Shown piece after piece: positions 1 to 64,000 of a DNA stretch of 64,000 bases (positions are counted from its first letter, which is position 1; every line of letters begins with the position of its first letter). The notes beneath the pieces are model-generated. The model saw only the letters and a program-made list of their open reading frames with translations. It was not told where the DNA came from and did no database searches. The DNA is taken from positions 1-64,000 of the forward strand of contig JAPPIT010000142.1 of the NCBI GenBank assembly GCA_028820505.1, read 5' to 3'. The DNA comes from Defluviicoccus sp. (lineage in GTDB: Bacteria > Pseudomonadota > Alphaproteobacteria > MPNO01). The translations under genes were made by a program, and so were the position numbers.

Positions 1-357
1 CGCCCCCCGCTGTCACCCCGGCCTTGAGCCGGGGTCCAGGCTCGCCCCGGACAACCGATCCGGGGAAAGCCGGGCGACGGCGGTGCCTGACAGGCTGGAC
101 CCCGGCTCAAGGCCGGGGTGACAGCGGGGGGACAAGGAGGGCGGATGCGGGCGGGCCGCGATCCGTGTCCCGATCCGGCGGGCGGGCCGGAAACCCGCCT
201 GTACCGGCGCCTTGCGCCGGGTCCAACCCATCTTAACCGGACAGCAGTGGAACGAGTCCGGGCATGACGGTCGGGGGACGGTGGCGGCGTCCCCGTCGCC
301 GGTCCGCGCCGGCCGACCGCCCGTCAACCGGCCCATATAAGCCGTTTCTTTTCCGGG
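1..357. other. Intergenic stretch beyond the SecDF block
   Basis: No convincing coding region was found here. The short open frames on both strands have arginine/proline-rich, low-complexity translations typical of shadows in GC-rich DNA. The first 130 bases are occupied by a large inverted repeat, listed separately. The rest (about 131 to 357) is plain GC-rich sequence downstream of the last gene of the minus-strand secD-secF operon. A short hairpin-like GGCGCCTTGCGCC lies near 208 to 220. The upstream end is cut by the window edge, so a gene may end just outside. Confidence 0.6.
4..130. repeat. Large inverted repeat with perfect 36-base arms
   Basis: The left arm (4 to 39) and right arm (95 to 130) are exact reverse complements over 36 bases. 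The 55-base centre contains a smaller hairpin, CCCCGGA and TCCGGGG around CAACCGA. Each arm is also self-complementary (CCCCGGC, a short loop, GCCGGGG), so alternative folds exist. It lies past the 3' end of the Mth938-like gene, where it could end transcription or protect mRNA, but there is no T-run typical of an intrinsic terminator. The motif resembles dispersed intergenic repeats familiar from alphaproteobacterial genomes. It is unrelated to the three repeats at 26117, 45777 and 62659. Confidence 0.8.
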
Positions 358-738
358 TCAGGCGTCGGCCATGAGCGCGGCGGCGACCCGCCGGTCCTCC
401 CCGGCAAGGATGTTGAAGGTGCGGCACGCGGCGCCCGTGTCCATCGCATCGCCGACGATGCCGTGCCGCTTGAGGGCGCCCCGCAGATCGGGGGCGAGGG
501 GCCGCATCGTACTTCCTGTCCCGAGAAGCAGGATTTCGACCGCCGGCTCCGCCTCCACGACCGGAGAGAGGCCCGCGATCGATACGTCTCCGCGGTCGCC
601 GTCGGACCATGGCAGGACCGCATCGACGAGGACGATCACCGACCCGGCGAACTCGGTCCCGGAAATCCGGAACCGGCCCCCGCCATAGGCCTGGATGACG
701 CTGCGCCCCTGGGGATCGACCGGCGCGATCTCCGTCAC
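358..738 (-). CDS. Mth938-like (DUF498) domain protein
   Basis: A 126-residue protein that fits the Mth938-like/DUF498 family: a small alpha/beta fold spanning almost the whole chain, with the typical stretch VEILLLGTGSTMRPLAPDL at about residues 68 to 86 followed by GIVGDAMDTGAACRTFNIL. Eukaryotic relatives (NDUFAF3) assist complex I assembly. The bacterial role is not settled, although its regular position after secF suggests a membrane-linked function. It starts 4 bases after the secF stop, so it is almost certainly co-transcribed with secD and secF. No signal peptide or membrane segment is visible. The family call is firm; a precise function is not claimed. Confidence 0.85.
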   Translation of the reverse strand: MTEIAPVDPQGRSVIQAYGGGRFRISGTEFAGSVIVLVDAVLPWSDGDRGDVSIAGLSPVVEAEPAVEILLLGTGSTMRPLAPDLRGALKRHGIVGDAMDTGAACRTFNILAGEDRRVAAALMADA

Positions 739-742
739 CGGG

Positions 743-1684
743 TCAGCCGCCGGCGGCGGGCCGGTCGTCGTCGACCTCGCCCACGATCAGGCCGCCGCGC
801 TTGAGTTTCATATAGACCAGGAGCGGCACCGCGACCCAGATCGAGGAATAGGTCCCCACGATCACCCCCCAGATCATCGCGAAGCTGAAGCCCTTGATCA
901 CCTGCCCGCCGAAGAAGAACAGGCAGAGCAGCGCGAGAAGCGTGGTCACGCTGGTGAGGATCGTCCGGGAAAGCGTGTCGTTGACACTGAGGTTCAACAG
1001 GTCTTCGAGGGGCAGGGTCTTGTATTTCCTCAGGTTTTCGCGCACCCGGTCGTAAATCACCACGGTGTCGTTGATCGAATATCCCGCGATGGTGAGCACC
1101 GCGGCCACGGTGGACAGGTTGAATTCCAGCCCGAGGACGGAAAAGACCCCGATGGTCAGGATCACGTCGTGCATCAGCGCGATGACGGCGCCCACGCCGA
1201 ACTGCCATTCGAAGCGGAACCAGATGTAGACCAGCATCGCCGCCAGGGCGAGCAGCACGGCGGTGATCCCCGCCTCGATCAGCTCCGCGCCCACCTTGGG
1301 CCCGACGAACTCGACCCGGCGGTAGTCGACCCCGGGGCCGAGCGCCTCCTTCACCACCTCGACCGCCTTGAGCTGCTCGCGCTCGGCGCCGGTCTGGCGT
1401 TCGATCCGGATCAGCACGTCGGTCGGCTCGCCGAATTCCTGGAGCTCGACCTCGCCGAGATTCAGATTGGACAGCTCCGACCTCAATTGACCTATGTCCG
1501 CCGGACCCTCGGTCCTGATCTCGACCAGGATGCCGCCGCGAAAATCGATGCCGTAGTTGAGCCCGACGCCCAGGAACAGAACGACCGAAAGCGTCACCAG
1601 CGCCGCCGACGCCATGCCGGCGATCCGGCGCCACCGCATGAAATCGATCTTGGTTCCGGTCGGGATCAGGCCGATGAGACGCAT
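743..1684 (-). CDS. secF: Protein translocase subunit SecF
   Basis: A 313-residue inner-membrane subunit of the SecDF complex, which uses the proton motive force to pull exported proteins out of the SecYEG channel. Residues about 24 to 43 form the first membrane helix, followed by the family motif YGIDFRGG. A periplasmic domain follows, then five more hydrophobic segments, with the conserved GYSINDTVVIYDRVREN sequence near residues 196 to 212 in the fourth/fifth helix region. Length is normal. It lies 16 bases after secD and 4 bases before the Mth938-like gene, in the usual yajC-secD-secF order. An obvious and complete gene. Confidence 0.98.
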   Translation of the reverse strand: MRLIGLIPTGTKIDFMRWRRIAGMASAALVTLSVVLFLGVGLNYGIDFRGGILVEIRTEGPADIGQLRSELSNLNLGEVELQEFGEPTDVLIRIERQTGAEREQLKAVEVVKEALGPGVDYRRVEFVGPKVGAELIEAGITAVLLALAAMLVYIWFRFEWQFGVGAVIALMHDVILTIGVFSVLGLEFNLSTVAAVLTIAGYSINDTVVIYDRVRENLRKYKTLPLEDLLNLSVNDTLSRTILTSVTTLLALLCLFFFGGQVIKGFSFAMIWGVIVGTYSSIWVAVPLLVYMKLKRGGLIVGEVDDDRPAAGG

Positions 1685-1700
1685 GCCGGTCTTCCGCGGT

Positions 1701-3275
1701 TCAAAGAGGCAGGACCTGCGGCCGGCGCCGCCGGAGCCAGGTCACCACCATCAGCCGGGTCACCATGATCGCGGTGAACATCGACGTGAGAAGCCCGATC
1801 GCGAGCGTCACCGCGAACCCCTTGATCGGCCCCGAGCCGAACTGGAACAGCAGCACCGCCGCGATGAACGTGGTCAGGTTCGCGTCGATGATCGTCGTCA
1901 GCGCGCGCTGATAGCCCGCGTCGATCGCCGAGATCGGCGTTCGGCCGTTTCTCTGTTCCTCCCGTATTCGTTCGAAGATCAGGACGTTGGCGTCGACCGC
2001 CATGCCGATGGTCAGCACGATCCCCGCGATTCCCGGAAGGGTGAGCGTCGCCTGCAGCAGCGACAGCGCGGCGCCGATCAGGATCATGTTGAGCGTCAGC
2101 GCGGTACAGGCCATCAGGCCGAACACACCGTAGACCGCCGCCATGAAGACGATCACGATCACGATGGCGAGCACGCTCGCGATCTTGCCGGCACGGATGG
2201 AATCGGCGCCCATGCCGGGCCCGACGGTGCGCTCCTCGAGCACCGTCAGCGGCGCCGGCAATGCGCCGGCGCGCAGCAGAAGGGCGAGGTCGCGCGCCGA
2301 CTGTACGGTGAAGTTGCCGGAGATGATGCCGGACCCGCCGAGGATCGGTTCGCGTATCACGGGCGCGCTGATCACCTTGCCATCGAGCACGATGGCGAAC
2401 GGCCGTCCGACATTGCGCCGCGTGGTATCGCCGAACCGCCGCGCCCCCACGGCGTCGAAGCGGAAGCTGACGACGGGCTGGGCGTCCTGGACGGTCGGCT
2501 GCGCATCGACCAGCGTGTCGCCGCTCACCATCACCCGCTTGCGGACCAGGTACTGCACCGGCTGACCGTCCGGGCCGACCTCGTTATCCGCTGGCAGGAG
2601 TTCCGAGCCGGGCGGCGGACGTCCGCGGCGGGCCTGCTCCGCCGACATCGACGGATCGACGAGGCGGAAATTCATCTTCGCGGTCTTGCCCAGCAGGCGC
2701 TTGATCCGCTCGGGGTCCTTGACGCCGGGGAGCTGGACCAGAATGCGATCCGCACCCTGGCGCTGGATCGCGGGCTCGCGCACGCCGGTCTCGTCGATCC
2801 GGCGCCGGACGATTTCTATCGACTGGTTGACCGCGGATGTCTTGACGTCGCGGACCGTCAGCTCGGTGAGGGTGATGGTGAACCGGTTGCCGCTGACCGA
2901 GGTCTCGGTCCCCGTCTCGAGCCGCCGGGCGATGCGGCGCGCTTCCTCCAGCTTGCCGGGATCGCGCACCGTGAACGCGATGCCCTGGCCCTGCACGCCG
3001 AGCCCCTGGTAGCCGATCCGGCTACGCCTCAGCTCGGTCCGGGCGGCATCGACCAGTGCGACCAGACGTTCGCGAATCACCGCGTCGACCTGGACCTCGA
3101 GCAACAGATGCGAACCGCCCTGAAGGTCGAGGCCGAGGCTGATCTGCTTGTTGGGAAGCCCGTCGGGAATGCCTTCGAGCACGCCGCGGTCCACCACGTT
3201 GGGCGCGGCATAGAAGATGCCGAGCACGCACACGACGGCGATAAGCAGGATCTTCCACCTGGCGAAATAGATCAT
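1701..3275 (-). CDS. secD: Protein translocase subunit SecD
   Basis: A 524-residue inner-membrane protein and partner of SecF in proton-driven protein export. It shows an N-terminal helix (about residues 8 to 25), the LGLDLQGGSHLLLEV motif at about residues 47 to 61, a large periplasmic P1 region and five C-terminal helices carrying GIAGIVLTIGMAVDANVLI and FERIREE, the proton-relay region. The size matches the shorter alphaproteobacterial SecD type rather than the 610-residue E. coli form. The start ATG begins MIYFARWK. It follows yajC by about 57 bases and precedes secF by 16, in one operon. Confidence 0.98.
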   Translation of the reverse strand: MIYFARWKILLIAVVCVLGIFYAAPNVVDRGVLEGIPDGLPNKQISLGLDLQGGSHLLLEVQVDAVIRERLVALVDAARTELRRSRIGYQGLGVQGQGIAFTVRDPGKLEEARRIARRLETGTETSVSGNRFTITLTELTVRDVKTSAVNQSIEIVRRRIDETGVREPAIQRQGADRILVQLPGVKDPERIKRLLGKTAKMNFRLVDPSMSAEQARRGRPPPGSELLPADNEVGPDGQPVQYLVRKRVMVSGDTLVDAQPTVQDAQPVVSFRFDAVGARRFGDTTRRNVGRPFAIVLDGKVISAPVIREPILGGSGIISGNFTVQSARDLALLLRAGALPAPLTVLEERTVGPGMGADSIRAGKIASVLAIVIVIVFMAAVYGVFGLMACTALTLNMILIGAALSLLQATLTLPGIAGIVLTIGMAVDANVLIFERIREEQRNGRTPISAIDAGYQRALTTIIDANLTTFIAAVLLFQFGSGPIKGFAVTLAIGLLTSMFTAIMVTRLMVVTWLRRRRPQVLPL

Positions 3276-3332
3276 CGGGCGTGTCGGCCGGCTGTCCGGC
3301 CCGGCCGGCCGGTTCCCCTGCCGGTCGGACCG

Positions 3333-3797
3333 CTAGGTGCGGTCCTCATCGGGTCCGTCCGCGTCCTCGTCGTCATCGCGGCTCCGCTCTTCCCGGCGCT
3401 TGCGCCGCCGCCGCCTCGCGCGACGCTCTTCCTCCTCGTCGTCGTCCTCATCGTCATCGTCATCATAGTCGTCGTCACGGGCGCGGCTGGGCTCCGGCTT
3501 GGCGACCAGTTCGGCGACCATCGCCCGCATGACCCGAACCCGGACGCCCTCGGCGATCTCGACGCTGAGCTCGGAATCGCCGATCACGCGCTGGACCTGT
3601 CCGACGATGCCGCCGGACGTGACCACGCGGTCGCCGCGCCGCAGACCGGCGATCATCTCGCGGTGCGCCTTGGCCTTCTTCTGTTGCGGACGGATCAGAA
3701 GGAAATAAAAGACCACGAAGATCAGGACCAGCGGGATCAGCGGCTCGATGCCGCCCAGCCCGCCCCCGTCCTGCGCGAACGCCGGCGAAATCAACAT
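3333..3797 (-). CDS. yajC: Preprotein translocase subunit YajC with long charged tail
   Basis: A 154-residue accessory subunit of SecDF. The chosen ATG at 3797 begins MLISPAFAQDGGG, is preceded by a strong AAGGAGGG ribosome site, and gives the normal N terminus; the open frame extends further upstream without a good site. A single membrane helix spans about residues 15 to 36, then RPQQKKAKAHREMIAGLRRGDRV and the conserved small domain follow to about residue 103. The last 50 residues are unusual: a run YDDDDDEDDDEEEE is followed by an arginine/lysine block, then more acidic residues. Typical YajC proteins have about 110 residues and lack this tail. It is first in the yajC-secD-secF order. Confidence 0.95.
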   Translation of the reverse strand: MLISPAFAQDGGGLGGIEPLIPLVLIFVVFYFLLIRPQQKKAKAHREMIAGLRRGDRVVTSGGIVGQVQRVIGDSELSVEIAEGVRVRVMRAMVAELVAKPEPSRARDDDYDDDDDEDDDEEEERRARRRRRKRREERSRDDDEDADGPDEDRT

Positions 3798-4009
3798 GGG
3801 GTGGCCCTCCTTCCAAATTCGCTGGGTTTCCGCGAGGAGGCCGCCGCGACACTGTGCGCGCCGGGCGTCGCGACCGCACGGACTATAGCGACCGGCATCG
3901 GCCATGCAACCGGATTGCCCCCGGCGGCACGCCCTTGACTGCAAGGTGCGGTGTATTAGGGTCTCGCGCCGGCCGGTGCCTGCGCAGGCCGCAAGATGGG
4001 AGCGGACCG

Positions 4010-4900
4010 ATGACGCGGGGCGGAAGCGGCGAACCGGACGATACCGAGATCCCGGCCCTGCTCGCGCGTATTGCCGAAGCGCTGGAACGCGCGGCGCCAG
4101 GGGATCCGGCGCCGGCGGACCTCCGGAACGGCGAAGCCTTCATCTGGCATGCGGAGGACAACCGTCTGGTCCCGGTCCGCAAGATCAACCGCCTGGACCT
4201 GGACCTGCTGGTCGGCATCGACCGGCCGGCGTCGACCCTGCTCGAGAATACGCGGCGGTTCGCGCGCGGCCTTCCGGCGAACAACGCCCTGCTGTGGGGC
4301 GCCCGGGGGATGGGCAAGAGTTCTCTCGTGAAGTCGGTGCACGGCGCGATCAACGCGGAGGCCGGCGGCGGGCTCGGGCTGGTCGAGGTGCACCGCGAAG
4401 ATCTAGGCAGCCTGCCGATGCTTCTGGCCATGCTGCGCTCCGTCGACCGGCGCTTCATCCTGTTCTGCGACGATCTCTCCTTCGAGGCGGAAGATACGAC
4501 CTTCAAGTCGCTGAAGGCGCTGCTGGAAGGCGGGATCGAAGGCCGGCCCTCCAACGTGATCTTCTACGCCACTTCCAACCGGCGCCACCTGATGCCGCGG
4601 GAAATGATCGAGAACGAGCAGTCGACCGCGATCGTTCCGGCGGAAGCGGTCGACGAGAAGGTTTCCCTGTCGGACCGGTTCGGCCTCTGGCTCGGCTTCC
4701 ACAATTGCGACCAGGAAACCTATTTCCGCATCGTCGAGGGCTATGCGGCACGCTTCGGTCTCGAGGTTCCGCGGGATCGCCTGAGGTCGGCGGCCAACGA
4801 ATGGTCGGTGACCCGAGGCGCCCGGTCCGGGCGCGTCGCCTGGCAGTTTATCCAGGATCTGGCGGGACAGCTCGGCGTGACGCTGGATCGCGCGGAATAA
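4010..4900 (+). CDS. DUF815 family ATP-binding protein
   Basis: A 296-residue AAA-like ATPase of the DUF815 family, whose biological role is not established. A Walker A motif GARGMGKSS lies near residue 97 and a Walker B motif FILFCDDLSFE near residue 149, followed by the family sequence SNVIFYATSNRRHLMPR. The start is placed at ATG 4010 (MTRGGSGEPDD), downstream of AGATGGGAGCGG; the open frame could begin earlier, but that extension is arginine-rich and unlike the family. It is transcribed away from yajC and runs tail to tail into the LysM/M23 gene, overlapping it by 53 bases. This position between nlpD-like and yajC genes is common in related bacteria. Confidence 0.9.
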   Translation: MTRGGSGEPDDTEIPALLARIAEALERAAPGDPAPADLRNGEAFIWHAEDNRLVPVRKINRLDLDLLVGIDRPASTLLENTRRFARGLPANNALLWGARGMGKSSLVKSVHGAINAEAGGGLGLVEVHREDLGSLPMLLAMLRSVDRRFILFCDDLSFEAEDTTFKSLKALLEGGIEGRPSNVIFYATSNRRHLMPREMIENEQSTAIVPAEAVDEKVSLSDRFGLWLGFHNCDQETYFRIVEGYAARFGLEVPRDRLRSAANEWSVTRGARSGRVAWQFIQDLAGQLGVTLDRAE

Positions 4901-5843
4901 GGAAGCTTATCGCCCGGCGCGCCGGCGCCAGATAGCGCATCGGATCGACCGCGCGCCTGCCCCGCCTGAGCTCGAAATGCAGCTGGGGCCGGCTGACATT
5001 GCCGGTCGAGCCGACCCTCGAGATCGTCTCGCCGCGGCGTACCCGTTGCCCGGTCCGGACCAGCAACACGTCGTTGTGCGCGTAGGCGCTCATCCAGCCT
5101 CCGGCATGCTTTATCAGAACCAGATTGCCGAAGCCCCGCACCGCGTTGCCGGAATATGCCACCACCCCGTTCTCGGCGGCGCGCACGCCGGTGCCGCGCC
5201 GCGCCAGGATGTTTATCCCGTCATTGCGCAGACCCTTCCCCCGGCTGCCGAAGCCGACCGCGACGGGACCGTCGACCGGCCACAGAAAGCGCTTGCCGGA
5301 ACGCGGGGCGGGCGGGGCGAGCGCAACGGCCTTGGGCGGTTTCGATTTGACCCGGCCGGGCGGCGACGGACGCTTGGCGACTCGCCTCCCGCCGGCCGTT
5401 TCCTTTCCCGGCAGACGCAGGGTCTGACCGGGATAAATCCGATAGGGCGGCTCGATCCGGTTGGCGGACGCGAGACGGGCCACGGAAAGGCCGTAGCGCC
5501 GCGCGATACCGCCCACCGTGTCCCCGCGGCGCACCACATGGGCCCTCGCCCCCGGCAGGCGAAGCCGCTGGCCGGGATGGATTTCGTAAGGCGGGCGCAG
5601 CCCGTTGGCGACGATCAGGTCGCGGAGCGGCACCCCGTGCCGGCGGGCGATCTTGTAGAGGCTGTCGCCCCTGCGGACGACCACGGCAGCGCCCCCGCCC
5701 CTGTCGGCGGGCGCATTCCGGTTCCAGCTTCGCCCCGAATCGGCGCTGGAATCGTGGCGGCTGCTGCCGCACCCCGCTGCGGCGAGCAACGCGGCAATCA
5801 GGACAAGGGATCGAAGCACGGTCAAAAGAGTCCGTTGAATCAA
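4848..5843 (-). CDS. LysM/M23 lipoprotein, NlpD-like
   Basis: A 331-residue secreted lipoprotein. Residues about 1 to 25 form a lipoprotein signal ending LLAAAGCGSS (Cys lipidation site). Two LysM peptidoglycan-binding repeats follow (about 53 to 97 and 100 to 144, each ending in PGQxLRLPG), then a Pro/Lys-rich linker and an M23/LytM domain (about 190 to 300). The LytM zinc ligands look lost: the usual HxxxD is NDGIN and the usual HxHF is QLHF. As in NlpD and EnvC of other bacteria, it is therefore more likely an amidase activator than a peptidase. The start is TTG at 5843; GTG at 5819 is an alternative. It lies 59 bases after pcm. Confidence 0.9.
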   Translation of the reverse strand: MIQRTLLTVLRSLVLIAALLAAAGCGSSRHDSSADSGRSWNRNAPADRGGGAAVVVRRGDSLYKIARRHGVPLRDLIVANGLRPPYEIHPGQRLRLPGARAHVVRRGDTVGGIARRYGLSVARLASANRIEPPYRIYPGQTLRLPGKETAGGRRVAKRPSPPGRVKSKPPKAVALAPPAPRSGKRFLWPVDGPVAVGFGSRGKGLRNDGINILARRGTGVRAAENGVVAYSGNAVRGFGNLVLIKHAGGWMSAYAHNDVLLVRTGQRVRRGETISRVGSTGNVSRPQLHFELRRGRRAVDPMRYLAPARRAISFLIPRDPASRRAVPPDPG

Positions 5844-5902
5844 TCTATTCTCAAACTAATCTCATCCATTTCCAAATACAATTGCCGTAACGAATCGCCA
5901 GG

Positions 5903-6550
5903 TCAGCGTCCCGAATCGTCCACGGTGTCGGCCAGCAGCGGAACGAAACGGACGGGCCACAGGGTCTCGTAGTGCACGTCTTCTCCCCTCTTGCGGCACT
6001 TGAGAAGCTGCTGGTCCTCATCGTCTCCTCCGACCGGAAGGATCATCACCCCGTCGGGCGCCAACTGGTTCAGCAGCACCGGCGGCACGTCTGCCGCAGC
6101 CGCGGTTACGATGATACGCTCGAAAGGCGCCACCTCGGGCCAGCCCCTTGAGCCGTCGTCCCACCGCGTCGTGATGTTGGAGAAACGCAGCTCGTCGAAC
6201 CGCCTTTCCGCCTGCCGCAACAGGGCCCGGTAACGCTCGATCGTGTAGACCCGCCGGCACAGCGTCGACAGCACCGCCGCCTGGTAGCCCGATCCGGTGC
6301 CGATCTCCAGCACCTTCATCCGTCCGCCGAGCTCGAGTTGCCCGGTCATGTAGGCGACCACGACAGGTTGGGAAATGGTCTGGCCGTGCCCGATCGGCAG
6401 CGCGTCGTTGTCGTTGGCGCGGGAACGAAAGGCCTCCGGCACGAACATCTCGCGCGGCACGCGCTCGATCGCGGAGAGCACGTCGGGGTCGGCGATGCCC
6501 TGACCCCGGAGCTCCTTCAACAGGCGGATCTTGGATTCGTATTCGATCAC
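5903..6550 (-). CDS. pcm: Protein-L-isoaspartate O-methyltransferase
   Basis: A 215-residue cytoplasmic enzyme that methylates L-isoaspartyl residues in aged proteins, using S-adenosylmethionine, so they can be repaired. The SAM-binding motif VLEIGTGSGYQAAVL lies near residues 80 to 94, preceded by the substrate-side motif IGHGQTISQP at about 53 to 62. Length is normal. It follows serS by 45 bases. In many relatives a surE gene separates serS from pcm; here it is missing and the junction is too short to contain even a remnant. Expression is probably from the tat-serS operon. Confidence 0.97.
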   Translation of the reverse strand: MIEYESKIRLLKELRGQGIADPDVLSAIERVPREMFVPEAFRSRANDNDALPIGHGQTISQPVVVAYMTGQLELGGRMKVLEIGTGSGYQAAVLSTLCRRVYTIERYRALLRQAERRFDELRFSNITTRWDDGSRGWPEVAPFERIIVTAAAADVPPVLLNQLAPDGVMILPVGGDDEDQQLLKCRKRGEDVHYETLWPVRFVPLLADTVDDSGR

Positions 6551-6595
6551 GAAAAAGGCTTCGCGTCGCTCGGCAAGCGGAAGATTGGCTCTGCT

Positions 6596-7873
6596 TTACC
6601 GCGTCGGCCGAATCGCGTCGAGTCCGCCGAGATAGGGGCGAAGCGCGGCGGGCACCGAGACCGAACCGTCCGCCTGCTGGCGGTTCTCCAGCAGCGCGAT
6701 CAGCAGCCGGCCGACCGCCACGCCGGAGCCGTTGAGCGTGTGCACGAAATCCGTTCCTTTCCGGTCCTCCGGACGGTAGCGCGCGCGCATCCGGCGCGCC
6801 TGGAACGCCCCGCAGTTCGAACAGCTGGAGATTTCCCGGTAGGTCCCCTGCCCCGGCAGCCAGGCCTCGATGTCGTAGGTCTTCTCGGCGGCGAAACCCA
6901 TGTCGCCGGTGGACAGAACCACCACCCGGTAAGGGATTTCCAGGCGCTTCAGCACCTCTTCCGCGGCCCCGGTCATCCGCTCCAGCTCATCGGCCGATGT
7001 CTCGGGGCGGACGATGCTGACGAGCTCGACCTTGTGGAACTGATGCTGGCGCAGCATACCGCGGGTGTCGCGCCCCGCCGCCCCCGCCTCGGAGCGGAAG
7101 CACGGGGTCAGGGCGGTGAAACGGAGCGGCAGGTCGTCGGCGTCGAGAATCTCGTCGGCGACCAGGTTGGTCAGCGGCACCTCCGCGGTGGGGATCAGCC
7201 AGTGGTCCGTCGTCGTCTTGAACAGGTCCTCGCCGAACTTGGGAAGCTGTCCGGTCCCGTAGAGCGCGGAATCGCGCACGAGGAACGGCGTGCTGACCTC
7301 GGTATAGCCGAATTCGGTTGTGTGCAGGTCCAGCATGAAACCCGCCAGCGCGCGTTCGAGCCGGGCAAGCGCGTCGTTGAGCACCACGAACCGCGCGCCG
7401 GAGAGTTTGGAGGCGGCGGCGAAGTCCATCATCCCCAGCGCTTCGCCGATCTCGACATGGTCCCGGGCCTGGAAGTCGAAGACCGGGGGCGCGCCGACCC
7501 GCCGGATCTCGACATTGGCGCTCTCGTCGGGACCGTCGGGAACATCGGCAGCCGGCAAGTTGGGAAGATCCTTCAGCAGGGTGTCGATCTCGGCGTCGGA
7601 TTTGGCGAGTTCGACGTCAAACAACTGTATCTGGTTCTTGAGGTCGGCAACCTCGCCCCTCAGTGCGGGTGAGTCCCTGCCCTCCTTCTTCGCAGCACCG
7701 AACTCGCGAGACGCCTCCTTGCGACGAGTCTGCGCAGCTTGGATGGCGGTCCGGAGATTGCGACGGGCTCCGTCCAGCATCAGAATTCGGTCGCTCATCG
7801 GCTCCATGCCGCGGCGTTTGAGCCCGCGGTCGAGCCCGTCCGGGTTTTCCCTGATCCAGCGCAGGTCGAGCAT
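6596..7873 (-). CDS. serS: Serine--tRNA ligase
   Basis: A 425-residue class II aminoacyl-tRNA synthetase charging tRNA-Ser (and tRNA-Sec where present). The N-terminal coiled-coil arm that grips tRNA covers about residues 25 to 110. Motif 2 appears as [22 protein letters not shown] near residues 262 to 283, and motif 3 as [16 protein letters not shown] near 385 to 400. The protein is full length and starts [12 protein letters not shown], typical of SerRS. It lies 12 bases downstream of tatC and 45 upstream of pcm in the same direction, so it is probably read through from the tat genes. Confidence 0.98.
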
Positions 7874-7885
7874 CGAGAACTCCGC

Positions 7886-8680
7886 CTAGACGGCCGCGTC
7901 CTCGGCCGCTTCGCGCTCGGCGCGTTTGCGCTCCATCACCCGCGCCCCGAAAATCGAGGCTTCGTACAGCAGGATGATCGGCAATGCGAGCCCGATCTGA
8001 CTGAAAACGTCCGGCGGCGTCAGGATCGCGGCGGCGATGAACACGGCCACGATCGCATAGCGCCGCTTGGCGGCGAGCCCGTCGGCGGTGACGATTCCCG
8101 CCCGCGCGAGCAGCATCAGGAATACCGGCAGCTCGAAGCCGATGCCGAAGGCGAAGATCAACCGCATGACGAGCGACAAATACTGGTCCACCTTGGGCTC
8201 GACCTCGATCGCGAGGTCGCCCGGATCGGCGGGCTTCTGGAAGTCGAGGAAGAACTCCCAGGCCACCGGCATGACGCCGTAATAGACCAGCGCCGCGCCC
8301 ATGCAGAACAGGATCGGGGTCGCGATCAGGAAGGGGAGGAACGCCCGCCGCTCGTTCCGGTAAAGACCCGGGGCCACGAACAGCCAGATCTGCATCGAGA
8401 TCAGGGGAAAGGCGATCAGGGCGGCAGTCCAGAACGCGACCTTGACGTAGGTGAAGAAGGCCTCGTGCAGGGCGGTGAAGATCATCCGCCCCCCCTCCTT
8501 CTCGTCGAGAGCCGCGGCGAGCGGCCGGACAAGGAACTCGAAAATCTCCTCCGCGACGAAGAAGCAGGCGAAAAACGTGACGATGAAACCGACGGCGCAG
8601 AAAATCAGGCGCTTGCGGAGCTCGATCAGGTGATCGAGCAGCGGCATCGCCTTGTCTTGCGGAGCGTCGTCGTCGGCCAC
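7886..8680 (-). CDS. tatC: Sec-independent translocase subunit TatC
   Basis: A 264-residue six-helix inner-membrane protein, the receptor for twin-arginine signal peptides in the Tat pathway, which exports folded proteins. The cytosolic N-terminal motif MPLLDHLIELRKRL lies at about residues 12 to 25 and the conserved FIVTPILF-like region appears as FLIATPILFCMGAALVYYG. Length and hydrophobic pattern are normal. Its start is 2 bases from the tatB stop. A Tat substrate is visible in the window: the ABC binding protein at 26224 has an RRR-type signal peptide. Confidence 0.97.
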   Translation of the reverse strand: MADDDAPQDKAMPLLDHLIELRKRLIFCAVGFIVTFFACFFVAEEIFEFLVRPLAAALDEKEGGRMIFTALHEAFFTYVKVAFWTAALIAFPLISMQIWLFVAPGLYRNERRAFLPFLIATPILFCMGAALVYYGVMPVAWEFFLDFQKPADPGDLAIEVEPKVDQYLSLVMRLIFAFGIGFELPVFLMLLARAGIVTADGLAAKRRYAIVAVFIAAAILTPPDVFSQIGLALPIILLYEASIFGARVMERKRAEREAAEDAAV

Positions 8681-8682
8681 GG

Positions 8683-9129
8683 TCAGTCACCCGATCCGGA
8701 CTTCGCGGCGACGGGTTCCTCCCGGTCGTCCCCGGCGGGCGGGGCGTCGGCCTCTTCCCCGGATTCGGACGTTTGGGTCTCGTCGGCTCGGGATTCGCCC
8801 TTGGCCGAGGCCGCCTGTTCGGCATCCTCGAAGTCGAAGACCGATTCGTCGTCGAGCCATTCGTCCTCGATCTCGTCCTCGATATCGCGCTTGATGGTGT
8901 TTACCATCCCGTCGGGGTCGAGTTCGGTCTGGAGAGAATCTTTCACCTTGTCCAGTTCGGCCTCGCGCGCCATGTCCTCCAGCCCGCCCTGGAACTCGCG
9001 CGCGAGCTCCCTGGCGCGGCGGACCCATTGGCTCACCGTTCTGACCAGGCCGGGCAGCTCCTTGGGGCCGACCACGATCAGCGCGATCACGATAACGATC
9101 AGGAATTCCCAACTGCCGATGTCAAGCAT
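8683..9129 (-). CDS. tatB: Sec-independent translocase subunit TatB
   Basis: A 148-residue Tat component that forms the substrate receptor with TatC. It starts MLDIGSWEFLIVIVIALIVVGPKELPGL, with one membrane helix (about residues 5 to 20), the conserved GPKELP hinge and an amphipathic helix up to about residue 60. The long C-terminal part is acidic and probably disordered (many Glu/Asp, Ser, Ala), as in other TatB proteins. It sits between tatA (97 bases upstream) and tatC (2 bases downstream). The GPKELP sequence and the tail length distinguish it from TatA. Confidence 0.96.
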   Translation of the reverse strand: MLDIGSWEFLIVIVIALIVVGPKELPGLVRTVSQWVRRARELAREFQGGLEDMAREAELDKVKDSLQTELDPDGMVNTIKRDIEDEIEDEWLDDESVFDFEDAEQAASAKGESRADETQTSESGEEADAPPAGDDREEPVAAKSGSGD

Positions 9130-9226
9130 CGGCCGGCCGTTCCATCATCGGGTTGCCGTTCTGGCGGAGGGCCTGTCCACCGCAGCGTCCGTGCCGTGGC
9201 GCGCCGCCACCCCGTTCAACGAGGTT

Positions 9227-9460
9227 TCAGCTCTTGGCGGCCTCGTCCCGTTCCGTCGCTTCCGCTGGAATTTCCTTCGCGGTTTCCTGGGCTTCCGCCT
9301 TCACCGTGCCGGCCGGCTCGGTTTCCTTCAGGCCCTTCTTGAAAGCGTTGATGCCGCGCGCCGCATCGCCCATGAGACGCGAGAGCTTGCCTCCGCCCCC
9401 GAACAGGACAAGGACCACAACGAGGACGACGAGCCAGTGCCAGATGCTAAACGATCCCAT
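9227..9460 (-). CDS. tatA: Sec-independent translocase subunit TatA
   Basis: A 77-residue pore-forming Tat component. The start is set at ATG 9460 ([20 protein letters not shown]), preceded by AGGCAGGAG at good spacing; an in-frame ATG ten codons earlier lacks a better site and would add an atypical N terminus. A single helix spans about residues 6 to 21, then [25 protein letters not shown], the standard amphipathic helix. The C-terminal tail is short and charged. It is first of tatABC; a hairpin and a possible promoter lie between it and scpB. Confidence 0.95.
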
Positions 9461-9487
9461 CGCGGGTGCTCCTGCCTTCCATCCTGC

Positions 9488-9510
9488 CATCGCCGCCGCG
9501 GGCGGCGATG
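9488..9510. other. Perfect hairpin between scpB and tatA
   Basis: CATCGCCGCC and GGCGGCGATG form a perfect 10-base stem with a 3-base loop (GCG). It lies 27 bases ahead of the tatA start on the minus strand. No T-run follows in either direction, so it does not look like a classical intrinsic terminator. It could be an RNA processing or stability element separating scpAB mRNA from tatABC mRNA, or part of a repeat. The structure is seen directly; its role is inference. Confidence 0.6.
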
Positions 9511-9520
9511 CCGGAAAGCG

Positions 9521-9549
9521 TATATACCCGAAACCGCGATGTCGTGCAC
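9521..9549 (-). promoter_or_regulatory. tatA: Possible tatA promoter
   Basis: On the minus strand a TATATA element at 9521 to 9526 lies 17 bases from GTGCAC, a weak match to a -35 box. It stands upstream of the hairpin and of tatA, inside the only sizeable gap (135 bases) in the argS-to-tatC run. This could give tatABC their own promoter. The -35 match is poor, so confidence is low. Confidence 0.3.
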
Positions 9550-9595
9550 TCGCGTTTGCGGCGAGCGTCCCGGCCGTGGTCGGGCCCGCCCCTTC

Positions 9596-10270
9596 CTATT
9601 CGGCGGCGGCCGCCGGGGCGAACTCGGGTTCCCGCGGACGGTCGGACAGCTCCCGGCGAGGAGCGGAGAAGGCCAGGACGCTCTCGTCGCGCTCCGTCTC
9701 GTCGTCCGTCTCCTGACCCTTGTCCCCCAAACCCACGATCGCGCTCGCGGGGCGGGTATCGAGCAGTCCGGTCGCCTTGAGCTCTTCGAACCCGGGCAGG
9801 TCCGCGAGGCCTGACAGTCCGAAATGGATCAGAAACTCGTCCGTCGTGCCCCAGGTTACGGGACGACCCGGCGTCCTGCGCCGGCCGGCCGGTCGTATCC
9901 AGCCCGCCTCCAGCAGGATGTCGAACGTGCCTTTGCTCGCCGCGACGCCGCGGATCTCCTCGACCTCGCTGCGGGTCACCGGCTGGTGGTAGGCGATGAC
10001 GGCAAGCGTTTCGACCGCCGCGCGCGAAAGTTTGCGGATCGCCTTGCGCTCGACGCGCATATGTCCGGCGAGGTCCTCCGCCGTGCGAAAGCACCAGCCG
10101 CCTGAGATCCGTACAAGGTTGACGCCGCGTCCGGCGTAAACCGCCGCGAGTTCGTCGATCAGGGCCGCCACGTCGGTATCTTCGGCGAAGCGCTCGGCGA
10201 GAGCGGCTTCGTCGACCGGTTCGGAAGCGGCGAACAGGATCGCTTCCATGAGGCGCAGATCATGCTTCAT
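9596..10270 (-). CDS. scpB: Segregation and condensation protein ScpB
   Basis: A 224-residue kleisin-associated winged-helix protein that works with ScpA and SMC in chromosome compaction and segregation. The N-terminal MKHDLRLMEAILFAASEPVDEAALAERF and the sequence GGWCFRTAEDLA, followed by LAVIAYHQPVTRSEVEEIRG at about residues 95 to 114, are characteristic. The last 50 residues are charged and low-complexity. Its ATG (10270) overlaps the scpA stop by 11 bases, pointing to translational coupling with scpA. Confidence 0.95.
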   Translation of the reverse strand: MKHDLRLMEAILFAASEPVDEAALAERFAEDTDVAALIDELAAVYAGRGVNLVRISGGWCFRTAEDLAGHMRVERKAIRKLSRAAVETLAVIAYHQPVTRSEVEEIRGVAASKGTFDILLEAGWIRPAGRRRTPGRPVTWGTTDEFLIHFGLSGLADLPGFEELKATGLLDTRPASAIVGLGDKGQETDDETERDESVLAFSAPRRELSDRPREPEFAPAAAAE

Positions 10271-11051
10271 TCGTGGCCTCCTGAACGGGTTGAAGGGCGC
10301 TGCGGCCGCGTATGTATATGGGGCCGAACGGGTTCATTTGCCTGAACTGGAGCCGACCCATCCGGGCGAGTTCGAGGCCCGCGACGAAAGTCGACGCGAT
10401 CGCGGAGCGGAGCCGGATGCCGCCGCCGGCCTCGGGCGGCAGGAACTCGAACAGGGTCTTCCAGTCCGCGGTGCCGCCGCTGAGGCCGCTCAGCCGCTCG
10501 ATCGCCTCGGCGATCGAGTAGAGCGTGCTGGGCTCGATTTCCAGCACTGCATCGCTCGCCCTCCGGCGGCTTTCGCCGTAGGCGGAAAGGAGATCGAAGA
10601 GGGATACCTCGTACACCGAGCGGCGAACGATCTCGATCTCCTGCGGCTCGCCGCGAGCGAACACCTCCCGGCCCAGAAGCGGCCGCGCCAATAATTGCCG
10701 GCCCTTTTCCTGCATCGCCTGCAACCGCCGCAGCTGGAAAGCGAGCGCCTCGGCAAGCTCAGGACCGCTGGGCTCTTCGTCGTCCTCCTCGTCGGGCAGC
10801 AGCAACCGCGACTTGAGGTAGACCAGCCAGGCGGCCATCACCAGATAGTCGGCGGCGATCTCCAGGTCGAGCCGCCGCGCCTCGGCGATGAACACCAGAT
10901 ACTGTTCGGCGAGATCGAGGATGGAAATGCGGGTGAGGTCGACCTTCTGCTGACGCGCCAGCACCAGGAGCACGTCGATCGGCCCCTCGTAGCCGTCGAG
11001 ATCGAGCTGAAGGGTCAGGCCGGGTCCGGCCGGCCAATCCTCTTCCGCCAC
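10260..11051 (-). CDS. scpA: Segregation and condensation protein ScpA
   Basis: About 263 residues; the kleisin subunit linking the heads of SMC and binding ScpB. The family core LDLDGYEGPIDVLLVLARQQKVDLTRI is at about residues 14 to 40 and the C-terminal winged helix carries FEFLPPEAG and TFVAGLELARMGRL. The open frame runs far upstream into the protease gene, so the start was chosen as GTG at 11051 (V-A-E-E-D-W), which lies 17 bases past the previous stop and gives a normal length. No ATG is available in this region, and the ribosome site is weak. It overlaps scpB by 11 bases. Confidence 0.92.
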   Translation of the reverse strand: MAEEDWPAGPGLTLQLDLDGYEGPIDVLLVLARQQKVDLTRISILDLAEQYLVFIAEARRLDLEIAADYLVMAAWLVYLKSRLLLPDEEDDEEPSGPELAEALAFQLRRLQAMQEKGRQLLARPLLGREVFARGEPQEIEIVRRSVYEVSLFDLLSAYGESRRRASDAVLEIEPSTLYSIAEAIERLSGLSGGTADWKTLFEFLPPEAGGGIRLRSAIASTFVAGLELARMGRLQFRQMNPFGPIYIRGRSALQPVQEATNEA

Positions 11052-11068
11052 CAGGTTTCCGTCTTCAG

Positions 11069-11746
11069 TCAGGGCGCAAACCCCGCGAGCCCCGCGATCA
11101 CACCCATCAGGAAGCGCACCGGCTCCCCGATCAGCCAGGGGAAGACGTTGAGGTCCACCCCGAACTCCTGCCCCGCGTAAGGCAGGACGAACAGCACGCC
11201 TATTATCACGAACAGGCCGAATCGCTCCATGCGGGCCAAAGGGCGTGCGAGCGGCAACGGCAGCAGCCCGACCGCGATGCGCCCTCCGTCGAGCGGCGGC
11301 AAGGGCAGCAGATTGAACACCGCGAGCACGAGGTTGATCACGATCGAGTTCCGCAGGTTCTCGAAAACCCAGAGCTCGGCGGTGACCGGCAGCAGCGGAA
11401 CCAGGTGCATGAGGGCGGCCGAGGCCGCGGCGAGAGCTATGTTGACCGCCGGCCCCGCGGCGGCGACCCAGACCATGTCCCGGCGGGGTCGTTCCAGACG
11501 GCTGAAATCGACGGGAACGGGCTTCGCCCAGCCGAAGACGAAGTTGCTGAAGGACAGCAGCAGCGCCGGTATCACGATCGTGCCGTAGGGATCGACATGG
11601 CGCAGCGGGTTGAAGGTCACCCGGCCCAGGCGCTTCGCGGTATCGTCGCCGAGCCGCCACGCGACATAGCCGTGCGCCGCCTCGTGCAGGGTGATCGCGA
11701 TCAGGACGGGCGCGATCCAGGTCGAGGCCGTGTAGACGAAATCCAT
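11069..11746 (-). CDS. Site-2 protease family (M50) membrane protein
   Basis: A 225-residue integral membrane metalloprotease-like protein. The zinc motif HEAAH lies at about residues 21 to 25 within the first helix, and the second conserved motif NLLPLPPLDGGR at about 155 to 166. Both are intact, so it is probably an active rhomboid-like S2P of the short type; the substrate is unknown. Its ATG overlaps the nagZ stop by one base (TGATG), so translation is likely coupled. It stands between nagZ and scpA and belongs to the same operon. Confidence 0.9.
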   Translation of the reverse strand: MDFVYTASTWIAPVLIAITLHEAAHGYVAWRLGDDTAKRLGRVTFNPLRHVDPYGTIVIPALLLSFSNFVFGWAKPVPVDFSRLERPRRDMVWVAAAGPAVNIALAAASAALMHLVPLLPVTAELWVFENLRNSIVINLVLAVFNLLPLPPLDGGRIAVGLLPLPLARPLARMERFGLFVIIGVLFVLPYAGQEFGVDLNVFPWLIGEPVRFLMGVIAGLAGFAP

Positions 11747-12759
11747 CAATCGCCCGCCGTCACCGGGAGCCTGGCGCGGCGGGCCAGCGCGACGCCGTTC
11801 CCGAACCGCGCCATCGCGCGGTCGCTCATCGGCCCCGTGCCACGCATGGTCTCGCGCATTTCGGCCAGATCGCCGTTGCAGTGCAGGACCACGTCGCAGC
11901 CGGCGTCGAGGGCAGCGCGCGCGCGAGCGCCGGGACCGCCGGTCAACGCCCTCATGCAGAGATCGTCGGAGACAAGCAGGCCCGCGAAGCCGATGGAACC
12001 GCGGATCGCGCTCTCCACGACCGTCCGGGATGCGGTCGCCGGGGCGTTGGCGTCGAAAGCCGTGTAGACCACGTGCGCGGTCATCGCCCAGGGCATGTCG
12101 CGCAGTGCGCGAAACGGCGCGAAATCGGCTTCCAGCGCCTCCCCCGGGGCATCCACCGCGGGGAGCGCCAGATGGCTGTCGACCGTCGCCCGCCCGTGAC
12201 CCGGAATATGCTTGATCACCGGGATCACCCCCTCGGAGAGGAGCCCCTCGCAGACGGCGCGCCCGAGCGCGGCGACGATGTCCGGATCCTTCGAGAAGGC
12301 GCGGTCTCCGATGATGGCGTGGCCCTGGGGAGCCGGCACGTCGAGCAGCGGCAGGCAGTTCACGTCGATGCCGAGATCCGCGAGTTCGCCGGCGATGTCC
12401 CGCGCGGCGATGCGCGCCGTTTCGATTGCGCGGTCGAGACCCCGTTCGGCGGCCATGTCCCCGAAACTGCGCCAGGCCGCGCGTCGTCGCCAATGCGGCG
12501 GCCCGAGGCGCTGCACCCTTCCTCCCTCCTGGTCGACCAGCACCGGGGCGTCGTCCCGGCCTACGGCGTCGCGGAGGGCCGAGACCAGATCGCGAACCTG
12601 CCGGGGCTCCCGGCAGTTGCGCCCGAACAGGATGAAACCGAGCGGATCGGCGTCGGCGAAGAACCTCCGCTCTTGCGCGCCGAGCGTCTCGCCCGCGCAA
12701 CCGAAGATTACCGCGGCCGGATGCGTCGGTTCAGCGCCTGACGACGAGGCAGCCGACAT
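11746..12759 (-). CDS. nagZ: Beta-N-acetylhexosaminidase NagZ
   Basis: A 337-residue cytoplasmic glycoside hydrolase family 3 enzyme that removes N-acetylglucosamine from anhydromuropeptides during cell-wall recycling. Signature features are VLVDQEGGRVQRLGPPHW at about residues 73 to 90, the loop IKHIPGHGRATVDSH at about 167 to 181 that carries the catalytic Asp-His dyad, and the nucleophile aspartate in LLVSDDLCMRAL. The first 30 bases overlap the end of the SPOR gene; no other Met lies near the domain start, so ATG 12759 was kept. Confidence 0.96.
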   Translation of the reverse strand: MSAASSSGAEPTHPAAVIFGCAGETLGAQERRFFADADPLGFILFGRNCREPRQVRDLVSALRDAVGRDDAPVLVDQEGGRVQRLGPPHWRRRAAWRSFGDMAAERGLDRAIETARIAARDIAGELADLGIDVNCLPLLDVPAPQGHAIIGDRAFSKDPDIVAALGRAVCEGLLSEGVIPVIKHIPGHGRATVDSHLALPAVDAPGEALEADFAPFRALRDMPWAMTAHVVYTAFDANAPATASRTVVESAIRGSIGFAGLLVSDDLCMRALTGGPGARARAALDAGCDVVLHCNGDLAEMRETMRGTGPMSDRAMARFGNGVALARRARLPVTAGD

Positions 12760-13480
12760 TGCGCTTCTCGAGATCGGCGCACAGACGCAGGGCCTTCTTC
12801 CGGTCGCTCACCGGACCGGCGAGAAGCCTGTAATAGACACCCTTCGGCGGACCGAGATCCTTTTTCTCTACCGCGAGTCCGAGACCGGAGAGGAGATCGC
12901 TGTGGCGCGTCCGGAGACGCTTCCACGCCTTGTCGACGCCGGCTTTCGAACGGAGCGCGGCGAGCTGCAGCCGGTATTTCTCCGCCTCCGGAAGCGGGGC
13001 GGGCGGTTTCCGGGCTTCCGCCTCCGCCTTCGCCGTCTCCGTATTCTTCGCCGGGCTTGCCGTTTCGGGTTCCGCCGGGTCAGGGTCGGGAATCGCGGCG
13101 ACCGGCTCCTCAGGCGGTTCCGGCTCGTACCTGGGACGCGGCAGCGGGACTTCCGGAGGCGGCAACAGACGTTCGGGGGTCCTGTTCTGCGGGGCCGCGG
13201 CGACGCGGTCGTAGATCCGCTTGTCCCGGTCGGGAACGGCGCGGCCGCCGGGGGAGTCCGGCTTGACCTTGAACGGTCCGGGATCGGCCGCGATCAGCAC
13301 CGGGGCTCCGCCGGACGCCGACGACCGCCCTTCGCTGTAGGCATGGACCATCGCCACGCCGGAAGCGGCCAGCGCCGCGATTCCGACGGCGCCGGAGAGC
13401 AGTTTCCGGAGCCGGCGCATGCCGCCTCCCTTCCCGTGCCCGTGGCGGACGGTTGGATCGGCGCCGGGCCTCCTCGCCAT
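12731..13480 (-). CDS. SPOR domain envelope protein
   Basis: A 249-residue protein with a short basic cytoplasmic N terminus, one membrane helix (about residues 27 to 47), a long Pro/Glu/Ala-rich periplasmic linker and a C-terminal SPOR domain (about 168 to 247, KYRLQLAALRSKAGVDKAWKR onwards). SPOR domains bind denuded septal glycan, so a division-site role is likely. Its start overlaps the argS stop by one base (TGATG), and its end overlaps the nagZ start by 29 bases. The genes form a compact operon argS-SPOR-nagZ. Confidence 0.92.
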   Translation of the reverse strand: MARRPGADPTVRHGHGKGGGMRRLRKLLSGAVGIAALAASGVAMVHAYSEGRSSASGGAPVLIAADPGPFKVKPDSPGGRAVPDRDKRIYDRVAAAPQNRTPERLLPPPEVPLPRPRYEPEPPEEPVAAIPDPDPAEPETASPAKNTETAKAEAEARKPPAPLPEAEKYRLQLAALRSKAGVDKAWKRLRTRHSDLLSGLGLAVEKKDLGPPKGVYYRLLAGPVSDRKKALRLCADLEKRNVGCLVVRR

Positions 13481-15234
13481 CAGCGCATTTCCTCGACCGG
13501 GTTCACGCCCATGACTTCGAGCCCGGACGCTATGACCAGGGCGGTCGCCCGCACCAGGGCGAGGCGGGACCGGCTCAACGCGAGATCGCCGGCGACGACG
13601 AAGCGGCGATCGTCATCGACGTTGCCGCGGTTCCAGAGGGCGTGGAAAGCGGCCGCTATGTCCGACAGCGCAAAGGCGATCCGATGCGGCTCGGCCGCTT
13701 CGGCGGCGGCCTCGACCGTGCGCGGCCAGCCGGCCAGCATGCGGATCAGCGAGAGTTCCTCTTCCTCGTCGAGCCGGTCGAGCGGCGCCTCGGCGAGCGC
13801 TGGATCGGAAAAATCCTCGCCGGGAAACGTCTCCGCCGCGTTGCGCAGCGCCGAACAGGCGCGCGCATGGGCGTACTGGACATAGAAAACCGGGTTATCC
13901 TTCGATTGCTCGACCGCCCGGGCGAGGTCGAAGTCGAGCGAGGCTTCGTTTCCGCGCGTCAGCATGATGAACCGCACCACGTCCATGCCGACCCGGTCGA
14001 CCACTTCGCGCAGGGTGACGAACGTGCCCGCGCGCTTCGACATCTTCACCGGCCGCCCGGCCTCGGAAAGATTGACCAGGTTGCAGATGAGGACGTCGAA
14101 GTCCGCCTTGCCCCCGCTCAGCGCCGCGACCGCGGCCTGCATGCGCTTCACGTAGCCCTTGTGATCGGCGCCCCAGACATCGATCAGGATGGGGAAGCCC
14201 CGGCGGAACTTGTCCCGATGATAGGCCATGTCGGTAGCAAAATAAGTCCAGCTGCCGTCCGATTTGCGAATCGCCCTGTCGGTATCGTCGCCGAACGCGG
14301 TCGAGCGGAACAGGGTCTGCGGCCGGGGCTCCCAATCCTCGTCCGTCCTTCCCTTGGGCCGTTCGAGAATGCCGACATGCAGAAGCCCGCGGCTTTCGAG
14401 GTCGGAGAGCGTGTCGTCGACCGCCCCCGATGCGGCAAGCGCGCGTTCCGAGGAAAAGACGTCGTGCGAGATGCCGAGCGCCGCGAGGTCGTCCCTGATC
14501 AGGTCCATCATCGCATCGACCGCGAAGTCGCGGACCGGCGGAAGCCAGTCCTCCTCCGCGCGGTCGAGCCATCTCGCGCCGTCCCGCTCGAGAAGCGCCG
14601 CGCCCGCCTCGACGAGATACTCGCCGGGGTAATGATCCTCCGGCAGTTCGCCCGCCTCCTGCCCGGCCGCCTCCCGGTAACGGTGGTGAAGCGAGCGCGC
14701 GAGCACGTCGACCTGAACGCCGGCATCGTTGACGTAGTACTCGCGGGTGACGGCGTACCCCACCTTGGCGAAGAGCGAGGCAAGCGCATCGCCGACAACC
14801 GCGCCCCGGCCGTGGCCCACATGCATCGGGCCGGTGGGGTTGGCCGATACGTACTCGACGTTGACTTTGTTGCCCTTGCCCAGGTCCGAGTCGCCGTAAG
14901 ACGTGCCGGCGGCGAGAATGTCGCGGAGCCGCGCGCGCCAGACCTCGCCTCGCAGGCGGAGATTGATGAACCCGGGTCCGGCGACCGAGGCGTCGACCAC
15001 GTCCGCATGCGCGGCGAGCGCCGCCGCCACCCGTTCCGCGAGATCTCGCGGGTTCATGCCGGCCGCCTTCGCGCGCACCAGCGCGACATTGCTGGAAACC
15101 TCGCCGTGGCGCGCATCCCGCGGCGGCTCGACGGAGAAATCCGCGCCGTTGGCGACGGGGGCCTGCCCGACCTGTTCCAGTGCGACGGCGAGGGAGTTCT
15201 CGATAAGCTCCCTCATGGCCTCGAATACGTTCAT
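13480..15234 (-). CDS. argS: Arginine--tRNA ligase
   Basis: A 584-residue class I aminoacyl-tRNA synthetase charging tRNA-Arg. The N-terminal additional domain covers about residues 1 to 110. The HIGH motif is present as [14 protein letters not shown] near 127 to 140 and the KMSKS-like motif as [10 protein letters not shown] near 398 to 407. The anticodon-binding DALR domain is C-terminal. Full length. It starts the minus-strand housekeeping run and is divergent from erpA, with 125 bases between them. A dgt gene often found upstream of argS in relatives is absent. Confidence 0.98.
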
Positions 15235-15323
15235 TTCGGCCTTCGGCGATCATGCGACACGGCTGGCAGCCCGTAATTGCGCGACGAAGGAAACGATTTC
15301 AAGTGCTTAATGTCGACCGCGGC

Positions 15324-15352
15324 TTGACGGCATAGCGACCCCGGCCTAGATA
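15324..15352 (+). promoter_or_regulatory. erpA: Sigma-70 type promoter of erpA (leaderless)
   Basis: TTGACG (15324 to 15329), a 17-base spacer and TAGATA (15347 to 15352) make a near-consensus sigma-70 promoter on the plus strand. The A of the erpA ATG is at 15360, 8 bases after the last -10 base, where transcription would normally begin. No ribosome site precedes the ATG. The simplest reading is a leaderless mRNA. Confidence 0.7.
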
Positions 15353-15359
15353 AGCTGCC

Positions 15360-15728
15360 ATGTCGGAGGGGGTGGAAAGCGGCACCGGGCCGGCGGTTGC
15401 GGCGGTAACGATCAGCGACTCGGCGGTGCGCCGGATCCGCGAGCTCGAAGCGGCCGAGGACGCCTCGGGCGCGATGCTTCGGGTCGCGGTGGGCGGCGGC
15501 GGCTGCTCCGGATTCCAGTACAGCTTCACCTTCGACGATTCCTGCAACGGCGACGACAAGGTGTTTTCGCGCGACGGCGTTCGCGTCGTGATCGACGACA
15601 TCTCGCTCGAATTCCTCGGCGGTTCCGAGATCGACTATGTCGAGGAACTCGTGGGCGCCTATTTCACGGTTCGCAACCCGAACGCGGCGTCGACCTGCGG
15701 CTGCGGAGTCTCGTTCGCGGTCGGATGA
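15360..15728 (+). CDS. erpA: Iron-sulfur cluster insertion protein ErpA (A-type carrier)
   Basis: A 122-residue HesB/IscA-type carrier that delivers iron-sulfur clusters to target enzymes. The three ligand cysteines are visible in GGGGCSGFQYSF (about residues 44 to 55) and in the C-terminal STCGCGVSF (about 112 to 120). The N-terminal 12 residues are a variable extension. The promoter position implies leaderless translation from ATG 15360; GTG four codons later is possible but sits too close to its GGAGG. It shares a 4-base ATGA overlap with xthA. Confidence 0.95.
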   Translation: MSEGVESGTGPAVAAVTISDSAVRRIRELEAAEDASGAMLRVAVGGGGCSGFQYSFTFDDSCNGDDKVFSRDGVRVVIDDISLEFLGGSEIDYVEELVGAYFTVRNPNAASTCGCGVSFAVG

Positions 15729-16504
15729 CCAGGATCGCCACCTGGAACGTCAATTCCATCCGCGCCCGGCTGCCCCGCGTGCTCGAATGGCTGGCCGAGT
15801 TTTCCCCCGACATCGTTCTCGCCCAGGAGCTCAAGGCGACCGACGAGACGTTCCCGCGCGAGGCGATCGAGGATGCGGGGTACAACGTCGCCATCTGCGG
15901 ACAGAAGAACTTCAACGGCGTCGGCATCTTCGCGAGGCAACCGATCGAGGACGTGCGGACCGGCCTCCCCGGCGATCCCGACGACGACCAGGCGCGCTAT
16001 ATCGAGGCTTTCGTCGGCGACCTCAGGGTGGCGTCGATCTATCTGCCCAACGGCAACCCCGCGCCGGGCGCAAAATACGATTACAAGCTGCGCTGGATGG
16101 ACCGTCTGCTCGCACACGCCCGCGACCTGCTGCGCCAGGAGGAGGCGCTGGTGCTCGGCGGCGACTACAACGTGGTGCCGACCGACGAGGACTGCTACGA
16201 CCCCGACGGTTGGGCCGACGACGCGCTGTGCCGGCCGGAATCGCGAAGGCGTTACCGTTCCCTGATCCATCTCGGGCTGACGGACGCCTACCGGGCGTTC
16301 AACGGCGCGCCGCACACGTACAGCTTCTGGGACTACCAGGGCGGCGCATGGCAGAAGGACTTCGGGCTTCTGATCGACCATGTGCTCTTGTCGCCGCAGG
16401 CCGCCGACCGGCTGTCGGCGTCCGGTATCGACAAGGGTCCTCGCGGCAAGCAGAAGGCGTCGGACCACACCCCTGTCTGGTGCGAAATCGACCCGCCGGC
16501 CTGA
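15725..16504 (+). CDS. xthA: Exodeoxyribonuclease III
   Basis: A 259-residue Mg-dependent AP endonuclease and 3'-5' exonuclease for base-excision repair, from the endonuclease/exonuclease/phosphatase superfamily. Landmarks are TRIATWNVNSIRARL at the N terminus, AQELKATDETFP near residue 37 (metal-binding Glu), the LVLGGDYNVVPTDED region near 142, and the C-terminal KASDHTPVWCEI with the catalytic Asp-His pair. The start overlaps the erpA stop by 4 bases, so the two are co-transcribed. It ends 4 bases before the convergent UbiD gene. Confidence 0.97.
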   Translation: MTRIATWNVNSIRARLPRVLEWLAEFSPDIVLAQELKATDETFPREAIEDAGYNVAICGQKNFNGVGIFARQPIEDVRTGLPGDPDDDQARYIEAFVGDLRVASIYLPNGNPAPGAKYDYKLRWMDRLLAHARDLLRQEEALVLGGDYNVVPTDEDCYDPDGWADDALCRPESRRRYRSLIHLGLTDAYRAFNGAPHTYSFWDYQGGAWQKDFGLLIDHVLLSPQAADRLSASGIDKGPRGKQKASDHTPVWCEIDPPA

Positions 16505-16508
16505 ACGC

Positions 16509-17960
16509 CTATTCGCCCCGGGGCAATTTGAGGTCCTCGAGCGGCGGCAGGCCGTAGCTCTCCCAGTCCTCCGCCACCCCGCGCAGTTTATCCAGCGGCG
16601 GCAGGGAAATCCCCGGATAGCCCCATTTCCGGGTGGCGTCGATCACCACCTTGGCGCCCGGCGCCTGGCCGCCATCCGGCGTGTCGGGACCGAAGGAGGA
16701 TGGGTCGAGCTCGACCGCAGCCGGGGTCTCGATCACCCGCAGGTCGTGCTCCGGGCGGACCCGCCAGGCGAGGATCCAGTCGCGCATGAACGGGTCCTCG
16801 ATGTCGATGTCGTCGTCGGTGACGACGATCCACTTGAAATAGCTCATCCCCATATGGCCGAACGTGCCGAAGACCGCCTGGTCGACATGGCCGGCATACA
16901 TCTTCTTCAGCGAGATCCAGAGCGTCGCCGTGCATCCGCCGGCCTCCAGCGCATGCACGTCGGCGATGCCGGGGATGCGGAGGTCCTCGCTGAGGTGCTT
17001 CTTCAGCCCAGCCTCGAGCAGCGACCGCTTGATCATGCTGCTCTCGGACGGCGGCAGCTGGCTGATGATGCCGAGCAGGATCGGGTCCTTCCGGTGGGTG
17101 ATGCAGTTCACCCTGAACACCGGCGCGTGGCGGCCGCCCGCCATGTAGCCGGTGAACTCGCCGAACGGGCCTTCCGGCTCGAGCGAATCGGTCAGCACCT
17201 CGCCCTCGATGACGATCTCCGCATGCGCCGGCACTTCGAGATCCACGGTCTCGCAGCGCACCATCGGGATCGCCTCGCCACGGATCCCGCCGGCGACCGC
17301 GAGCTCGTCGGCGCCATAGCGCGCGGGCGCGACCACGTACTGCACCGGATCGCCGCCGATGAAGATCGCCGCCGGCATGTTCCTGCCGCGCGCCTTCCAT
17401 TTCTCCCAGTGGATGGCGCCGCCCCGATCGGGCGCGCCGAACAGGATGCCGGTCTTGTCCCTGCCCTTTATCTGGCAGCGCCGGATGCCGATATTGCGCC
17501 GCCCGTCATCCGGGTCCTTGGTCACCCAGAGCGGGGTGAGATAGGGCCCCGCGTCCTTCTCCGGCGTCCACACCGGGATCGGCAGCGCGTTGAGATCCAC
17601 GTCGTCGCCGGAGACGATCACTTCCTTGCACGGCCCGTCGTCCACGATCACTGGCTCGATCGGGTTGGCGATGCCCTCGATGACCTTGGCGTGGATGGCG
17701 GCGAAGTTGGGCTCGCAGCCGATCGCTGTGGCGATCATCTCGCGCGACGACGCCACCACCCCGGCCACGACCCGGCCGCCGGGATAGCCCTTGATGTTGC
17801 GGAAGCCGATGCCGTAGCGGTTCTGCTCGGACATCGCGCGGAAGATCATGCGGAGCACCGCCGAGATCTCCCAGTCCTTGTCGACCTCCTTGTCGACCCA
17901 GCGCATCATGCCCCGCTGCTCCAGGACCTGGAGATAGGGCCTGAGCCCGTCATAGCTCAT
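16509..17960 (-). CDS. UbiD family decarboxylase
   Basis: A 483-residue member of the prenylated-FMN-dependent UbiD decarboxylases, which act on aromatic or alpha,beta-unsaturated acids. The catalytic glutamate pair is visible in LEPEGPFGEFTGY near residues 262 to 274 (spacing E-G-P-F-G-E as in characterised members), and MSYDGLRPYLQVLEQRGM at the N terminus is typical. No UbiX flavin prenyltransferase lies in the window, so the cofactor would have to be made elsewhere. The ubiquinone-pathway UbiD is unlikely, because the neighbours are catabolic. It diverges from a diiron oxidase-like gene 138 bases away. Confidence 0.9.
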   Translation of the reverse strand: MSYDGLRPYLQVLEQRGMMRWVDKEVDKDWEISAVLRMIFRAMSEQNRYGIGFRNIKGYPGGRVVAGVVASSREMIATAIGCEPNFAAIHAKVIEGIANPIEPVIVDDGPCKEVIVSGDDVDLNALPIPVWTPEKDAGPYLTPLWVTKDPDDGRRNIGIRRCQIKGRDKTGILFGAPDRGGAIHWEKWKARGRNMPAAIFIGGDPVQYVVAPARYGADELAVAGGIRGEAIPMVRCETVDLEVPAHAEIVIEGEVLTDSLEPEGPFGEFTGYMAGGRHAPVFRVNCITHRKDPILLGIISQLPPSESSMIKRSLLEAGLKKHLSEDLRIPGIADVHALEAGGCTATLWISLKKMYAGHVDQAVFGTFGHMGMSYFKWIVVTDDDIDIEDPFMRDWILAWRVRPEHDLRVIETPAAVELDPSSFGPDTPDGGQAPGAKVVIDATRKWGYPGISLPPLDKLRGVAEDWESYGLPPLEDLKLPRGE

Positions 17961-18098
17961 CGCTCGTCCGCCTCCCGTCGATGCCGGTGCGCGCTAGACG
18001 CCCACATCGGAGGCGCTTTGTCCAGCAGAGCCCGGTTGAACGGCGCGGACCGCTTGGCTATCACCTCCGAGGTTCCCGGAACGGCGAAGGAGGCTGTC

Positions 18099-18857
18099 AT
18101 GGGCGGCGAAGCGAACTCCATCGGCAAGCGCGCGGCAGCCGACATCGTCGCCTTGCGCGAGACCTGGCATACCAAGGACCACCCGTTCTATGTCGGGTTC
18201 CACGAGGGAACCGTCGGGCTCGCGGCGATGGCGAAGCTGATGGCGCAGCACTATCAGCACGTCGTCCGGGCGCTGCCGAGCTTCGGGCTGATCTACGCCA
18301 AGGCTCCGCCCGACGGGCGGCGGTTCATCCTGGAGAACCTCGCGGAAGAGGAAGGGCTCGTTGCCGGCCCCGGCGAAGACCGGGAACCGCACGACCACAT
18401 GGAGCTCATTTTCCGCTATTGCCGGTACGCCGGCATGACCGACGACGAGGTGCTCGCGACCGAGCAGCTGCCCGCCTGGCGGGCACGGTCCTATTTCTAC
18501 CTCGCGACCGTGCGGGACGAGGCCTTTCCGGTCATCGTCGCCATGCAGTCGACCCAGGAAGGCCAGCAGCCGGCGATCAACGGCGAACGGACGCTTCCGG
18601 CCTTCAAGAAGTTCCACGGGCTGGAGATGGACGACCCGGCGATCGAGTTCTTCGCCGAGCACTACATCGCCGACGCCGACCATTCGAGCCGCCAGATCCA
18701 GCTCGTCGAGCGGCTGGTCCGGACCGAGGAGATGGCCGCGCGCGCCGTCGAGGTCGCCACCGTCGCGGTCAAGACGCGCTGGGCCTGCATGAACGAGATT
18801 TACCGGACGGCGGTGCTCGGCGAGAGGGATCCGCTGCCCGAGGGAATCGCCGCCTGA
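18099..18857 (+). CDS. Haem-oxygenase-like diiron (TenA/PqqC-like) protein
   Basis: A 252-residue all-helical protein of the iron-containing redox enzyme / TenA_2-PqqC-like group. ATG 18099 follows a strong AAGGAGG site. The C-terminal motif HYIADADH (about residues 187 to 194) matches the H-x3-D-x2-H metal triad of haem-oxygenase-like diiron oxidases such as UndA, BesC and CADD. An EGQQP (Glu-x3-Pro) in a preceding helix and ENLAEEEG near residue 80 supply candidate Glu ligands. PqqC itself is cofactorless, so the complete triad favours a metal oxidase. No pqq genes are near. The substrate is unknown; it diverges from the UbiD decarboxylase. Confidence 0.75.
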   Translation: MGGEANSIGKRAAADIVALRETWHTKDHPFYVGFHEGTVGLAAMAKLMAQHYQHVVRALPSFGLIYAKAPPDGRRFILENLAEEEGLVAGPGEDREPHDHMELIFRYCRYAGMTDDEVLATEQLPAWRARSYFYLATVRDEAFPVIVAMQSTQEGQQPAINGERTLPAFKKFHGLEMDDPAIEFFAEHYIADADHSSRQIQLVERLVRTEEMAARAVEVATVAVKTRWACMNEIYRTAVLGERDPLPEGIAA

Positions 18858-18872
18858 CCGGCTGCGACGCGG

Positions 18873-19187
18873 TCAGTTGCCCTCGGCGGTCTTCGGCGCG
18901 GCGGCCGGGTTCCATTGCCCACGGCGCATGCGGTTGATCTCGACTCGCTCGAACAGCCCGGCCTTGCGGAACGGTTCGTCGCGGGAGAACGCCTCCGCCT
19001 CCTCTCGCGAGGGGACATTGACGATCAGCACGCTCCCGGTACGCGTCTTGCCGTCCTCGCCGAGCAGCGCGCCGCCGAGCACCAGGATGTCCTCGTGCGC
19101 GTCGAGATAGGCGAAGTGATCTTCCCGGGCTCGCGCCCGAATCTCTTCCGAGCCCGGCTTGTCGATCTGGTAGATGATGTAGAGCAT
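18873..19187 (-). CDS. YciI family protein
   Basis: A 104-residue ferredoxin-like alpha/beta barrel of the YciI family, starting MLYIIYQIDKPGSEEIRARARE. The usual HxxYL-type site appears as EDHFAYLDAHED at about residues 21 to 32, and the sequence GSVLIVNVPSREEAEAFSRDEPF is typical. YciI proteins are mostly of unknown function, although some act as dehydrochlorinases or muconolactone isomerase-like lyases. It converges on the diiron-like gene (15-base gap) and diverges from an LLM oxidoreductase at 19271. Confidence 0.9.
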   Translation of the reverse strand: MLYIIYQIDKPGSEEIRARAREDHFAYLDAHEDILVLGGALLGEDGKTRTGSVLIVNVPSREEAEAFSRDEPFRKAGLFERVEINRMRRGQWNPAAAPKTAEGN

Positions 19188-19270
19188 GGCCCCGCGCCTT
19201 CTTTACCGCTCCGTCAAGATCACAGCCGGGGCGGTCGCGATCAAGTCTCGGGGCTTGCGGGAGAGCAGGA

Positions 19271-20290
19271 ATGACGGTCGAAATCGGCGTCGTCTTCGAC
19301 GGGTTCGACGACGCGCGCGAGATGATCCGCCTCGCCCGGGGGGCGGAGGCGGCGGGAGCCGGGAGCGTCTGGGTCGCCGAGCACATGGGCTGGCGCGAGG
19401 CGGTGACCGCCTGCGCGGGGATCGCCGTAGCGACGGAGACCGTCCGCCTGGTGCCGACCGCGATCAGCCCCTATCTCTGGCATCCGACCCCGACGGCAAT
19501 GGCGCTCGCGACGCTCGAGGAGCTGGCCCCGGGCCGCGTCGCCGTCGCGGTGTCGGTGGGCAACCTGCTCAATCTCAAGGAATCGGGTCACGAACCGGTG
19601 CGTCCGGTCGCCGCCATCGGCAACATGGTTTCCGACCTGCGCGCGCTCTGGACCGGGGAACCGGTGCGGCGGGAAGCCCCGTCCTATCGGCTCGACGGCG
19701 TCTACATGAACTTCGCGCCCTCCGTGGCGCTGCCGATCTATGTCGCTTCTACCGGCCCTCAGGTGCTCCGCCTCTCCGGGCGAATCGCCGACGGCGTGCT
19801 GCTGTCGGGCGGGCTCACCCTCGAATCGACCCGGCGCTGCCTCGCCTTCGCGGAGGAAGGGCTGGGTGCTTCGGGACGGGACCGCGATACGCTCCGCCGC
19901 GCAAGCCTGATCTATTTCTCGGTGTCGCCGGACGGAACGGCGGCGGTCGAAGACCTGAAGACCAAGCTCGCCTATCTGTTTCGCAGCGCGCGCCACGCCG
20001 ACAACATCGCGACCTCGGGTCTCGCGATCGACCACGAGGCGATCATGGACGCCGTGGGGCGGCGGGACCTCCCGGCGGCGGCGGCGATGATCCCCGACGA
20101 GGCCATCGAGGCGTTCTGCGTCGGCGGCACGCCCGCCGATTGCCGCAGGCTGCTCGCGGGTTATCTCGACGCCGGGATCGAGGAACCCATCCTCCAGATC
20201 AGCGGCACGCCGGAGAACAAGGCGCTCGCTCTGGACCTGGTACGGGAATTCGCGGCCTCTCAGGGTCCTATCAGCCCAAGCTCGCGGTAG
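19271..20290 (+). CDS. LLM class flavin-dependent oxidoreductase
   Basis: A 339-residue bacterial luciferase-like TIM-barrel protein that would use reduced FMN or F420 to oxidise a small molecule. It starts MTVEIGVVFDGFDDAREMIRLARGAEAAGAGSVWVAEH, with LVPTAISPYLWHPTPTAMA and ALPIYVASTGPQVLRLSGRIADG further in, as expected for the fold. It is clearly distinct from the two duplicated LLM proteins at 49177 and 50181. It overlaps the convergent TAXI gene by 31 bases. The substrate is not predictable. Confidence 0.9.
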   Translation: MTVEIGVVFDGFDDAREMIRLARGAEAAGAGSVWVAEHMGWREAVTACAGIAVATETVRLVPTAISPYLWHPTPTAMALATLEELAPGRVAVAVSVGNLLNLKESGHEPVRPVAAIGNMVSDLRALWTGEPVRREAPSYRLDGVYMNFAPSVALPIYVASTGPQVLRLSGRIADGVLLSGGLTLESTRRCLAFAEEGLGASGRDRDTLRRASLIYFSVSPDGTAAVEDLKTKLAYLFRSARHADNIATSGLAIDHEAIMDAVGRRDLPAAAAMIPDEAIEAFCVGGTPADCRRLLAGYLDAGIEEPILQISGTPENKALALDLVREFAASQGPISPSSR

Positions 20291-21162
20291 GTTGACGCGG
20301 CCGCCGGATGAAGCGGCACGCCGTCGATCGTAAGGCCGGCCGCCCCATCGCTCCGCAACGGATCGAACAGGCGGTCCAACCCTTCGAACAGCGGGTTGAG
20401 CGCGGCAAGGCGCTCGTGCTGCGTCGCCATCAGCCGCGCCAGCCGGCCCACCGTGTCGTCGGGCGTGCGGGCATGGGTAGCGATCACGTTGAGCACACCG
20501 ATCTGGTCGCTGTCGCGCTCGTGGCCTCGAAGCGCGCCCGCCTTCACCTGCGCGGGACGGTAGAACCCGACCCGCTCGAGCAGGGTTTCGAGCTGGCCGG
20601 CCCCGTAATCGAGCACCCGTATGTCGGCCCGTTCGGCGAGCCCGGTCATCACCTTGTTGGGAATCGGGCACTGGAACTGGGCGTCGATCTCCCCCGCCGC
20701 CAGCGCATTGGCGCCGTCGAGGAAGTTGAGATGGATCTGCTCGAATGTGTCGAAGCCGATGCCGAGCACCCCGAACATGGTCGCGACGTGCTGCGCCATG
20801 CCGCTTCCGGCGGGGCCGATGGAGACCCGTCCGCCGCGCAGATCGTCGACCGTCTCCAGCCCCGACTCGCGGAGCGCGACGAAGAACATCGGCCCCGAAT
20901 TCGCCGGCGCCGCCATGCGGACGTCGAGCGCGCGCTCGAACGGCGGCTCGCCCCGCGCCGCGCGGCCGATCCAGTTGGCGGCGAGGAGTCCGAACTCGAT
21001 CTCTCCGGCCTCCATGCGCTCGGCGTTCCCGACGCTCGCCGTCGGCGTCGCGAAAATGTCGACGCGGTCGAAAATCCCCCGCTCTTTCGCGATCGCCGCG
21101 ATCGCCTCGGCCTGGGTGTAGAACGTGCTTTCGAATTCCGATGTCCCGATGGTGATCTGCAT
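20260..21162 (-). CDS. TAXI family TRAP-type solute-binding protein
   Basis: A 300-residue protein with the TAXI-TRAP binding fold: MQITIGTSEFESTFYTQAEAIA at the start, LRGGRVSIGPAGSGMAQHVATMFGVLGI near residues 107 to 132, and the C-terminal PLHPAAASTYRELG (usually xHPGAxxyYxE). TAXI proteins normally carry a signal peptide and pair with a fused TRAP permease. This one begins directly at the mature domain with no signal sequence, and no TRAP permease is adjacent. It follows the MFS gene by 18 bases at the 3' end of the Liv/salicylyl-CoA run. It could be a cytoplasmic ligand-binding relative, or the true start may have been lost. Confidence 0.85.
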   Translation of the reverse strand: MQITIGTSEFESTFYTQAEAIAAIAKERGIFDRVDIFATPTASVGNAERMEAGEIEFGLLAANWIGRAARGEPPFERALDVRMAAPANSGPMFFVALRESGLETVDDLRGGRVSIGPAGSGMAQHVATMFGVLGIGFDTFEQIHLNFLDGANALAAGEIDAQFQCPIPNKVMTGLAERADIRVLDYGAGQLETLLERVGFYRPAQVKAGALRGHERDSDQIGVLNVIATHARTPDDTVGRLARLMATQHERLAALNPLFEGLDRLFDPLRSDGAAGLTIDGVPLHPAAASTYRELGLIGP

Positions 21163-21180
21163 GGCATTCCCGCGATAGCG

Positions 21181-22353
21181 CTATCCCATCCCCTGTCCCG
21201 CCCGCGGCAACAACCGGACGGCGGTCAGGCCGAGCGCCGACAGCATAACCGCGCCGAACCCGAAAAACGCCGCATGAAGGCCGAACCACTCGACCGCTGT
21301 CCCCATGGCGACAGGCACGACGAAGCCCGCGAACCGGTTCACCGTGGACCTGATCCCGACGCTGATACCCTGGCGCTCGGCGTTCACGGAACGGGCCAGG
21401 ACGTAGAGCATCAGCGGAAAGGCGATGCCCGACGCCACGCCCCACCCCGTCGCGATCCCGAGGAGCTGCCAGAACTCGCGAAAAAGCACGACGCTGGAGA
21501 GCAACGCGGCGGCGGTACCGATCGTGACGACCAGCAGAATGTTGGGACGTACTTTCCGCGAAACCGGGCCGGCCGTGAGCCCCGAGAGCCCCGCCATGAC
21601 GGAACCCACGGCGACCAGCACGCCGATGGTGGTCCCGCTGAAGTCGAGCGACTCCAGATAGACCGGGTAGAACGAATGCCTGAGCGCGTGGACGCAGGTC
21701 ATCAGGAACGAGCACGCGACGACAAAAGCAACCGCGGGCACGCCTATCATCTTCAGCGCGTCACGGTAATCGCCGAGCCAGGATCCGCGCGCCACGGGCT
21801 CGTCCGACCGCACATCCTTCGGCAGGAACCCGATCACCACGAGGGTGGCGAGCCCCCAGGCGCCGATGACCGAGAACGCACCCACCGGGCCGAAGACGTC
21901 CCAGGCGGTTCCGCAAAGCACCGGCGCGACCAGGTTTCCCGAGGTCGAGACGAAGCTGAACCGCCCCATCAGCCCGGGATCGTCGCGGTTGATCCGCCCC
22001 ATATGGGCCTGCGCCGCCATCCACACCATCGCCTGCGCGAAGCCGGTCAGGAGTTGCAGGACGATCAGCACCGCGACGGAGGGCAGCGCGGGGTAGAGCG
22101 GGAACAGCACCGCCGTCGCGATCGCCGCCGCCGCGGCGATCCGGTTGATTCCGAGCCTGTCCATCAACGCGCCGCCCGGGATCGACAACACGACGGACAG
22201 GGCGGCGCGGGCGCCGAGCACGAGGCCGATCATGAACGGCGTCGCGCCGATCTCGAGCGCCCAGAGCGGCACCGCGACCGTCATCATGGGGACGAAGCCG
22301 AGGCCGAAGAAGCCGACCGCGAAAATCGCGGCGTGCGCGCCGGAAATCCGCAA
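21181..22353 (-). CDS. MFS transporter
   Basis: A 12-helix major facilitator superfamily protein of about 390 residues. It shows the motif-A-like loop GGALMDRLGINRI between the second and third helices and a related loop AGPVSRKVRPN in the second half. The frame extends far upstream over the livM gene, so the start was set at TTG 22353, 8 bases beyond the livM stop; no ATG exists near the first helix. It may import or export a small organic compound. It lies in tandem after the Liv permeases, an unusual mixture of carrier types in one run. Confidence 0.85.
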   Translation of the reverse strand: MRISGAHAAIFAVGFFGLGFVPMMTVAVPLWALEIGATPFMIGLVLGARAALSVVLSIPGGALMDRLGINRIAAAAAIATAVLFPLYPALPSVAVLIVLQLLTGFAQAMVWMAAQAHMGRINRDDPGLMGRFSFVSTSGNLVAPVLCGTAWDVFGPVGAFSVIGAWGLATLVVIGFLPKDVRSDEPVARGSWLGDYRDALKMIGVPAVAFVVACSFLMTCVHALRHSFYPVYLESLDFSGTTIGVLVAVGSVMAGLSGLTAGPVSRKVRPNILLVVTIGTAAALLSSVVLFREFWQLLGIATGWGVASGIAFPLMLYVLARSVNAERQGISVGIRSTVNRFAGFVVPVAMGTAVEWFGLHAAFFGFGAVMLSALGLTAVRLLPRAGQGMG

Positions 22354-22361
22354 GGCGGGGC

Positions 22362-23378
22362 TCAGCCCGGCTTGTCGACCGCCCCGAGCAACAATCGCCG
22401 CTGCACCGGGAACAGCGCGATATCGAAGCGCTCCGCGAAAAGGCCCCAGAGCCCCTTGGGCGCCTTCAGCATGACCACCACGGCGGTCACCCCGAGCAGG
22501 ATCAGATACCACGTCCCGTAGGGCGCGAGCGGCTCCCGCAGCAGGAAGAAGATGAGCGTGCCGACGATCGGACCCTCGATCGAGCCGATCCCGCCGATCA
22601 CGACGATGAAGATGATCGTGACGGTCCAGTTGATGTCGAAGGCGGCGCTGGGCGTGATTCGTATCTTGGTAATGTAGATCAGCGCGCCGATGGCCGACGT
22701 CCCGAACGCCGCGAGGATATAGACCAACAGCTTGGCGCGGAAATTGTCGACCCCGAGGCTGCGCGAGGCCTCCTCCGAATCGCGGATCGCGGTCAGCGCG
22801 AGGCCGTAGCGCGAACGTAAGAGCAGGTAGATGCCGGCGATCACCGCGACCGCGAGGGCGAGCGCGAGCCAGTAGATCGTGGCATCCCGATCCGCCCGGG
22901 ATGCGGCGATGGACTTGATCGCAGCGATCGGAAGGCTCATTCCCGATCCGCCCCCGAGCGCCTTTACCTGCGCGAAGCCGAGCAGGAACACTTCCGCGAC
23001 CACCCATGTGCCGATGGCGAAATAGTGCCCCCGCAAGCGGAACACGATGAAGGCGATCGGCAGCGAGATCACCGCCCCGAGCACGCCGGCCATCGGCACG
23101 GTCCAGATCGTGCCGATATCGAGGAAGATGACGAGGATGAACAGCAGGTACCCGCCGAGCCCGACGAACGCCTGCTGTCCCACCGAGACCAGCCCGCCAT
23201 AGCCGGCGAGCAGGTTCCAGAGCTGCGCCAGGGCAAGGATGTAGAAGATCTCGACGAGGAGGCGCATCGTTGCCCGGTCGCCCCACCAGGGCACCGTCAG
23301 CAGGACCAGGATCAGCACCGCGGCGACCGACATGCCGATCCGGCTCGCCCGGGTCGAATGGACGACACGGCTAGTCAT
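22362..23378 (-). CDS. Branched-chain-type ABC permease (LivM-like), system 1
   Basis: A 338-residue inner-membrane permease of the hydrophobic amino acid uptake (HAAT) family, with eight to ten hydrophobic segments. The LivM signature appears as LNLLAGYGGLVSVGQQAFVGLGGY near residues 54 to 78 (residues NLLAGYGG...GQ) and the cytoplasmic EAA-like loop as AIRDSEEASRSLGVDNFRAKL near 196 to 216. It starts 8 bases inside the livH gene, so the two are translated together. The neighbouring aromatic-acid genes suggest an aromatic or related carboxylate as substrate rather than an amino acid. Confidence 0.93.
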   Translation of the reverse strand: MTSRVVHSTRASRIGMSVAAVLILVLLTVPWWGDRATMRLLVEIFYILALAQLWNLLAGYGGLVSVGQQAFVGLGGYLLFILVIFLDIGTIWTVPMAGVLGAVISLPIAFIVFRLRGHYFAIGTWVVAEVFLLGFAQVKALGGGSGMSLPIAAIKSIAASRADRDATIYWLALALAVAVIAGIYLLLRSRYGLALTAIRDSEEASRSLGVDNFRAKLLVYILAAFGTSAIGALIYITKIRITPSAAFDINWTVTIIFIVVIGGIGSIEGPIVGTLIFFLLREPLAPYGTWYLILLGVTAVVVMLKAPKGLWGLFAERFDIALFPVQRRLLLGAVDKPG

Positions 23379-24243
23379 CGCGCGTCCTCGGGAACAGCCC
23401 GTTGGGGCGCAGGACCAGGATGACCAGGAAGGCGATATGGCCGGCGAGGAACTGCCAGCCGGGATCGATCTTGGCGCCTATATTCTGCGCCACGCCCAGG
23501 ATGACCCCGCCGGCGAGCGTGCCCCACATAGAGCCGAGCCCGCCGATGATCACGGCTTCGAACGCGAACAGGAGCCGCGTCGGCCCGAGCGCGGGATCGA
23601 AATTGGTCCGGATGCCGATGAAAATGCCGGCGATCGCCACCAGGACGAGGGAAACCGCCATGGCGAGGCCGAAGACGTGCTTCTGGTTTATTCCCATCAG
23701 CCGGGCGGTGGACGGATCGTCGGAGGTCGCGCGGAACGCGCGGCCGAGCCGGGTCCGGCTGAAACCGATCTGAAGCCCGGCGATCAGCACGACGGCGATG
23801 ACGAAGACGACCAGCGGCAGGATGCCGAGCTCGATCCCCTCGACGAGCTGGACGCTGGAGACCTCGATGGGGCCCGCCTTCAGGCGTTGCGAATCCGCCG
23901 AAAAAATCTCCAGCAGCAGGTTCTGGATGACGATAGAGATCCCGAAAGTCACCAGCAGCGGCGGCAGGAGGTCGTCGCCCAGCGTGTAGTTGAGGATTCC
24001 GCGCTGCAGCACGTAGCCGAAGAAGAACATGAAAGGCAGGACCGCGACCATGCTGACGAAGGGATCGACCCCGGTCGTCTCGATCACCACCATCGCGACG
24101 AAGGCGGCGAGCACGATGAGGTCGCCATGCGCGATGTTCACCAGCCGCATCACGCCGAAGATGATCGCGAGCCCGGCGGCAAAGAGCGCGTAGAGCCCGC
24201 CCGTGAGCACGCCCTGGATGATGCTGTTGATCCACTCGATCAT
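23371..24243 (-). CDS. Branched-chain-type ABC permease (LivH-like), system 1
   Basis: A 290-residue permease and partner of the LivM-like protein. It begins MIEWINSIIQGVLTGGLYALFAAGLAIIFGVMRLVNIAHGD, the standard LivH N terminus, and contains AFRATSDDPSTARLMGIN (about residues 178 to 195), the loop contacting the ATPases. Nothing unusual in length. It ends by overlapping livM by 8 bases. Upstream, 161 bases and a small gene separate it from livF, so the transporter operon is interrupted, unlike the compact system 2 at 34.8 to 39.4 kb. Confidence 0.93.
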   Translation of the reverse strand: MIEWINSIIQGVLTGGLYALFAAGLAIIFGVMRLVNIAHGDLIVLAAFVAMVVIETTGVDPFVSMVAVLPFMFFFGYVLQRGILNYTLGDDLLPPLLVTFGISIVIQNLLLEIFSADSQRLKAGPIEVSSVQLVEGIELGILPLVVFVIAVVLIAGLQIGFSRTRLGRAFRATSDDPSTARLMGINQKHVFGLAMAVSLVLVAIAGIFIGIRTNFDPALGPTRLLFAFEAVIIGGLGSMWGTLAGGVILGVAQNIGAKIDPGWQFLAGHIAFLVILVLRPNGLFPRTRDD

Positions 24244-24404
24244 GGCCGGAGCATACCGGCACAGACCGTCTTTCGCCCCCTCCGTCTTCCCGGGAGCGAA
24301 ATTTCCGCGTCGTCACGGCCCGCGAGAGCAGACCGCCCAACCGTTACGACGATTGTATGCTCGGCCGAACTTCAGGCGACTGAGGGCGCCAAATGGACAA
24401 ACGA

Positions 24405-24635
24405 TCATTCCGCTGCCGGCCGCGTCCGGAAGCGACCGCGGAATTCGCCGCGCAACTCCGAGACCTCGCGGGACAGCTCGGAGAAGTCCCCGCGTAGATC
24501 GGCAACCTCACCGGCCAAGGCATCCACCCTCCCCTCCAGCCTTACGAAAAGGCGGAACATGAACATGGCGAAAGTTCCGCCCGAAGCGAGGAGCGTGGCG
24601 AAGCCGCCCAACATGGTGATGATCTCGGCACTCAT
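24405..24635 (-). CDS. Small membrane-anchored coiled-coil protein
   Basis: A 76-residue protein of unknown function. Residues about 3 to 30 (IITMLGGFATLLASGGTFAMFMFRLF) form one hydrophobic helix. The remainder is a heptad-rich coiled coil (RLEGRVDALAGEVADLRGDFSELSREVSELR pattern) ending in a basic tail. A similar architecture recurs at 58819. It lies between livF and livH of system 1 on the same strand. TATATA-like sequence at about 24660 to 24668 upstream of it could be a separate promoter. The coiled-coil periodicity supports a real gene; no function is proposed. Confidence 0.65.
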   Translation of the reverse strand: MSAEIITMLGGFATLLASGGTFAMFMFRLFVRLEGRVDALAGEVADLRGDFSELSREVSELRGEFRGRFRTRPAAE

Positions 24636-24685
24636 TCTGCAAGCATAGAGAGATTGAGTCTATATATCGCTCTACTGATGGTTTT

Positions 24686-25384
24686 CTAGGTACCGAAATA
24701 GGCGGCCGCGATCCGGTCCCGCGTCAGGTCCCCGGGCGCGCCGGTGAGCGCGAGCCGGCCCTCCTGGAGGCAATAGACCCGGTCGGCCACCTCGAGGGCG
24801 CGGTTGATGTCCTGCTCGACCACCACCATCGCGGTCCCTTCCGCCTTGATGACGGGCAGCACCTCGTAGATTTCCCTGACCACCACGGGCGCGAGCCCGA
24901 GCGACAATTCGTCGAACAGGATCAGGTCGGGGTTCGACATCAGGGCGCGGCCGATGGCGGTCATCTGCTGCTCGCCGCCGCTGAGCGCGGTGCCGGGGAC
25001 CGAGCGCCGGTTGCGCAGCGCCGGGAACAGCTCGTAGACGCGCTCCAGCGACCAGCTTCCCGGCCGGCCGCTGTAGCTGCCGATGATCAGGTTCTCCTCG
25101 ACGCTAAGGCTCGGGAACAGGCGGCGCCCTTCCGGCACCATGGCGACGCCGAGGGCGACGATCTCGGCGGCCTCGCGGAACTGGATGCTGTCCCCGCGAT
25201 AGGACAGGACGTCGCTGGTCGCTTCGACCATGCCGGTGATCGCCCGCAGCAGCGTCGTCTTGCCGGCGCCGTTCGCGCCGATCGCGGCCACCGTCTCGTG
25301 CGCGTCGAGGTCGAAATCGAAGCCGAAAAGGGCCTGGAAATCCCCGTAGAACGCGTCGAGGTTGCGGATCTCCAGGAGGCTCAT
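24686..25384 (-). CDS. ABC transporter ATPase (LivF-like), system 1
   Basis: A 232-residue ATPase of a Liv-type importer. Walker A is GANGAGKTTLL at about residues 36 to 46, the signature is LSGGEQQM near 135, and Walker B is DLILFDELSLGLAP near 154 to 167. The N terminus MSLLEIRNLDAFYG is typical. Its ATG overlaps the end of livG by 4 bases. Full length with all catalytic motifs, so it is functional as far as sequence shows. Confidence 0.95.
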   Translation of the reverse strand: MSLLEIRNLDAFYGDFQALFGFDFDLDAHETVAAIGANGAGKTTLLRAITGMVEATSDVLSYRGDSIQFREAAEIVALGVAMVPEGRRLFPSLSVEENLIIGSYSGRPGSWSLERVYELFPALRNRRSVPGTALSGGEQQMTAIGRALMSNPDLILFDELSLGLAPVVVREIYEVLPVIKAEGTAMVVVEQDINRALEVADRVYCLQEGRLALTGAPGDLTRDRIAAAYFGT

Positions 25385-26106
25385 TCGACGGCGATCCCGA
25401 GATAGACCTCGCGCACCGCCGGATTGTCGATCACCGCCTGCGGGTCGCCCTCATCCAGCTTCCTGCCGAAATCGATCACCACCAGCCGGTCGACTACCGA
25501 CATCAGCGCATGCACGATGTGTTCGACCCAGACGATCGAAACGCCATGCCCTCTGATGTCGCCGATGGTGGCGACGAGTTCGCGAATCTCGTGCTCGGTC
25601 AGACCGCCGGCGATCTCGTCCAGCAGCAGGACGCGCGGGCGGGTCGCCAGCGCGCGCGCCATTTCGAGGCGCTTGCGCTCCAGGAGGGTCAGCGAGCCGG
25701 CGAGCGCGTTCGCCTTGGATGCAAGCCCGGTCTGCTCCAGAACCTCGACGCAGTGATCGTAAGACGCCGCCTCGGACTGCCCGGCGCCGAACGCGCCGCC
25801 GACCAGCAGGTTCTCGAACACCGTCATCCCGCGGAACGGGTGGGGGATCTGGTAGGAGCGTCCGATCCCGGCGCGGCAGCGGAGATGGGCCGGCAAATGG
25901 GTGATGTCCTCGCCGGCGAACAGGATCCTGCCGTCGTCGGGCGGCAAGCTGCCGGTGATCAGGTTGAAGAGCGTGCTCTTCCCCGCGCCGTTGGGGCCGA
26001 TAATGCCGAGCGCCTCGCCGTCATCGAGCGCCATGTCGAACGAATCGACCACCAGGAGCGAGCCGAAGCTCTTGGACAGGCCCTCGACCGAGAGAATCGC
26101 GGTCAT
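25381..26106 (-). CDS. ABC transporter ATPase (LivG-like), system 1
   Basis: A 241-residue ATPase. Walker A is GPNGAGKSTLF near residues 38 to 48 and Walker B is RVLLLDEIAGGL near 158 to 169. The ABC signature is divergent: LTLLERKRLEMARAL stands where LSxGxxRRLE is expected, a form seen in a subgroup of LivG proteins. The N-terminal part binds the permease side through the usual Q-loop (IGRSYQIPHPF). It overlaps livF by 4 bases. A structured repeat separates it from the binding-protein gene upstream. Confidence 0.94.
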   Translation of the reverse strand: MTAILSVEGLSKSFGSLLVVDSFDMALDDGEALGIIGPNGAGKSTLFNLITGSLPPDDGRILFAGEDITHLPAHLRCRAGIGRSYQIPHPFRGMTVFENLLVGGAFGAGQSEAASYDHCVEVLEQTGLASKANALAGSLTLLERKRLEMARALATRPRVLLLDEIAGGLTEHEIRELVATIGDIRGHGVSIVWVEHIVHALMSVVDRLVVIDFGRKLDEGDPQAVIDNPAVREVYLGIAVE

Positions 26107-26116
26107 GGCGCGGGCC

Positions 26117-26208
26117 GTCCCTCAATACGGCCCTCCGGGCCTACTCGGGATGAGGCCATTCCCTATTCCTCATCCTGAGTAGCCCTCGAAGGCACCGTAT
26201 CGAAGGCG
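26117..26208. repeat. Structured palindromic repeat, copy 1
   Basis: About 92 bases with outer arms (CCCTCAATACG and CGTATCGAAGG type), inner complementary blocks CTACTCGGGATGAGG and CATCCTGAGTAG, and two small hairpins (GGCCC-TCC-GGGCC on the left, GCCCT-CGA-AGGC on the right). The same architecture occurs at 45777 and 62659. This copy lies between the ABC binding-protein gene (stop at 26224) and livG (start at 26106). It may affect the mRNA level of one relative to the other. Confidence 0.85.
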
Positions 26209-26223
26209 CGCGCCGGCACCTCT

Positions 26224-27522
26224 TCAGCTCAACGATTCGAGCTTGCCGGTCAGCGGGATATTCTTCGCCCGTTCGTTGTGCACGACCTCGAGCTCATACT
26301 TGAACTTCTTGCCGCGCTTCCACTGACCGCCGACCAGCGGCGTGCGGCAGGCGTTCTTCACCGGGTTCCGGGCGTCGCCGAACTTCCATGAGACCGGCCC
26401 GACGATCGACTCGTAGTTGGTATTTTCGATCGCGTTCAGTATGGCGTTCGGATCGCCTGGGTCCCCGCAGCGCTTCAGCACGTCTATCGCCACCTCGATG
26501 TTGGCGTGCTTGAAGCCGAGGGGCTGGGTCCATTGCCGTCCGGTCTTGGCGGTATAGGAATCGGCGTACTCGCGCGAAGACTGGCCGGTCAGGTTGGACT
26601 TGAAGGGGTGGGAAGACGACCACCACACTTCCGTCGTCAGCCCGTGGCCGCGCTCTCCGAGCGCCTCGACCGCCGGCGGGAACAGCAGCGCCTTGGCCAT
26701 GGTTCCGGCCTTGAGCTGCTTGATCAGCCCCTGCTGCGCCGCCTGGGTCCAGAAAGTCGAGAAATCGGGCGGCGTCGCGATGCCGGTAAGGATCTCGACG
26801 CCCTCCTTCTTGAACTCCGCGATCTGGGCGGTGAAGTCCGGACTTCCCATCGAAAACAGGGGCGGCTGCAAATACTCGAACCCGCGGGCCTCCATGGGCG
26901 GCCTGAAGCCGCGCTTGGGGTCGCCGCCGTTCACCCCATCCTCGCTGTTCTCGATCAGGCTGCCGATCTTCTTGTTGGTGCCGAGCGCATCCCACATGTC
27001 CATGAAGATGCTGAACATGTCCTCGAAGCCCCAGAAGAAGTGGTAGGTCCACTTGAAGGGCTTGTCGGGCGTTGCACCGCGGCCGAAATAGACGATCTGC
27101 CACGGCGTATCGGCGGTGACGCAAGGCACCTCGTTGGCCTCCGCCTGGTCCGACACCGGGTTGACGGTGGTGCCGCTCGACGAGCCGATCATCAGATTGA
27201 CTTCGTTCTTGAGGATCAACTCCGCAGCGACCTCGGCGGCCCGGTTGGGGTTGGACTGCGAGTCGCGGGAGATGATCTCGACCGGGTACTTCTTCTTGCC
27301 GATCGCGATCCCATCGCCGATCGCCGCGCGCGCGTCGGCGAGGACGAACCGGTCGGCCTCGCCGAAGGCGGCGAGCGGGCCCGATTGCGGGCTGACGAAG
27401 CCGATCTTGACCGGCCTGGTGGCGGCGTGGACGGCGGGCGCCGGCAAGCCCGACGCCGCGGCCGCGGCGAGCACGCCGCCGCCGTATTTGAGGGCGCGCC
27501 GGCGACCGATCTTGGATTTCAT
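26224..27522 (-). CDS. ABC substrate-binding protein (Tat-exported), system 1
   Basis: About 432 residues, a periplasmic type-1 binding protein of the Leu/Ile/Val-receptor family. The start was set at ATG 27522 (MKSKIGRRRALKYGGG), which has an AAAAGGGAA ribosome site; an earlier ATG in the frame is 9 codons upstream. The N terminus is a twin-arginine signal (GRRRALKYGGGVLAAAAASG) cut near AVHAA. The mature part starts PVKIGFVSPQSGPLAAFGEAD. It is probably the receptor for the Liv system 1. Aromatic-catabolism neighbours suggest an aromatic acid ligand; this is inference. Confidence 0.93.
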   Translation of the reverse strand: MKSKIGRRRALKYGGGVLAAAAASGLPAPAVHAATRPVKIGFVSPQSGPLAAFGEADRFVLADARAAIGDGIAIGKKKYPVEIISRDSQSNPNRAAEVAAELILKNEVNLMIGSSSGTTVNPVSDQAEANEVPCVTADTPWQIVYFGRGATPDKPFKWTYHFFWGFEDMFSIFMDMWDALGTNKKIGSLIENSEDGVNGGDPKRGFRPPMEARGFEYLQPPLFSMGSPDFTAQIAEFKKEGVEILTGIATPPDFSTFWTQAAQQGLIKQLKAGTMAKALLFPPAVEALGERGHGLTTEVWWSSSHPFKSNLTGQSSREYADSYTAKTGRQWTQPLGFKHANIEVAIDVLKRCGDPGDPNAILNAIENTNYESIVGPVSWKFGDARNPVKNACRTPLVGGQWKRGKKFKYELEVVHNERAKNIPLTGKLESLS

Positions 27523-27576
27523 CGCGGTTCCCTTTTCGCTCTTTGGCATTTGGGCTCTCCCCTGTGTTTGTAAGAA

Positions 27577-27585
27577 ACTTAAACT
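27577..27585. promoter_or_regulatory. Candidate operator, ACTTAAACT (copy A)
   Basis: ACTTAAACT lies in the AT-rich 105-base gap upstream of the ABC binding-protein gene. On the minus strand it sits inside the 17-base spacer between TTGAAG and TTACAA, a plausible promoter. The identical nonamer, with A at -2 and AT at +2/+3 also shared, occurs at 31365 ahead of the salicylyl-CoA hydroxylase gene. A shared repressor of the MarR or GntR type is possible; no regulator gene is adjacent. Confidence 0.4.
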
Positions 27586-27627
27586 TATATCTTCAAATAA
27601 TTGTTTTCACTGGATTTATTTGATTCC

Positions 27628-28842
27628 TCAAAGCAAAATAGTGTTGGGCTCCAGGCCGAGCAGCACCCTCCCGTACAGTTCGGCGCTCGCCTCCGGCAAC
27701 AAAAGCCCGTGCATGTTGATCGCGTGGAGGTCGCGCGAGGCCTGTTGCAGCGGGCTCCTGAGCGCGAGGCTTGAGCCGCCGGCCATCAGGAACAGCTTCT
27801 CCGCGCCGTCGAGCGCGAACCGTACCCCCTGGGAACAGTCCATGCGGATGCGGGCGCGCATCTCTATGGTCATCGGCGTCCGCGACCGCCCGTAGGAGTC
27901 GATGTCGTCGGCCACCCGGTAGAGCATCAGGTGCGCCGCGTCGATCAGAGAGGCGGCCTCCCCGAGCTTGATGTGGGTCGCCGACCATTCGGAATGGATG
28001 TGCGGCGTATAGGCGACCGGCTTGTCCTGGACCGTTCGGCGAAACTCGGCGAGCGCCGCGCGGGCCAGTCCGAGCGCCGCGCCGCAGATGCAGAGCGCCA
28101 GCACCGGAACGGCATCAGCCTTGTGCAACCAGCCGTCGTATCCCTCCGCCATCCCCGGCGTATCGCCCTCGATCAGCGCGGGGATGGAAAGACGCCGGTG
28201 CGCGGGCACGTTCAGCCCGTCCACCTTGATCGAACAGCTTCCGGTGCCGGAAAGCCCGGCCACGAACCAGTCGTCCTGGATGGCGACGTCGCTCGTCGGC
28301 ACCAGGAAGTCGGCGAGGTCGACCGCCGCGCCCGATTCATCGAATATCTCGGCGCCCAGCAGCAACCACGAGGCGTGCTCGCAGCCCGAGCCGAACGGCC
28401 AGAAGCCGCTCAGTGTCGCCGACCCGTCGCCGTTCAGCGTTGCCTTGCCGCGCGGCGCGATCACCGCGGAGACCATCGTGTCGGGATCGGCGCCGTAGAC
28501 TTCCTCGCGCGCCTCGCCGGGGAAATGGGCCATCATCCAGCTGTGGGCATGCATGACGCCGAGCACCCAGGCGGTGGAGGAGCAGCCTTCCGCAATCGCC
28601 GAGATGACGTCGAGATGGGCACGCATGGACAATTCGTGGCCGCCGCAGTTGCGCGCCTGAATCACGCGAAGCAGGCCCGACTCCCGGATCTGCGCCATGT
28701 TCTCGGCCGGTACGCGCCGATCCCTGTCGGCTTGCCCCGCCCGTGCCCTGAAATCCTCGCCAGCGGCCTCGGCACGCTGTCTGAGATCGGCCACGAGACC
28801 GGAAAGATCGTCGTCAGGCGCCTCGCCGCTCACCGCTGCCAT
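27628..28842 (-). CDS. Acyl-CoA dehydrogenase-like flavin monooxygenase (HsaA/HpaH type)
   Basis: About 404 residues with the acyl-CoA dehydrogenase fold. The pattern WMMAHFPGEAREEVYG, then GDGSATLSGFWPFGSGCEHASWLLLGA (about residues 110 to 155), is that of group D two-component monooxygenases (HsaA, HpaH/C2), which hydroxylate phenols using reduced flavin from a separate reductase. No reductase gene is in the window. The start is ATG 28842 with a GGGGGA site; ATG 28878 is possible. It lies 77 bases after the salicylyl-CoA hydroxylase gene and 105 before the binding protein, on the same strand. A true acyl-CoA dehydrogenase cannot be excluded. Confidence 0.8.
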   Translation of the reverse strand: MAAVSGEAPDDDLSGLVADLRQRAEAAGEDFRARAGQADRDRRVPAENMAQIRESGLLRVIQARNCGGHELSMRAHLDVISAIAEGCSSTAWVLGVMHAHSWMMAHFPGEAREEVYGADPDTMVSAVIAPRGKATLNGDGSATLSGFWPFGSGCEHASWLLLGAEIFDESGAAVDLADFLVPTSDVAIQDDWFVAGLSGTGSCSIKVDGLNVPAHRRLSIPALIEGDTPGMAEGYDGWLHKADAVPVLALCICGAALGLARAALAEFRRTVQDKPVAYTPHIHSEWSATHIKLGEAASLIDAAHLMLYRVADDIDSYGRSRTPMTIEMRARIRMDCSQGVRFALDGAEKLFLMAGGSSLALRSPLQQASRDLHAINMHGLLLPEASAELYGRVLLGLEPNTILL

Positions 28843-28919
28843 CGCCCAGTCCCCCACGGCTCCCGGTCCATTTTGCATAGCACGGGACCCGATGGCCACC
28901 AAGGGCGGCGCGGAACGTT

Positions 28920-31322
28920 CTATGGGGCGCTCGCCGCGGCGGCGCCGACGGCGGCGCCCTTGGTCTCCCATTCGTCGGCGCCGGCGTCGCGGCGGAACTG
29001 GCGGCGTGCGGCGTGCTCGGCCGGCCTCGCCGCCTCGCGCAGCTCCTCGATCGCCTGGCGGTCGCGCGCGAACTGGCGGAAGGCGGCGAACTTGGCGGAC
29101 AGATACTGGTCCGGCCAGGGCACCGGGTCCCAGCCGTACCAGGCCGCGGCCTGCTGGGTGAAGTTGGGGTTGTAGAGATGGGTGCGGGCGAGCGCGACGA
29201 GATCGGCGCGGCCCGCCGCGACGATGGTGTTCACCTGGTCCCAGGTGAAGATGTTGCCGGCGACCAGCGTCGGCACCCCGGCCTCGATCCGGACCTGTTC
29301 GGAGAACGGGGTCTGGAACATGCGGCCGTAGACCGGCCGTTCCTCGGACGCGGTCTGCCCGGTGGACACGTTGACCAGGTCGACACCGCGCGCGGCGAAG
29401 GCCTTCGCGATCGCCACCGCGTCGTCCCCCTCGTTTCCGCCGGGCACCCAGTCATGCGCCGAGATGCGGATCGAGATCGGCCGGTCGGATGGCCACGCGG
29501 CCCTGACCGCGTCGAACACTTCCAGCGGGTAGCGCAGCCGGTTCTCAAGGCTGCCGCCATAGCCGTCGGTCCGCCGGTTGGTGGCGGGCGAGAGAAACCC
29601 GCCCAGCAGGTAGCCGTGCGCGCAGTGGAGTTCGGCCATGTCGAAACCCGCGCGGGCGGCGCGTTCGAAAGCGGCGACGAACTCGGCCTTCACCCGGTCC
29701 ATATCGGCGCGGTCCATCTCGCGCGGCACCGCCGAATGGGGCAGGTAGGGCAGCGGCGACGGGGCAACGATCTCCCACGCGGCGTCGTCCAGCGGCTGGT
29801 CGATCCCCTCCCAGGCGAGCTTCGTCGCGCCCTTGCGCCCGGCATGGCCGATCTGCATACAGAGCTTCGCCGCCGTGTAGTCGTGCGCGAAATCGGCGAT
29901 CCGCTTCCACGCCGTCTCCTGCTCGTCGTTCCAGATGCCGGCGCAACCGGGCGTGATCCGCGCATCGGGGGCGATGCACGCCATCTCGGTATAGACCAGC
30001 CCGGCCCCGCCGAGCGCGCGGCTGGTGAGGTGGACGTAGTGCCACTCCCCCGGCACGCCGTCGTCGGCGCAGTACTGGCACATCGGGGCGACGACGACCC
30101 GGTTCTGGAGTCTCATGCCGCCCACGGCGAACGGCGTGAACATGGGCGGCGGGGGCGTTTCCGCGACTTCCGGCAGGTTCTCCTTCTCCGCCACGCCGGC
30201 GGCGAAGTCCCGGTCGACGGCGGCGATGAAGTCCTCATCCCGGGTGCGAAGGTTGTCGTAGGTAATTGCCTTGGAACGCGACAGCAGGCTGAAGGCGAAC
30301 TGGGTCGGCTCCATCTCCCAATACCGCTCGACATGCTCGAACCAGGCGAGCGAGACCTCGGCCGCGTGCTGCAGCCGGCCCACCTCGTCGCGCCGGTTGA
30401 CGTCGTAGGCGGCAAGGGCGCCGGCGACGTCGTCGTGGACGCGGAACTCCTCGTAGAGCGCGATCGCGTCCTCCATCGCGAGCTTGGTGCCGGAGCCGAT
30501 GGAGAAATGCGCGGTGTGGGCGGCATCGCCCATGATCACCATGTTGCCGCGTACCCAGCTCTCGCAGCGGATGGTCGGGAAGTTGCGCCAGAACGAGCGG
30601 TTGACGATGACGGGGTGGCCGTCCAGCAGGTCCTCGTAGAGGGCGCTCACATAGGCGACGGTCGCTTCCTCGTCCTCCTCCTCCAGACCGGTGCGGGCGA
30701 AGGTCTCGGCCGTCGTCTCGACGATCCAGGTGCTCATGCCCCCGTCGTACTGATAGGCGTGGAGATTCCAGATGCCGGCGTCGTTCTCGCGGAAGTCGAA
30801 GGTGAAGGCGGGCAGCGGGCGCGTGCTGCCGAGCCAGACGAACTTGTTGGGCCGCCAGTCGTAGCTGGGGCGAAAATCGGCGGCATATTGCTCGCGGATC
30901 CAGCTGTTGATCCCGTTGCAGGCGATCACGAGATCGGCCTCCGGGAGGTCGTCGAGCGAGCGGATCTCGTGCTGGAACGCCATCGATATGCCGAGCTCTC
31001 GGCAGCGCTCCTGGAGGAGCAGCAGGAGCGCCTTGCGCGACATGCCGCAGAACCCGTGCCCGCCGGATCTGATCCGCCGTCCCTTGAAGAAGATGTCGAT
31101 GTCGTCCCAATAGGCGAACCCCGACCGGATCGCGTCGTAGCTCGCGGCGTCGTAGTCGCGGAAATGGCCCAGCGTCTCGGCCGAGAACACCACCCCGAAG
31201 CCGAACGTGTCGTCGTGGCGGTTCTGCTCGTAGATCGTGATCTCGTGGGCCGGGTCGTTCGCCTTCATCAGGAGGGAGAAATAGAGTCCCGCCGGCCCTC
31301 CCCCGATCACTTCGATCTTCAT
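28920..31322 (-). CDS. Bifunctional salicylyl-CoA 5-hydroxylase / old yellow enzyme
   Basis: An 800-residue fusion. Residues about 1 to 390 are an FAD aromatic hydroxylase (IEVIGGGPAGLYFSLLMK, and the GD motif VIMGDAAHTAHFSIGSG near 285). Residues about 400 to 770 are an FMN old yellow enzyme domain (FTPFAVGGMRLQNRVVVAPM, IGHAGRKG, HGYLLGGFLSPATNRRTDGYGG). Characterised relatives convert salicylyl-CoA to gentisyl-CoA. The start at ATG 31322 (MKIEVIGG) has a GAGGGG site; longer frames are not homologous. It heads the minus-strand run with a flavin monooxygenase, Liv transporter and MFS genes, and is divergent from an FAD monooxygenase gene. Confidence 0.93.
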   Translation of the reverse strand: MKIEVIGGGPAGLYFSLLMKANDPAHEITIYEQNRHDDTFGFGVVFSAETLGHFRDYDAASYDAIRSGFAYWDDIDIFFKGRRIRSGGHGFCGMSRKALLLLLQERCRELGISMAFQHEIRSLDDLPEADLVIACNGINSWIREQYAADFRPSYDWRPNKFVWLGSTRPLPAFTFDFRENDAGIWNLHAYQYDGGMSTWIVETTAETFARTGLEEEDEEATVAYVSALYEDLLDGHPVIVNRSFWRNFPTIRCESWVRGNMVIMGDAAHTAHFSIGSGTKLAMEDAIALYEEFRVHDDVAGALAAYDVNRRDEVGRLQHAAEVSLAWFEHVERYWEMEPTQFAFSLLSRSKAITYDNLRTRDEDFIAAVDRDFAAGVAEKENLPEVAETPPPPMFTPFAVGGMRLQNRVVVAPMCQYCADDGVPGEWHYVHLTSRALGGAGLVYTEMACIAPDARITPGCAGIWNDEQETAWKRIADFAHDYTAAKLCMQIGHAGRKGATKLAWEGIDQPLDDAAWEIVAPSPLPYLPHSAVPREMDRADMDRVKAEFVAAFERAARAGFDMAELHCAHGYLLGGFLSPATNRRTDGYGGSLENRLRYPLEVFDAVRAAWPSDRPISIRISAHDWVPGGNEGDDAVAIAKAFAARGVDLVNVSTGQTASEERPVYGRMFQTPFSEQVRIEAGVPTLVAGNIFTWDQVNTIVAAGRADLVALARTHLYNPNFTQQAAAWYGWDPVPWPDQYLSAKFAAFRQFARDRQAIEELREAARPAEHAARRQFRRDAGADEWETKGAAVGAAAASAP

Positions 31323-31364
31323 CGCCGTTCCCCTCGGCCCGATTGCATCGAACGATTGTTTTAT

Positions 31365-31373
31365 ACTTAAACT
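31365..31373. promoter_or_regulatory. Candidate operator, ACTTAAACT (copy B)
   Basis: ACTTAAACT within GTTTTATACTTAAACTAAT lies in the divergent region between the salicylyl-CoA hydroxylase and the FAD monooxygenase. The surroundings form a loose palindrome (GTTT and AAAC flanking TATACTT). It is identical to the site at 27577. Being 43 to 51 bases from the hydroxylase start, it could overlap that promoter. Confidence 0.4.
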
Positions 31374-31478
31374 AATCCGGTCGGGAGCGCAATTTGTTTG
31401 AGGCTTCAACCAAAATCGGCCGTGCGCGTCGGACCGCTCCGCGATTTCTTGCAGAGCGATTTTTCTCGATATATTGGA

Positions 31479-32801
31479 ATGTCGAAGCATTGGGTTGAGC
31501 GAAGGGGAGCACGACGAGGTGGTCGACCTGCCGGCGCACGGGCTTGCGCTTTGCGAAAACGGCCCGGGCTCGCTCCCCTGACACGGGCACCCAGGATAGC
31601 CGTCATCGGCGGCGGGCTGGGCGGCGCCGCGGCGGCGCTGGCGCTCTATCGCCGCGGTTTCGAGGTCGCCGTCTACGAGAAGGCCGCCGAGCTGGGCGAA
31701 ATCGGCGCGGGCCTCAACCTAAGCCCCAACGCCCTGAAGGCATTCAGATATCTCGGGATCGAAGACGATGCGCTGAAAACCGGTTTTCAGGCGGCGGAAC
31801 AGCTCATCCGCAGCTTTCGCAGCGGCCGCGTGATTGCCAGACCGAGGCGGTCCGGCGATATCGCCGCGCGTTACGGCGCGTCGTTTCTGACCATGCACCG
31901 CGCCGATCTGCTGTCCCTGTTGATTGCGGAGTTGCCGGACAGCGTGTTCCATCTGGGCGCCGAGTGCACGGGCGCCGAAACCCGCGCCCGTACCGCGGTC
32001 GCGCATTTCGCCGACGGCACGTCCGTCGACGCCGATGTCGTGATCGGCGCGGACGGAATTCATTCGGCGGTCCGCGACAGCGTATTCGGTTATGTCGAAC
32101 CCCGGTTCACGGGCTGCATATGCTGGCGCGGCCTCGTGCCCGGCGAGGCGCTCCCCGACCCCGCCTTCGCGCGCCAGATGGTCGCTTGGTGGGGACCGCA
32201 CGGCCATATCGTGCATTATCCGGTTCGCAGCGGGGGCAGCCTGGTCAATTTCGTCGCCCATCGCGACAGCGACGGCTGGACCGGGGAGTCGTGGACCCAC
32301 GAAACCGACCGGTCCGAGCTGATGGAGACCTACGCCAGGTGGAATCCGGATCTGCTGGGACTGATCGAGGCCAGCGACACGTACTACAAGTGGGCGCTGT
32401 ACGACCGCGACCCGCTGGAGAGATGGACTCAGGGACGCGTCACGCTGCTCGGCGATTCCGCTCACCCGATGTTGCCGTATCTGGGCCAGGGCGCCTGCAT
32501 GGCCATCGAGGACGGCTGCATTCTCGCGGAAGCCATCTCGTGGGCGTCCGGCGATCTGGATACCGCGCTCGGCGAATACGAACGGATCCGCATGCCGCGA
32601 ACCACCCGGGCGCAGCTGGGTTCGCGTGTCCGGGCAAGGCAGAACCATCTGGCCTCTCCCTTCGCCCGATTTTATCGGGATATGAAAATGGCCTGGAGGA
32701 GCATGGCGGGCGCCGACAGCTCCGCCGGTCAGGCGGCGGAATTCTACGACTACGACGTTGCCCGGGAGGAACGGTTCGGGGCGGGGCCCGGGTCGAATTG
32801 A
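31479..32801 (+). CDS. FAD-dependent aromatic monooxygenase
   Basis: About 440 residues from ATG 31479, but the true start is uncertain: the FAD-binding IAVIGGGLGGAAAALALYRRG begins only at about residue 40, and relatives begin close to it, so a non-ATG start near 31580 is possible. The DG motif VVIGADGIHSAVRD and GD motif VTLLGDSAHPMLPYLGQGA are intact. It belongs to the salicylate hydroxylase / 3-hydroxybenzoate 6-hydroxylase group. With the salicylyl-CoA hydroxylase opposite and a gentisate dioxygenase-like gene at 51 kb, formation of gentisate is an attractive guess. Divergent position implies a shared control region. Confidence 0.88.
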   Translation: MSKHWVERRGARRGGRPAGARACALRKRPGLAPLTRAPRIAVIGGGLGGAAAALALYRRGFEVAVYEKAAELGEIGAGLNLSPNALKAFRYLGIEDDALKTGFQAAEQLIRSFRSGRVIARPRRSGDIAARYGASFLTMHRADLLSLLIAELPDSVFHLGAECTGAETRARTAVAHFADGTSVDADVVIGADGIHSAVRDSVFGYVEPRFTGCICWRGLVPGEALPDPAFARQMVAWWGPHGHIVHYPVRSGGSLVNFVAHRDSDGWTGESWTHETDRSELMETYARWNPDLLGLIEASDTYYKWALYDRDPLERWTQGRVTLLGDSAHPMLPYLGQGACMAIEDGCILAEAISWASGDLDTALGEYERIRMPRTTRAQLGSRVRARQNHLASPFARFYRDMKMAWRSMAGADSSAGQAAEFYDYDVAREERFGAGPGSN

Positions 32802-32900
32802 CAGGAAAAGCCGGCGTCGTTGATCGCCGGTGCGGAATCGTTACCCTGCGCGGCGCGTCCTTCCGGGCGCATGGGCATATCCAATCCGGGACCGCCAACG

Positions 32901-34043
32901 GTGAATTCCGACTCCCTGTTCCCGTCCGGCGGAATGTCCTCCCCGTCGGGAACGGGCGTCTTCCCCTCGCAGACCGTCGCGGCGTTGATCCGCGATCGGA
33001 CGATTTCCTCGACCCGGGAATTCTCCGCGGACTCGATCCAGCCGGCGAGCCTCGATCTGCGCCTCGGGCAGGCCGCCTACCGGGTCCAGGCGAGCTTCCT
33101 CCCCGGACCCGCCGCCACGGTCGAGGAGAAGATCGACACGCTCGGCATGCACGAGATCGACCTCGAGGGCGGCGCGGTCCTGGAGCGCGGCTGCGTCTAC
33201 ATCGTGCCCCTCCTCGAACACCTCGCGCTCGACAACCGGATCGCCGCGTTCGCCAACCCGCGAAGCTCGACCGGCCGGCTCGACGTGTTCACCCGGCTGA
33301 TCACCGACCGTTCGAGCCGCTTCGATGCCGTCGCGCGGGGCTATCACGGCCGGCTGTACGCCGAGGTCTCGCCGCGCACCTTCTCGATCCTGGTGCGGAC
33401 CGGAAGCCGCCTGAGCCAGCTCCGTCTGCACCGGGGCACCCCGGCCGTCCCGGCGACCCGGTTGCGGCAACTGCAGGACGAGATCGGCCTGGTGAATCCC
33501 GAGATGGATCCGGGCGGGGCGCAACGGGACGGCGGGCTGCCGCTGCGCCTCGACCTCGAAGGGGACGGCCCGGGCAGCCTGATCGGCTACCGCGCCAAGC
33601 ACCATACCGGGATCGTCGACGTGGATCGGGTCGGGCACTACGACGCGGCGGATTACTGGGAGCCGATCCGCGCCCGGTCGGGACGCGGGATCATCCTGAA
33701 CCCCGACGATTTCTACGTCCTGTCCACGCGGGAGGCGATCACGGTGCCGCCGGACCATGCCGCCGAGATGATCGCCTACGACACCGAGGTGGGCGAGTTC
33801 CGCGTCCACTATGCCGGGTTCTTCGATCCCGGCTTCGGCTGGGCGGGTTCGGGCGGCGGCGGCAGCCGCGCGGTGCTCGAGGTCCGCAGCCACGACGTGC
33901 CGTTCCTGCTGGAGCACGAGCAGGTCATCGGCGGGCTGCGATACCTGCGGCTGACGGATACCTCGGACCGGCTCTACGGACGCGATATCGGCTCCGCCTA
34001 TCAGGGCCAGCGGCTCCAGCTCTCCAAGCATTTCAGGACGTGA
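32901..34043 (+). CDS. dcd: 2'-deoxycytidine 5'-triphosphate deaminase (long form)
   Basis: About 380 residues; a duplicated dUTPase-fold deaminase that turns dCTP into dUTP for thymidylate synthesis. The active-site stretch IQPASLDLRLG (about residues 47 to 57) and FANPRSSTGRLDVFTRL (about 118 to 134) are clear, and a second dUTPase-like half follows from about residue 215. This two-domain form is common in alphaproteobacteria. GTG 32901 (V-N-S-D-S-L-F-P) was chosen because it aligns with the N terminus I remember for relatives; ATG 32934 is the other option. A housekeeping gene, followed after 2 bases by the DUF6134 gene. Confidence 0.88.
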   Translation: MNSDSLFPSGGMSSPSGTGVFPSQTVAALIRDRTISSTREFSADSIQPASLDLRLGQAAYRVQASFLPGPAATVEEKIDTLGMHEIDLEGGAVLERGCVYIVPLLEHLALDNRIAAFANPRSSTGRLDVFTRLITDRSSRFDAVARGYHGRLYAEVSPRTFSILVRTGSRLSQLRLHRGTPAVPATRLRQLQDEIGLVNPEMDPGGAQRDGGLPLRLDLEGDGPGSLIGYRAKHHTGIVDVDRVGHYDAADYWEPIRARSGRGIILNPDDFYVLSTREAITVPPDHAAEMIAYDTEVGEFRVHYAGFFDPGFGWAGSGGGGSRAVLEVRSHDVPFLLEHEQVIGGLRYLRLTDTSDRLYGRDIGSAYQGQRLQLSKHFRT

Positions 34044-34045
34044 CG

Positions 34046-34705
34046 ATGAAACCCCGGAGCACGCCTCTTCTCTTCGCATTCGCGCTTGCGGTCTTGCTAC
34101 CGCCCGGCCCCGGCGCGGCCGAGCCCTGGGTCCCGCCCGGCGGCAAGCTCGAATTCACCATCGCCAGGGATGGCTCGGAGATCGGCCGTCAGGTACTCAC
34201 CTTCGCGCGGGATGGGACGCGGCTCACCGTCGACACGCGGGTGGAGATCGCGGTGAAAAGGTTCTTCGTCACCGTTCACCGCTTCGAACGCACCGCGCGC
34301 TCGGTCTGGCGAGACGGGCTGATCGAGAGCTACACCGCGAGCACCGACAACAACGGCAAGAAAACCAGCCTGAGCATGACCGCGCGCGGGGATGCCCTGG
34401 AAATCCGGGCGAATGGCCAGTCCCGCAGGGTAGCGCGGACGATGAAGATACCGGAATTCTGGAACATCGACGTCCTGTCGGAAAAGTCGGTTGTCAACAC
34501 GGTGACCGGGGAAATCGACGAGATCGTCGTGAGCCCGCCCGAGAAGACCGTCCTGGAGGCCGGCGGAAAGAAAGTCCCGGCCTTGCGCTACCGGGTGACC
34601 GGAAAGACCGCGCGCCACCTCTGGTACGACGAGAAAGGCGGCCTGCTGCAGATCGTCCGGACCGCCCGCGACGGCTCGAAAATCGTCACACGGCGCCGCT
34701 TCTAA
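34046..34705 (+). CDS. DUF6134 family secreted protein
   Basis: A 219-residue protein with a cleavable signal peptide (about residues 1 to 25: MKPRSTPLLFAFALAVLLPPGPGAAE). The mature chain is rich in beta strands, with GSEIGRQVLTFARDGTRLTVDTRVEIAVKRFFVTVHRFER and a C-terminal HLWYDEKGGLLQIVRTARDGSKI, matching DUF6134 (related to DUF3108). The function is unknown; a periplasmic or outer-envelope role is suggested by the signal. The ATG stands 2 bases after the dcd stop with an AGGA site, so the two are co-transcribed. Confidence 0.8.
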   Translation: MKPRSTPLLFAFALAVLLPPGPGAAEPWVPPGGKLEFTIARDGSEIGRQVLTFARDGTRLTVDTRVEIAVKRFFVTVHRFERTARSVWRDGLIESYTASTDNNGKKTSLSMTARGDALEIRANGQSRRVARTMKIPEFWNIDVLSEKSVVNTVTGEIDEIVVSPPEKTVLEAGGKKVPALRYRVTGKTARHLWYDEKGGLLQIVRTARDGSKIVTRRRF

Positions 34706-34828
34706 CGCATTTTCCGACCTTGCCGGTTCGCGACGACCCGGGAGGCGGGGGCCGGGTGGGGGGTACCGGAACCGCCCGGAATCCGGGTATTACGGCGTCC
34801 GGTCGGATATTGTTCTACGCTTGGGGGC

Positions 34829-35530
34829 TCACACCCCGAGATAGGTGTGCTGGACGTCCTCGCTGGCGCGGAGCTCCGCCGAATCGCCCTGCCAGACGAC
34901 GCGGCCGCGCTCGACGATGTAGTGGCGGTCGCCGATCCGGGTGAGCGCGTCCACGCTCTTGTCGATCACCAGGATCGACTGCCCCTCCGACTTGAGGTTG
35001 GAGAGGCAGTTCCAGATCTCCGCGCGGATCAGCGGAGCGAGCCCCTCGGTCGCCTCGTCGAGGATCAGGAGCTTCGGATTGGTCATCAGCGCGCGGCCTA
35101 TGGCGAGCATCTGCTGCTCGCCGCCGGAAAGCTGGGCGCCCATGTTGCCGGCGCGCTCGGCGAGCCCCGGGAACAGGTCGAACACACGCTCCAGCGTCCA
35201 GGGCGCCGCGTTGCCGGCCCGGTTGGCGGCGGTCGCCACCAGATTCTCGCGCACCGAGAGGTTGGGAAACACCTGGCGGCCCTCCGGCACCAGCCCGAGC
35301 CCCAGCTGGCCGATCTTGTATGATGCGGCGCCGCGAACCTCCTCGCCCTCGAAGGCGATCGAGCCCGCCCTGGTCGGCACCAGCCCCATGATCGAGCGGA
35401 TCGTCGTGGTCTTGCCCATGCCGTTGCGGCCCATCAGGCTCACCATCTCGCCGGCGCCGACGTCGAAGCTCATCCCGAACAGGACCTGGCTTGCGCCATA
35501 GGCGGTCTCGAGATCCCTGACCTCAAGCAA
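34829..35530 (-). CDS. ABC transporter ATPase (LivF-like), system 2
   Basis: A 233-residue ATPase with Walker A GRNGMGKTTTI, signature LSGGEQQMLAIGRAL and Walker B LLILDEATEGLAP. The start was set at TTG 35530 (L-L-E-V-R-D-L-E), which has a GAGGAGG site at ideal distance and matches the usual N terminus; an upstream ATG at 35563 would add an arginine-rich extension. It overlaps livG by 8 bases. It is last in a complete five-gene operon (binding protein, LivH, LivM, LivG, LivF). Confidence 0.94.
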   Translation of the reverse strand: MLEVRDLETAYGASQVLFGMSFDVGAGEMVSLMGRNGMGKTTTIRSIMGLVPTRAGSIAFEGEEVRGAASYKIGQLGLGLVPEGRQVFPNLSVRENLVATAANRAGNAAPWTLERVFDLFPGLAERAGNMGAQLSGGEQQMLAIGRALMTNPKLLILDEATEGLAPLIRAEIWNCLSNLKSEGQSILVIDKSVDALTRIGDRHYIVERGRVVWQGDSAELRASEDVQHTYLGV

Positions 35531-36284
35531 TTTCCGCCTCCTCCTCGCCGAGATAGGCGGCACGCACCTCGTCGTTCGCCCGGATCGCCTCCGGCGTCCC
35601 GGTGGCGATCGCGCGGCCGTAGACCAGCACGGTGATCCGGTCGGCGAGCGCGAAGACGGTATCCATGTCGTGCTCGATCAGGAGCATCGAGTAGGTGCCC
35701 TTGAGCCCGGCGAGGAACTCGGTGATGCGCTGGGTGTCCTCGGGTCCCATCCCCGCCGTCGGCTCGTCGAGCAGCAGCAGCTTCGGGCTGGTGGCGAGCG
35801 CCATCGCGATTTCGAGCTGGCGCTGCTCGCCGTGGGCGAGGTTGGCGGCGAGGATATCGGCGCGCGCGCCAAGGCCCACCTGCTCCAGGATCTCCCGCGC
35901 GGGATCGTTGAGCGCGGCGTCGGTGGCGGCGGGTTTCCACATGCGAAAGCTGTGCCCGGAATGGGCCTGGATCGAGAGCGCCACGTTCTGCAACGCGGTG
36001 AAGTTGCGGAACACGCTGGTGATCTGGAACGAGCGCGCCAGCCCGGCATGGGAACGCGCCGGGGCGGAGAGCTCGGTCACGTCGTTGCCGTCGAACACGA
36101 TGCGTCCGCTGTCCGGTTTGAGCATGCCCGAGAGCTGGGCGACGAAGGTCGTCTTCCCGGCGCCGTTGGGGCCGATCACCGCGTGGATCTCGCCCGGTTC
36201 GACCTCGAAGTCGAGATTGTGGGTGGCGACCACGCCGCCGAAGCTCTTGTTGAGCCTCTCGACCCGGAGGATGGGATCAGCCAT
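35523..36284 (-). CDS. ABC transporter ATPase (LivG-like), system 2
   Basis: A 253-residue ATPase beginning MADPILRVERLNKSFGGVVA. Walker A is GPNGAGKTTFV near residue 38, the signature-region sequence is LAHGEQRQLEIAMALA near 150, and Walker B is KLLLLDEPTAGMGPEDT near 167. All residues required for ATP hydrolysis are present. It overlaps livM by 8 bases at its start and livF at its end, so the order H-M-G-F is translationally linked. The subgroup resembles urea or short-chain amide LivG proteins as much as amino acid ones. Confidence 0.95.
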   Translation of the reverse strand: MADPILRVERLNKSFGGVVATHNLDFEVEPGEIHAVIGPNGAGKTTFVAQLSGMLKPDSGRIVFDGNDVTELSAPARSHAGLARSFQITSVFRNFTALQNVALSIQAHSGHSFRMWKPAATDAALNDPAREILEQVGLGARADILAANLAHGEQRQLEIAMALATSPKLLLLDEPTAGMGPEDTQRITEFLAGLKGTYSMLLIEHDMDTVFALADRITVLVYGRAIATGTPEAIRANDEVRAAYLGEEEAEIA

Positions 36285-37245
36285 CGCGTCGGCTTCGGTC
36301 GGGAATCAGGCCCCACAGCCCCTGCTTGGCGAACAGGACGAGGATGACCAGCAGCGGGCCGAAGATAAAGTGCCAGTTCTCGCCGGTGCCGGTCGCGACG
36401 GCCTCCATCAGGTCGGGCACCCATTCCTCGAACAGGAGATAGGCCGCCGCCCCGAAGGCGGGGCCGAACAGCGAGCCCATGCCGCCGACCAGCACCATGA
36501 TCATGATCTCGCCCGAGCGGAACCAGTGCATGAATTCCGGCGTGACGAACTCGGTGAGGTTGGCGAGCAGCGCGCCTGCGATTCCGCACATCGTGCCGGA
36601 GATCACGAAGGCGGCGAGCTTGTAGCGGAAGGTCGGAAAGCCGATCGCCTGCATCCGGTCCTCGTTCGCGTGGCAGCCGCGCACCACCATGCCGAAGCGC
36701 GAGTTGATGACCCGGTGCATGATGAAGACGCAGAGGATCAGGAAGCCCAGGATCAGGTAGTAGAGATTGACCTCCTCGTAGAGGTCGAATCCGGCGATGA
36801 ACTCGCTCCGGTCCGTATTCAGCCCGTCGTCGCCGCCATACTCCTCCAGGCTGATGCCGAGGAAATAGAGCATCTGGGTGAGCGCGAGCGTGATCATGAT
36901 GAAATAGATCCCCCGCGTCCTGAGGCAGATCGCCCCGATGACGAGCGCGACCAGCGCGGAGCCGACGATAGCGACGAAGAATTGCAGGAAACCGTCGTTG
37001 ATGCCGTAGAACGAGAAGATGCCGACCGCGTAGGCGCCCAGACCGAGATAGGCGGCGTGGCCGAAGCTGATCATGCCGCCGAAGCCGAGGATCAGGTCGA
37101 GGCTCACCGCGGCGATGGCGAAGATCATGATGCGCGCGAACAGCGTGACGTAGAAATCGTCCCCCGCCGCGCCCGCCACCGGCGGGACCAGCGCGCAGAC
37201 GACGATGCCGCCGATCAGGAACAACAGCTTGATGCGGTCGATCAT
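36277..37245 (-). CDS. Branched-chain-type ABC permease (LivM-like), system 2
   Basis: A 322-residue permease with about nine hydrophobic segments. The LivM signature is LILGFGGMISFGHAAYLGLGAY near residues 50 to 71, and the ATPase-contact loop is GCHANEDRMQAIGFPTFRYKL near 188 to 208. The N terminus includes a possible uncleaved signal-anchor (LLFLIGGIVVCALVPPVAG). It begins 4 bases after livH and overlaps livG by 8. It is clearly a different paralogue from the LivM at 22362. Confidence 0.94.
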   Translation of the reverse strand: MIDRIKLLFLIGGIVVCALVPPVAGAAGDDFYVTLFARIMIFAIAAVSLDLILGFGGMISFGHAAYLGLGAYAVGIFSFYGINDGFLQFFVAIVGSALVALVIGAICLRTRGIYFIMITLALTQMLYFLGISLEEYGGDDGLNTDRSEFIAGFDLYEEVNLYYLILGFLILCVFIMHRVINSRFGMVVRGCHANEDRMQAIGFPTFRYKLAAFVISGTMCGIAGALLANLTEFVTPEFMHWFRSGEIMIMVLVGGMGSLFGPAFGAAAYLLFEEWVPDLMEAVATGTGENWHFIFGPLLVILVLFAKQGLWGLIPDRSRRDG

Positions 37246-37249
37246 CGCT

Positions 37250-38173
37250 TCAGCCCGCCTGGGCCGGGAACAGCCCGGCCGGTTTGAAGAACAGCACCGC
37301 GGCCATCAGCACGTAGATCAGCATCGAGGCGACCGCGGGGCCCGCGGTCTGCGCGGCGTCCTCGCCCATGAAGTTGGCCATCGCGAAGGGCAGGATCGAC
37401 CGCCCCACCACCTCGACGATGCCGATCAGCACCGAGGCGATGACCGCCCCCCGGATCGAGCCGATGCCGCCGATCACGATCACCACGAAGGCGAGGATCA
37501 GCATGTCCTCGCCCATGCCCGGTTCGACCGACTGGATGGGGCCCGCCATCATGCCCGCCAAGCCGGCGAGGATCGCGCCGAGGCCGAAGACGAGGGTGTA
37601 GAGGAGGCGGATATTGACGCCGAGCGCGCCGACCATCGCCCGGTTGCTGGCGCCGGCGCGGATCAGCATGCCGATCTTGGTCCGCGTGATCAGGAAATAG
37701 AGCCCGGCGCCGACCGCGAGCCCGACCAGGATCACCACGATCCGGAACACCGGATAGGGCGCCTCGGGCAGGATCTCGACGCTGCCGTCGAGGAAGTCCG
37801 GCACCGGCATCGGCTGGCTCTCCGGCCCCCAGACCAAGCGAACGGATTCGTTGAAGAACAGGATCAGCCCGAACGTCGCCAGCACCTGGTCCATGTGGTC
37901 GCGGTCGTACATCGTCCTGAGCGCCACCACCTCGATGACGATGCCGCTGATCAGGGCGAGCGGGACCATGATGACCAGCGCGAGCAGGAAGCTGCCGGTC
38001 AGGCCGAAGAAGGTCGCCGCGTAGTAGGCGCCCAGCATGAACAGCGAGCCGTGCGCCAGGTTGACGACGTTCATGATGCCGAGCACGAGCGTCAGCCCGG
38101 CGGAGACCAGAAACAGGAAGACGCCGAACTGAGCGCCGTTCAACGTCTGCTCGACGAGCAGGAGCCAGGTCAT
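37250..38173 (-). CDS. Branched-chain-type ABC permease (LivH-like), system 2
   Basis: A 307-residue permease beginning MTWLLLVEQTLNGAQFGVFLFLVSAGLTLVLGIMNVVNLAHGS, the LivH hallmark. The coupling loop is LIRAGASNRAMVGALGVN at about residues 163 to 180. It is separated from the upstream binding-protein gene by 84 bases that contain a strong hairpin, and from livM by 4 bases. Complete and ordinary in length. Confidence 0.94.
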   Translation of the reverse strand: MTWLLLVEQTLNGAQFGVFLFLVSAGLTLVLGIMNVVNLAHGSLFMLGAYYAATFFGLTGSFLLALVIMVPLALISGIVIEVVALRTMYDRDHMDQVLATFGLILFFNESVRLVWGPESQPMPVPDFLDGSVEILPEAPYPVFRIVVILVGLAVGAGLYFLITRTKIGMLIRAGASNRAMVGALGVNIRLLYTLVFGLGAILAGLAGMMAGPIQSVEPGMGEDMLILAFVVIVIGGIGSIRGAVIASVLIGIVEVVGRSILPFAMANFMGEDAAQTAGPAVASMLIYVLMAAVLFFKPAGLFPAQAG

Positions 38174-38220
38174 ACGAAGAGCTGGATAGGCCGGTTACGA
38201 AATTCGCGCGGGCGGAAAAC

Positions 38221-38244
38221 GGGCGGGGCTAGCGCGCCCCGCCC
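38221..38244 (-). terminator. Hairpin between binding protein and LivH, system 2
   Basis: GGGCGGGGC (38221 to 38229) and GCCCCGCCC (38236 to 38244) form a 9-base GC-only stem with a 6-base loop. It stands 14 bases after the binding-protein stop on the minus strand. No T-run follows, so it may be a partial terminator or an mRNA 3'-end stabiliser that allows more binding protein than permease to be made. Confidence 0.5.
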
Positions 38245-38257
38245 CGGATTTCCGCGC

Positions 38258-39430
38258 CTACCACTTGAACTTGCACTGCTTGTAGTAGGAATCCTTGTGG
38301 TTCTCCTTCACCACGCCGGTGGTCACGATCACCGGATTGCCGTTGGCGTCGGCCTGGACCTCGCGCCGATAGAAGTTCTGGATCGGGATGTGGTTGGTGT
38401 TGTAGGTGAACTTGCCGCGCGTCGACGGGAAGTCCGCCTTCTCCATCGCCGCCACCATCGCGCGAACGTCGTTGGGATCGCCCTTCGCGCCCACGACGCC
38501 GCTGTTGACCAGCATCGGCATGTCATAGGCCTGAGCCGAGAACATCGACGGGTGGTAGCCGTACTTCTTCTTGAAGTCGGCGATGAACCGCTTGTTCACC
38601 GGATCGTCCGAATTGTTGTTCCAGTACGACGTGTGATAGGTGCCGATCGCCGCCTTGCCGTGGCCGCCGAGCGTCAGGTAATCGACCGTGAAGACCGAAT
38701 AGAACGGGATCGTCTTGTGCAGCCCGGCCGCCCGGTACTGCTTGACGAAGGCGATGCCCATGGGCCCCGGCACGAAGCCGAACAGCGCCGCCGGCTTGGC
38801 GGCGCGGATCTGCGAGATCTCGGCCTGGTAGTCGCGCTGGCCGAGGCGATAGAGGATGCGCTTGGCGACCTTGCCCTTGTAGGTGCGCTCGAAGCCGGTC
38901 AGCATGTCCTTGCCGGCCTGGTAGTTGGCCGAGATCAGGAACACGTTGTCGAGCTTCTCCTGGTTCATCAACTCGCCCATCGCCTCGGGCGTCTGGTCGT
39001 TGTTCCACGAGGTGGTGAAGAAATACGGGCTGCAGTTCTTTCCCGCCATCGCCGACCAGCCTGCGTTGGTCGAGATGATGATCTTCTTGGAGCGGATCAC
39101 CCGCTTCTGCACCGCGGCCAGCACATTCGACCATGTGATGCCGGCAACCAGGTGCACCTTGTCCTTCTTGAGCTGCTTATCGGCCTGCTGGCGGCCCACG
39201 TCGGGCTTCCGCTGGTCGTCGCCGTAGATCATCTTGACGTCGAGGCCGCCCATCTTCCAGCCGAGATGGTCGAGCGCCAGTTCGAGGCCGTCCTTCTGGT
39301 GCTTGCCGTAGACCGCGGCACCGCCCGAGAAGGTATTGATGTAGCCGATCCTGATCTCTTTCTCCTGAGCCAGGCCCGGCGTCGCCGCCAGCGCAAGCGC
39401 CGGCGCGATCAGCGCAATCCGAAACCTCAT
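38258..39430 (-). CDS. ABC substrate-binding protein, system 2
   Basis: A 390-residue periplasmic type-1 binding protein with a Sec signal (about residues 1 to 21, ALALAATPGLAQ). The mature start KEIRIGYINTFSGGAAVYGKHQKDGLELALDHLG fits the Leu/Ile/Val receptor family. The C-terminal YNTNHIPIQNFYRREVQ region is typical of the subgroup tied to aromatic or dicarboxylate catabolism, but the ligand cannot be read. It is first in the Liv system 2 operon. Upstream is a 169-base gap shared with the divergent Phd/VapC genes. Confidence 0.94.
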   Translation of the reverse strand: MRFRIALIAPALALAATPGLAQEKEIRIGYINTFSGGAAVYGKHQKDGLELALDHLGWKMGGLDVKMIYGDDQRKPDVGRQQADKQLKKDKVHLVAGITWSNVLAAVQKRVIRSKKIIISTNAGWSAMAGKNCSPYFFTTSWNNDQTPEAMGELMNQEKLDNVFLISANYQAGKDMLTGFERTYKGKVAKRILYRLGQRDYQAEISQIRAAKPAALFGFVPGPMGIAFVKQYRAAGLHKTIPFYSVFTVDYLTLGGHGKAAIGTYHTSYWNNNSDDPVNKRFIADFKKKYGYHPSMFSAQAYDMPMLVNSGVVGAKGDPNDVRAMVAAMEKADFPSTRGKFTYNTNHIPIQNFYRREVQADANGNPVIVTTGVVKENHKDSYYKQCKFKW

Positions 39431-39557
39431 TTCGTCCCCCTGTCCGGTTCAACGATTTTCGGTGAGCGGGCAAGTTCCACCGTCAGGCCGCAATTGTCAA
39501 ACCCGTTCTTGCCGGCCGGAGCCCCGTCGCCGGGTCTCGGCCCTTTGCCTACTCCTC

Positions 39558-39584
39558 TATAATGTATTAACGTAACCACATACA
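39558..39584 (+). promoter_or_regulatory. Promoter -10 box and candidate operator of the Phd/VapC module
   Basis: A consensus TATAAT (39558 to 39563) is followed by an inverted repeat, TGTAT (39563 to 39567) and ATACA (39580 to 39584), centred just downstream of the expected transcription start and 16 bases before the antitoxin ATG. Such modules usually repress themselves through a palindrome in this position. The -35 region is poor. Confidence 0.45.
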
Positions 39585-39599
39585 CTTCTGGAATTTGCC

Positions 39600-39854
39600 A
39601 TGACCGTCACAACCCTGACCAGCCGCGAACTCAACCAGGACCTCGCGCGGGCGAAACGAGCGTCCCGGTCGGGACCGGTGTTCATCACCGACCGGGGAAA
39701 GCCCGCGCATGTTCTGCTCAGCATCGACGACTATCGGCGGCTCGCGGGACAGAACCGCAGCCTCGCGGACTCCTTGTCCATGGCGGGGCTCGCCGAAATC
39801 GACCTCGACCCGGTGCGCGTCCGAATCGATAGTCGTCCGGTCGATCTTTCCTGA
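39600..39854 (+). CDS. Phd/YefM family antitoxin
   Basis: An 84-residue antitoxin. The N-terminal DNA-binding half reads MTVTTLTSRELNQDLARAKRASRSGPVFITDRGKPAHVLLSIDDYRRL, the standard Phd/YefM pattern; the C-terminal tail (about 55 to 84) would wrap the toxin and block it. Its stop overlaps the toxin start by one base (TGATG), ensuring coupled synthesis. Probably autoregulated through the inverted repeat upstream. Confidence 0.93.
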   Translation: MTVTTLTSRELNQDLARAKRASRSGPVFITDRGKPAHVLLSIDDYRRLAGQNRSLADSLSMAGLAEIDLDPVRVRIDSRPVDLS

Positions 39855-40276
39855 TGTTCCTGTTGGACACGAACGTCGTCTCCGAACTGCGAAAGGTCGG
39901 CGACGGCAGGGCCGATGCGCGCGTCGTCGCGTGGATTTCGCGCCACGACGCGGCAGGGTTCTATATCTCCGCGGTGACGCTGATGGAGTTGGAGATCGGG
40001 ATTCTCCGCGTCGAGAGGCGCGACGGGGTGCAGGGGGAACTGCTGCGGCGCTGGATGGATCGGCACGTCGTGCCCGAGTTTCGGGAAAGAACGCTGCCGG
40101 TGGATTCCGCCGTGGCCCTTAAATGTGCCCGGCTGCATGTCCCCGATCCCCGATCCGAGCGGCACGCCCTGATCTCCGCCACGGCCCTGGTACACGGAAT
40201 GACGGTCGTCACAGGCAACCTGTCCGATTTCGAGGCAACGGGCGTTGCGGCCATCGACCCCTGGACCGAGATGTGA
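39854..40276 (+). CDS. vapC: PIN domain toxin, VapC-type
   Basis: A 140-residue PIN-domain ribonuclease toxin. The acidic metal-binding residues are visible: MFLLDTNVVSEL (Asp at residue 5), the Glu in VTLMELEIG near 46, DSAVALKCARLH near 94, and the C-terminal VTGNLSDFE near 119 to 127. All four acidic positions are kept, so it should be active. Partnered with the Phd-type antitoxin by a one-base overlap. The type II module stands between the Liv system 2 operon and the Rieske gene. Confidence 0.93.
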   Translation: MFLLDTNVVSELRKVGDGRADARVVAWISRHDAAGFYISAVTLMELEIGILRVERRDGVQGELLRRWMDRHVVPEFRERTLPVDSAVALKCARLHVPDPRSERHALISATALVHGMTVVTGNLSDFEATGVAAIDPWTEM

Positions 40277-40298
40277 CCGCCCGCGGCGGCGCACCGGC

Positions 40299-41402
40299 CT
40301 ATTCGGCTGCCGCTCTGTCCCCTGCGACAGGCATGCGCGCCTCGTCCTCCACCATCCTTCGCCAGGCCTCGATCGACACGTCGGGACGGAAGAGCGGCGC
40401 CGGGTGGCTGTCCCCCATCAGCGGCACCACCGAGAGGTCCTGGTTGTTGAAGTTGTAATGGTGGACCCAGAGGATGTAGGTCCAGTAGCGCAGCCACCAG
40501 AGGACCCGGCGCCAGCCGTTCGTCCAGGCGACCGCGAAGACGAGGTAGTGGTAGCGGCCGCGCTCGATCGGCGTGTACCACTCGTAATGCGTCCAGTTGG
40601 AGCGCCCCGGCTGGCGCACCCGGAGGTTGGCCGGCAGGCGGATCGACACCGCGTGCTCGTTCGAGCCCTGCGCCACCCTCTTCTGCCGGCGCTGCCAGAA
40701 ATTGAAGCGCGGCCAGCGGCCGAGCCCGGGATAGTCGTCGTCCTCGTGCACCGAATGCTGGTAGCGGCTGAGCCAGCGGTCGTTCTCGCCGCGCACGATC
40801 TCGGTCTCGTTCCAGCCTGCCATGCGGCGGAAGAACACCCACCATGAACTGCGGTGCAGCATCTTGCCGTGCGATTCGTCGAAGCCGTTCTCGGCGGCGT
40901 GGCGCCAGTCGCCCCGGGCCTGGCGGTAAAGCGCGTAGATTCTGGCGTCGGGGCGCAGAAGCTCGTCCGGAATGTCGTCCTCCACCGGAACCGGCGTCCC
41001 CTCCCCCATCCACACCCAGACCATGCCGCAGCGTTCCTCGACCGGATAGCTGCGCGCCCGCGCCTTGCCCTTGATGGGCGAGTCCGGCCCGTCGGTCAGC
41101 GCGGCGACGAGACTTCCGTCCGCGAGATCGAAGGTCCACCCGTGATAGATGCAGGTGACCGTGCCGGGAAACTCGCATTTGCCCGCCGAGAGCGGGATCC
41201 CGCGGTGCGGGCAGCGGTCCTCCAGCGCATACGCCCTGCCCGCGTGGCGGACGAAGACGAGATCGCGGCCCAGGAGCCGCCACGCCTTGGGCTTCCTGCC
41301 CAGCTTCGAGGACGGCATGGCGGGGTGCCAGTATTCCGGCAGTCCTTCCGCCGCCGCGGCGTAGCGCTCCCAGCGCCCGATGGCTTCCGTCGAAGCGCTC
41401 AT
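40299..41402 (-). CDS. Rieske non-haem iron oxygenase, large subunit
   Basis: A 367-residue ring-hydroxylating oxygenase. The Rieske cluster ligands are in CPHRGIPLSAGKC and CIYHGWTFDLADGS (about residues 62 to 98; C-x-H and C-x2-H). The mononuclear iron site is suggested by ENGFDESHGKMLHRSSW near residues 167 to 183 (His-His plus a later Asp). The C-terminal part is unusually rich in Trp/Tyr/His. No ferredoxin or reductase gene is nearby. Its ATG overlaps the stop of the M20-like gene by 4 bases (ATGA). The relatives are monooxygenase-type, such as demethylases and hydroxylases; the substrate is unknown. Confidence 0.88.
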   Translation of the reverse strand: MSASTEAIGRWERYAAAAEGLPEYWHPAMPSSKLGRKPKAWRLLGRDLVFVRHAGRAYALEDRCPHRGIPLSAGKCEFPGTVTCIYHGWTFDLADGSLVAALTDGPDSPIKGKARARSYPVEERCGMVWVWMGEGTPVPVEDDIPDELLRPDARIYALYRQARGDWRHAAENGFDESHGKMLHRSSWWVFFRRMAGWNETEIVRGENDRWLSRYQHSVHEDDDYPGLGRWPRFNFWQRRQKRVAQGSNEHAVSIRLPANLRVRQPGRSNWTHYEWYTPIERGRYHYLVFAVAWTNGWRRVLWWLRYWTYILWVHHYNFNNQDLSVVPLMGDSHPAPLFRPDVSIEAWRRMVEDEARMPVAGDRAAAE

Positions 41403-42739
41403 AACCCAACCTCTGCCCTCGACCGCGTGCAGGTGTCAACGATCGTGTAGATCAGGCATCGCGCGAAGCGCCGCATGCCGGCCGTCTCGACCAGTCCCAT
41501 CGTGTGGCGCGGCCGCTCGGCGGACGCCGTCATGACCGCGGGCAGGCCGAACCGCGCGGTCGGGATCCCGGCGGCGCGGAGGATCACCGCCTCGGTCTGG
41601 CCGCTGGTCTCCAGGAACGGCGCGTGGGGCCTGCCCTCGGTGTCCTCGAACCCCCGGATCGCCGACTGGATGATCCAGTTCTCCGGGTCGGTGCCGCGGC
41701 CGGGTATTTCGAGGAGGGTATCGCAGGTCGTCTCCAGCCCCTCATGCGCGCCGGCGATTTCGGCGAGCGCCGCCTCCAGCTCCCGCCCCGCCTCTGCGGG
41801 CGTCGTGCGGGGGCTTATGCGCATGTCGACATAGAGGTCGCAGGCCGCCGGCACCATCGAGGGCTTGTAGGTCCAGCCGCCCTGGATCGCGCCGACCGCG
41901 CCCTGCGGGGCGACCAGCCCGTCGGTGTGGCGGCGGGCATATTCGTCGAACCAGGCTTCGAGGCGGGTGACGATATGAGCCGCGTCGGCGATCGGGTTGC
42001 GGTAGGCCAGGAAGTGCTTGCGCCCGACATAGGTCTGGACGCCGCGCACCCGCACCCGGAACCAGCAGAGCCCGACCTCCTCCCACGCCACCGCGTAGCC
42101 GGGCTTGGCGATCAGCGCGAAATCGGGCGCCGGCCCGCGTTCCAGCATGTGCCGGCAGCCGCGCCCGTGGCCGACAGCGGGCCGGTCGTCGCCGGGGCGC
42201 GGACCGGCGGGCGCGCCGCCCGCGCCGAAGGCGACTGTCAGGCCGCCGGAAAGCTCCACTCCAGTCGAAAGAATGGAACGTATTGCACTGATAATACTGA
42301 CTATATGGGCCTTCGGATTGTCGGCGCTGAGCCCGGTTACCGTACCCTCGCCGACGATCGCCCTGGGGATCATGTGATCGGGCAGCCTGTCGCCGACCCA
42401 CGGCACCTCGTCGTCGGCGCGGCCCGTAAACGGGCTGTCGAGCGGCGCGAACAGCATCAGTCCCGGGCCGCTGCCCGTGCCTTCCAGCCGCCCGATCGCG
42501 TTCGCCGAGCGGGAGTCGAGCGCCTGCACCTCGGCATCGAGTCCGATTTCGGCCATCGTGTCGGCGAGCAGGTCGGCGATGACGCGCTCCTCGCCGAACG
42601 GGCTCGGCGTCTCCACCAGCCGCACCAGCAGGTCCTGCATCCACCGTTCGTCGAGCGACGCGGCGCCGCGCTCGACGGCATCGCGGCGCGCGGCATCGAG
42701 CGGAAGGGCCACGGTTTCGACCGATTGCGGTGCCGACAT
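41399..42739 (-). CDS. M20 peptidase-like protein with degenerate metal site
   Basis: About 446 residues from ATG 42739 (MSAPQSVETVALP, with GGGGGGCG upstream); the frame extends to 42970, but the extension is arginine-rich. The two-domain M20/ArgE-DapE layout is recognisable (ERWMQDLLVRLVETPSPFGEE at about 31 to 51; dimerisation domain about 215 to 320). The zinc ligands look lost: motif H-x-D is P-L-D (FAPLDSPF), the Glu-Glu pair is GAGGAPAG, and D-N-K-G is DNPKAH. It may bind rather than hydrolyse, or act without metal. It is cotranscribed with the Rieske gene. Confidence 0.75.
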   Translation of the reverse strand: MSAPQSVETVALPLDAARRDAVERGAASLDERWMQDLLVRLVETPSPFGEERVIADLLADTMAEIGLDAEVQALDSRSANAIGRLEGTGSGPGLMLFAPLDSPFTGRADDEVPWVGDRLPDHMIPRAIVGEGTVTGLSADNPKAHIVSIISAIRSILSTGVELSGGLTVAFGAGGAPAGPRPGDDRPAVGHGRGCRHMLERGPAPDFALIAKPGYAVAWEEVGLCWFRVRVRGVQTYVGRKHFLAYRNPIADAAHIVTRLEAWFDEYARRHTDGLVAPQGAVGAIQGGWTYKPSMVPAACDLYVDMRISPRTTPAEAGRELEAALAEIAGAHEGLETTCDTLLEIPGRGTDPENWIIQSAIRGFEDTEGRPHAPFLETSGQTEAVILRAAGIPTARFGLPAVMTASAERPRHTMGLVETAGMRRFARCLIYTIVDTCTRSRAEVGL

Positions 42740-42863
42740 GGCGTTCGCCCCCCAAGGGTCGGCTCGAGTCTGCAAGAAACGACGCAAGCGTACAAACGCG
42801 CCGTCCGTTGTCATGCCGATCCGGCCTCGTGTAGGTTCGCGGCGATCGTCGAAAGGGTCGGCT

Positions 42864-43043
42864 ATGGAGAAGGATGCGGAGGCGTTCGTCGACCGCGCCG
42901 CGGCGGTGCTCGGGGTCGGGATCGATCCCGATCTGCGTCCCGCGGTCGTCGCCAACTTCGCGCATTTCATCGCGCTGATGGAGCGCGTGGAGGGTTTCGA
43001 GCCGCCCGAGTCCCTCGACCCGCCCGCGGTCTACCGGCCTTGA
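42864..43043 (+). CDS. AtzG/HpxX-like small subunit (DUF4089)
   Basis: A 59-residue protein, MEKDAEAFVDRAAAVLGVGIDPDLRPAVVANFAHFIALMERVEGFEPPE, which fits DUF4089. In characterised systems (AtzG with AtzE in cyanuric acid degradation, HpxX with HpxY) this small helical protein binds and activates the amidase encoded next to it. Here the amidase starts in a 4-base overlap (TTGA) with its stop. ATG 42864 has an AAAGGG site. It begins a long plus-strand gene series. It is easily missed because of its size. Confidence 0.85.
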   Translation: MEKDAEAFVDRAAAVLGVGIDPDLRPAVVANFAHFIALMERVEGFEPPESLDPPAVYRP

Positions 43044-44356
43044 GGGGGACCGCGGAAACCGCCGTTTCGGCGGCGCTGGAAGCCATCGGGCGCGAGAACC
43101 CGCGGATCAACGCCTTCGCCGACGTTCTGGGCGGGGAAGCGATCGCCCATGCGCAAGGGCTCGACCGCGAGGGCTCAACGGCGGGACCGCTCGCCGGCCG
43201 GCCCTTCGCAGCCAAGGACCTGTTCGATATCGCCGGGCGCCCGACCCGCGCGGGATCGCGAATCCGCGCCGACGCCGCGCCCGCGGCGGAGGACGCGACG
43301 GCCGTCGCGCGGCTGAAGACGGCCGGTGCGATCCTCGTCGGCCTGACCCACATGGACGAGTTCGCCTACGGCTTCACCGGCGAGAACGCGCATTACGGCG
43401 CGGTGCGCAACCCGCGCGATTCCGAGCGCATCGCCGGCGGCTCGTCGAGCGGTTCGGGCGCCGCCGTCGCCGCCGGGCTGGTGCCGTTCGCGCTCGGCTC
43501 GGACACCAACGGCTCGGTGCGGGTACCGGCGGCGCTCTGCGGCATATACGGGTTCAAGCCGACCTACGGGCGGGTCTCGCGGGCCGGCGTCGCGCCGCTC
43601 GCCTGGAGCTTCGATCATGTCGGCGTGCTCGCCGCGACGCTGGAGGACACCGCCGCCGCGCTCGACGCGATCCAGGGGCCTGACGCGCGCGATCCGGCGG
43701 CGGACCCGGACGAGCCCGATCCGCTCGCGCCGCATCTCGGCGCCGGCGTCGCAGGCCTGCGCATCGCCGTCGCCGGGGGCCACTTCGCGACCGGGGGAAT
43801 CCCGGAGGTCTTCGCCGCCGTCCGGCGCGTCGCCGAATGTCTCGGCTCCGGCCGCGAGGTGGAGATTCCGGACAGCGGCCGGGCGGGACCGGCGGCGCTG
43901 CTGATCACCTCGGCCGAGGCGGCGACGCTCCATCTCGACGAGATCCGCACGCGCGACGCCGAGTTCGACCGCTTCACCCGCGCGCGCTGGGTCGCGGCGA
44001 CGATGATCCCGCACGCCTGGGTGGCGAGGGCGCAGCAGTTCCGGCGGCGCTACCGGGAGACCGTGCAGGCCGCGTTCGAAGCCGTCGACATACTGATTAC
44101 GCCGACGACGCCGTTCCTTGCGGCGAAGATCGGCCAGTCGCAGATCGAGATCGGCGGCGAGACGCTTCCGGTCCGGGGCACGCTCGGGCGGTTTACCGCG
44201 CCGTTCTCCTTCGTCGGCTGTCCGGCCTTGTCGGTGCCGGTGCCGGGCGAAGGGCCGCTCCCCCTCGGCGTCCAGCTCGTGGCGGCGCCGGGCAATGACG
44301 GGTATCTGTTGCGCGCGGCGTCGAAGCTGCGCGACGAAGGGGCGGTGCGCGGGTGA
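43040..44356 (+). CDS. AtzE-type amidase (amidase signature family)
   Basis: About 438 residues. The Ser-cisSer-Lys catalytic triad is present: Lys in FAAKDLFDIAG (about residue 58), Ser in GGSSSGSGAAVAAG (about 135) and Ser in GSDTNGSVRVPAALCG (about 159). The start is TTG 43040, in a TTGA overlap with the DUF4089 gene; no ATG is near. By the company of DUF4089 it belongs with AtzE/HpxY, enzymes that split carbamoyl-type C-N bonds (1-carboxybiuret, oxalurate). Its stop overlaps the GTG of the malonyl-CoA decarboxylase gene, hinting that its product may feed malonate chemistry. That last link is inference. Confidence 0.9.
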   Translation: MRGTAETAVSAALEAIGRENPRINAFADVLGGEAIAHAQGLDREGSTAGPLAGRPFAAKDLFDIAGRPTRAGSRIRADAAPAAEDATAVARLKTAGAILVGLTHMDEFAYGFTGENAHYGAVRNPRDSERIAGGSSSGSGAAVAAGLVPFALGSDTNGSVRVPAALCGIYGFKPTYGRVSRAGVAPLAWSFDHVGVLAATLEDTAAALDAIQGPDARDPAADPDEPDPLAPHLGAGVAGLRIAVAGGHFATGGIPEVFAAVRRVAECLGSGREVEIPDSGRAGPAALLITSAEAATLHLDEIRTRDAEFDRFTRARWVAATMIPHAWVARAQQFRRRYRETVQAAFEAVDILITPTTPFLAAKIGQSQIEIGGETLPVRGTLGRFTAPFSFVGCPALSVPVPGEGPLPLGVQLVAAPGNDGYLLRAASKLRDEGAVRG

Positions 44357-45747
44357 GCGAGAACCTTTTGCAGCGGACGTTTCAGCGCGTCCTCGGACAG
44401 TGGCGGGACATCGCGTCGGGCGACGACCGGGCGCCGCTTTCCCCCGATCTTCCCGCACGCGACGCCGACCGGGTGCGCAAGCAGATGCGCGCCTGCCTGG
44501 AGGGCCGCGGCGGCGAGGTCTCGGCGCGCGGCCGCGCCGCCGCGCTCGGCCGGGGCTATCTGTCTCTGACCGACGAGGGGCGGGCGCGGTTCCTGCGCAT
44601 CCTCGCGACCGAGTTCGACACCGACCGCCAGGCCGTTACAGCCGCCGCGGCGGGTCTCGACGAGCTCGACGACTGGGGCGGGCGCAAGCGGCGCGAACGC
44701 CAGCTGCGCGCCGCGCTGGAGCCGCCCAGGCTCCGCCTGCTGACCCAGTTCAACGCGCTGCCGGACGGGGTCAAGTTCCTCGTCGACATGCGCGCGACCC
44801 TGCTCGGCCTCGCCGCGCAAGACGAGCAGTTCGCCGACCTCGAGGCCGACCTCAAGTCGCTGCTCGCCAACTGGTTCGACGTGGGCTTCCTCGAACTCCG
44901 CCGGATCACCTGGGACACCCCGGCGGCGATCATCGAGAAGCTGATCGAATACGAGGCGGTGCACGAGATCTCCGACTGGGACGACATGAAGTCCCGGCTC
45001 GGCACCGACCGCCGCTGCTACGCCTATTTCCATCCCCGCATGCCGGACGAGCCGCTGATCTTCGTCGAGGTCGCGCTGACCGAAGGCATCGCCGACAACA
45101 TCCAGGCCCTGCTCGCGCCGCACGGCGAGCCGGAGGCGGACGACGCCGACACGGCGATCTTCTACTCCATCTCGAACTGCCAGCGGGGGCTCGACGGGAT
45201 CGGCTTCGGCGGTTTCCTGATCAAGCGCGTCGTCGACCAGCTCTCGGCGGAGATCAGGAGCATCGACACCTTCGCCACGCTCTCGCCCATCCCCGGTTTC
45301 CGGCGCTGGCTCGAAGGGCATCTCGGCGGCGAGCCCGGAGAACTGCTCACGCGCGGCGAGAGACGGGCGCTCGACCCGTTCCATGTCGAGGGCGACGACG
45401 AAAAGCGTCTCGCCACGCTGCTGGCCCAACCCGGGTGGCACCGGGAGGAGGCGCTCGCGAAGGCGCTCGCCGCCCCCCTCACCCGCCTCTGCGCGCAATA
45501 CCTCGCGCGCGAGAAGAGAGAGTCGGGGCGCGCGATCGATCCCGTCGCCCATTTTCATCTCTCGAACGGGGCGCGCATGGAGCGGGTGAACTGGCTGGCC
45601 GACACCTCGCCAAAGGGATTCGCCCAGTCCTGCGGGCTGATGATCAACTACCTTTACGAGGTCGACCACATCGCCGGAAACCACGAATCCTACACCGGCG
45701 CCGGCGAAATCCCCGCCTCGTCGCGCTTCCGCGCACTGCTGCGGTAG
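44353..45747 (+). CDS. Malonyl-CoA decarboxylase
   Basis: A 464-residue enzyme of the MLYCD family converting malonyl-CoA to acetyl-CoA and CO2. The N-terminal helical domain is followed by the acetyltransferase-like catalytic domain, with IFYSISNCQRGLDGIGFGGFLIK near residues 273 to 295 (conserved Ser) and VAHFHLSNGARMERVNWLAD near 398 to 417 (catalytic His). The start GTG overlaps the amidase stop by 4 bases. No malonyl-CoA synthetase (MatB) or malonate carrier is obvious nearby, so it may act on malonyl-CoA from the pathway encoded around it. Single domain and full length. Confidence 0.95.
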   Translation: MSENLLQRTFQRVLGQWRDIASGDDRAPLSPDLPARDADRVRKQMRACLEGRGGEVSARGRAAALGRGYLSLTDEGRARFLRILATEFDTDRQAVTAAAAGLDELDDWGGRKRRERQLRAALEPPRLRLLTQFNALPDGVKFLVDMRATLLGLAAQDEQFADLEADLKSLLANWFDVGFLELRRITWDTPAAIIEKLIEYEAVHEISDWDDMKSRLGTDRRCYAYFHPRMPDEPLIFVEVALTEGIADNIQALLAPHGEPEADDADTAIFYSISNCQRGLDGIGFGGFLIKRVVDQLSAEIRSIDTFATLSPIPGFRRWLEGHLGGEPGELLTRGERRALDPFHVEGDDEKRLATLLAQPGWHREEALAKALAAPLTRLCAQYLAREKRESGRAIDPVAHFHLSNGARMERVNWLADTSPKGFAQSCGLMINYLYEVDHIAGNHESYTGAGEIPASSRFRALLR

Positions 45748-45776
45748 CGCGATTTCATTCCCGATGGAATCCCGGC

Positions 45777-45886
45777 GACGCGTCCCTCGATACGGCCCTT
45801 CGGGCCTACTCGGGATGAGGGACTCTTTCACGCATCCCCTCGCCCTGAATAGCCGCGAAGCGGCGTATCGAGGGGCGGGACGCGTC
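45777..45886. repeat. Structured palindromic repeat, copy 2
   Basis: About 110 bases bounded by the inverted pair GACGCGTCCC (45777 to 45786) and GGGACGCGTC (45877 to 45886). Inside are CCTCGATACGG and CGTATCGAGG arms, CTACTCGGGATGAGG opposite CCTGAATAG, and two hairpins (GGCCC-TTC-GGGCC and GCCGC-GAA-GCGGC). The same family occurs at 26117 and 62659. It fills the gap between the malonyl-CoA decarboxylase and the molybdenum hydroxylase gene. Reading it as protein gives a spurious C-terminal tail on an overlapping frame. Confidence 0.9.
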
Positions 45887-45897
45887 AACCGGGGCAC

Positions 45898-48288
45898 GTG
45901 GTGACCGGACGGCCCGCACCCGACCCGGCGAGCGCGAGCCCGCGCCTCGTCGGCGCCCGCGTCACCCGGCGCGAGGATCGCCGGCTGCTGCGCGGGCTGG
46001 GCGACTTCGTGGACGACCGGCGGCTGCACGGGCTTCTCCACGTCGCCTTCCGACGCTCCGACGTCGCGCACGGGCGCCTCAACGGGATCGACGCCGAAGA
46101 AGCGCGCGCCATGCCGGGCGTGGCGGCCGTGTTCGACGCCGAAGACCTTGCCGGGACCGTGCGGCCGATCCGGGCGACCTCGCGCATGTCGGACTACTAC
46201 CCGACGCCGCTCTGGCCCCTCGTTCCCGACATCGTGCGTTACGCGGGCGAGCCGGTCGCCGCGGTGGTCGCCGAAAGCCGCTATGCCGCCGAGGACGCGG
46301 CCGACCGCATCGTGCTCGACATCGAGCCGCTCGCCGGCGAGGCCGATCCGGAACGGGCGCTGGCCCCGGACGCGCCGGCTATCCACGACGAAGCCGGCTC
46401 GAACGTACTCGCCGCCCGAGAGTTCGCGCGCGGCGACGTGGACGATGCGATGCGCTTCGCTGCGGTCCGGGTCGGGGGACGCTTCCGGGTGCATCGCAAG
46501 ACGCCGATGGCGCTGGAGCCGCGCGGCGCGGTCGCGAGCTACGACCGGCGGACCCGGGTGCTCGACCTCTGCGCGACCACCCAGGTGCCGGGGATCGTGC
46601 GCGACGCGCTGGCCGAGATCCTGGACCTCCCGGGGAGCCGCATCCGCGTGTCGACGCCCGACGTAGGCGGGGGTTTCGGCGCCAAGACCGCGCTCTACGC
46701 CGAGGACGTCTGCCTCGCCGCGATCGCGCTGAAGCTCGGCCGGCCGGTCAAGTGGTTCGGCGACCGCCGCGAGGATCTGCGGGCAACGACGCAGGCGTTC
46801 GACGAAATCCTCGAGACCGCGCTCGGCCTCGACGGGGACGGAAGGGTCGTCGCGCTCGATGCCGATGCGATGTGCGATGCGGGCTCCTATTCGGTCTATC
46901 CCTGGACCGCCTGCATCGAGCCGGTCCAGGTGGTGAGCTTCCTGCCCGGCCCCTACCGCGTCGGCAACTACCGGGCGCGGGCGCGCGCCGTGGCGACGCC
47001 CAAGCCGGCCGGCGGACCCTATCGCGGCGTCGGCCGGCCGATCTCGACCTTCGTCATGGAGCGGATGATGGACATGGCGGCGCGCGAGCTCTGCCTCGAC
47101 CCGGTCGAGATTCGCCGCCGCAACATGATCGCGGATGACGAGTTCCCCTACCGGACGGCGTCCGGCATCGTCTGGGACCGTTCGAGCTTCCTCGACTGCC
47201 TGGAGACCGCCTGCCGGGCGATCGACTACGAAGGCTTGCGCGCCGGACAGGCGGAAGCGCGCGCGGAAGGCCGCCTCGTCGGCGTCGGGGTCGCCTCCTA
47301 CGCCGAGCTCACCGGGCTCGGCTCGCGCATCTCGGCCGCCCCGGGAATGCCGGTCAACACGGGGACGGAGACCGCCACCGTCGCGGTCGACGCGACCGGC
47401 GCGGTGACCGCGACCTTCGGCGTCCCGTCGCAGGGACAGGGGACGGAGACGACGCTGAGTCAGATCGTCGCCGACGAGCTCGGCGTGCATATCGACGATA
47501 TCGAGGTCATCGTCGGCGACAGCGCGGCGCTCGGCCACATGACCGGCACCTATGCCAGCCGAGGGGCGGTGCTGGGCGGCGGCGCGGCGATCCTCGCGGC
47601 CCGCGGCGCACGCGAGAAGATCGTTCGCTGCGCCGCGCATCTGCTCGAGGCCGCCGAGACCGACATCGAGATCGCGGCGGGCGACATACGTGTCGCCGGC
47701 ACCGACCGGTCGATGAGCCTCAGGGAGCTCGCCCGCGCGGTCTATTCGGACATGGGCCGCGTGCCGAAGCCGATCCGGGACGAGATCGGCAATCTGGAGG
47801 CGACCCGGGTATACGACCCGTTCACCGCCACCGCGACGTCGGCGACCCATATCGCGGCGGTCGAGATCGACCGCGAGACCTTCGGCGTCGCGGTGACCGG
47901 CTACGTCGCGGCGGAGGATTGCGGGCGGATCATCAACCCGATGATCGCCGACGGCCAGGCGCATGGCGGCATCGCCCAGGGGATCGGCGCGGCGCTGATG
48001 GAGGAGGTGGTCTACGACGCGGGCGGGCAACTGCTGACCGCCACGCTGGCCGACTACGTGGTCCCGGGCTCGTGCGACGTGCCGCGGATGGGGGTGACGC
48101 ATCTCGAAGCCGAGCCGCCGGATACGCTCGGCGGGTTCCGCGGCCTGGGCGAAGGCGGCACCATCGGCGCCGTCGCCGCAATCGCCAACGCGCTCGCCGA
48201 CGCGCTCTCCCCGCTCGGCGTCGAGGTCAGGGAGCTTCCGCTCACGCCGGCGCGGATTCACGCGCTGATCGAGGAGGCGGGGCGGTGA
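45898..48288 (+). CDS. Molybdenum hydroxylase large subunit (xanthine dehydrogenase family)
   Basis: A 796-residue molybdopterin-binding subunit. The small N-terminal a/b hammerhead (GLGDFVDDRRLHGLLHVAFRRSDVAHGRL) is followed by the Mo-binding domains; DVGGGFGAKTALYAEDV (about residues 258 to 274), GGPYRGVGRP (about 370) and the C-terminal GFRGLGEGGTIGAVAAIANAL, with the catalytic Glu of GEGG, are intact. Such enzymes hydroxylate N-heterocycles, aldehydes or CO with water. The usual FAD and [2Fe-2S] subunits are absent on either side, so it is an orphan here. Two adjacent GTG codons (45898, 45901) can start it. Its stop overlaps the TauD gene by 4 bases. Confidence 0.92.
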   Translation: MVTGRPAPDPASASPRLVGARVTRREDRRLLRGLGDFVDDRRLHGLLHVAFRRSDVAHGRLNGIDAEEARAMPGVAAVFDAEDLAGTVRPIRATSRMSDYYPTPLWPLVPDIVRYAGEPVAAVVAESRYAAEDAADRIVLDIEPLAGEADPERALAPDAPAIHDEAGSNVLAAREFARGDVDDAMRFAAVRVGGRFRVHRKTPMALEPRGAVASYDRRTRVLDLCATTQVPGIVRDALAEILDLPGSRIRVSTPDVGGGFGAKTALYAEDVCLAAIALKLGRPVKWFGDRREDLRATTQAFDEILETALGLDGDGRVVALDADAMCDAGSYSVYPWTACIEPVQVVSFLPGPYRVGNYRARARAVATPKPAGGPYRGVGRPISTFVMERMMDMAARELCLDPVEIRRRNMIADDEFPYRTASGIVWDRSSFLDCLETACRAIDYEGLRAGQAEARAEGRLVGVGVASYAELTGLGSRISAAPGMPVNTGTETATVAVDATGAVTATFGVPSQGQGTETTLSQIVADELGVHIDDIEVIVGDSAALGHMTGTYASRGAVLGGGAAILAARGAREKIVRCAAHLLEAAETDIEIAAGDIRVAGTDRSMSLRELARAVYSDMGRVPKPIRDEIGNLEATRVYDPFTATATSATHIAAVEIDRETFGVAVTGYVAAEDCGRIINPMIADGQAHGGIAQGIGAALMEEVVYDAGGQLLTATLADYVVPGSCDVPRMGVTHLEAEPPDTLGGFRGLGEGGTIGAVAAIANALADALSPLGVEVRELPLTPARIHALIEEAGR

Positions 48289-49124
48289 CGGCAGAAGCGA
48301 CGACTTTCAAGATCATCCCGCTCTCCCTCGCCCTCGGCGCGGAGATCCGGGGGCTCGACCTGTCGGGGCCGCTGGACGGGGAGACCGTCGCGGCCCTGCG
48401 CGCCGCGTGGCTCGAACATCTCGTGCTTCTGTTCCGTGGGCAGGCGCTCGACGTCGAGGCCCAAATCCGTTTCGCGGGCTATTTCGGCGAACCGAGCGAA
48501 CCCCGTTCGGGCGGCGGACGCGATCTCGACCCGCGTATCCTCCTCGTCACCAATATCCGCGAGGACGGCAGGCCGATCGGCGTCCTGCCCGACGGCGAGC
48601 TCCAGTTCCATTCCGATTCGGCGTTCCTCGAGCGCCCGCTGATGGCGACCGTGCTCTACGCCGTCGAGGTCCCCGGCCGCGGCGGCGAAACGCTGTTCGC
48701 CAACGCGTACCGGGCCTGGGAGACGCTTGACGCCGCCCAGAAACGACGGCTGGAGGGCCGCCATGCCCTCAACGTCTACGACTACGCGACTCAGGTGAAG
48801 GCGGGGACGCTGGACCGCGCGGGGCTGCCGCAGGCGGTTCATCCCGTCGTCCGCACGCACCCAGAGACCGGCCGCAAGGCGCTCTACGTCAACCGGCTGA
48901 TGACCGAGGAGATCCTGGACGTTCCGCCCGCGGACAGCGCGGCGCTGCTGGACACGCTGTTCGCTGCCATCGAGCGCCCGGACCGCGTCTACAAGCATTC
49001 CTGGCGCAAAAGCGACCTCGTGATCTGGGACAACCGCTGCGCCCAGCACGCGCGGCGCGACTTCCCGTCCGACCGGACCCGGCTGATGCGCCGCGTCGGC
49101 ATCGTCGGCGACGTGCCGGTGTGA
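48285..49124 (+). CDS. TauD/TfdA family Fe(II)/2-oxoglutarate dioxygenase
   Basis: A 279-residue oxygenase. The iron-binding HxD motif is QFHSDSAFLERP near residues 108 to 119 and the distal His is in NRCAQHARRDFP near 247 to 258, followed by the 2-oxoglutarate-binding Arg in RTRLMRRVGI. The start is GTG 48285, overlapping the previous stop, with GAGGAGG upstream. Family members hydroxylate taurine, 2,4-D and many carboxylates. Being coupled to a molybdenum hydroxylase subunit and followed by flavin oxygenases suggests one multi-step oxidation pathway. Confidence 0.93.
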   Translation: MTAEATTFKIIPLSLALGAEIRGLDLSGPLDGETVAALRAAWLEHLVLLFRGQALDVEAQIRFAGYFGEPSEPRSGGGRDLDPRILLVTNIREDGRPIGVLPDGELQFHSDSAFLERPLMATVLYAVEVPGRGGETLFANAYRAWETLDAAQKRRLEGRHALNVYDYATQVKAGTLDRAGLPQAVHPVVRTHPETGRKALYVNRLMTEEILDVPPADSAALLDTLFAAIERPDRVYKHSWRKSDLVIWDNRCAQHARRDFPSDRTRLMRRVGIVGDVPV

Positions 49125-49176
49125 CGCGTTACGTCCCGTTCCGGCAGAATTCCGCCTCCCCAGGCAAGGACGCGCC

Positions 49177-50118
49177 ATGACCCTCAAGCTGGGCTATCTC
49201 CTTCCCACCCGCCAGCGCGTGATGGAGGGCGAGCACCACACCGACCGCATTCTGGAGCTCGCCGACCTCGCCGAGGAAATCGGGCTCGACTCGGTCTGGA
49301 TCGGCGATTCGGTGATCGCCAAGCCGCGCCACGACCCGATCGTGCTGCTCGCCGCGATCGCCGCGCGCACCGAGCGGATCGCGCTCGGGACGGCGGTGCT
49401 GGTGCCGATGCTGAGGAACCCGGTCCTCCTCGCACACCAGCTCGCGACGCTCGACCGGATCGCGTACGGCCGCTTCGTCCTCGGCATCGGCCTGGCGCGC
49501 GACGTGCCAGCGATCCGCGCCGAGTTCGAGGCCGTGGGCGTGCCCTTCGAGAAGCGCGTCGGGCGGATGCTGGAAGGGCTCCGCCTGTGCCGCGCGCTGT
49601 GGTCGAGGGGATCGGTCGACTGGGACGGGCGCTGGAAGCTCGAAGGCGCGACGCTCGCTCCCGAGCCCTTCACCCCGGGCGGGCCGAAGATCTGGGGCGG
49701 CGGCGGCGTGCCGGCCGCGCTCAGGCGGTGTGCGCGCAATTTCGACGGCTGGTTCCCGTCGGGCCGCGGCGGCGGCGCCGAATGGGGTGCGGACTGGAGG
49801 TCCCTCTGCGCGTATGCGGAGGAAGCCAGCCGCGACCCGGCGGAGATCGCCGGCGCCGCCTATGTCACGGTGGCGATCGACGACGACCCGAAAGCGGCCG
49901 AGGCGGCGCTCGATTCCTACCTCGTCCGCTACTACAACCTGCCCGCCGAACGCATCCGGGCGGAGGAATACGTTTTCGCCGGCGACCGGGCGGCGGTGGC
50001 GGGCTGGATCGCCGGCTTCGTCGAGGCCGGCTGCGACCATCTCTGCGTCCGCGTCACGGGTTCCGACGACGCGCGCCAGATGGAAGAACTCGCCGAGCTT
50101 CGCGACCGGATTGGGTGA
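49177..50118 (+). CDS. LLM class flavin-dependent oxidoreductase, duplicate A
   Basis: A 313-residue luciferase-like TIM-barrel protein (MTLKLGYLLPTRQRVMEG, GLDSVWIGDSVIAKPRHDP, RIALGTAVLVPMLRNP). It would use reduced flavin or F420 as cosubstrate. It is aligned without gaps to the next gene, with about 263 of 313 identical residues by hand count, so the pair is a recent tandem duplication. It follows the TauD gene by 52 bases. Substrate unknown. Both copies retain the conserved GGPKIWGGGGVPAALRR segment near residues 167 to 183. Confidence 0.93.
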   Translation: MTLKLGYLLPTRQRVMEGEHHTDRILELADLAEEIGLDSVWIGDSVIAKPRHDPIVLLAAIAARTERIALGTAVLVPMLRNPVLLAHQLATLDRIAYGRFVLGIGLARDVPAIRAEFEAVGVPFEKRVGRMLEGLRLCRALWSRGSVDWDGRWKLEGATLAPEPFTPGGPKIWGGGGVPAALRRCARNFDGWFPSGRGGGAEWGADWRSLCAYAEEASRDPAEIAGAAYVTVAIDDDPKAAEAALDSYLVRYYNLPAERIRAEEYVFAGDRAAVAGWIAGFVEAGCDHLCVRVTGSDDARQMEELAELRDRIG

Positions 50119-50180
50119 GGGCGTTTGCCGCCGCGGGAGCGTTCCGGCAAGTTGCGCCTTTCTCCGGTAAGGTGCCTCCA

Positions 50181-51122
50181 ATGACCCTCAAGCTCGGCTA
50201 TCTCCTCCCCACCCGCGAGCGCGTGATGGTAGGGGTGCACGACACCGACCGCATTCTCGAACTCGGCGACGTGGCCGAGCAGGTCGGGCTCGACTCGGTC
50301 TGGATCGGCGATTCGCTGATCGCCAAGCCGCGGCACGACCCGATCACGCTCCTGGCCGCCATCGCGGCACGCACGGAGCGGATCGCGCTGGGGACGGCGG
50401 TGCTGCTGCCGATGCTGAGGAACCCGACGCTGCTCGCCCATCAGCTGGCCACCCTCGACCGGATCTCGTGCGGGCGCTTCGTCCTCGGCGTCGGCACCGC
50501 GCGCGACGTGCCGGCGATCCGCGCCGAGTTCGAGGCGGCGGGCGTCCCGTTCGAGAAGCGCATCGGGCGGATGCTGGAGGGGCTCCGCCTGTGCCGCGCG
50601 CTGTGGTCCGGGGAACCGGTCGACTGGGACGGGCGCTGGAAGCTCGAGGCCGCGACGCTCGCGCCCGAGCCCTTCACCCCGGGCGGGCCGAAGATCTGGG
50701 GCGGCGGCGGCGTGCCGGCGGCGCTCAGGCGGTGCGCGCGCAATTTCGACGGCTGGTTCCCGTCGGGCCCCGGCGGGGGCGCCGAATGGGGCCGCAGCTG
50801 GCAGGCGCTCAAGGCGGACGCGAAGGAGGCGGGCCGCGATCCGGCGGAGATCGTGGGCGCGGCCTATGTGACGGTCGCGATAAACGACGACCCGGGGGTG
50901 GCCGAGGAAGAGCTCGATTCCTACCTTTCGCGTTACTACAACCTTCCGGCCGAACGCATCCGGGCCGAGCAATACGCCTTCGCCGGCGACCGGGCGGCGG
51001 TGGCTGGCTGGCTGGGCGGCTTCGTCGAGGCGGGCGCGAGCCATCTTTGCGTCCGCGTCACCGGCTCCGACGACGCGGCCCAAATGGAGGAACTCGCCCG
51101 GCTCGGCGAGAGCCTCGGCTGA
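50181..51122 (+). CDS. LLM class flavin-dependent oxidoreductase, duplicate B
   Basis: A 313-residue paralogue of the preceding gene, with the same length and no gaps. The start ATG 50181 is preceded by GGTAAGGTG. Differences cluster at residues about 195 to 245 (the part that usually lines the substrate entrance), while the N-terminal barrel and the segment about 140 to 190 are almost unchanged. The two might act as a heterodimer, as in luciferase-like pairs, or on related substrates. It lies 13 bases before the bicupin gene, so it is part of the same operon. Confidence 0.93.
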   Translation: MTLKLGYLLPTRERVMVGVHDTDRILELGDVAEQVGLDSVWIGDSLIAKPRHDPITLLAAIAARTERIALGTAVLLPMLRNPTLLAHQLATLDRISCGRFVLGVGTARDVPAIRAEFEAAGVPFEKRIGRMLEGLRLCRALWSGEPVDWDGRWKLEAATLAPEPFTPGGPKIWGGGGVPAALRRCARNFDGWFPSGPGGGAEWGRSWQALKADAKEAGRDPAEIVGAAYVTVAINDDPGVAEEELDSYLSRYYNLPAERIRAEQYAFAGDRAAVAGWLGGFVEAGASHLCVRVTGSDDAAQMEELARLGESLG

Positions 51123-51135
51123 GGGAGGACGGACC

Positions 51136-52317
51136 ATGGCGACGACGCTCCAGGGCGATCTCAAGCGCCAGAGCAACGACTACAACTGGGAAGAGGAGAT
51201 GGCGGCGCTGCACGAGCGCACGCAGGCGCTCGATCTTTACGAGTTCTGGTCGGTCGGCAAGGCGGGCGAGCACGAGGCGGTGCGCGACCTCGCCCGCTTC
51301 GACAGGGCGGTGCCGCATATCTGGAAATACCGCGACATATGGCCCTGCCTGGAGAAGGCCGGCGAGCTGATCGACATGAACGAGAGCGAGCGCCGTTCGC
51401 TGATCATGTGCAACCCGGCGCTCAAGGGGCTGATCGCCACCGTGACGACCATGTTCGCGGCCTACCGCATCAACAACCCGCACGAGATCGCGCCGGCCCA
51501 CCGGCACTCGCCGAACGCGATCCGCTTCGGCCTCACCGGGCATACCAACTTCACCGGGGTGGAGGGCGAGCCCATCACCTTCGGCCCGGGCGACCTCGTG
51601 CTCACCCCGCACGACACCTGGCACAATCACGGGAACGAGGGCGAAGGCGGGGCGGTCAATCTGAGCGTGCTCGACATGCCGCTGGTGAACGTGCTCAACG
51701 CCACCTATTTCGAGAGCGACTATTTCGAGGAGGACGAGCAGGGCCGGAGGATCCGCAAGGAAACACAGGACGCCCGCTTCCATCCCGAACATTCCCGGCG
51801 CACCTACGGCCAGGGCGGGCTGCTGCCGCGCAGCGTCTCGCACGACCGCGGCACCGGCAACGCATCGCCGATGTACGTCTATCGCTGGGAGGCGACGCGC
51901 GAGCTGCTGGAGAATTTGCGCGACCTCGAAGGCACCCCGTGGGACGGGGTCATGGTCGAATATGTCGACCCCACCACCGGGCGGGCGCCCTACGCCACGA
52001 TGACGTTCTTCGCCCAGATGCTGCGCTCCGGAGAGAAAACCCTGCCCTCGCGCCAGAACGCGAGCCTGATCTACACCGTGTTCGAAGGGCGCGGCCACTC
52101 CGTCGTCGACGGCAGGCGCTTCGACTGGGAGCCGTTCGACACGTTCTGCGTGCCCGGCGGCGAATGGGTCGAGCACGTCAACGGAAGCGAGCGGGACGAT
52201 GCGATCTTCTTCGTCTCTTCCGACGAGCCGGCGCTGAAGACACTCCACTTCTACAGCCGCCACGGCCGCACCGAATCGGGCGAGGAAACGCTGCTGGAAA
52301 CCTCGCGCCGGTTTTGA
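51136..52317 (+). CDS. Gentisate 1,2-dioxygenase-like bicupin
   Basis: A 393-residue double cupin. The first cupin carries APAHRHSPNAIRFGLTG (about residues 118 to 134) with the HxH iron ligands and a later His in TPHDTWHNHGNEG near 156 to 168. The second cupin (about 300 to 370) keeps the fold but not the metal set, as in gentisate dioxygenases. Such enzymes open the ring of gentisate, or of salicylate or 1-hydroxy-2-naphthoate in relatives. Maleylpyruvate isomerase and fumarylpyruvate hydrolase are not in the window. It ends the 42.8 to 52.3 kb plus-strand series. Confidence 0.9.
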   Translation: MATTLQGDLKRQSNDYNWEEEMAALHERTQALDLYEFWSVGKAGEHEAVRDLARFDRAVPHIWKYRDIWPCLEKAGELIDMNESERRSLIMCNPALKGLIATVTTMFAAYRINNPHEIAPAHRHSPNAIRFGLTGHTNFTGVEGEPITFGPGDLVLTPHDTWHNHGNEGEGGAVNLSVLDMPLVNVLNATYFESDYFEEDEQGRRIRKETQDARFHPEHSRRTYGQGGLLPRSVSHDRGTGNASPMYVYRWEATRELLENLRDLEGTPWDGVMVEYVDPTTGRAPYATMTFFAQMLRSGEKTLPSRQNASLIYTVFEGRGHSVVDGRRFDWEPFDTFCVPGGEWVEHVNGSERDDAIFFVSSDEPALKTLHFYSRHGRTESGEETLLETSRRF

Positions 52318-52429
52318 GAGCGAGCGGGGTCGGCGACGGAACAGACTACCGTTCATGGGGACTCCGCTCGGCAACCTCGCCCGGCGAAGGGTGACTTGCT
52401 CGTTTATGGTGGAACCCCTATAGTCCTCG

Positions 52430-52798
52430 ATGAACGATGCCCCGTTGAGACCAGTCCAATGGGTGGGTTCGAGCAAGGCGGATCTGAAGCGGTTTCCGGA
52501 ACCCGTGCGGGCGCGCATGGGCTTTGCGATCTACGAGGCCCAGACGGGTCTTCGGCACCGCGATGCCAAGCCGCTCAAAGGCTTTGGCCCCGGCGTCCTC
52601 GAGGTTGTGGCGCGCCACGACGGAGACACTTTCAGAGCCGTATATACGGTCCGGTACGAGGCAGCGGTATACGTCCTCCACGCCTTTCAGAAGAAGGCGA
52701 AGCGCGGCGTCGTCACACCGAAATACGAGCTCGACCTGGTGCGGCGCCGGCTAAGGGCCACCGAGCGGCACTACCGGCGGACGCATGGCGGGGGCTAG
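52430..52798 (+). CDS. Gp49/HigB-like toxin of RelE superfamily
   Basis: A 122-residue protein of the phage-derived Gp49-like/HigB family. The pattern KADLKRFPEPVRARMGFAIYEAQTGLRHRDAKPLKGFGPGVLEVVARHDGDTFRAVYTVRYEAAVYVLHAFQKKAKRG is characteristic: the F-Q-K-K-A-K-R-G ending carries the basic catalytic residues of the RelE fold. Such toxins cleave mRNA at the ribosome. The antitoxin follows immediately, in the reversed toxin-first order typical of HigBA. Confidence 0.92.
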   Translation: MNDAPLRPVQWVGSSKADLKRFPEPVRARMGFAIYEAQTGLRHRDAKPLKGFGPGVLEVVARHDGDTFRAVYTVRYEAAVYVLHAFQKKAKRGVVTPKYELDLVRRRLRATERHYRRTHGGG

Positions 52799-52802
52799 CA
52801 CC

Positions 52803-53141
52803 ATGAACGGATCCGACCCCGCCGTCGAACGCGGCAGCGGCAACGTCTTCGCAGACCTCGACCTTCCGGACGCCGACGCGCATCGGCTGAAGGCGGAGAT
52901 CGTGAGCCGCATCGACGCGATCGTCCGGCAGCGGGGCATCACGCAAACCGACGCCGCCCGGCTGCTGGGCCTGTCCCAGCCCGACGTGTCGCGGCTGCTG
53001 CGGGGCGATTTTCGCGACTATTCGCTCGAACGCCTGTTGCGGCTGCTGACCAGGCTCGGGCGCGATGTCGATATCGTCATCCGGCAACGGCGCTCGACGA
53101 CCGGCGGAAGGCTGCGCATCGCCGCCTCGGAAACCGTCTGA
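52803..53141 (+). CDS. HigA-like XRE-type antitoxin
   Basis: About 112 residues with a helix-turn-helix (QTDAARLLGLSQPDVSRLLRGDFRDYSLERLLRLLTRLG, roughly residues 46 to 84), preceded by the family opening VERGSGNVFADLDLPDADAHRLKAEIV. ATG 52803, 4 bases after the toxin stop and behind GGGGG, gives this N terminus; ATG 52785 overlapping the toxin gene is the alternative. It should bind the toxin and repress its own operon. It is convergent with the MetE-like gene 7 bases away. Confidence 0.9.
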   Translation: MNGSDPAVERGSGNVFADLDLPDADAHRLKAEIVSRIDAIVRQRGITQTDAARLLGLSQPDVSRLLRGDFRDYSLERLLRLLTRLGRDVDIVIRQRRSTTGGRLRIAASETV

Positions 53142-53148
53142 CCCCGCC

Positions 53149-54261
53149 TCACGCGCTGCCCCAGATCTCCGCCGCCGTCTCGGCCACCAGGGCGAGCTTG
53201 TCCCACTGGGCCTGCTCGCTGACCTCGTTGCCGACGGCCATGCTGGCGAAGCCGCATTGCGGGCTGAGGCAGAGATTCTCCATCGGCAGGTAGCGGGCCG
53301 CCTCGTCGACCCGGCGCTTGAGGTCGTCCTTCGACTCGAGCTCCGGGAACTTGGAACTCACCAGCCCCAGCACCACCATCTTCTCGCGCGGCGCGAAGCG
53401 GAGCGGTTCGAACCCGCCGGCGCGGTCGGTGTCCCACTCCATGAAGAACCCGTCGACCGGGACGCCGCCGAACAGGTCCTCGGCCACCGGCTCGTAGCCG
53501 CCCTCCGCGATCCACGAGCTCTTGAAGTTGCCCCGGCACATGTGGACGGTCACGGTCATGTCGTCCGGCCGGTCTTTCAACGTCTCGGCGATGCCGCGCG
53601 CGTAGATCCGGACGAGCTCCGCCGGGTCGTCGCCGCGCCCGTTCATCTGGTAGCGCACCTTCGGATCGCACAGCATGGCGAAAGTGGTGTCGTCGAGCTG
53701 GAGATAGCGGCAGCCCGCGTCGTGGAGCATCCGCACCTCGTCCCGGTAGGCGGCGTAGAGGTCCTCGCGGAATTCCTCGAGGTCGGGATAGACCTCGCGG
53801 TCGATCAGGGCGCGGCCGCTGCGGTGATAAGCGAGGCTGGGGGACGGGATGCAGAACTTGGGCGTCTCGCTCGTATGCGCTTTCAGGAAGCGGAAATGGT
53901 CGAGCATGACCCCGCCGGGGTTGCGTATCCGGCCCACGATCTCCAGCGAGGACACCCCCTGCCCGCCCCGGAAGGTCGGTCCCTGGTGCGGCGCCGTCTG
54001 CTCGATTCCGTCGAGGCCGCAGAGAAAATCGTAGTGCCAGGCCTCGCGCCGGAACTCCCCGTCGGTGACGCTCTTGAGGCCCGCCCCCTCCTGCCCGGCT
54101 ATGGCGTCGGCGATGCAGCGATCCTCGATCCCGGCGAGTTCCGCGGCCGACATCTCCCCCGCCGCCGCCTTCGCCCGCGCGGCGTGGAGTTCCGCCGGCC
54201 GCAGCAGGCTTCCGACATGGTCGGCCCGGAACGGGGGTCTGGTGGAATCGGCGAACGTCAT
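53149..54261 (-). CDS. MetE C-terminal-like methyltransferase (cobalamin-independent methionine synthase family)
   Basis: A 370-residue protein matching the catalytic half of cobalamin-independent methionine synthase. Zinc-ligand candidates are in TVTVHMCRGNF (His/Cys, about residues 237 to 247) and LSPQCGFAS (Cys, about 333 to 341); DGEFRREAWHYDFL is near residue 67. The full MetE has about 750 residues with an N-terminal half missing here, so this is the short stand-alone type, often annotated as 5-methyltetrahydropteroyltriglutamate--homocysteine methyltransferase but with an uncertain methyl donor. An Lrp-family gene 24 bases upstream on the same strand may control it. Confidence 0.88.
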   Translation of the reverse strand: MTFADSTRPPFRADHVGSLLRPAELHAARAKAAAGEMSAAELAGIEDRCIADAIAGQEGAGLKSVTDGEFRREAWHYDFLCGLDGIEQTAPHQGPTFRGGQGVSSLEIVGRIRNPGGVMLDHFRFLKAHTSETPKFCIPSPSLAYHRSGRALIDREVYPDLEEFREDLYAAYRDEVRMLHDAGCRYLQLDDTTFAMLCDPKVRYQMNGRGDDPAELVRIYARGIAETLKDRPDDMTVTVHMCRGNFKSSWIAEGGYEPVAEDLFGGVPVDGFFMEWDTDRAGGFEPLRFAPREKMVVLGLVSSKFPELESKDDLKRRVDEAARYLPMENLCLSPQCGFASMAVGNEVSEQAQWDKLALVAETAAEIWGSA

Positions 54262-54285
54262 GTCTCTCTCCCCGGCGTGCCGGCG

Positions 54286-54747
54286 TCAGATCGGCAGCGC
54301 CGTCGTGTCCTTGATGTCCTCCATCACGAAGCTCGCCGAGATGTCGGCGATCGGGACCTTCGCGATGAGGCGCTGGTAGAACCTGTCGTAGTCCCTGACG
54401 CTCGCCACCCGGAGACGCAGCACGTAGTCGATATCGCCGCTCATCCGGTGGGCGCCCTGGATCTCGGGCAGGGTGTGAACCGCCTCCTCGAACTTCTCGA
54501 GCCAGCCCTTCTCGTGCGCGTTGGTGCGGACGATCACGAAGACCGACAGCCCGAGGCCGACCGCCTCCGGGTCGACCAGGGCGACCCGCCTCCGGATCGC
54601 CCCGCGCTCCTCCATGCGCTTGACGCGGCGCCAGCACGCGTTGCGCGACAGGTTCGCCCGGCCGGCGAGATCGTCCATGCTGATCGACGCGTCCTCCTGC
54701 AGGCATCGCAGGAGCCTGAGGTCGATTTCGTCGAGAATCTCGATCAT
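54286..54747 (-). CDS. Lrp/AsnC family transcriptional regulator
   Basis: A 153-residue regulator. The N-terminal winged helix (LDEIDLRLLRCLQEDASISMDDLAGRANLSRNACWRRVKRMEERGAI) is followed by the RAM ligand-sensing domain (about residues 68 to 145; PEIQGAHRMSGDIDYVLRLRV). ATG 54747 was preferred to a TTG 6 codons earlier because it gives the standard start MIEILDEID; no ribosome site is visible. A perfect 15-base palindrome abuts the start, suggesting self-repression. Lrp proteins sense amino acids; the neighbouring MetE-like gene makes a methionine-related effector plausible. Confidence 0.93.
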   Translation of the reverse strand: MIEILDEIDLRLLRCLQEDASISMDDLAGRANLSRNACWRRVKRMEERGAIRRRVALVDPEAVGLGLSVFVIVRTNAHEKGWLEKFEEAVHTLPEIQGAHRMSGDIDYVLRLRVASVRDYDRFYQRLIAKVPIADISASFVMEDIKDTTALPI

Positions 54748-54749
54748 TC

Positions 54750-54764
54750 TGGGATGATGTCCCA
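54750..54764. promoter_or_regulatory. Palindromic operator at the Lrp-type gene
   Basis: TGGGATGATGTCCCA is a perfect inverted repeat (TGGGA-N5-TCCCA), 2 bases upstream of the regulator ATG. A partial second copy, TGGGACAAATGCCCG, lies at 54790 to 54804, 40 bases away centre to centre (about four helical turns) and on the same side of the DNA. Lrp-type octamers wrap DNA on such phased 15-base sites. The region separates the regulator from the divergent DUF6356 gene. Confidence 0.6.
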
Positions 54765-54855
54765 ATTACGGGCCGATTTGCAATCCGTTTGGGACAAATG
54801 CCCGTCCCCACCGCGCTAACCTCGGTCGAACGAAACGGCGAGGGGAGCGACCGGA

Positions 54856-55122
54856 ATGGGCCAGCAGCGCGCAACCGCCCCGACGCGGCCCCTGCTGGGC
54901 GCGTTCACCGAGCACCCGGCAAGTGTCGGCGAGACCTATATCGAGCACATGGCCGTCGCGCTCCGCTACGGCACCCGCCTGCTCGGCGCCGGCTGCGCCG
55001 CGATCGTTCACGCCATCGTCCCGGCGCTGTTCCAGACGACCGCTAGCGACGCGATCGGGACGATGCACGCGGAGATCGAAAGCCGCAACGGCGCGGCAAA
55101 GGGGGCGGCACGGGTCGATTAG
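54856..55122 (+). CDS. DUF6356 family membrane protein
   Basis: An 88-residue protein with the family opening LLGAFTEHPASVGETYIEHMAVALRYGTRLLGAGCAAIVHAIVPALFQTTASDAI. The hydrophobic stretch at about residues 43 to 62 is likely membrane-embedded. DUF6356 proteins have no known function. ATG 54856 follows GGGGAGCGACCGGA. It diverges from the Lrp-type gene and could be under the same palindromic control. The basic end (RNGAAKGAARVD) is short. Confidence 0.8.
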   Translation: MGQQRATAPTRPLLGAFTEHPASVGETYIEHMAVALRYGTRLLGAGCAAIVHAIVPALFQTTASDAIGTMHAEIESRNGAAKGAARVD

Positions 55123-55155
55123 ACCCGTTTTCCCGCCAGCGGACGCGCAGGCGCG

Positions 55156-55341
55156 CTATTCCGCTCCTTCGGGCGCCGGAGGCGTTTCGCCGGCCCGATC
55201 GCCGTTTCCGTCGTCCGAGCCCTCCTCGGCCGCTCGCCGTTCGCGTTTCCTGGCCTTGGCTTCGAGCCGCGCCGCTTTCTTCTCGGCTTTCGCGCGCTCC
55301 CGCTGGCGCCGTTCGAAACCGTAGTTCGGCTTTCGGGCCAT
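55156..55341 (-). CDS. Small highly charged protein
   Basis: A 61-residue protein, MARKPNYGFERRQRERAKAEKKAARLEAKARKRERRAAEE and an acidic Pro/Glu-rich tail. The first 40 residues are Arg/Lys/Ala/Glu-rich and would form one long charged helix; the rest is disordered. The opening MARKPNYGFERRQRERAK is one I recognise as a recurring small conserved protein near cold-shock genes, but without any assigned function. It lies 54 bases after cspA on the same strand. Nucleic-acid binding is possible from composition only. Confidence 0.65.
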   Translation of the reverse strand: MARKPNYGFERRQRERAKAEKKAARLEAKARKRERRAAEEGSDDGNGDRAGETPPAPEGAE

Positions 55342-55395
55342 TCGCGACCTCCGGGATGTTTCGGCGGGACGGACAGGGTCCGCCCCGCCATGGCG

Positions 55396-55605
55396 CTAGC
55401 CCTCGAGGACGAGGTTCTCGGCGGACATCTTGCCGTTCCGGCCGGACACCAGCTCGAAGGAAACCTTGCGCCCTTCGTTCAACGTGGCGAGCCCGGCCCG
55501 CTCGACAGCGCTGATATGGACGAAGACGTCCCTGGAGCCATCCTCGGGCTCGATGAATCCGTAACCCTTGGCGGGGTTGAACCATTTGACGGTACCTGTA
55601 GCCAT
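55396..55605 (-). CDS. cspA: Cold-shock protein (CspA family)
   Basis: A 69-residue single cold-shock domain that binds single-stranded RNA and DNA and melts RNA structure. RNP1 (KGYGFIEP) and RNP2 (VFVHISAV) motifs are present at about residues 13 to 20 and 27 to 34. The ATG is preceded by AAAGGAAG. The 209-base gap upstream to the HepT gene could hold the long structured 5' leader common to cold-shock genes; no clear promoter was found in it. The small charged gene follows on the same strand. Confidence 0.97.
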
Positions 55606-55814
55606 GATCGCTTCCTTTCACGACATTTGGACGAAGCGCTGCGTCATGCGGCGCCCCTCGAAGAACGTTCTCAATGTCGGGAAAGAAACCTGGCCGCCCG
55701 CGCGGGCAATCGGGTCACCAACAACGACCTGGCAACGCGGGACGGACCATACACGCAATATCGGGGCGCGCAAGGGGTGGCCCGGAGATGGGCTGTGCGG
55801 AGGGGTAGGCGGGG

Positions 55815-56144
55815 CTATTCGGCCTCCGGCGGAACCAGGTCTTCGAGTTGGGCGATCAGCACCGGCAAGTCTTCTTGCACGATTCTCCAGACGACCTCGG
55901 TATCGATATCGAAATAGGCGTGAACGATCCGGTTGCGAAGCCCGACAATCTCCCGCCAGGGAATCCCGGTATGCGAGTTCGTAGTGACCTCGCTTACTCG
56001 GGAAGCCGCTTCGCCGACGACCTCCAGGCTCTTGAAGACCGCGTTCTGATGGAGCTCGCTCCGTTCGAGTTCCGCATATGTCATGCCTTCCGCGAACCGC
56101 CGGGCCCGGCGCGGCGGCAAGCATGTCGAGCAGAAGCGAGTCAT
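55815..56144 (-). pseudogene. HepT-like ribonuclease toxin with frameshifted N terminus
   Basis: The frame from 56144 encodes 109 residues ending in a normal HepT/DUF86 core: FAEGMTYAELERSELHQNAVFKSLEVVGEAASRVSE, then IPWREIVGLRNRIVHAYFDID with the R-x4-H catalytic motif (RNRIVH). The usual N terminus is found instead in another frame: ATG 56154 gives MRRDDSLLLDMLAAA and then goes out of frame at GCCGCCGCGCCGG. Loss of one GC from a GCGCGC tract would explain it. Translation from ATG 56144, in an ATGA overlap with the antitoxin stop, would make a protein with a substituted N terminus (MTRFCSTC), so it may be inactive, altered, or a sequencing artefact. Confidence 0.75.
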
Positions 56145-56452
56145 CCCGCCGCATAGATGACCTCGGCGGAGTCGAGAATCTCCCTTCGGCGAATGTAATT
56201 GGGGCTTCGTTCCACCGATCGGCGTGTCAGAACGTCGACCCGCCTTCCAAACAGTTCCGACAGTTCGGCAGCGATGCTGACGAAACGAAACCCCGGCACG
56301 CGACCCGGTTCGAATTCGATCAGGAGGTCGACATCGCTCCCGGGACCGAAATCGTCCCGCAACACGGAGCCGAAGACCGAAAGCCGCCGGATGCCGTTCG
56401 CCCGGCAGAACGCAGCGAGGTCGGCTTCGGGGATGGTGAGGTGCGGGTTCAT
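56141..56452 (-). CDS. MntA-type nucleotidyltransferase antitoxin
   Basis: A 103-residue minimal nucleotidyltransferase. The GSX10DXD motif reads GSVLRDDFGPGSDVDL near residues 28 to 43, with RRVDVLTRRSVE following. In HepT/MntA modules (type VII) this enzyme AMPylates the HepT toxin to silence it. It appears intact. It precedes the HepT reading frame on the minus strand, overlapping the original HepT start by 14 bases. Confidence 0.88.
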   Translation of the reverse strand: MNPHLTIPEADLAAFCRANGIRRLSVFGSVLRDDFGPGSDVDLLIEFEPGRVPGFRFVSIAAELSELFGRRVDVLTRRSVERSPNYIRRREILDSAEVIYAAG

Positions 56453-56584
56453 GGTTCGCAGACCCGATCGGCCCTGAATTCAAGTCGGGCGGAGCCCCTA
56501 TCCCGCCGCGCTTTCACGGCGATTGTAACATGCGGGTCGCATGGCGCGCCGCGCCGCTCCGGTCGAAACCACAGGGGCGGCGAA

Positions 56585-57193
56585 TTACACCCCCGCCGGC
56601 GGCAGCGAGCCCTCCACCGAGGGCAGCGCCGCAATGCGCGCATGCCACGCCACCAGCCCGGGCCTGCCGGTGCGCCAGTCGAATTCCGGAAGACGCCGCT
56701 CGACGTCGAGCGTGCAGAACAGCAGGAGCTGCGGCATGTCGAGGGGCGCAGCCCAGGCGGGCGTCGCGATCTCCGCCTCGAAGGCATCCGCCAGCCGCAT
56801 CGCCCGGCGGCGTTCGTGGTCGATTATCGCAGGCGAGCGCTCGCCTTCCGGACGCAGGGTCTCCCGGGCCCAGACCGCGACCCCGTCGAGCATGCTGCGC
56901 GCGGCCGCCCGGCGGCGGCGGTAGGGCCAGTAGGCCTCGCCCCAGGGCGGCGCGAATCGGCAGGGGGGTGCGAGCGTGTCGATAAAGTCGACGATGACGT
57001 CGGTGTCCTCGAAGCCGGTGCCGTCGTCGAGGCGGAGGAAGGGGATCCGCCCGGACGGGTTGAAGGCGAGCATCGGGTCGTCGGGCACCCGGGTGCGCGT
57101 CCAGACGAGCTCGATCCCGTCCAGCCCCTTCTCCAACCGGGCGATCATGGCCAGCCGGGCGTAGGGGGAGGTGGGCGTGACGTAAAGCTGCAC
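56585..57193 (-). CDS. Glutathione S-transferase family protein
   Basis: A 202-residue two-domain GST. The thioredoxin-like half reads MQLYVTPTSPYARLAMIARLEKG, then NPSGRIPFLRLDDGTGFEDTDVIVDFID with the glutathione-binding Pro (RIPF) and D-T pair. The helical half follows from about residue 85. The active-site Ser/Tyr is probably Ser9. Conjugation or thiol-reductase activity cannot be told from sequence. It lies 13 bases after the acyl-CoA ligase gene, so it is likely cotranscribed. Confidence 0.88.
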   Translation of the reverse strand: MQLYVTPTSPYARLAMIARLEKGLDGIELVWTRTRVPDDPMLAFNPSGRIPFLRLDDGTGFEDTDVIVDFIDTLAPPCRFAPPWGEAYWPYRRRRAAARSMLDGVAVWARETLRPEGERSPAIIDHERRRAMRLADAFEAEIATPAWAAPLDMPQLLLFCTLDVERRLPEFDWRTGRPGLVAWHARIAALPSVEGSLPPAGV

Positions 57194-57206
57194 CTGACCG
57201 CCGCCC

Positions 57207-58727
57207 CTACCCCGCCTCCAGCGTGTGCAGCTCGCGCCGCAGGATCTTGCCGGTCGAGGTGGTGGGGAGGTCCGGCACGATCTGGATCTCGCGCGGCACC
57301 TTGTAGGCGGCGAGCCGGTCGCGGCAGAACTTCGCGATCTCGTCGGGGTCGGCCGCCTGGTCGGGCTTCAGCACCACATAGGCCTTGGCGACCTCGCCCT
57401 TGGCCTCGTCCTTCTTCGCGCCCACGCCGACCATCGCGACCGCGGGATGGGCCGAGATCACGCGCTCGATCTCGGCCGGGTAGACGTTGAAGCCGGCGGT
57501 CAGGATCATGTCCTTCTTGCGGTCGACGATGTAGAAATAGCCATCCTCGTCCACCTTCCCGAGATCGCCGGAGTGGAGCCAGCCGTCGGGCTCGACGGTC
57601 TCCTGCGTGGCCTTCTCGTTGCCGTAATAGCCCATCATCACGAACGGGCCCTTGAACATCAGCTCACCCACCTCGCCCACGGGCAGCTCCTTCGTCGCGT
57701 CCTCGGGATCGACGATCCTGGCGCGGTGGTAGAACATCTCGATCCCGACCGAGCCCAGCCGGTTCTCGCCGTAGCAGTGCTGCATCAGCCCGGGCCCGGC
57801 GAGCTCGGTCATGCCCCACAGCTCGTAGACCTCGCAGCCGGCGCGCTCGCGCCATTCCTCGGCCTTGGCGACCGGCATGGTTTGCCCGCCGGTCACCGAG
57901 CGGGTGAGCGAGGACAGGTCGAATTTCTCGAACTCCGGGTGCGCCAGCATGTAGAGATACATCGTCGGCACGCCGTCGGTGATCGTGGCGCCGTAATCCT
58001 CGATGCCCTGGAGCGCCTCGCCCGCGTCGAACTTCTCGTACAGCGCCAGCGTCGAGCCGAACAGGAAGTTGAGGTTCATCAGCGTGCCGCCATAGACGTG
58101 CGCGCAGGGGAGCGCCGTCAGCTGCACGTCCTCGCCGGTCCTGACGTTCATCGCCGCGGTGACCGCCGCGTTCAGCACCACGGAGCGGTGGCTCAGCATC
58201 GCGCCCTTGGGAAACCCCGTCGTGCCCGAGGTGTAGCAGATGGTCGAGAGCGATTCGGGGTCGACCGCCGCGGGCGCGAACTCGTTCGACCCCGATTCGG
58301 CCAGATCGTCGAACGAAGCCGCGCCGTCGGCCTCGCCGTAGACGACGATCTCGGCCAGATGCCCGTCCTCCTTGAGCGACATGATCGGCGCCGCCCGGTC
58401 TGCGGTGGTGAACAGCGCCTTCGCGCCGCAATCCTTCACCACGTAGGCGACCTCGTCCGGGGTCAGCATCACGTTGACCGGGTTGATCACCCCGCCGGCC
58501 CGGGCGATCGCGTAGTAGCTCGCGATCCACTCGACGCTGTTCTGGGCGTAGAGCGTCACCCGGTCGCCCGGCGCGACGCCGAGCCGGCGGAGTCCGCCCG
58601 CGACCCGCGCCGAGAGCCGGTCGATCTCCGCGAACGACACGCGCCGCCCGCCGAAGATCAGCGCGGTCTTGTCGCCGAAACGCGCCGCCGCCTCGCCGGG
58701 AATTTCACCGATCGTCTTGCCGAACAT
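57207..58727 (-). CDS. Class I acyl-CoA ligase (AMP-forming)
   Basis: A 506-residue ANL-superfamily ligase that activates a carboxylic acid as acyl-AMP, then acyl-CoA. The P-loop is ICYTSGTTGFPKGAMLSH near residues 165 to 182, the A8-type hinge is DGYFYIVDRKKDMILTAGFNVYPAEIE near 395 to 420, and the catalytic Lys is in TSTGKILRREL near 490. Long-chain or aryl acids are both possible. The salicylyl-CoA hydroxylase at 29 kb would need an aryl-CoA ligase, but this gene is 26 kb away, so the link is weak. It is followed by the GST gene. Confidence 0.92.
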   Translation of the reverse strand: MFGKTIGEIPGEAAARFGDKTALIFGGRRVSFAEIDRLSARVAGGLRRLGVAPGDRVTLYAQNSVEWIASYYAIARAGGVINPVNVMLTPDEVAYVVKDCGAKALFTTADRAAPIMSLKEDGHLAEIVVYGEADGAASFDDLAESGSNEFAPAAVDPESLSTICYTSGTTGFPKGAMLSHRSVVLNAAVTAAMNVRTGEDVQLTALPCAHVYGGTLMNLNFLFGSTLALYEKFDAGEALQGIEDYGATITDGVPTMYLYMLAHPEFEKFDLSSLTRSVTGGQTMPVAKAEEWRERAGCEVYELWGMTELAGPGLMQHCYGENRLGSVGIEMFYHRARIVDPEDATKELPVGEVGELMFKGPFVMMGYYGNEKATQETVEPDGWLHSGDLGKVDEDGYFYIVDRKKDMILTAGFNVYPAEIERVISAHPAVAMVGVGAKKDEAKGEVAKAYVVLKPDQAADPDEIAKFCRDRLAAYKVPREIQIVPDLPTTSTGKILRRELHTLEAG

Positions 58728-58818
58728 CCAGGCCTCTTTCGCCGGGGTATGAAGCGCCGGCGATCATGCCATCCCGGGGCGGCGGATTGAAGCGGGGCGG
58801 AGAGGGCGTTTCGACCGG

Positions 58819-59028
58819 CTATTCCGCCGGCGCGCCGGTCTCGTTGCGGCGGACGATATAGCCTTCGAGGAAGTCCATCTTGCCTTCGAGGCGGCTCAGA
58901 CGGTCGCGGACTTCCCTCATTTCCGTCTCCAACCGGTCCATGCGCGCGCCGAGCCCTTGGTGGCTCCGGAGCATCAGGCCGGCCAGCGCCACGCCGACTG
59001 CCAGGATCGCGATCAGTTCCGGGCTCAC
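58819..59028 (-). CDS. Small membrane-anchored coiled-coil protein
   Basis: A 69-residue protein: residues about 3 to 20 (PELIAILAVGVALAGLML) form a membrane helix, followed by heptad-rich LGARMDRLETEMREVRDRLSRLEGKMDFLEGYIVRR. It has the same layout as the 76-residue protein at 24405 but little direct identity. Function unknown; such short anchored coiled coils are frequent in environmental alphaproteobacteria. It lies alone between the ligase gene and the FAD/NAD(P)-binding gene, in a 91- and 129-base spaced setting. Confidence 0.65.
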   Translation of the reverse strand: MSPELIAILAVGVALAGLMLRSHQGLGARMDRLETEMREVRDRLSRLEGKMDFLEGYIVRRNETGAPAE

Positions 59029-59157
59029 CCGACACCCTCCCCGGCGGCAGGACGCCGCCCGCGCGGAAGACTCTGCCGGACCGCCGGTTCGTCATCAAGC
59101 GAATAGTGGCCGCCCGGAACGGTATCGCGAAGACCGCGCCGCAGCGGGAAATCCGAG

Positions 59158-60594
59158 CTAGCGGCCGAGCGAGGCGGCGATGCCGGGCATGATCCGGCAC
59201 AGGCGCAAGGCGATGAACGACGCGCCCTGCTGGTCGGCGAACGCGCCGTAGGCCGGGGGGCCGACGATGCGGAGATGCGGGTCCGCGCGCCCGCCGGCGC
59301 CGATCGCGCGGCACTCGTCGTCGACGGCGAGGCCGACGCCCGCCGGATGGGGCACCGCGTATCCCCGGGCGGCCAGCATCCTCACCAGTGGGTTCGGCGA
59401 GAATTCCGGCCGCATGCCCGGCCCGGTGCAGTTCACGATGGCGTCGAAGGTCTCCCGGCGGCGTTCCCCGCTGCCCCTGGGCCGCAAGACGACCGAGAAC
59501 ACGCCGCCGTCCTCCGCCGCCGATACGCAGGTCGCCGCCTCGAACGAGACCTGCCCGGCGGCCTCGGCCCCGCCGATGCGGGCCTCGACCTGGGGCGGGA
59601 GCTGGAAGCGATGAACGTCGTACCAGACCCGCAAATGGCGCAGGAACCGTCGCTTCTCCGCCAGCGGCAGGGCCGGCCAGATCTCCCAGACCGAATCCCT
59701 CAGATCGCCGAACGGCTCCAGCCACGTCCCGCCGGCGGCCCCGGCCCGGCGCGCCGCGGCGCGCAGCGTGCGCAACAGGCCGCGCACGCTCTCGTGCCGT
59801 CCGTGCGCCGCCGCGAACAGGGACACCGGCCGGACGACGCGGTCCACGAGATCGGGGGGAGGACCGGAAACCGCCCCGGGCCGCCGGCGGGTCCGCAGGC
59901 CGCGGCGCGAGACCGCCGCGATCGGCCCCCGGTGCCCGGAGCGGAGCAGGACGGCGATCGCGTCGGAGGCGGTTTGCGACACGCCGAGCACCAGGACTTT
60001 CGCATCGGCGGGAATCTCCCGGAGCCGCGCGGTGTCCCACGGGTCGGCGAGGAAGCCGGGACTCCTGGATATCGCGCCGTCGAAGGGCGGCGGCGCTCGC
60101 GGGCGGTCGTAGCCGGTGGCAAGGACGGTCAGCCCGGCCGACAATTCGTGCCCGTCTTCCAAGGCCAGCCGGTAGCCACCTCGGGTCCGCTCGGCGGCGA
60201 GAACGCGCGACCGGAGGTGACGGATCGTGGAGCCCGAGGGGTTGCCGTCGACATGCGCGCGAAGCTGCTCTTCGACGTAGCGCCCGAAATCCCCCCGCCG
60301 CATGTAGAAATTGCCGTCCGCGGCGAGCGCGTCGGGATCGCGCGCCGGGCCGGCTTGCGCGGCATGCCAGTCCCGCAGATGGTCCGGCGCGTCGGGGTAG
60401 ACGAGATGGACCGCCAGCGGCCCGTTCAGCCGATGGTCGGGATCGCCGGTGTCGTAGGCGAGACCGCGGCCGGGCCGGCCGCGCGGCTCGACGATGGCGA
60501 TGTCGAGCTTCCGTTCGGCCATGCGCGACAGGTGGATCGCGAAGACCGCGCCGGTGAACCCGCCGCCGACGATGGCGACATCGACCGCCGTCAC
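59158..60594 (-). CDS. FAD/NAD(P)-binding oxidoreductase
   Basis: A 478-residue flavoprotein of the COG4529/NAD_binding_9 type. The FAD-binding motif is VAIVGGGFTGAVFAIHLSR near residues 6 to 24; AYDTGDPDHRLNGP is near 47 to 60; a second dinucleotide segment is VLVLGVSQTASDAIAVLLRSG near 202 to 222; and VNCTGPG is near 388. Relatives include ornithine-monooxygenase-like and amino-acid-hydroxylating proteins of unknown role. It is the last gene after the TRAP permease genes (4-base gap), an uncommon fourth member of such an operon. It may process the imported solute. Confidence 0.85.
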   Translation of the reverse strand: MTAVDVAIVGGGFTGAVFAIHLSRMAERKLDIAIVEPRGRPGRGLAYDTGDPDHRLNGPLAVHLVYPDAPDHLRDWHAAQAGPARDPDALAADGNFYMRRGDFGRYVEEQLRAHVDGNPSGSTIRHLRSRVLAAERTRGGYRLALEDGHELSAGLTVLATGYDRPRAPPPFDGAISRSPGFLADPWDTARLREIPADAKVLVLGVSQTASDAIAVLLRSGHRGPIAAVSRRGLRTRRRPGAVSGPPPDLVDRVVRPVSLFAAAHGRHESVRGLLRTLRAAARRAGAAGGTWLEPFGDLRDSVWEIWPALPLAEKRRFLRHLRVWYDVHRFQLPPQVEARIGGAEAAGQVSFEAATCVSAAEDGGVFSVVLRPRGSGERRRETFDAIVNCTGPGMRPEFSPNPLVRMLAARGYAVPHPAGVGLAVDDECRAIGAGGRADPHLRIVGPPAYGAFADQQGASFIALRLCRIMPGIAASLGR

Positions 60595-60597
60595 CTT

Positions 60598-62097
60598 CTA
60601 TCCCATCGTGCCCGGCAGCCAGGTCGCGAGCCCGGGAAACGCGACCAGGATCGCGATCAGCAGAACTTCGGCGACGACGAACGGCAGGACGCCGGAATAG
60701 ATCCGCGACAGCGGCACGTCGGGCGCCATGCCCTTGATGATGAAGACGTTCATGCCGACCGGCGGGGTGATCAGCCCGAGCTCGACCACCATGACGACGA
60801 TGACGCCGAACCAGATGGGATCGAATCCGAGCTGCAGCACGATCGGAAAGAAGATCGGGATGGTGAGCAGGATCATCGCGAGCGCGTCGAGCGCGCAGCC
60901 GAGCAGCAGGTAGATCAGGAGGATGACCGCCATGGTCGCGAGCGGCCCCGTGCCCAAACCGTCGACCCAGCCGCCGAGCGCGTCGGCGAGCCCGCCGAGG
61001 GTGAGGAACTTGTTGAGCAGAATCGCGCCGATCAGGATGGTGAAGATCATCGCCGTGGTCTTGACCGTCTCGAGCAGGCAGGGGCCCAGCTTCCTGCCGG
61101 CGAACAGCCCGAGCCAGACATAGAGGGTATGGGCGGCGAAGATGCCGGCATAGGCGAGATATCCCACCCAGCCCGGCCAGCCGGAGGGCTCGGCGCCGGT
61201 CGACAGGTTGACGATCACGGCGACGAACAGCACGAGCAGGGAGGCGACGAGCAGGAGGTTCGCCGCCCGCAGCAGCCGCCTGCGCCCGGGCGGCGCGTCG
61301 CGGGTCCAGGTGTTGACCGCGAGATCGAAGGCGCCCATCGCGCCGATGCCGGCGGCCTCGGTCGGGGTGAACGCGCCGGTATAGATGCCCCCGATCACCA
61401 GCACGAACAGGACGATGGTCGCCCACACGTCCTTGATCGCGGCCAGCTTCTCGCGCGTCGAGGCGCGCGCGCCGGGCGGCCCCATCTCCGGGTTGCGGTG
61501 GGCGATGATCGACACCGTGGCCATGAAGACGAGGACGGTCAGGATGCCGGGCACGATCCCGGCGGCGAAGAGCTGGCCGATATCGGATTCGGTCAGGATG
61601 CCGTAGAGCACCAGGATGACGCTCGGCGGGATCAGGATCCCGATGGTGCCGCCGGCGGCGATCGCCCCGGTCGCCAGCCGCTCGTCGTAGCGGTAGCGGC
61701 GCATCTCGGGCAGCGCGACCTGGCTCATCGTCGCCGCCGTCGCCAGGCTCGACCCGCAGATCGCGGCGAACGCGCCGCAGCCGCCGATCGTCGCCAGCGC
61801 CAGCCCGCCGCGCCGGTGCCCGAGCCAGGCGTTGCACGACCGGTAGAGATCCTCCGACAGGCCGGAGCCGGTGGCGAAGAAGCCCATCAGCACGAACAGG
61901 GGGACGACGCTGAGCTCGTTGGTGATCACCGTCTCGTAGACGGTAAGGCCCAAAAGCGACAGCGACGGCTCGACGCCGATCAGCAGCACCGCGCCCGCCG
62001 TGCCGACGGCGCCCATCGCGAACCCGATCGGCATGCCCATGGCGAGCAGCACGAACATGACGGCGAGGCCGGCCAGATTCAGGAGGATCGGGTCCAT
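60598..62097 (-). CDS. TRAP transporter large permease (DctM-like)
   Basis: A 499-residue inner-membrane subunit of a sodium- or proton-coupled tripartite (TRAP) importer of carboxylates. It shows the N-terminal LPLFVLMGFFATGSGLSEDL-type motif (here VVPLFVLMGFFATGSG), GGTIGILIPPSVILVLYGI near residue 145, and LGLITPPVGMNVFIIKG near 437. Typical DctM has about 425 residues; here about 75 extra residues with two additional hydrophobic segments lie after TPTEAAGIGAMGAF (about residues 250 to 320). It follows DctQ by 21 bases. Confidence 0.93.
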   Translation of the reverse strand: MDPILLNLAGLAVMFVLLAMGMPIGFAMGAVGTAGAVLLIGVEPSLSLLGLTVYETVITNELSVVPLFVLMGFFATGSGLSEDLYRSCNAWLGHRRGGLALATIGGCGAFAAICGSSLATAATMSQVALPEMRRYRYDERLATGAIAAGGTIGILIPPSVILVLYGILTESDIGQLFAAGIVPGILTVLVFMATVSIIAHRNPEMGPPGARASTREKLAAIKDVWATIVLFVLVIGGIYTGAFTPTEAAGIGAMGAFDLAVNTWTRDAPPGRRRLLRAANLLLVASLLVLFVAVIVNLSTGAEPSGWPGWVGYLAYAGIFAAHTLYVWLGLFAGRKLGPCLLETVKTTAMIFTILIGAILLNKFLTLGGLADALGGWVDGLGTGPLATMAVILLIYLLLGCALDALAMILLTIPIFFPIVLQLGFDPIWFGVIVVMVVELGLITPPVGMNVFIIKGMAPDVPLSRIYSGVLPFVVAEVLLIAILVAFPGLATWLPGTMG

Positions 62098-62118
62098 CGT
62101 AAGCGGGCGGGCTCCGGT

Positions 62119-62652
62119 TCAGCCGGCGCCGGGTGCGGAAGGGAGCCCGGCGTCGTCCGCGGCCTCGGCTCCGGCGGCGACGCGGACCGCACGGACCCAC
62201 TGGATCGCCAGCGCGGCGAGCATGACCAGCGAGCACAGCACCATGACGACCGTCACCGGCCACAGCGGTATTTCCCAGATCTGGGTCAGGTCGCCCTTGC
62301 TCCGCTGGGCCGCCGCCCACTCGGCGAGACGCCAGCAGATCAGCGCGACGAAAAGCAGCGACACCGCGTAGGTGATGCTGTCGAACGCCGCCCGCCAGCG
62401 CGGCGGGAGATGCGAGATCACGATGTCGACCCGGGTGTGGCCGCGCAGGAACGTGGTCAGGCCGATCGCCAGGAACACCGTGAGCCCCATCAGCAGCTCG
62501 GTCGCCTCGACCTTGGCGGTGACCGGCGCGGACAGCAGCTCCCGGCCCAGCACGTCGACGAAGGTCAGCAGCGTCATCGCCGCGAGCGTCGCCGCGCCGA
62601 GCCAGGCGAGCCGCGAGGAGGCCCGCCCGGTCAGCGCGGAGAACCGCGACAT
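62119..62652 (-). CDS. TRAP transporter small permease (DctQ-like)
   Basis: A 177-residue four-helix subunit, with membrane segments near residues 14 to 32, 48 to 66, 88 to 106 and 132 to 152. The loop FLRGHTRVDIVISHLPPRWR after the second helix is the family hallmark (G-x-x-R-V-D). It is transcribed between the binding-protein gene and DctM. A structured repeat lies just upstream of its start, inside the operon. Confidence 0.92.
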   Translation of the reverse strand: MSRFSALTGRASSRLAWLGAATLAAMTLLTFVDVLGRELLSAPVTAKVEATELLMGLTVFLAIGLTTFLRGHTRVDIVISHLPPRWRAAFDSITYAVSLLFVALICWRLAEWAAAQRSKGDLTQIWEIPLWPVTVVMVLCSLVMLAALAIQWVRAVRVAAGAEAADDAGLPSAPGAG

Positions 62653-62658
62653 GCCGGC

Positions 62659-62753
62659 GTCCCTCGATACGGCGCTTCGCGCCTACTCGGGATGAGGGTT
62701 CGCGGAAAGCTCCCCCTCACCCTGAGTAGCGGCGAAGCCGCGTATCGAAGGGC
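62659..62753. repeat. Structured palindromic repeat, copy 3
   Basis: About 95 bases with CCCTCGATACGG and CGTATCGAAGGG arms, CTACTCGGGATGAGGG opposite CCCTGAGTAG, and two hairpins, GGCGC-TTC-GCGCC and GCGGC-GAA-GCCGC. Against copy 2 both hairpin stems differ by paired changes that keep pairing. It lies between the DctP binding-protein gene and the DctQ gene of the TRAP operon, a position equivalent to that of copy 1 in the ABC operon. Confidence 0.9.
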
Positions 62754-62773
62754 GCGCCACGGCGGAGCGGCGG

Positions 62774-63787
62774 CTACCGGATCGACTTCACCGTCGCCTT
62801 CAGGTCGGCCAGCAGCGCCTCGCCGTCATGGCCGGCCTTCTTCATCTTGGCGAGATAGTCGACGACGATCTTGTCGGTTCTCGCCGACCACTTCTTGAAC
62901 TCCGCCGGCGTGATCTCCTCGATCGTGTTCCCGTTGTCCCTGGCGATCTGCATCCCGATCTTGTCGCCCGCGTCCCAGTGCTTGCCGATCAGCTTGGCGC
63001 CGGCGCGGCCGCCCGCCTTGGTCAGCGCGTCCTGTGCGTTCCGGCTCAGCGAGGCCCATTTCTTCTTGTTCATCGTCAGGAAGAAGGGAACCGTGTAGAG
63101 CCCGCCGGGCACCATCAGGTGATGGGTGACGAGCTTCTGCAGGCGGAACCCCCTGATCGCCTCGAACGGGAAGAACGCGCCGGCGGTGATGCCGCGGAGC
63201 AGGCTCTCATGCGCCTTGGTCGCCGGCATCGCGACCGGAACCGCGCCCAGCTGCTCGGCGAGGAAGATGCCGCCGCCGCCGACCCGGAGCTTGACCCCTT
63301 TCAGGTCCTCGAGGGTGGCGATCCTCTTCTTGGTGTGGAGCACGCCCGGCCCGTGGACCCAGACGGTGAGCAGGTGGGTGTCCGCGAACTCCTTTTCGAC
63401 CAGGCCGTTCTTCTCGTACCACATCCAGGCGGCCTGGCTGCCCACCTCGGCGCTCGGCGACAGGAACGGGATCTCCCACAGCCGCAGCGCGACGAAGCGG
63501 CCCGGGGTATAGGCCGGCACGCCCCAGGTAACGTCGCGGATGCCGTTGACCGCGAGGTCGTACTGCCCGGGCGGTTTGGCCAGCGCCGTCTTGTCGACCG
63601 TCAGCGTCAGCTTCCCGCCGGACGCCTTTGTCGCCGAGGCGGCCCAGTCGGCCAGGGTGTTCGTCATGTGGTGCACCGACGGCACCCAGTTGGCGATCCG
63701 CACGGTTTCCGCCTGGGCGGGAACCGCCGCGAGCGCCGCGGAGGCGGCGAAGGCCCCGGCCGCGAGATACCTGAACGTTCCGGACAT
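62774..63787 (-). CDS. TRAP transporter substrate-binding protein (DctP-like)
   Basis: About 337 residues; the start ATG 63787 (MSGTFRYLAAGAFAASAALAAVPAQAE) has an AAAGGGAG site. Residues 1 to about 26 are a Sec signal peptide cut at AQA-E. The family feature is the carboxylate-binding Arg in the VKLRVGGGGIFLAEQLGAVPVAMP region near residues 162 to 185. It captures a solute, probably an organic acid, for the DctQM subunits downstream. Upstream, 52 bases separate it from a TauD-like gene. Confidence 0.93.
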   Translation of the reverse strand: MSGTFRYLAAGAFAASAALAAVPAQAETVRIANWVPSVHHMTNTLADWAASATKASGGKLTLTVDKTALAKPPGQYDLAVNGIRDVTWGVPAYTPGRFVALRLWEIPFLSPSAEVGSQAAWMWYEKNGLVEKEFADTHLLTVWVHGPGVLHTKKRIATLEDLKGVKLRVGGGGIFLAEQLGAVPVAMPATKAHESLLRGITAGAFFPFEAIRGFRLQKLVTHHLMVPGGLYTVPFFLTMNKKKWASLSRNAQDALTKAGGRAGAKLIGKHWDAGDKIGMQIARDNGNTIEEITPAEFKKWSARTDKIVVDYLAKMKKAGHDGEALLADLKATVKSIR

Positions 63788-63839
63788 GGTGACTCCCTTT
63801 CTTCCGTTGGGTTTCCGCATCGCTCCCGCGGCCGCGCCG

Positions 63840-64000
63840 TCAGGACAGGCGGATGCGTTCCGCTGTGTCCGCGAGCCTGACGCCGCGGCGCCACTGTAGC
63901 GCATAGGCGTTGGGCGGCCGCAAATCGTCGTTGGCGAGCCACAGCCGCCACAGCAGCCGCTTCCGGTCCTTCTCCGGCCAGTCCTCGTACGCGTCGCGGG
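63840..64000 (-). CDS. TauD/gamma-butyrobetaine hydroxylase-like oxygenase, C-terminal part
   Basis: The last 52 residues of a gene that continues beyond the window edge: YEDWPEKDRKRLLWRLWLANDD, RPPNAYALQW and RRGVRLADTAERIRLS. The E-x-W-P-E-x-x-R-K-R-x-L-x-R-LWL pattern is typical of the C terminus of TauD-superfamily dioxygenases (taurine catabolism or gamma-butyrobetaine hydroxylase type). The 2-oxoglutarate and iron motifs lie outside. It shares direction with the TRAP operon downstream, so the imported solute might be its substrate; this is inference. Confidence 0.65.
   Translation of the reverse strand, partial: RDAYEDWPEKDRKRLLWRLWLANDDLRPPNAYALQWRRGVRLADTAERIRLS

Follow-up and report, generated by a model that had tools for sequence, protein, structure and literature searches.

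The window, meaning here the whole 64,000-nucleotide stretch of Defluviicoccus DNA that was analyzed, contains three copies of an element of ~95 nt. An earlier note on this DNA had described three structured repeat copies starting at positions 26117, 45777 and 62659; all three are present and are matched by a covariance model (R1), with copies 1 and 3 starting where reported and copy 2 starting at 45782 instead. The copies, the parts of copy 3 and the neighboring genes are as follows.

25381..26106, minus strand: ABC transporter ATPase gene, branched-chain amino acid type, downstream of copy 1
26117..26209, plus strand: copy 1, A half first, between the periplasmic-binding-protein gene and the ABC ATPase gene
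26224..27549, minus strand: Peripla_BP_6 substrate-binding protein gene, upstream of copy 1 in reading direction
45782..45877, plus strand: copy 2, A half first, 34 bp past the end of a malonyl-CoA decarboxylase gene
62119..62652, minus strand: DctQ (TRAP small membrane subunit) gene, downstream of copy 3
62659..62754, plus strand: copy 3, A half first, 19 bp behind dctP and 6 bp before dctQ
62659..62670, plus strand: outer arm of half A, copy 3, GTCCCTCGATAC
62671..62683, plus strand: hairpin A, copy 3, GGCGC TTC GCGCC
62684..62697, plus strand: inner arm of half A, copy 3, TACTCGGGATGAGG
62715..62728, plus strand: inner arm of half B, copy 3, CCTCACCCTGAGTA
62729..62741, plus strand: hairpin B, copy 3, GCGGC GAA GCCGC
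62742..62754, plus strand: outer arm of half B, copy 3, GTATCGAAGGGCG
62774..63904, minus strand: DctP (TRAP substrate-binding protein) gene, upstream of copy 3

R1 scores copy 1 at 63 bits (26117-26209; E 2e-13), copy 2 at 92 bits (45782-45877) and copy 3 at 100 bits (62659-62754), and the next-best match in the window has an E value of 0.008. Since all three copies belong to the 31-copy alignment (A1: 30 BLAST loci and the oldest window copy) from which R1 was built, independent support comes from repetition of the element across the genome; a fourth copy lies ~1 kb past the window end (C173:64984-65081). The hairpin letters reported earlier are correct: the left hairpin reads GGCCC/GGGCC in copies 1 and 2 and GGCGC/GCGCC in copy 3, and the right hairpin reads GCCGC/GCGGC in copy 2 and GCGGC/GCCGC in copy 3. 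Two small hairpins had been ascribed to all three copies, which is so for copies 2 and 3 but not for copy 1, an old copy whose right (B) hairpin has decayed to GCCCTCGAAGGCACC and forms no full stem. Copy 2 has an extra inverted pair outside its ends (GACGCGTCCC / GGGACGCGTC; window 45774-45892) that lengthens the outer stem.

Anatomy and copy number of the repeat

The element is composed of two unlike inverted half-units (A and B), which together give, in order from the outside in, an outer stem, hairpin A, an inner stem of 14 columns and a variable spacer (mostly 11-28 nt), with hairpin B on the opposite side; the resulting four-way junction leaves no bases over. The ends are sharp, roughly (C)GTCCCTCGATAC ... 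GTATCGAAGGGCG. In alignment A1 half A carries CCCTCG and CTCGGGATG at fixed places, and half B, read in reverse, carries CCCTTCG and CTCAGGGTG; this unlikeness of the halves results in two fixed mismatches and two G-U pairs per strand. The outer arms are of A/B type in 56 of 70 parsed copies (CTTCG/CTTCG in 5, CCTCG/CCTCG in 1), and exact inner-arm pairs of A/B type occur in 32 of the 70. Of 75 elements from other assemblies, 52 have A/B outer arms and 7 have A/A; this set was collected with an A-side pattern and is therefore informative about arm type on the partner side alone. The tetranucleotide GTAG stands beside the hairpin (A1 columns 80-83 hold G, T, A and G in 29, 30, 31 and 30 of 31 copies; the complement, in columns 27-30, is found in 31, 31, 28 and 31), faces inward and runs on into the 14-nt paired arm. 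Helical phasing of spacer length was considered and rejected: lengths peak at ~15 and 26-27 in the genus itself and at ~15, 26-27 and 38-43 in other assemblies, and the steps are irregular. Hairpin B of one locus (L232, C85:19472) and hairpin A of another (L235, C200:3365) are enlarged by what appear to be different small palindromes.

When copy 2 was used as BLAST query against the genome that the window comes from, at least 74 rows were obtained (40 of 100 candidates scored). With R1 at E<=1e-3 the same genome yields at least 142 rows, which, as a palindrome is matched on both strands, collapse to at least 78 places; this copy number is a lower bound, with 150 of 6494 first-look candidates scored. 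In pieces of this genome, 70 forward halves lie no more than 60 nt from a partner, and the 10 halves without one are part of decayed or interrupted doublets of the 78-copy list, so that the doublet is the unit.

REPINs are REP doublets that form hairpins (Bertels and Rainey, 2011, PMC3116915), and as described there they resemble the element in having two inverted REP units as the repeated unit (here 70 paired vs 10 unpaired), a variable spacer, conserved ends, paired stems and intergenic dispersal. The element is a variant of this REP-doublet kind: its anatomy is that of a REPIN, but no RAYT was found for it, its halves are systematically unlike, its GTAG faces inward by each hairpin with extra arms outside, and its clover fold is supported by covariation. 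The GTAG REPs, especially GTAG-14 of Bradyrhizobium and Rhodopseudomonas (Di Nocera, 2013, PMC3733652), also share much with it, namely a hairpin with GTAG next to it, alternative GC-rich stems that show complementary changes, occurrence as dimers, alphaproteobacterial hosts, and a preference for sites downstream of genes and between convergent or unidirectional genes. In that account, however, GTAG is unpaired at the unit end and dimers mostly have it outward, whereas in the element it is paired and inward, and GTAG families are often associated with a RAYT, unlike the element; for GTAG-14 the comparison is with its published description only. CGTC REPs, as described in the same paper, are likewise mostly alphaproteobacterial and mostly dimers, include many heterodimers and have no known dedicated transposase, but their layout differs, each being a tagged single stem of 8-9 bp with a loop of 4-5 bases and a CCA-like tail (PMC3733652). 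Br-REP1 and Br-REP2 of Bradyrhizobium (PMC5082802) are alphaproteobacterial palindromes in 3' UTRs, and Br-REP1 has flanking palindromes, a further likeness; the consensus letters printed for them do not match the element. No published description of this exact repeat was found in the literature searched, which omits most subscription papers. CGTC-REP-like repeats of the CGTCATGCCCGGACTTGTTCCGGGCATCCACG type also occur in the genome, in L233, L217 and L220 (right flanks C32:151, C149:98 and C193:10323), and a CGTC-REP-like repeat is present in L205, at the copy-2 site.

Covariation within the two hairpins

In alignment A1, 98.1% of cells pair (95.2% when shuffled), and changes on both sides of a pair are found in 22 cells (6.3 when shuffled) and at 6 pairs (2.6 when shuffled), a number that none of 500 shuffles reached; the covariation score is 0.081 vs 0.035. 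Every one of these double-sided changes lies in the two hairpins, the stems outside them being nearly invariant and thus carrying little covariation information. In the 70 copies that fitted the parser (8 of the 78 did not and were left out of the pairing test), hairpin A pairs with itself at 341 of 350 positions and hairpin B at 339 of 350, compared with 311.9 and 272.7 in shuffled sets, and none of 2000 shuffles was as high for either. Cross-pairing between hairpins A and B shows no excess (488 vs 487.3 in shuffled sets; 944 of 2000 as high). A replicate of 75 elements from 10 other assemblies gave the same picture, with 370 of 375 self-pairs for A and 369 of 375 for B (the replicate parser forced one G..C pair per hairpin) and 504 of 750 cross-pairs vs 520.6 in shuffled sets, again without excess. 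The paired substitutions pointed out in the note are thus real and numerous in all three sets (31 copies, 70 copies and 75 elements), and the search for further copies with a covariance model, proposed there with the proviso that copies lacking compensatory changes would speak against the idea, brought up copies that have them.

Judged from this pattern, the conserved fold is a clover (four-way) and not one long hairpin. Energy folding prefers the latter: when the top strand was folded as RNA, 43 of 70 copies had the long hairpin as their lowest-energy fold and 26 had the clover, and DNA parameters gave the same result. The clover thus rests on covariation and not on energy; covariation was given the greater weight because it records what was kept. 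Complementarity of the flanks past the element ends shows no excess over shuffles in 75 copies. The note had also held the family to be more than a plain REP-like sequence; as a separate class this does not survive comparison with REPINs, for which compensatory stem changes and a clover fold, the latter proposed from structure prediction, have been described (PMC3116915). Covariation within but not between hairpins, in two sets of copies, amounts to a direct sequence test of that clover proposal.

Mobility and the search for an enzyme

Seven of eight sites compared between congeners are polymorphic for presence of the element. All four congeners carry copy 1 at the corresponding position. Copy 2 is absent from the orthologous site in 4 of 4 congeners and copy 3 from that in the three congeners whose flanks were found, with no R1 match at either site. 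Elsewhere in the window's genome, the copy at C135:74906 is absent from 3 of 3 congeners, that at C135:87469 from G003 and G005, and that at C135:81774 from the same two but present in G004. Conversely, two copies of G004 (C280:1672 and C223:16184) are absent from the window genome, the first being absent from 4 of 4 genomes including it. These lineage-specific insertions suggest recent activity. Insertion joints are blurred, since the intergenic DNA has diverged and some sites have gained or lost 20-40 extra bases, and excision and insertion are therefore seen in outline rather than base by base. No target duplication was found in 75 copies (3 of the 78 were left out) at lengths of 2-9 and offsets of 0-3.

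These results bear on whether the element could be a MITE, its outer arms serving as terminal inverted repeats (TIRs) for a DDE transposase that has matching ones. Dispersal and sharp, conserved inverted ends are what such an origin would give, but the lack of duplications and the conserved internal structure disfavor it: the inner arms and the pairing of the hairpins are kept as strongly as the ends, and a substrate recognized by its TIRs needs neither. Nor is there a transposase among ten ORFs found between distant half-units in other assemblies, and a DDE-type MITE is accordingly very improbable. The ORFs come from a set of nine candidate spans between widely spaced half-units, eight of which were examined (a 108-base span in L057 was left out, and a 387-base span in L084 has no ORF of 120 aa); as the ten, from seven spans, correspond to ordinary enzymes, ankyrin repeats, a MatE transporter or nothing, an autonomous long version of the element was rejected. 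At the site of C223:16184, G003 (L255, C105:5300-15300) has A and B halves ~4.4 kb apart in place of the plain 95-nt copy of its congener; the spacer may have taken up an insertion, or the whole may be a composite element.

For a REP doublet the expected mover would be a RAYT, and the element might be a classic REPIN mobilized by a RAYT that has been lost or that the draft genomes fail to show. REP-doublet anatomy, the conserved GTAG by each hairpin and compensatory hairpin changes like those in PMC3116915 all fit, and E. coli genomes without a RAYT gene are described as keeping many REPINs (PMC8049555). However, the profile of the Y1 transposases (PF01797) finds nothing in the window's own genome or in any of six family genomes, among them the five genus genomes that carry the repeat, draft bins of which four are 100% complete by estimate. 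A RAYT-like protein, taken as query from the order's one genome with both repeat and Y1, gives chance matches only (E 0.1 and 0.48), in 2 of the 5 genus genomes. Across 27 genomes of the order R1 matches occur in 7 and Y1 in 9, with both in 1 (Fisher p 0.36); the flanks of the 9 Y1 loci contain no convincing repeat (best E 0.014). An associated RAYT, a defining feature of REPINs, was thus not found; the genomes are drafts, so this is not absolute, and draft bins can miss multi-copy insertion sequences, but RAYTs are described as single-copy genes (PMC8049555), which such bins should keep. Together with the signs of recent activity, these searches do not support a RAYT as mover in the genus and make a lost or overlooked one unlikely. 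That the family is polymorphic in a genus where no RAYT could be detected suggests either a different mover or a recent loss.

On balance, the element is probably a non-autonomous repeat of the REPIN/BIME kind that is moved as folded single-stranded DNA by some other enzyme, and it may have a passive RNA effect at 3' ends. This enzyme, encoded outside the element, would cut and join the folded strand, recognizing the invariant arms from their sequence and the hairpins from their shape; this would explain why the hairpin letters drift in pairs. The mismatch between A and B may keep the palindrome imperfect and hence less prone to deletion. With regard to the claim that paired substitutions imply selection on structure, pairing has indeed been kept; selection for a role in RNA does not follow, as the element moves and lies in both orientations relative to genes, and the covariation would fit folded single-stranded DNA recognized in transposition at least as well.

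The A-half pattern was found in at least 106 stretches of the species collection, mostly from Rhodospirillaceae, Defluviicoccus and unnamed alphaproteobacterial bins; the matches listed also include bins named Nitrospinota or Nitrospinae (15 loci among the 106 listed), a Rhodovibrio bin and a Rhizobiales bin. R1 confirmed many of the 80 stretches to which it was applied (134 rows, both strands). By a strict pattern on one strand, the full element is present in 3 of the 15 Nitrospinota/Nitrospinae-named loci, whose G+C content is 0.56-0.65 vs a median of 0.679 for the other 91 listed, and the Nitrospinota-named bins carry the same A/B heterodimer as the Rhodospirillaceae and Defluviicoccus bins. 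Taking the bin names as given, transfer across phyla is a lead that these matches provide; many of the repeat-carrying bins are, we assume, sponge bins. A plasmid search with the element gave no match. It is conceivable, though doubtful as a whole, that the repeats form a RAYT-free REPIN-like family read by a new enzyme as a single-stranded DNA clover (arms by sequence, hairpins by shape), and that this family has crossed phyla in sponge microbiomes.

On the B side, ten copies directly adjoin a second repeat that starts roughly (A/C)TTATA..GACTACTTGACAG. The sites (L020, L155, L226 and others) include C56:16402, C27:9166, C220:11319, C95:28145, C176:67, C20:52, C32:151 and C193:10323. At C56 and C27 the second repeat forms a longer inverted-repeat element of ~260 bp or more. 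Several of the sites are no more than 150 bp from a contig end, which suggests that the assembly broke at them.

Placement at gene ends

A gene end faces 67 of the 78 copies at a median distance of 12 bp, and 46 of the 67 are within 20 bp, a closeness to stop codons that is due in part to short intergenic gaps. Copies lie between co-directed genes in 29 cases, convergent genes in 28 and divergent genes in 10, and the remaining 11, at ends of contigs or pieces, were left unclassed. No copy lies entirely within a called gene, and 2 overlap one by >30 bases (genes were called with a simple home-made codon score and not with a published gene finder). Of the 67 classed copies 28 are in convergent gaps, compared with 20 convergent gaps among the 173 other gene pairs in the same pieces (Fisher p 1e-6), and the enrichment holds against the gene pairs of the window alone (p 0.001). 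The orientation of the element relative to the genes is mixed.

This placement could mean that the element is an RNA element selected by the host, its clover kept as a 3'-end stabilizer, processing site or bidirectional end, and its mobility incidental. Besides the copies behind stop codons and between convergent genes, the copy-1 locus is in favor. Across five species the compared sites there differ by 7% in outer arm A, 13% in inner arm A and 21% in inner arm B, against 59% in the spacer, the upstream flank, mostly coding, differing by 13% (these figures cover the regions named; outer arm B and hairpin B, mis-parsed in one genome, G002, were left out, as were the downstream flanks). The letters of hairpin B also differ among copy-1 orthologues and yet pair in several. 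But the comparison covers one locus shared by all, where ongoing conversion from other copies would look alike, and most of the copies compared are not conserved, given the polymorphism of 7 of 8 sites. The mixed orientation speaks against such an origin too, as does copy 3, the one copy scanned for a T-run terminator-like site, which has none. Host selection as the primary cause therefore seems rather unlikely. Searches against Rfam gave no match at the gathering score in the window and four repeat-bearing pieces (near copy 2, E 0.8-3.8).

For the folded-DNA repeat favored above, a role in RNA at 3' ends is plausible as a passive consequence, going by position and predicted structure. Transcription through a copy inserted behind a stop codon would be predicted to give the upstream gene's message a stable 3' structure, and 3'-to-5' decay of that message would thereby be slowed. 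Such structures protect the mRNAs of binding proteins, as in E. coli malE-malF (PMC5927463), where a stable structure likewise lies between the genes of a binding protein and a membrane component; there the 3' structure is described as protecting the mRNA, whereas the present element is known from sequence alone. By analogy, where a copy separates the gene of a binding protein from that of its membrane partner, more binding protein would be made per channel.

Among 57 genes that end within 60 bp of a copy and were scanned (of 69; 12 truncated genes were left out), the commonest family is DctP (4), and among 33 that start within 150 bp after a copy (of 42; 9 truncated genes left out) it is DctQ (4); the same four copies, between dctP and dctQ, account for both counts, an excess seen after the fact and without a matched control. 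The genome has 51 DctQ matches; R1 was run on 30 of these loci and found a copy at 2, and with 2 more identified by coordinates at least 4 of the 51 DctQ genes have one. The junction of binding-protein and ATPase genes holds one copy, copy 1, which is common to all four congeners. If placement behind binding-protein genes changes expression, insertions would be a ready source of variation in transporter stoichiometry. The copy at C135:81774 (L218:9275-9381), common to one congener, lies 12 bp behind recA and before the alanyl-tRNA synthetase gene.

Follow-up and report, generated by a model that had tools for sequence, protein, structure and literature searches.

The closest described systems to the locus analyzed here are CarAa and the car pathway of pCAR1, quinoline 2-oxidoreductase, the 5-nitroanthranilate aminohydrolase of Bradyrhizobium (5NAA-A; PDB 5k8m-p), the AtzG-AtzE amidase of the 1-carboxybiuret hydrolase type, and the gentisate, salicylate, and 5-nitrosalicylate dioxygenases. 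Each has a counterpart within one cluster of a Defluviicoccus sp. genome, and each differs from that counterpart. The window that was analyzed is a 64,000-nucleotide stretch of contig JAPPIT010000142.1.

Layout of the island and its flanks

The cluster consists of 10 genes, two on the minus strand and eight on the plus strand, that diverge from a 124-bp gap. Positions, strands, and supporting evidence are as follows.

34829..39430 (-), branched-chain-type ABC transporter with two ATPases, two permeases, and a periplasmic binding protein (Pfam; genus synteny)
39600..40276 (+), left-flank antitoxin-toxin pair, PhdYefM/PIN (Pfam)
40299..41402 (-), Rieske oxygenase alpha subunit, CarAa-like (PF00355, PF11723; PDB; alignment; motifs)
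41399..42739 (-), M20-fold protein, relative of 5-nitroanthranilate aminohydrolase (canonical metal ligands replaced)
42740..42863 (no strand), divergent intergenic region, 124 bp (sequence)
42864..43043 (+), AtzG-like small subunit, 59 aa (PF13318; gene call)
43040..44356 (+), AtzE-family amidase, TTG start (NF006631, TIGR02715; PDB 6c62)
44353..45747 (+), malonyl-CoA decarboxylase, MCD (PF05292, 359 bits; PF17408, 80 bits; both above cut-off)
45898..48288 (+), molybdenum hydroxylase large subunit (Pfam; PDB 1t3q_B)
48285..49124 (+), TauD/TfdA-family Fe(II)/2-oxoglutarate oxygenase (PF02668; PDB 6d1o, 2.9e-42)
49177..50118 (+), LLM-class flavin/F420-type oxidoreductase, copy 1 (PF00296; TIGR03619, below cut-off)
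50181..51122 (+), LLM-class oxidoreductase, second copy (84% identity to the first)
51136..52317 (+), gentisate/salicylate 1,2-dioxygenase-like bicupin (N-terminal HRH...H site kept, C-terminal site lost)
52430..53141 (+), RelE(Gp49)-like/HigA-like toxin-antitoxin pair, right flank (Pfam)
53149..54261 (-), MetE C-terminal-domain-like protein adjoining the island (NF005085, above cut-off)
54286..54747 (-), Lrp/AsnC-type regulator (genus synteny in three other loci read that far)

Genes overlap by 4 bases at four joints (Rieske/M20, AtzG/AtzE, AtzE/MCD, and molybdenum subunit/TauD). This tight packing, the divergence from a common 124-base region, and the toxin-antitoxin modules on both flanks had all been described in the original prediction and were recovered here, and Pfam and curated models found every gene family it named in place. 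Its gene list was right in what it included but omitted the M20-like gene that separates the Rieske gene from the 124-bp gap. We also agree that the combination is not recognizable as a known pathway.

The flanks differ in how constant they are within the genus. The PhdYefM/PIN pair holds its position in all five genus genomes; the right-flank pair varies, and just one of the remaining four genomes had its toxin detected there. The MetE-like gene was found in all three of the other genus loci read that far, and the neighboring Lrp/AsnC-type gene is a candidate regulator of the island. The ABC transporter adjoins the cluster, is syntenic across the genus with 89%–99% identity, and is likely the importer serving the island.

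The Rieske oxygenase and its M20-like partner

The Rieske protein is of the homotrimeric type (PF11723 above cut-off), and its nearest PDB relatives are CarAa and 2-oxoquinoline 8-monooxygenase. The Rieske motif (CxH...CxxH; C64-H66-C84-H87) and the 2-His-1-Asp iron site (H178/H183/D322) are intact and invariant in the alignment. These residues and the PF11723 domain are shared with CarAa of pCAR1, but identity to it is only ~29%, and no ferredoxin or reductase gene for the enzyme was found within 34.8–54.7 kb. Reductase-like genes adjoin the Rieske gene in Cupriavidus and Rhodococcus phenolicus (both judged by eye from sequence). One member of the genus has a paralogous locus with a Rieske gene, an alpha/beta-hydrolase, a small LigA-like gene, and a LigB-like gene, which together make up a car-like set. 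To our knowledge, an M20-like partner is not among the components of that set.

The protein encoded next to the Rieske enzyme has the overall fold and dimerization domain of the M20 family (PF07687 above cut-off), and its AlphaFold2 model (pLDDT 90) matches M20 structures. The best match by both sequence and fold is 5NAA-A (4.5e-44; TM ~0.8–0.9). The metal site, however, is lost. The M20 ligands (HxD, bridging D, EE, E/D) are replaced by PxD, N, GG, and K in all 36 aligned sequences, and the C-terminal H ligand is not conserved among them, although the alignment is less sure there. Where M20 ligand positions of 5NAA-A carry H, E, and E, the island protein has P, G, and K. Arg289 of 5NAA-A, a position taken from comparison of the R289A entry 5k8p with 5k8m, is likewise not conserved. 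Other residues are invariant instead (D101, N141, K143, K212, E220, E221, S379, and R396).

Of 33 distinct loci, which come from Actinobacteria and from Alpha-, Beta-, and Deltaproteobacteria, 31 have the M20-like gene paired with a CarAa-like Rieske gene, and most also carry a LigB-like gene and alpha/beta-hydrolases. On a Cupriavidus plasmid, the Rieske, reductase, M20-like, and amidase genes occur together; the plasmid record is unannotated across the Rieske-M20 stretch. We searched the literature for Rieske/M20/extradiol clusters, 8-hydroxycoumarin-type quinoline clusters, and oxygenases of sponge Defluviicoccus, and found no description of the Rieske-M20 unit in the sources covered, which exclude most subscription journals. 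It is an even call whether the M20-like protein founds an unrecognized family, one in which the M20 fold has exchanged its metal site for other invariant residues and is kept beside a CarAa-like Rieske enzyme across Proteobacteria and Actinobacteria. Such a protein would either transform the product of the Rieske enzyme without a metal or act as an essential partner protein.

Amidase, decarboxylase, and further oxidative genes

Both subunits of an AtzG-AtzE amidase are predicted and adjacent. AtzE scores above the curated cut-offs (NF006631, 553 bits versus 461; TIGR02715, 539 versus 426), matches biuret hydrolase (PDB 6c62, 3.6e-118), and has K59 and the Ser motifs intact, but the cluster contains no other gene of the cyanuric acid pathway. 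The MCD matches PDB 4ksa (5e-93).

The molybdenum subunit has as its best solved match the large subunit of quinoline 2-oxidoreductase (1t3q_B, 6.8e-164), and the molybdenum-site Glu is present in a GEGG motif at 751. It falls below every curated cut-off, far below those for xanthine dehydrogenase, and an assignment as aerobic CO dehydrogenase was rejected (TIGR02416, 489 versus 991 bits). Unlike quinoline 2-oxidoreductase, it has no small or medium ([2Fe-2S], FAD) subunit in the cluster, whereas a relative in the same order has both. Family searches of the whole genome gave 24 Fer2_2 matches versus 53 molybdenum large subunits.

In the TauD-family protein the HxD...H site is present (H109-S-D111 and H255); taurine dioxygenase was rejected as its identity (NF007104, 168 versus 313 bits). 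The LLM genes, which arose by tandem duplication, narrowly miss the TIGR03619 cut-off (154 and 160 bits versus 166.9). Because they are closest to F420-dependent oxidoreductases, the pair is not shown to be oxygenases. The count of six oxygen- or hydroxyl-inserting enzymes in the original prediction is thus overstated for these duplicates and for a molybdenum large subunit that has no local partners, although the genes themselves are there. The bicupin matches the gentisate family (1e-66) and shares the N-terminal three-His iron site of the gentisate, salicylate, and 5-nitrosalicylate dioxygenases (H122-R-H124 and a WHNH motif), but it scores about half the family cut-off and the metal ligands of its second cupin domain are gone. 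It was rejected as a true gentisate 1,2-dioxygenase (TIGR02272, 225 versus 442 bits).

Conservation and interpretation of the island

The whole block is present with unchanged gene order in all five genomes examined from the genus, which are sponge-associated Defluviicoccus-like MAGs. This synteny says little about shared function, and we rejected it as proof of a single pathway, because unrelated housekeeping neighbors such as dCTP deaminase are equally collinear. In one species, other catabolic genes are inserted into the island. Outside the genus the block dissolves, and only Rieske-M20-AtzG-AtzE and TauD-LLM stay together. There, Rieske-M20 with AtzG-AtzE is usually accompanied by a LigB-type ring-cleaving enzyme or a second amidase. 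In another family of the order, Rieske-M20 diverges from AtzG-AtzE and occurs with a LigB-like gene (59%–68% identity); AtzE is broken at a contig end, and a further contig (C51) appears to continue it, with matching ends. In a sister genus, LigB adjoins MCD. Homologs of the LLM, molybdenum subunit, cupin, and MCD genes are on separate contigs outside the genus. Cupin orthologs in three other genera have no neighbor in common, and molybdenum-subunit orthologs have telling neighbors at two loci only, their own small and medium subunits at L192 and, at L187, an acyl-CoA ligase.

The reading we favor, with a probability of roughly 0.55, is a layered catabolic island of one genus, in which an older Rieske-M20/AtzG-AtzE core was joined by later oxidative genes, and not one new pathway. 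The first layer would be the CarAa-like Rieske enzyme and its metal-site-less M20-fold partner, divergent from AtzG-AtzE; in relatives this set usually also includes a ring-cleaving dioxygenase of the LigB type. We infer for this core that the neighboring transporter imports a nitrogen-containing aromatic or heteroaromatic acid; the Rieske enzyme would hydroxylate it, or O/N-demethylate it; the M20-like protein would bind the hydroxylated compound or convert it with no recourse to the usual metal chemistry; and AtzE-AtzG would hydrolyze an amide or carbamoyl group. A nitrogen-containing aromatic substrate is plausible because the Rieske enzyme is near CarAa and 2-oxoquinoline 8-monooxygenase, the molybdenum subunit near quinoline 2-oxidoreductase, and the M20-like protein near 5-nitroanthranilate aminohydrolase, and because an amidase is present. 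The second layer, probably added in this genus, would comprise the bicupin, MCD, molybdenum subunit, TauD protein, and duplicated LLM genes. The bicupin may, as a guess, replace LigB for ring cleavage, and these genes may broaden the substrate range instead of making one linear pathway. What weighs against the layered reading is a Rieske enzyme with no ferredoxin or reductase and a molybdenum subunit with no small or medium subunits in the cluster, together with cupin orthologs that share no neighbors.

A single linear N-heteroaromatic pathway is unlikely. Following the logic of quinoline degradation, the molybdenum hydroxylase would oxygenate beside the ring nitrogen, the Rieske enzyme hydroxylate the carbocycle, the M20-like protein open the lactam or exchange its nitrogen, the cupin open the ring, AtzE remove the amide nitrogen, and MCD finish a malonyl-CoA product. 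The closest solved relatives, the tight packing, and the genus-wide conservation fit this scheme, but those relatives are distant, the partner subunits of the molybdenum enzyme are absent locally, and the M20-like protein has no counterpart to the metal ligands that the aminohydrolase retains. By the genome-context check set with the original prediction, scattering of homologs in related genomes, the single pathway mostly fails, since the LLM, molybdenum, cupin, and MCD homologs lie apart outside the genus. Of that proposal, an N-aromatic substrate for the core stays plausible.

It is also doubtful that independent catabolic operons simply lie side by side with no common substrate. The genome is packed with such genes, ~207 in 5.5 Mb by family searches (77 Rieske, 53 molybdenum large-subunit, 49 LLM, 19 TauD, and nine gentisate-dioxygenase-like matches), and both the scattered homologs and the foreign genes inserted in one species are in keeping with chance adjacency. 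The island is nevertheless the densest 12-kb stretch of the genome, with six matches from five families (runner-up, four). A null model of uniform random placement, which takes no account of operons or tandem duplication, gave a maximum of at least six in 29 of 2,000 trials and five families in 5 of 2,000. The overlapping joints and the persistence of the core association outside the genus also argue against mere adjacency. A pathway for cyclic ureides, which the original prediction had also suggested, or for oxidative pyrimidine breakdown of the barbiturate/ureidomalonate type, running through the molybdenum hydroxylase, AtzE, and MCD, is very unlikely: AtzE is nearest biuret hydrolase and an MCD is present, but the cluster showed no gene resembling a barbiturase or hydantoinase, the core pairs elsewhere with aromatic ring-cleaving genes, and the molybdenum subunit scores far short of the cut-offs for xanthine dehydrogenase.

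The oddest part of the island is the M20-like protein, which has lost its metal site and is nearly always encoded beside a Rieske oxygenase; the pair is the most interesting lead. What had been a loose list of oxygenases can now be tested as one unit: the metal-site-less M20 protein and the Rieske oxygenase are conserved together in several bacterial groups, isolates among them, in many cases along with a ring-cleaving dioxygenase and in some with an amidase. If the interpretation is true, Rieske enzymes would gain a new type of partner and a common hydrolase fold a new use, and the unit could help to show which compounds are degraded by sponge-associated bacteria that carry ~200 oxygenase-type genes.

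Gene content and density of the oxidative island

Gene calls and family searches bore out the gene list of the original prediction for the oxidative catabolic island (40299-52317). The M20-like gene (41399-42739) was absent from that list. The island and its flanks are laid out as follows.

34829-39430, flanking the island: branched-chain-type ABC transporter
40299-41402, leftward from the gap: Rieske oxygenase gene
41399-42739, leftward from the gap: M20-like gene
42740-42863: divergent gap of 124 bp
rightward, in this order, to 52317: AtzG, AtzE, malonyl-CoA decarboxylase (MCD), Mo-hydroxylase large subunit (MoL), TauD, two flavin/F420-type oxidoreductases (LLM), gentisate-dioxygenase-like bicupin
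both sides of the island: toxin-antitoxin pairs

Successive intergenic distances across the island are -4, 124, -4, -4, 150, -4, 52, 62, and 13 bases. The families behind the predicted count of six oxygen- or hydroxyl-inserting enzymes are present, but the two LLM genes are 84% identical duplicates, nearest to F420-dependent oxidoreductases and just under the curated cut-off. The Rieske oxygenase has an intact Rieske motif and 2-His-1-Asp site, and its nearest relatives are CarAa and 2-oxoquinoline 8-monooxygenase. AtzE clears the curated thresholds with biuret hydrolase as its nearest match, MCD is typical of its family, TauD carries HxD...H, and the bicupin retains only the N-terminal iron site. 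The closest solved structure to MoL is quinoline 2-oxidoreductase, with a score under every curated model.

The source genome (5.49 Mb) contains 77 Rieske, 53 Mo-large-subunit, 49 LLM, 19 TauD, and 9 gentisate-dioxygenase-like matches. The island is its richest 12-kb stretch (6 matches, 5 families; the next non-overlapping stretches have 4). Under uniform random placement, 29 of 2000 trials reached a maximum of at least 6 matches, and 5 of 2000 reached 5 families. The signal of clustering is moderate, because this null ignores operons and the LLM duplicate is counted. Genome-wide, small-subunit [2Fe-2S] domains number only 24 against the 53 large-subunit matches, which suggests that roughly half of the large subunits have no local partner.

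A second oxidative block (16509-31322) encodes a UbiD-family decarboxylase, an LLM, a TAXI-TRAP binding protein, an HsaA-like flavin monooxygenase, a bifunctional salicylyl-CoA 5-hydroxylase (above cut-off), and a second branched-chain-type transporter (assigned by eye). It is followed by a 3-hydroxybenzoate 6-monooxygenase-like gene (31551-32801).

Conservation within the genus and modules outside it

The order of all ten genes is kept in the four other genus genomes, where AtzG was detected by gene call. The transporter and a PhdYefM/PIN pair adjoin the island as far as the loci reach, and in all three loci that were read further, MetE-like and Lrp genes come next. Collinearity is a general feature of this genus (dCTP deaminase and salicylyl-CoA hydroxylase, for example, show it too), so gene order alone is no proof of shared function. 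By record title these genomes are Defluviicoccus sp. MAGs. One, bin129, was obtained from the sponge Aplysina aerophoba (PMC5649159), and a subsequent study (PMC9041414) separated it from the known Defluviicoccus clades I-IV. A sponge origin of the remaining genus MAGs is inferred from their relatedness and their isolate names.

Some loci in the genus differ, and one is a paralogue (genes in L040 and L098 named by eye). In one species (L040, 3737-9029), the island is interrupted twice: a TRAP transporter separates MoL from TauD, and a metal-dependent-hydrolase-like gene and its small partner are inserted between TauD and LLM. A paralogous locus (L098, 6030-10785) has a carbazole-like arrangement of isochorismatase-like, M20-like, Rieske, alpha/beta-hydrolase, LigA-like, and LigB-like genes. 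At the right-flank toxin-antitoxin site (52430-53141), the same toxin was detected in one other genus genome and not in the remaining three, where another small gene or none is found.

Outside the genus, some of the genes keep company and others are scattered, and the island is thus built of modules. By its own refutation test, homologues scattered singly in related genomes, the original single-pathway reading is mostly unsupported. Six genomes of the order carry MoL homologues (61-63%) on other contigs, and most of the six also have separately located LLM homologues (mostly 63-71%). The cupin orthologues in G005, G015, and G022 have no neighbouring genes in common. In G008, which belongs to a different family of the order, LigB-like, Rieske (68%), and M20-like (63%) genes are divergent from AtzG and AtzE (about 60%). 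The G008 AtzE runs off its contig, and its remainder apparently begins contig C51, where the genes that come next are unrelated and no MCD turned up. One gene separates TauD (50%) from LLM (53%) in G008. In a sister genus (G005), a 70% LigB homologue adjoins a broken MCD. Genes identified as small- and medium-subunit-like from the beginning of their sequences adjoin the MoL homologue of G018. An acyl-CoA ligase at 57207-58727 in the window has a 71% homologue directly adjoining the G005 MoL homologue, and may also belong to the MoL module.

The Rieske-M20 core

An M20 alignment was used to scan 84,980 species genomes, returning 49 loci, of which 36 with at least 42% identity were analysed. A usable M20 gene call was available for 35 loci (33 of the analysed set and two further loci); in 33 of the 35, a same-strand Rieske gene lies no more than 1.8 kb away. 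Pairing holds in 31 of 33 distinct loci once two duplicates are removed; one of the two unpaired loci lies on a 5.8-kb contig. LigB-like and alpha/beta-hydrolase genes are near most Rieske-M20 loci. A Cupriavidus necator plasmid, found independently, groups a Rieske gene, a reductase-like gene, an M20-like gene (36%), and an amidase; the motif positions of its M20-like protein read APID, SNPK, and GGMP, as elsewhere in the group.

Among solved structures, the best match to the M20-like protein is 5-nitroanthranilate aminohydrolase (1.8e-41 with 7 sequences, 4.5e-44 with 25), which is also the top structural match to its AlphaFold2 model (pLDDT 90; TM about 0.8-0.9). All 36 aligned sequences lack the usual M20 ligands (HxD to PxD, bridging Asp to N141, EE to GG) and have K212 in place of the EPT-motif Glu, whereas the aminohydrolase retains H, E, and E at the altered ligand positions. 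D101, N141, K143, K212, E220, E221, S379, and R396 are invariant, and this strict conservation argues for a functional, though not necessarily catalytic, protein; other residues may form an unusual metal site.

The island is most likely an aromatic-degrading core for a substrate that contains nitrogen, with other oxidative genes added in this genus. Such a substrate is suggested by the presence of an amidase, by the relationship of the M20-like protein to the aminohydrolase, and by distant relatives among carbazole and quinoline enzymes. The oxidative genes outside the core would have joined an older aromatic-degrading core within the genus.
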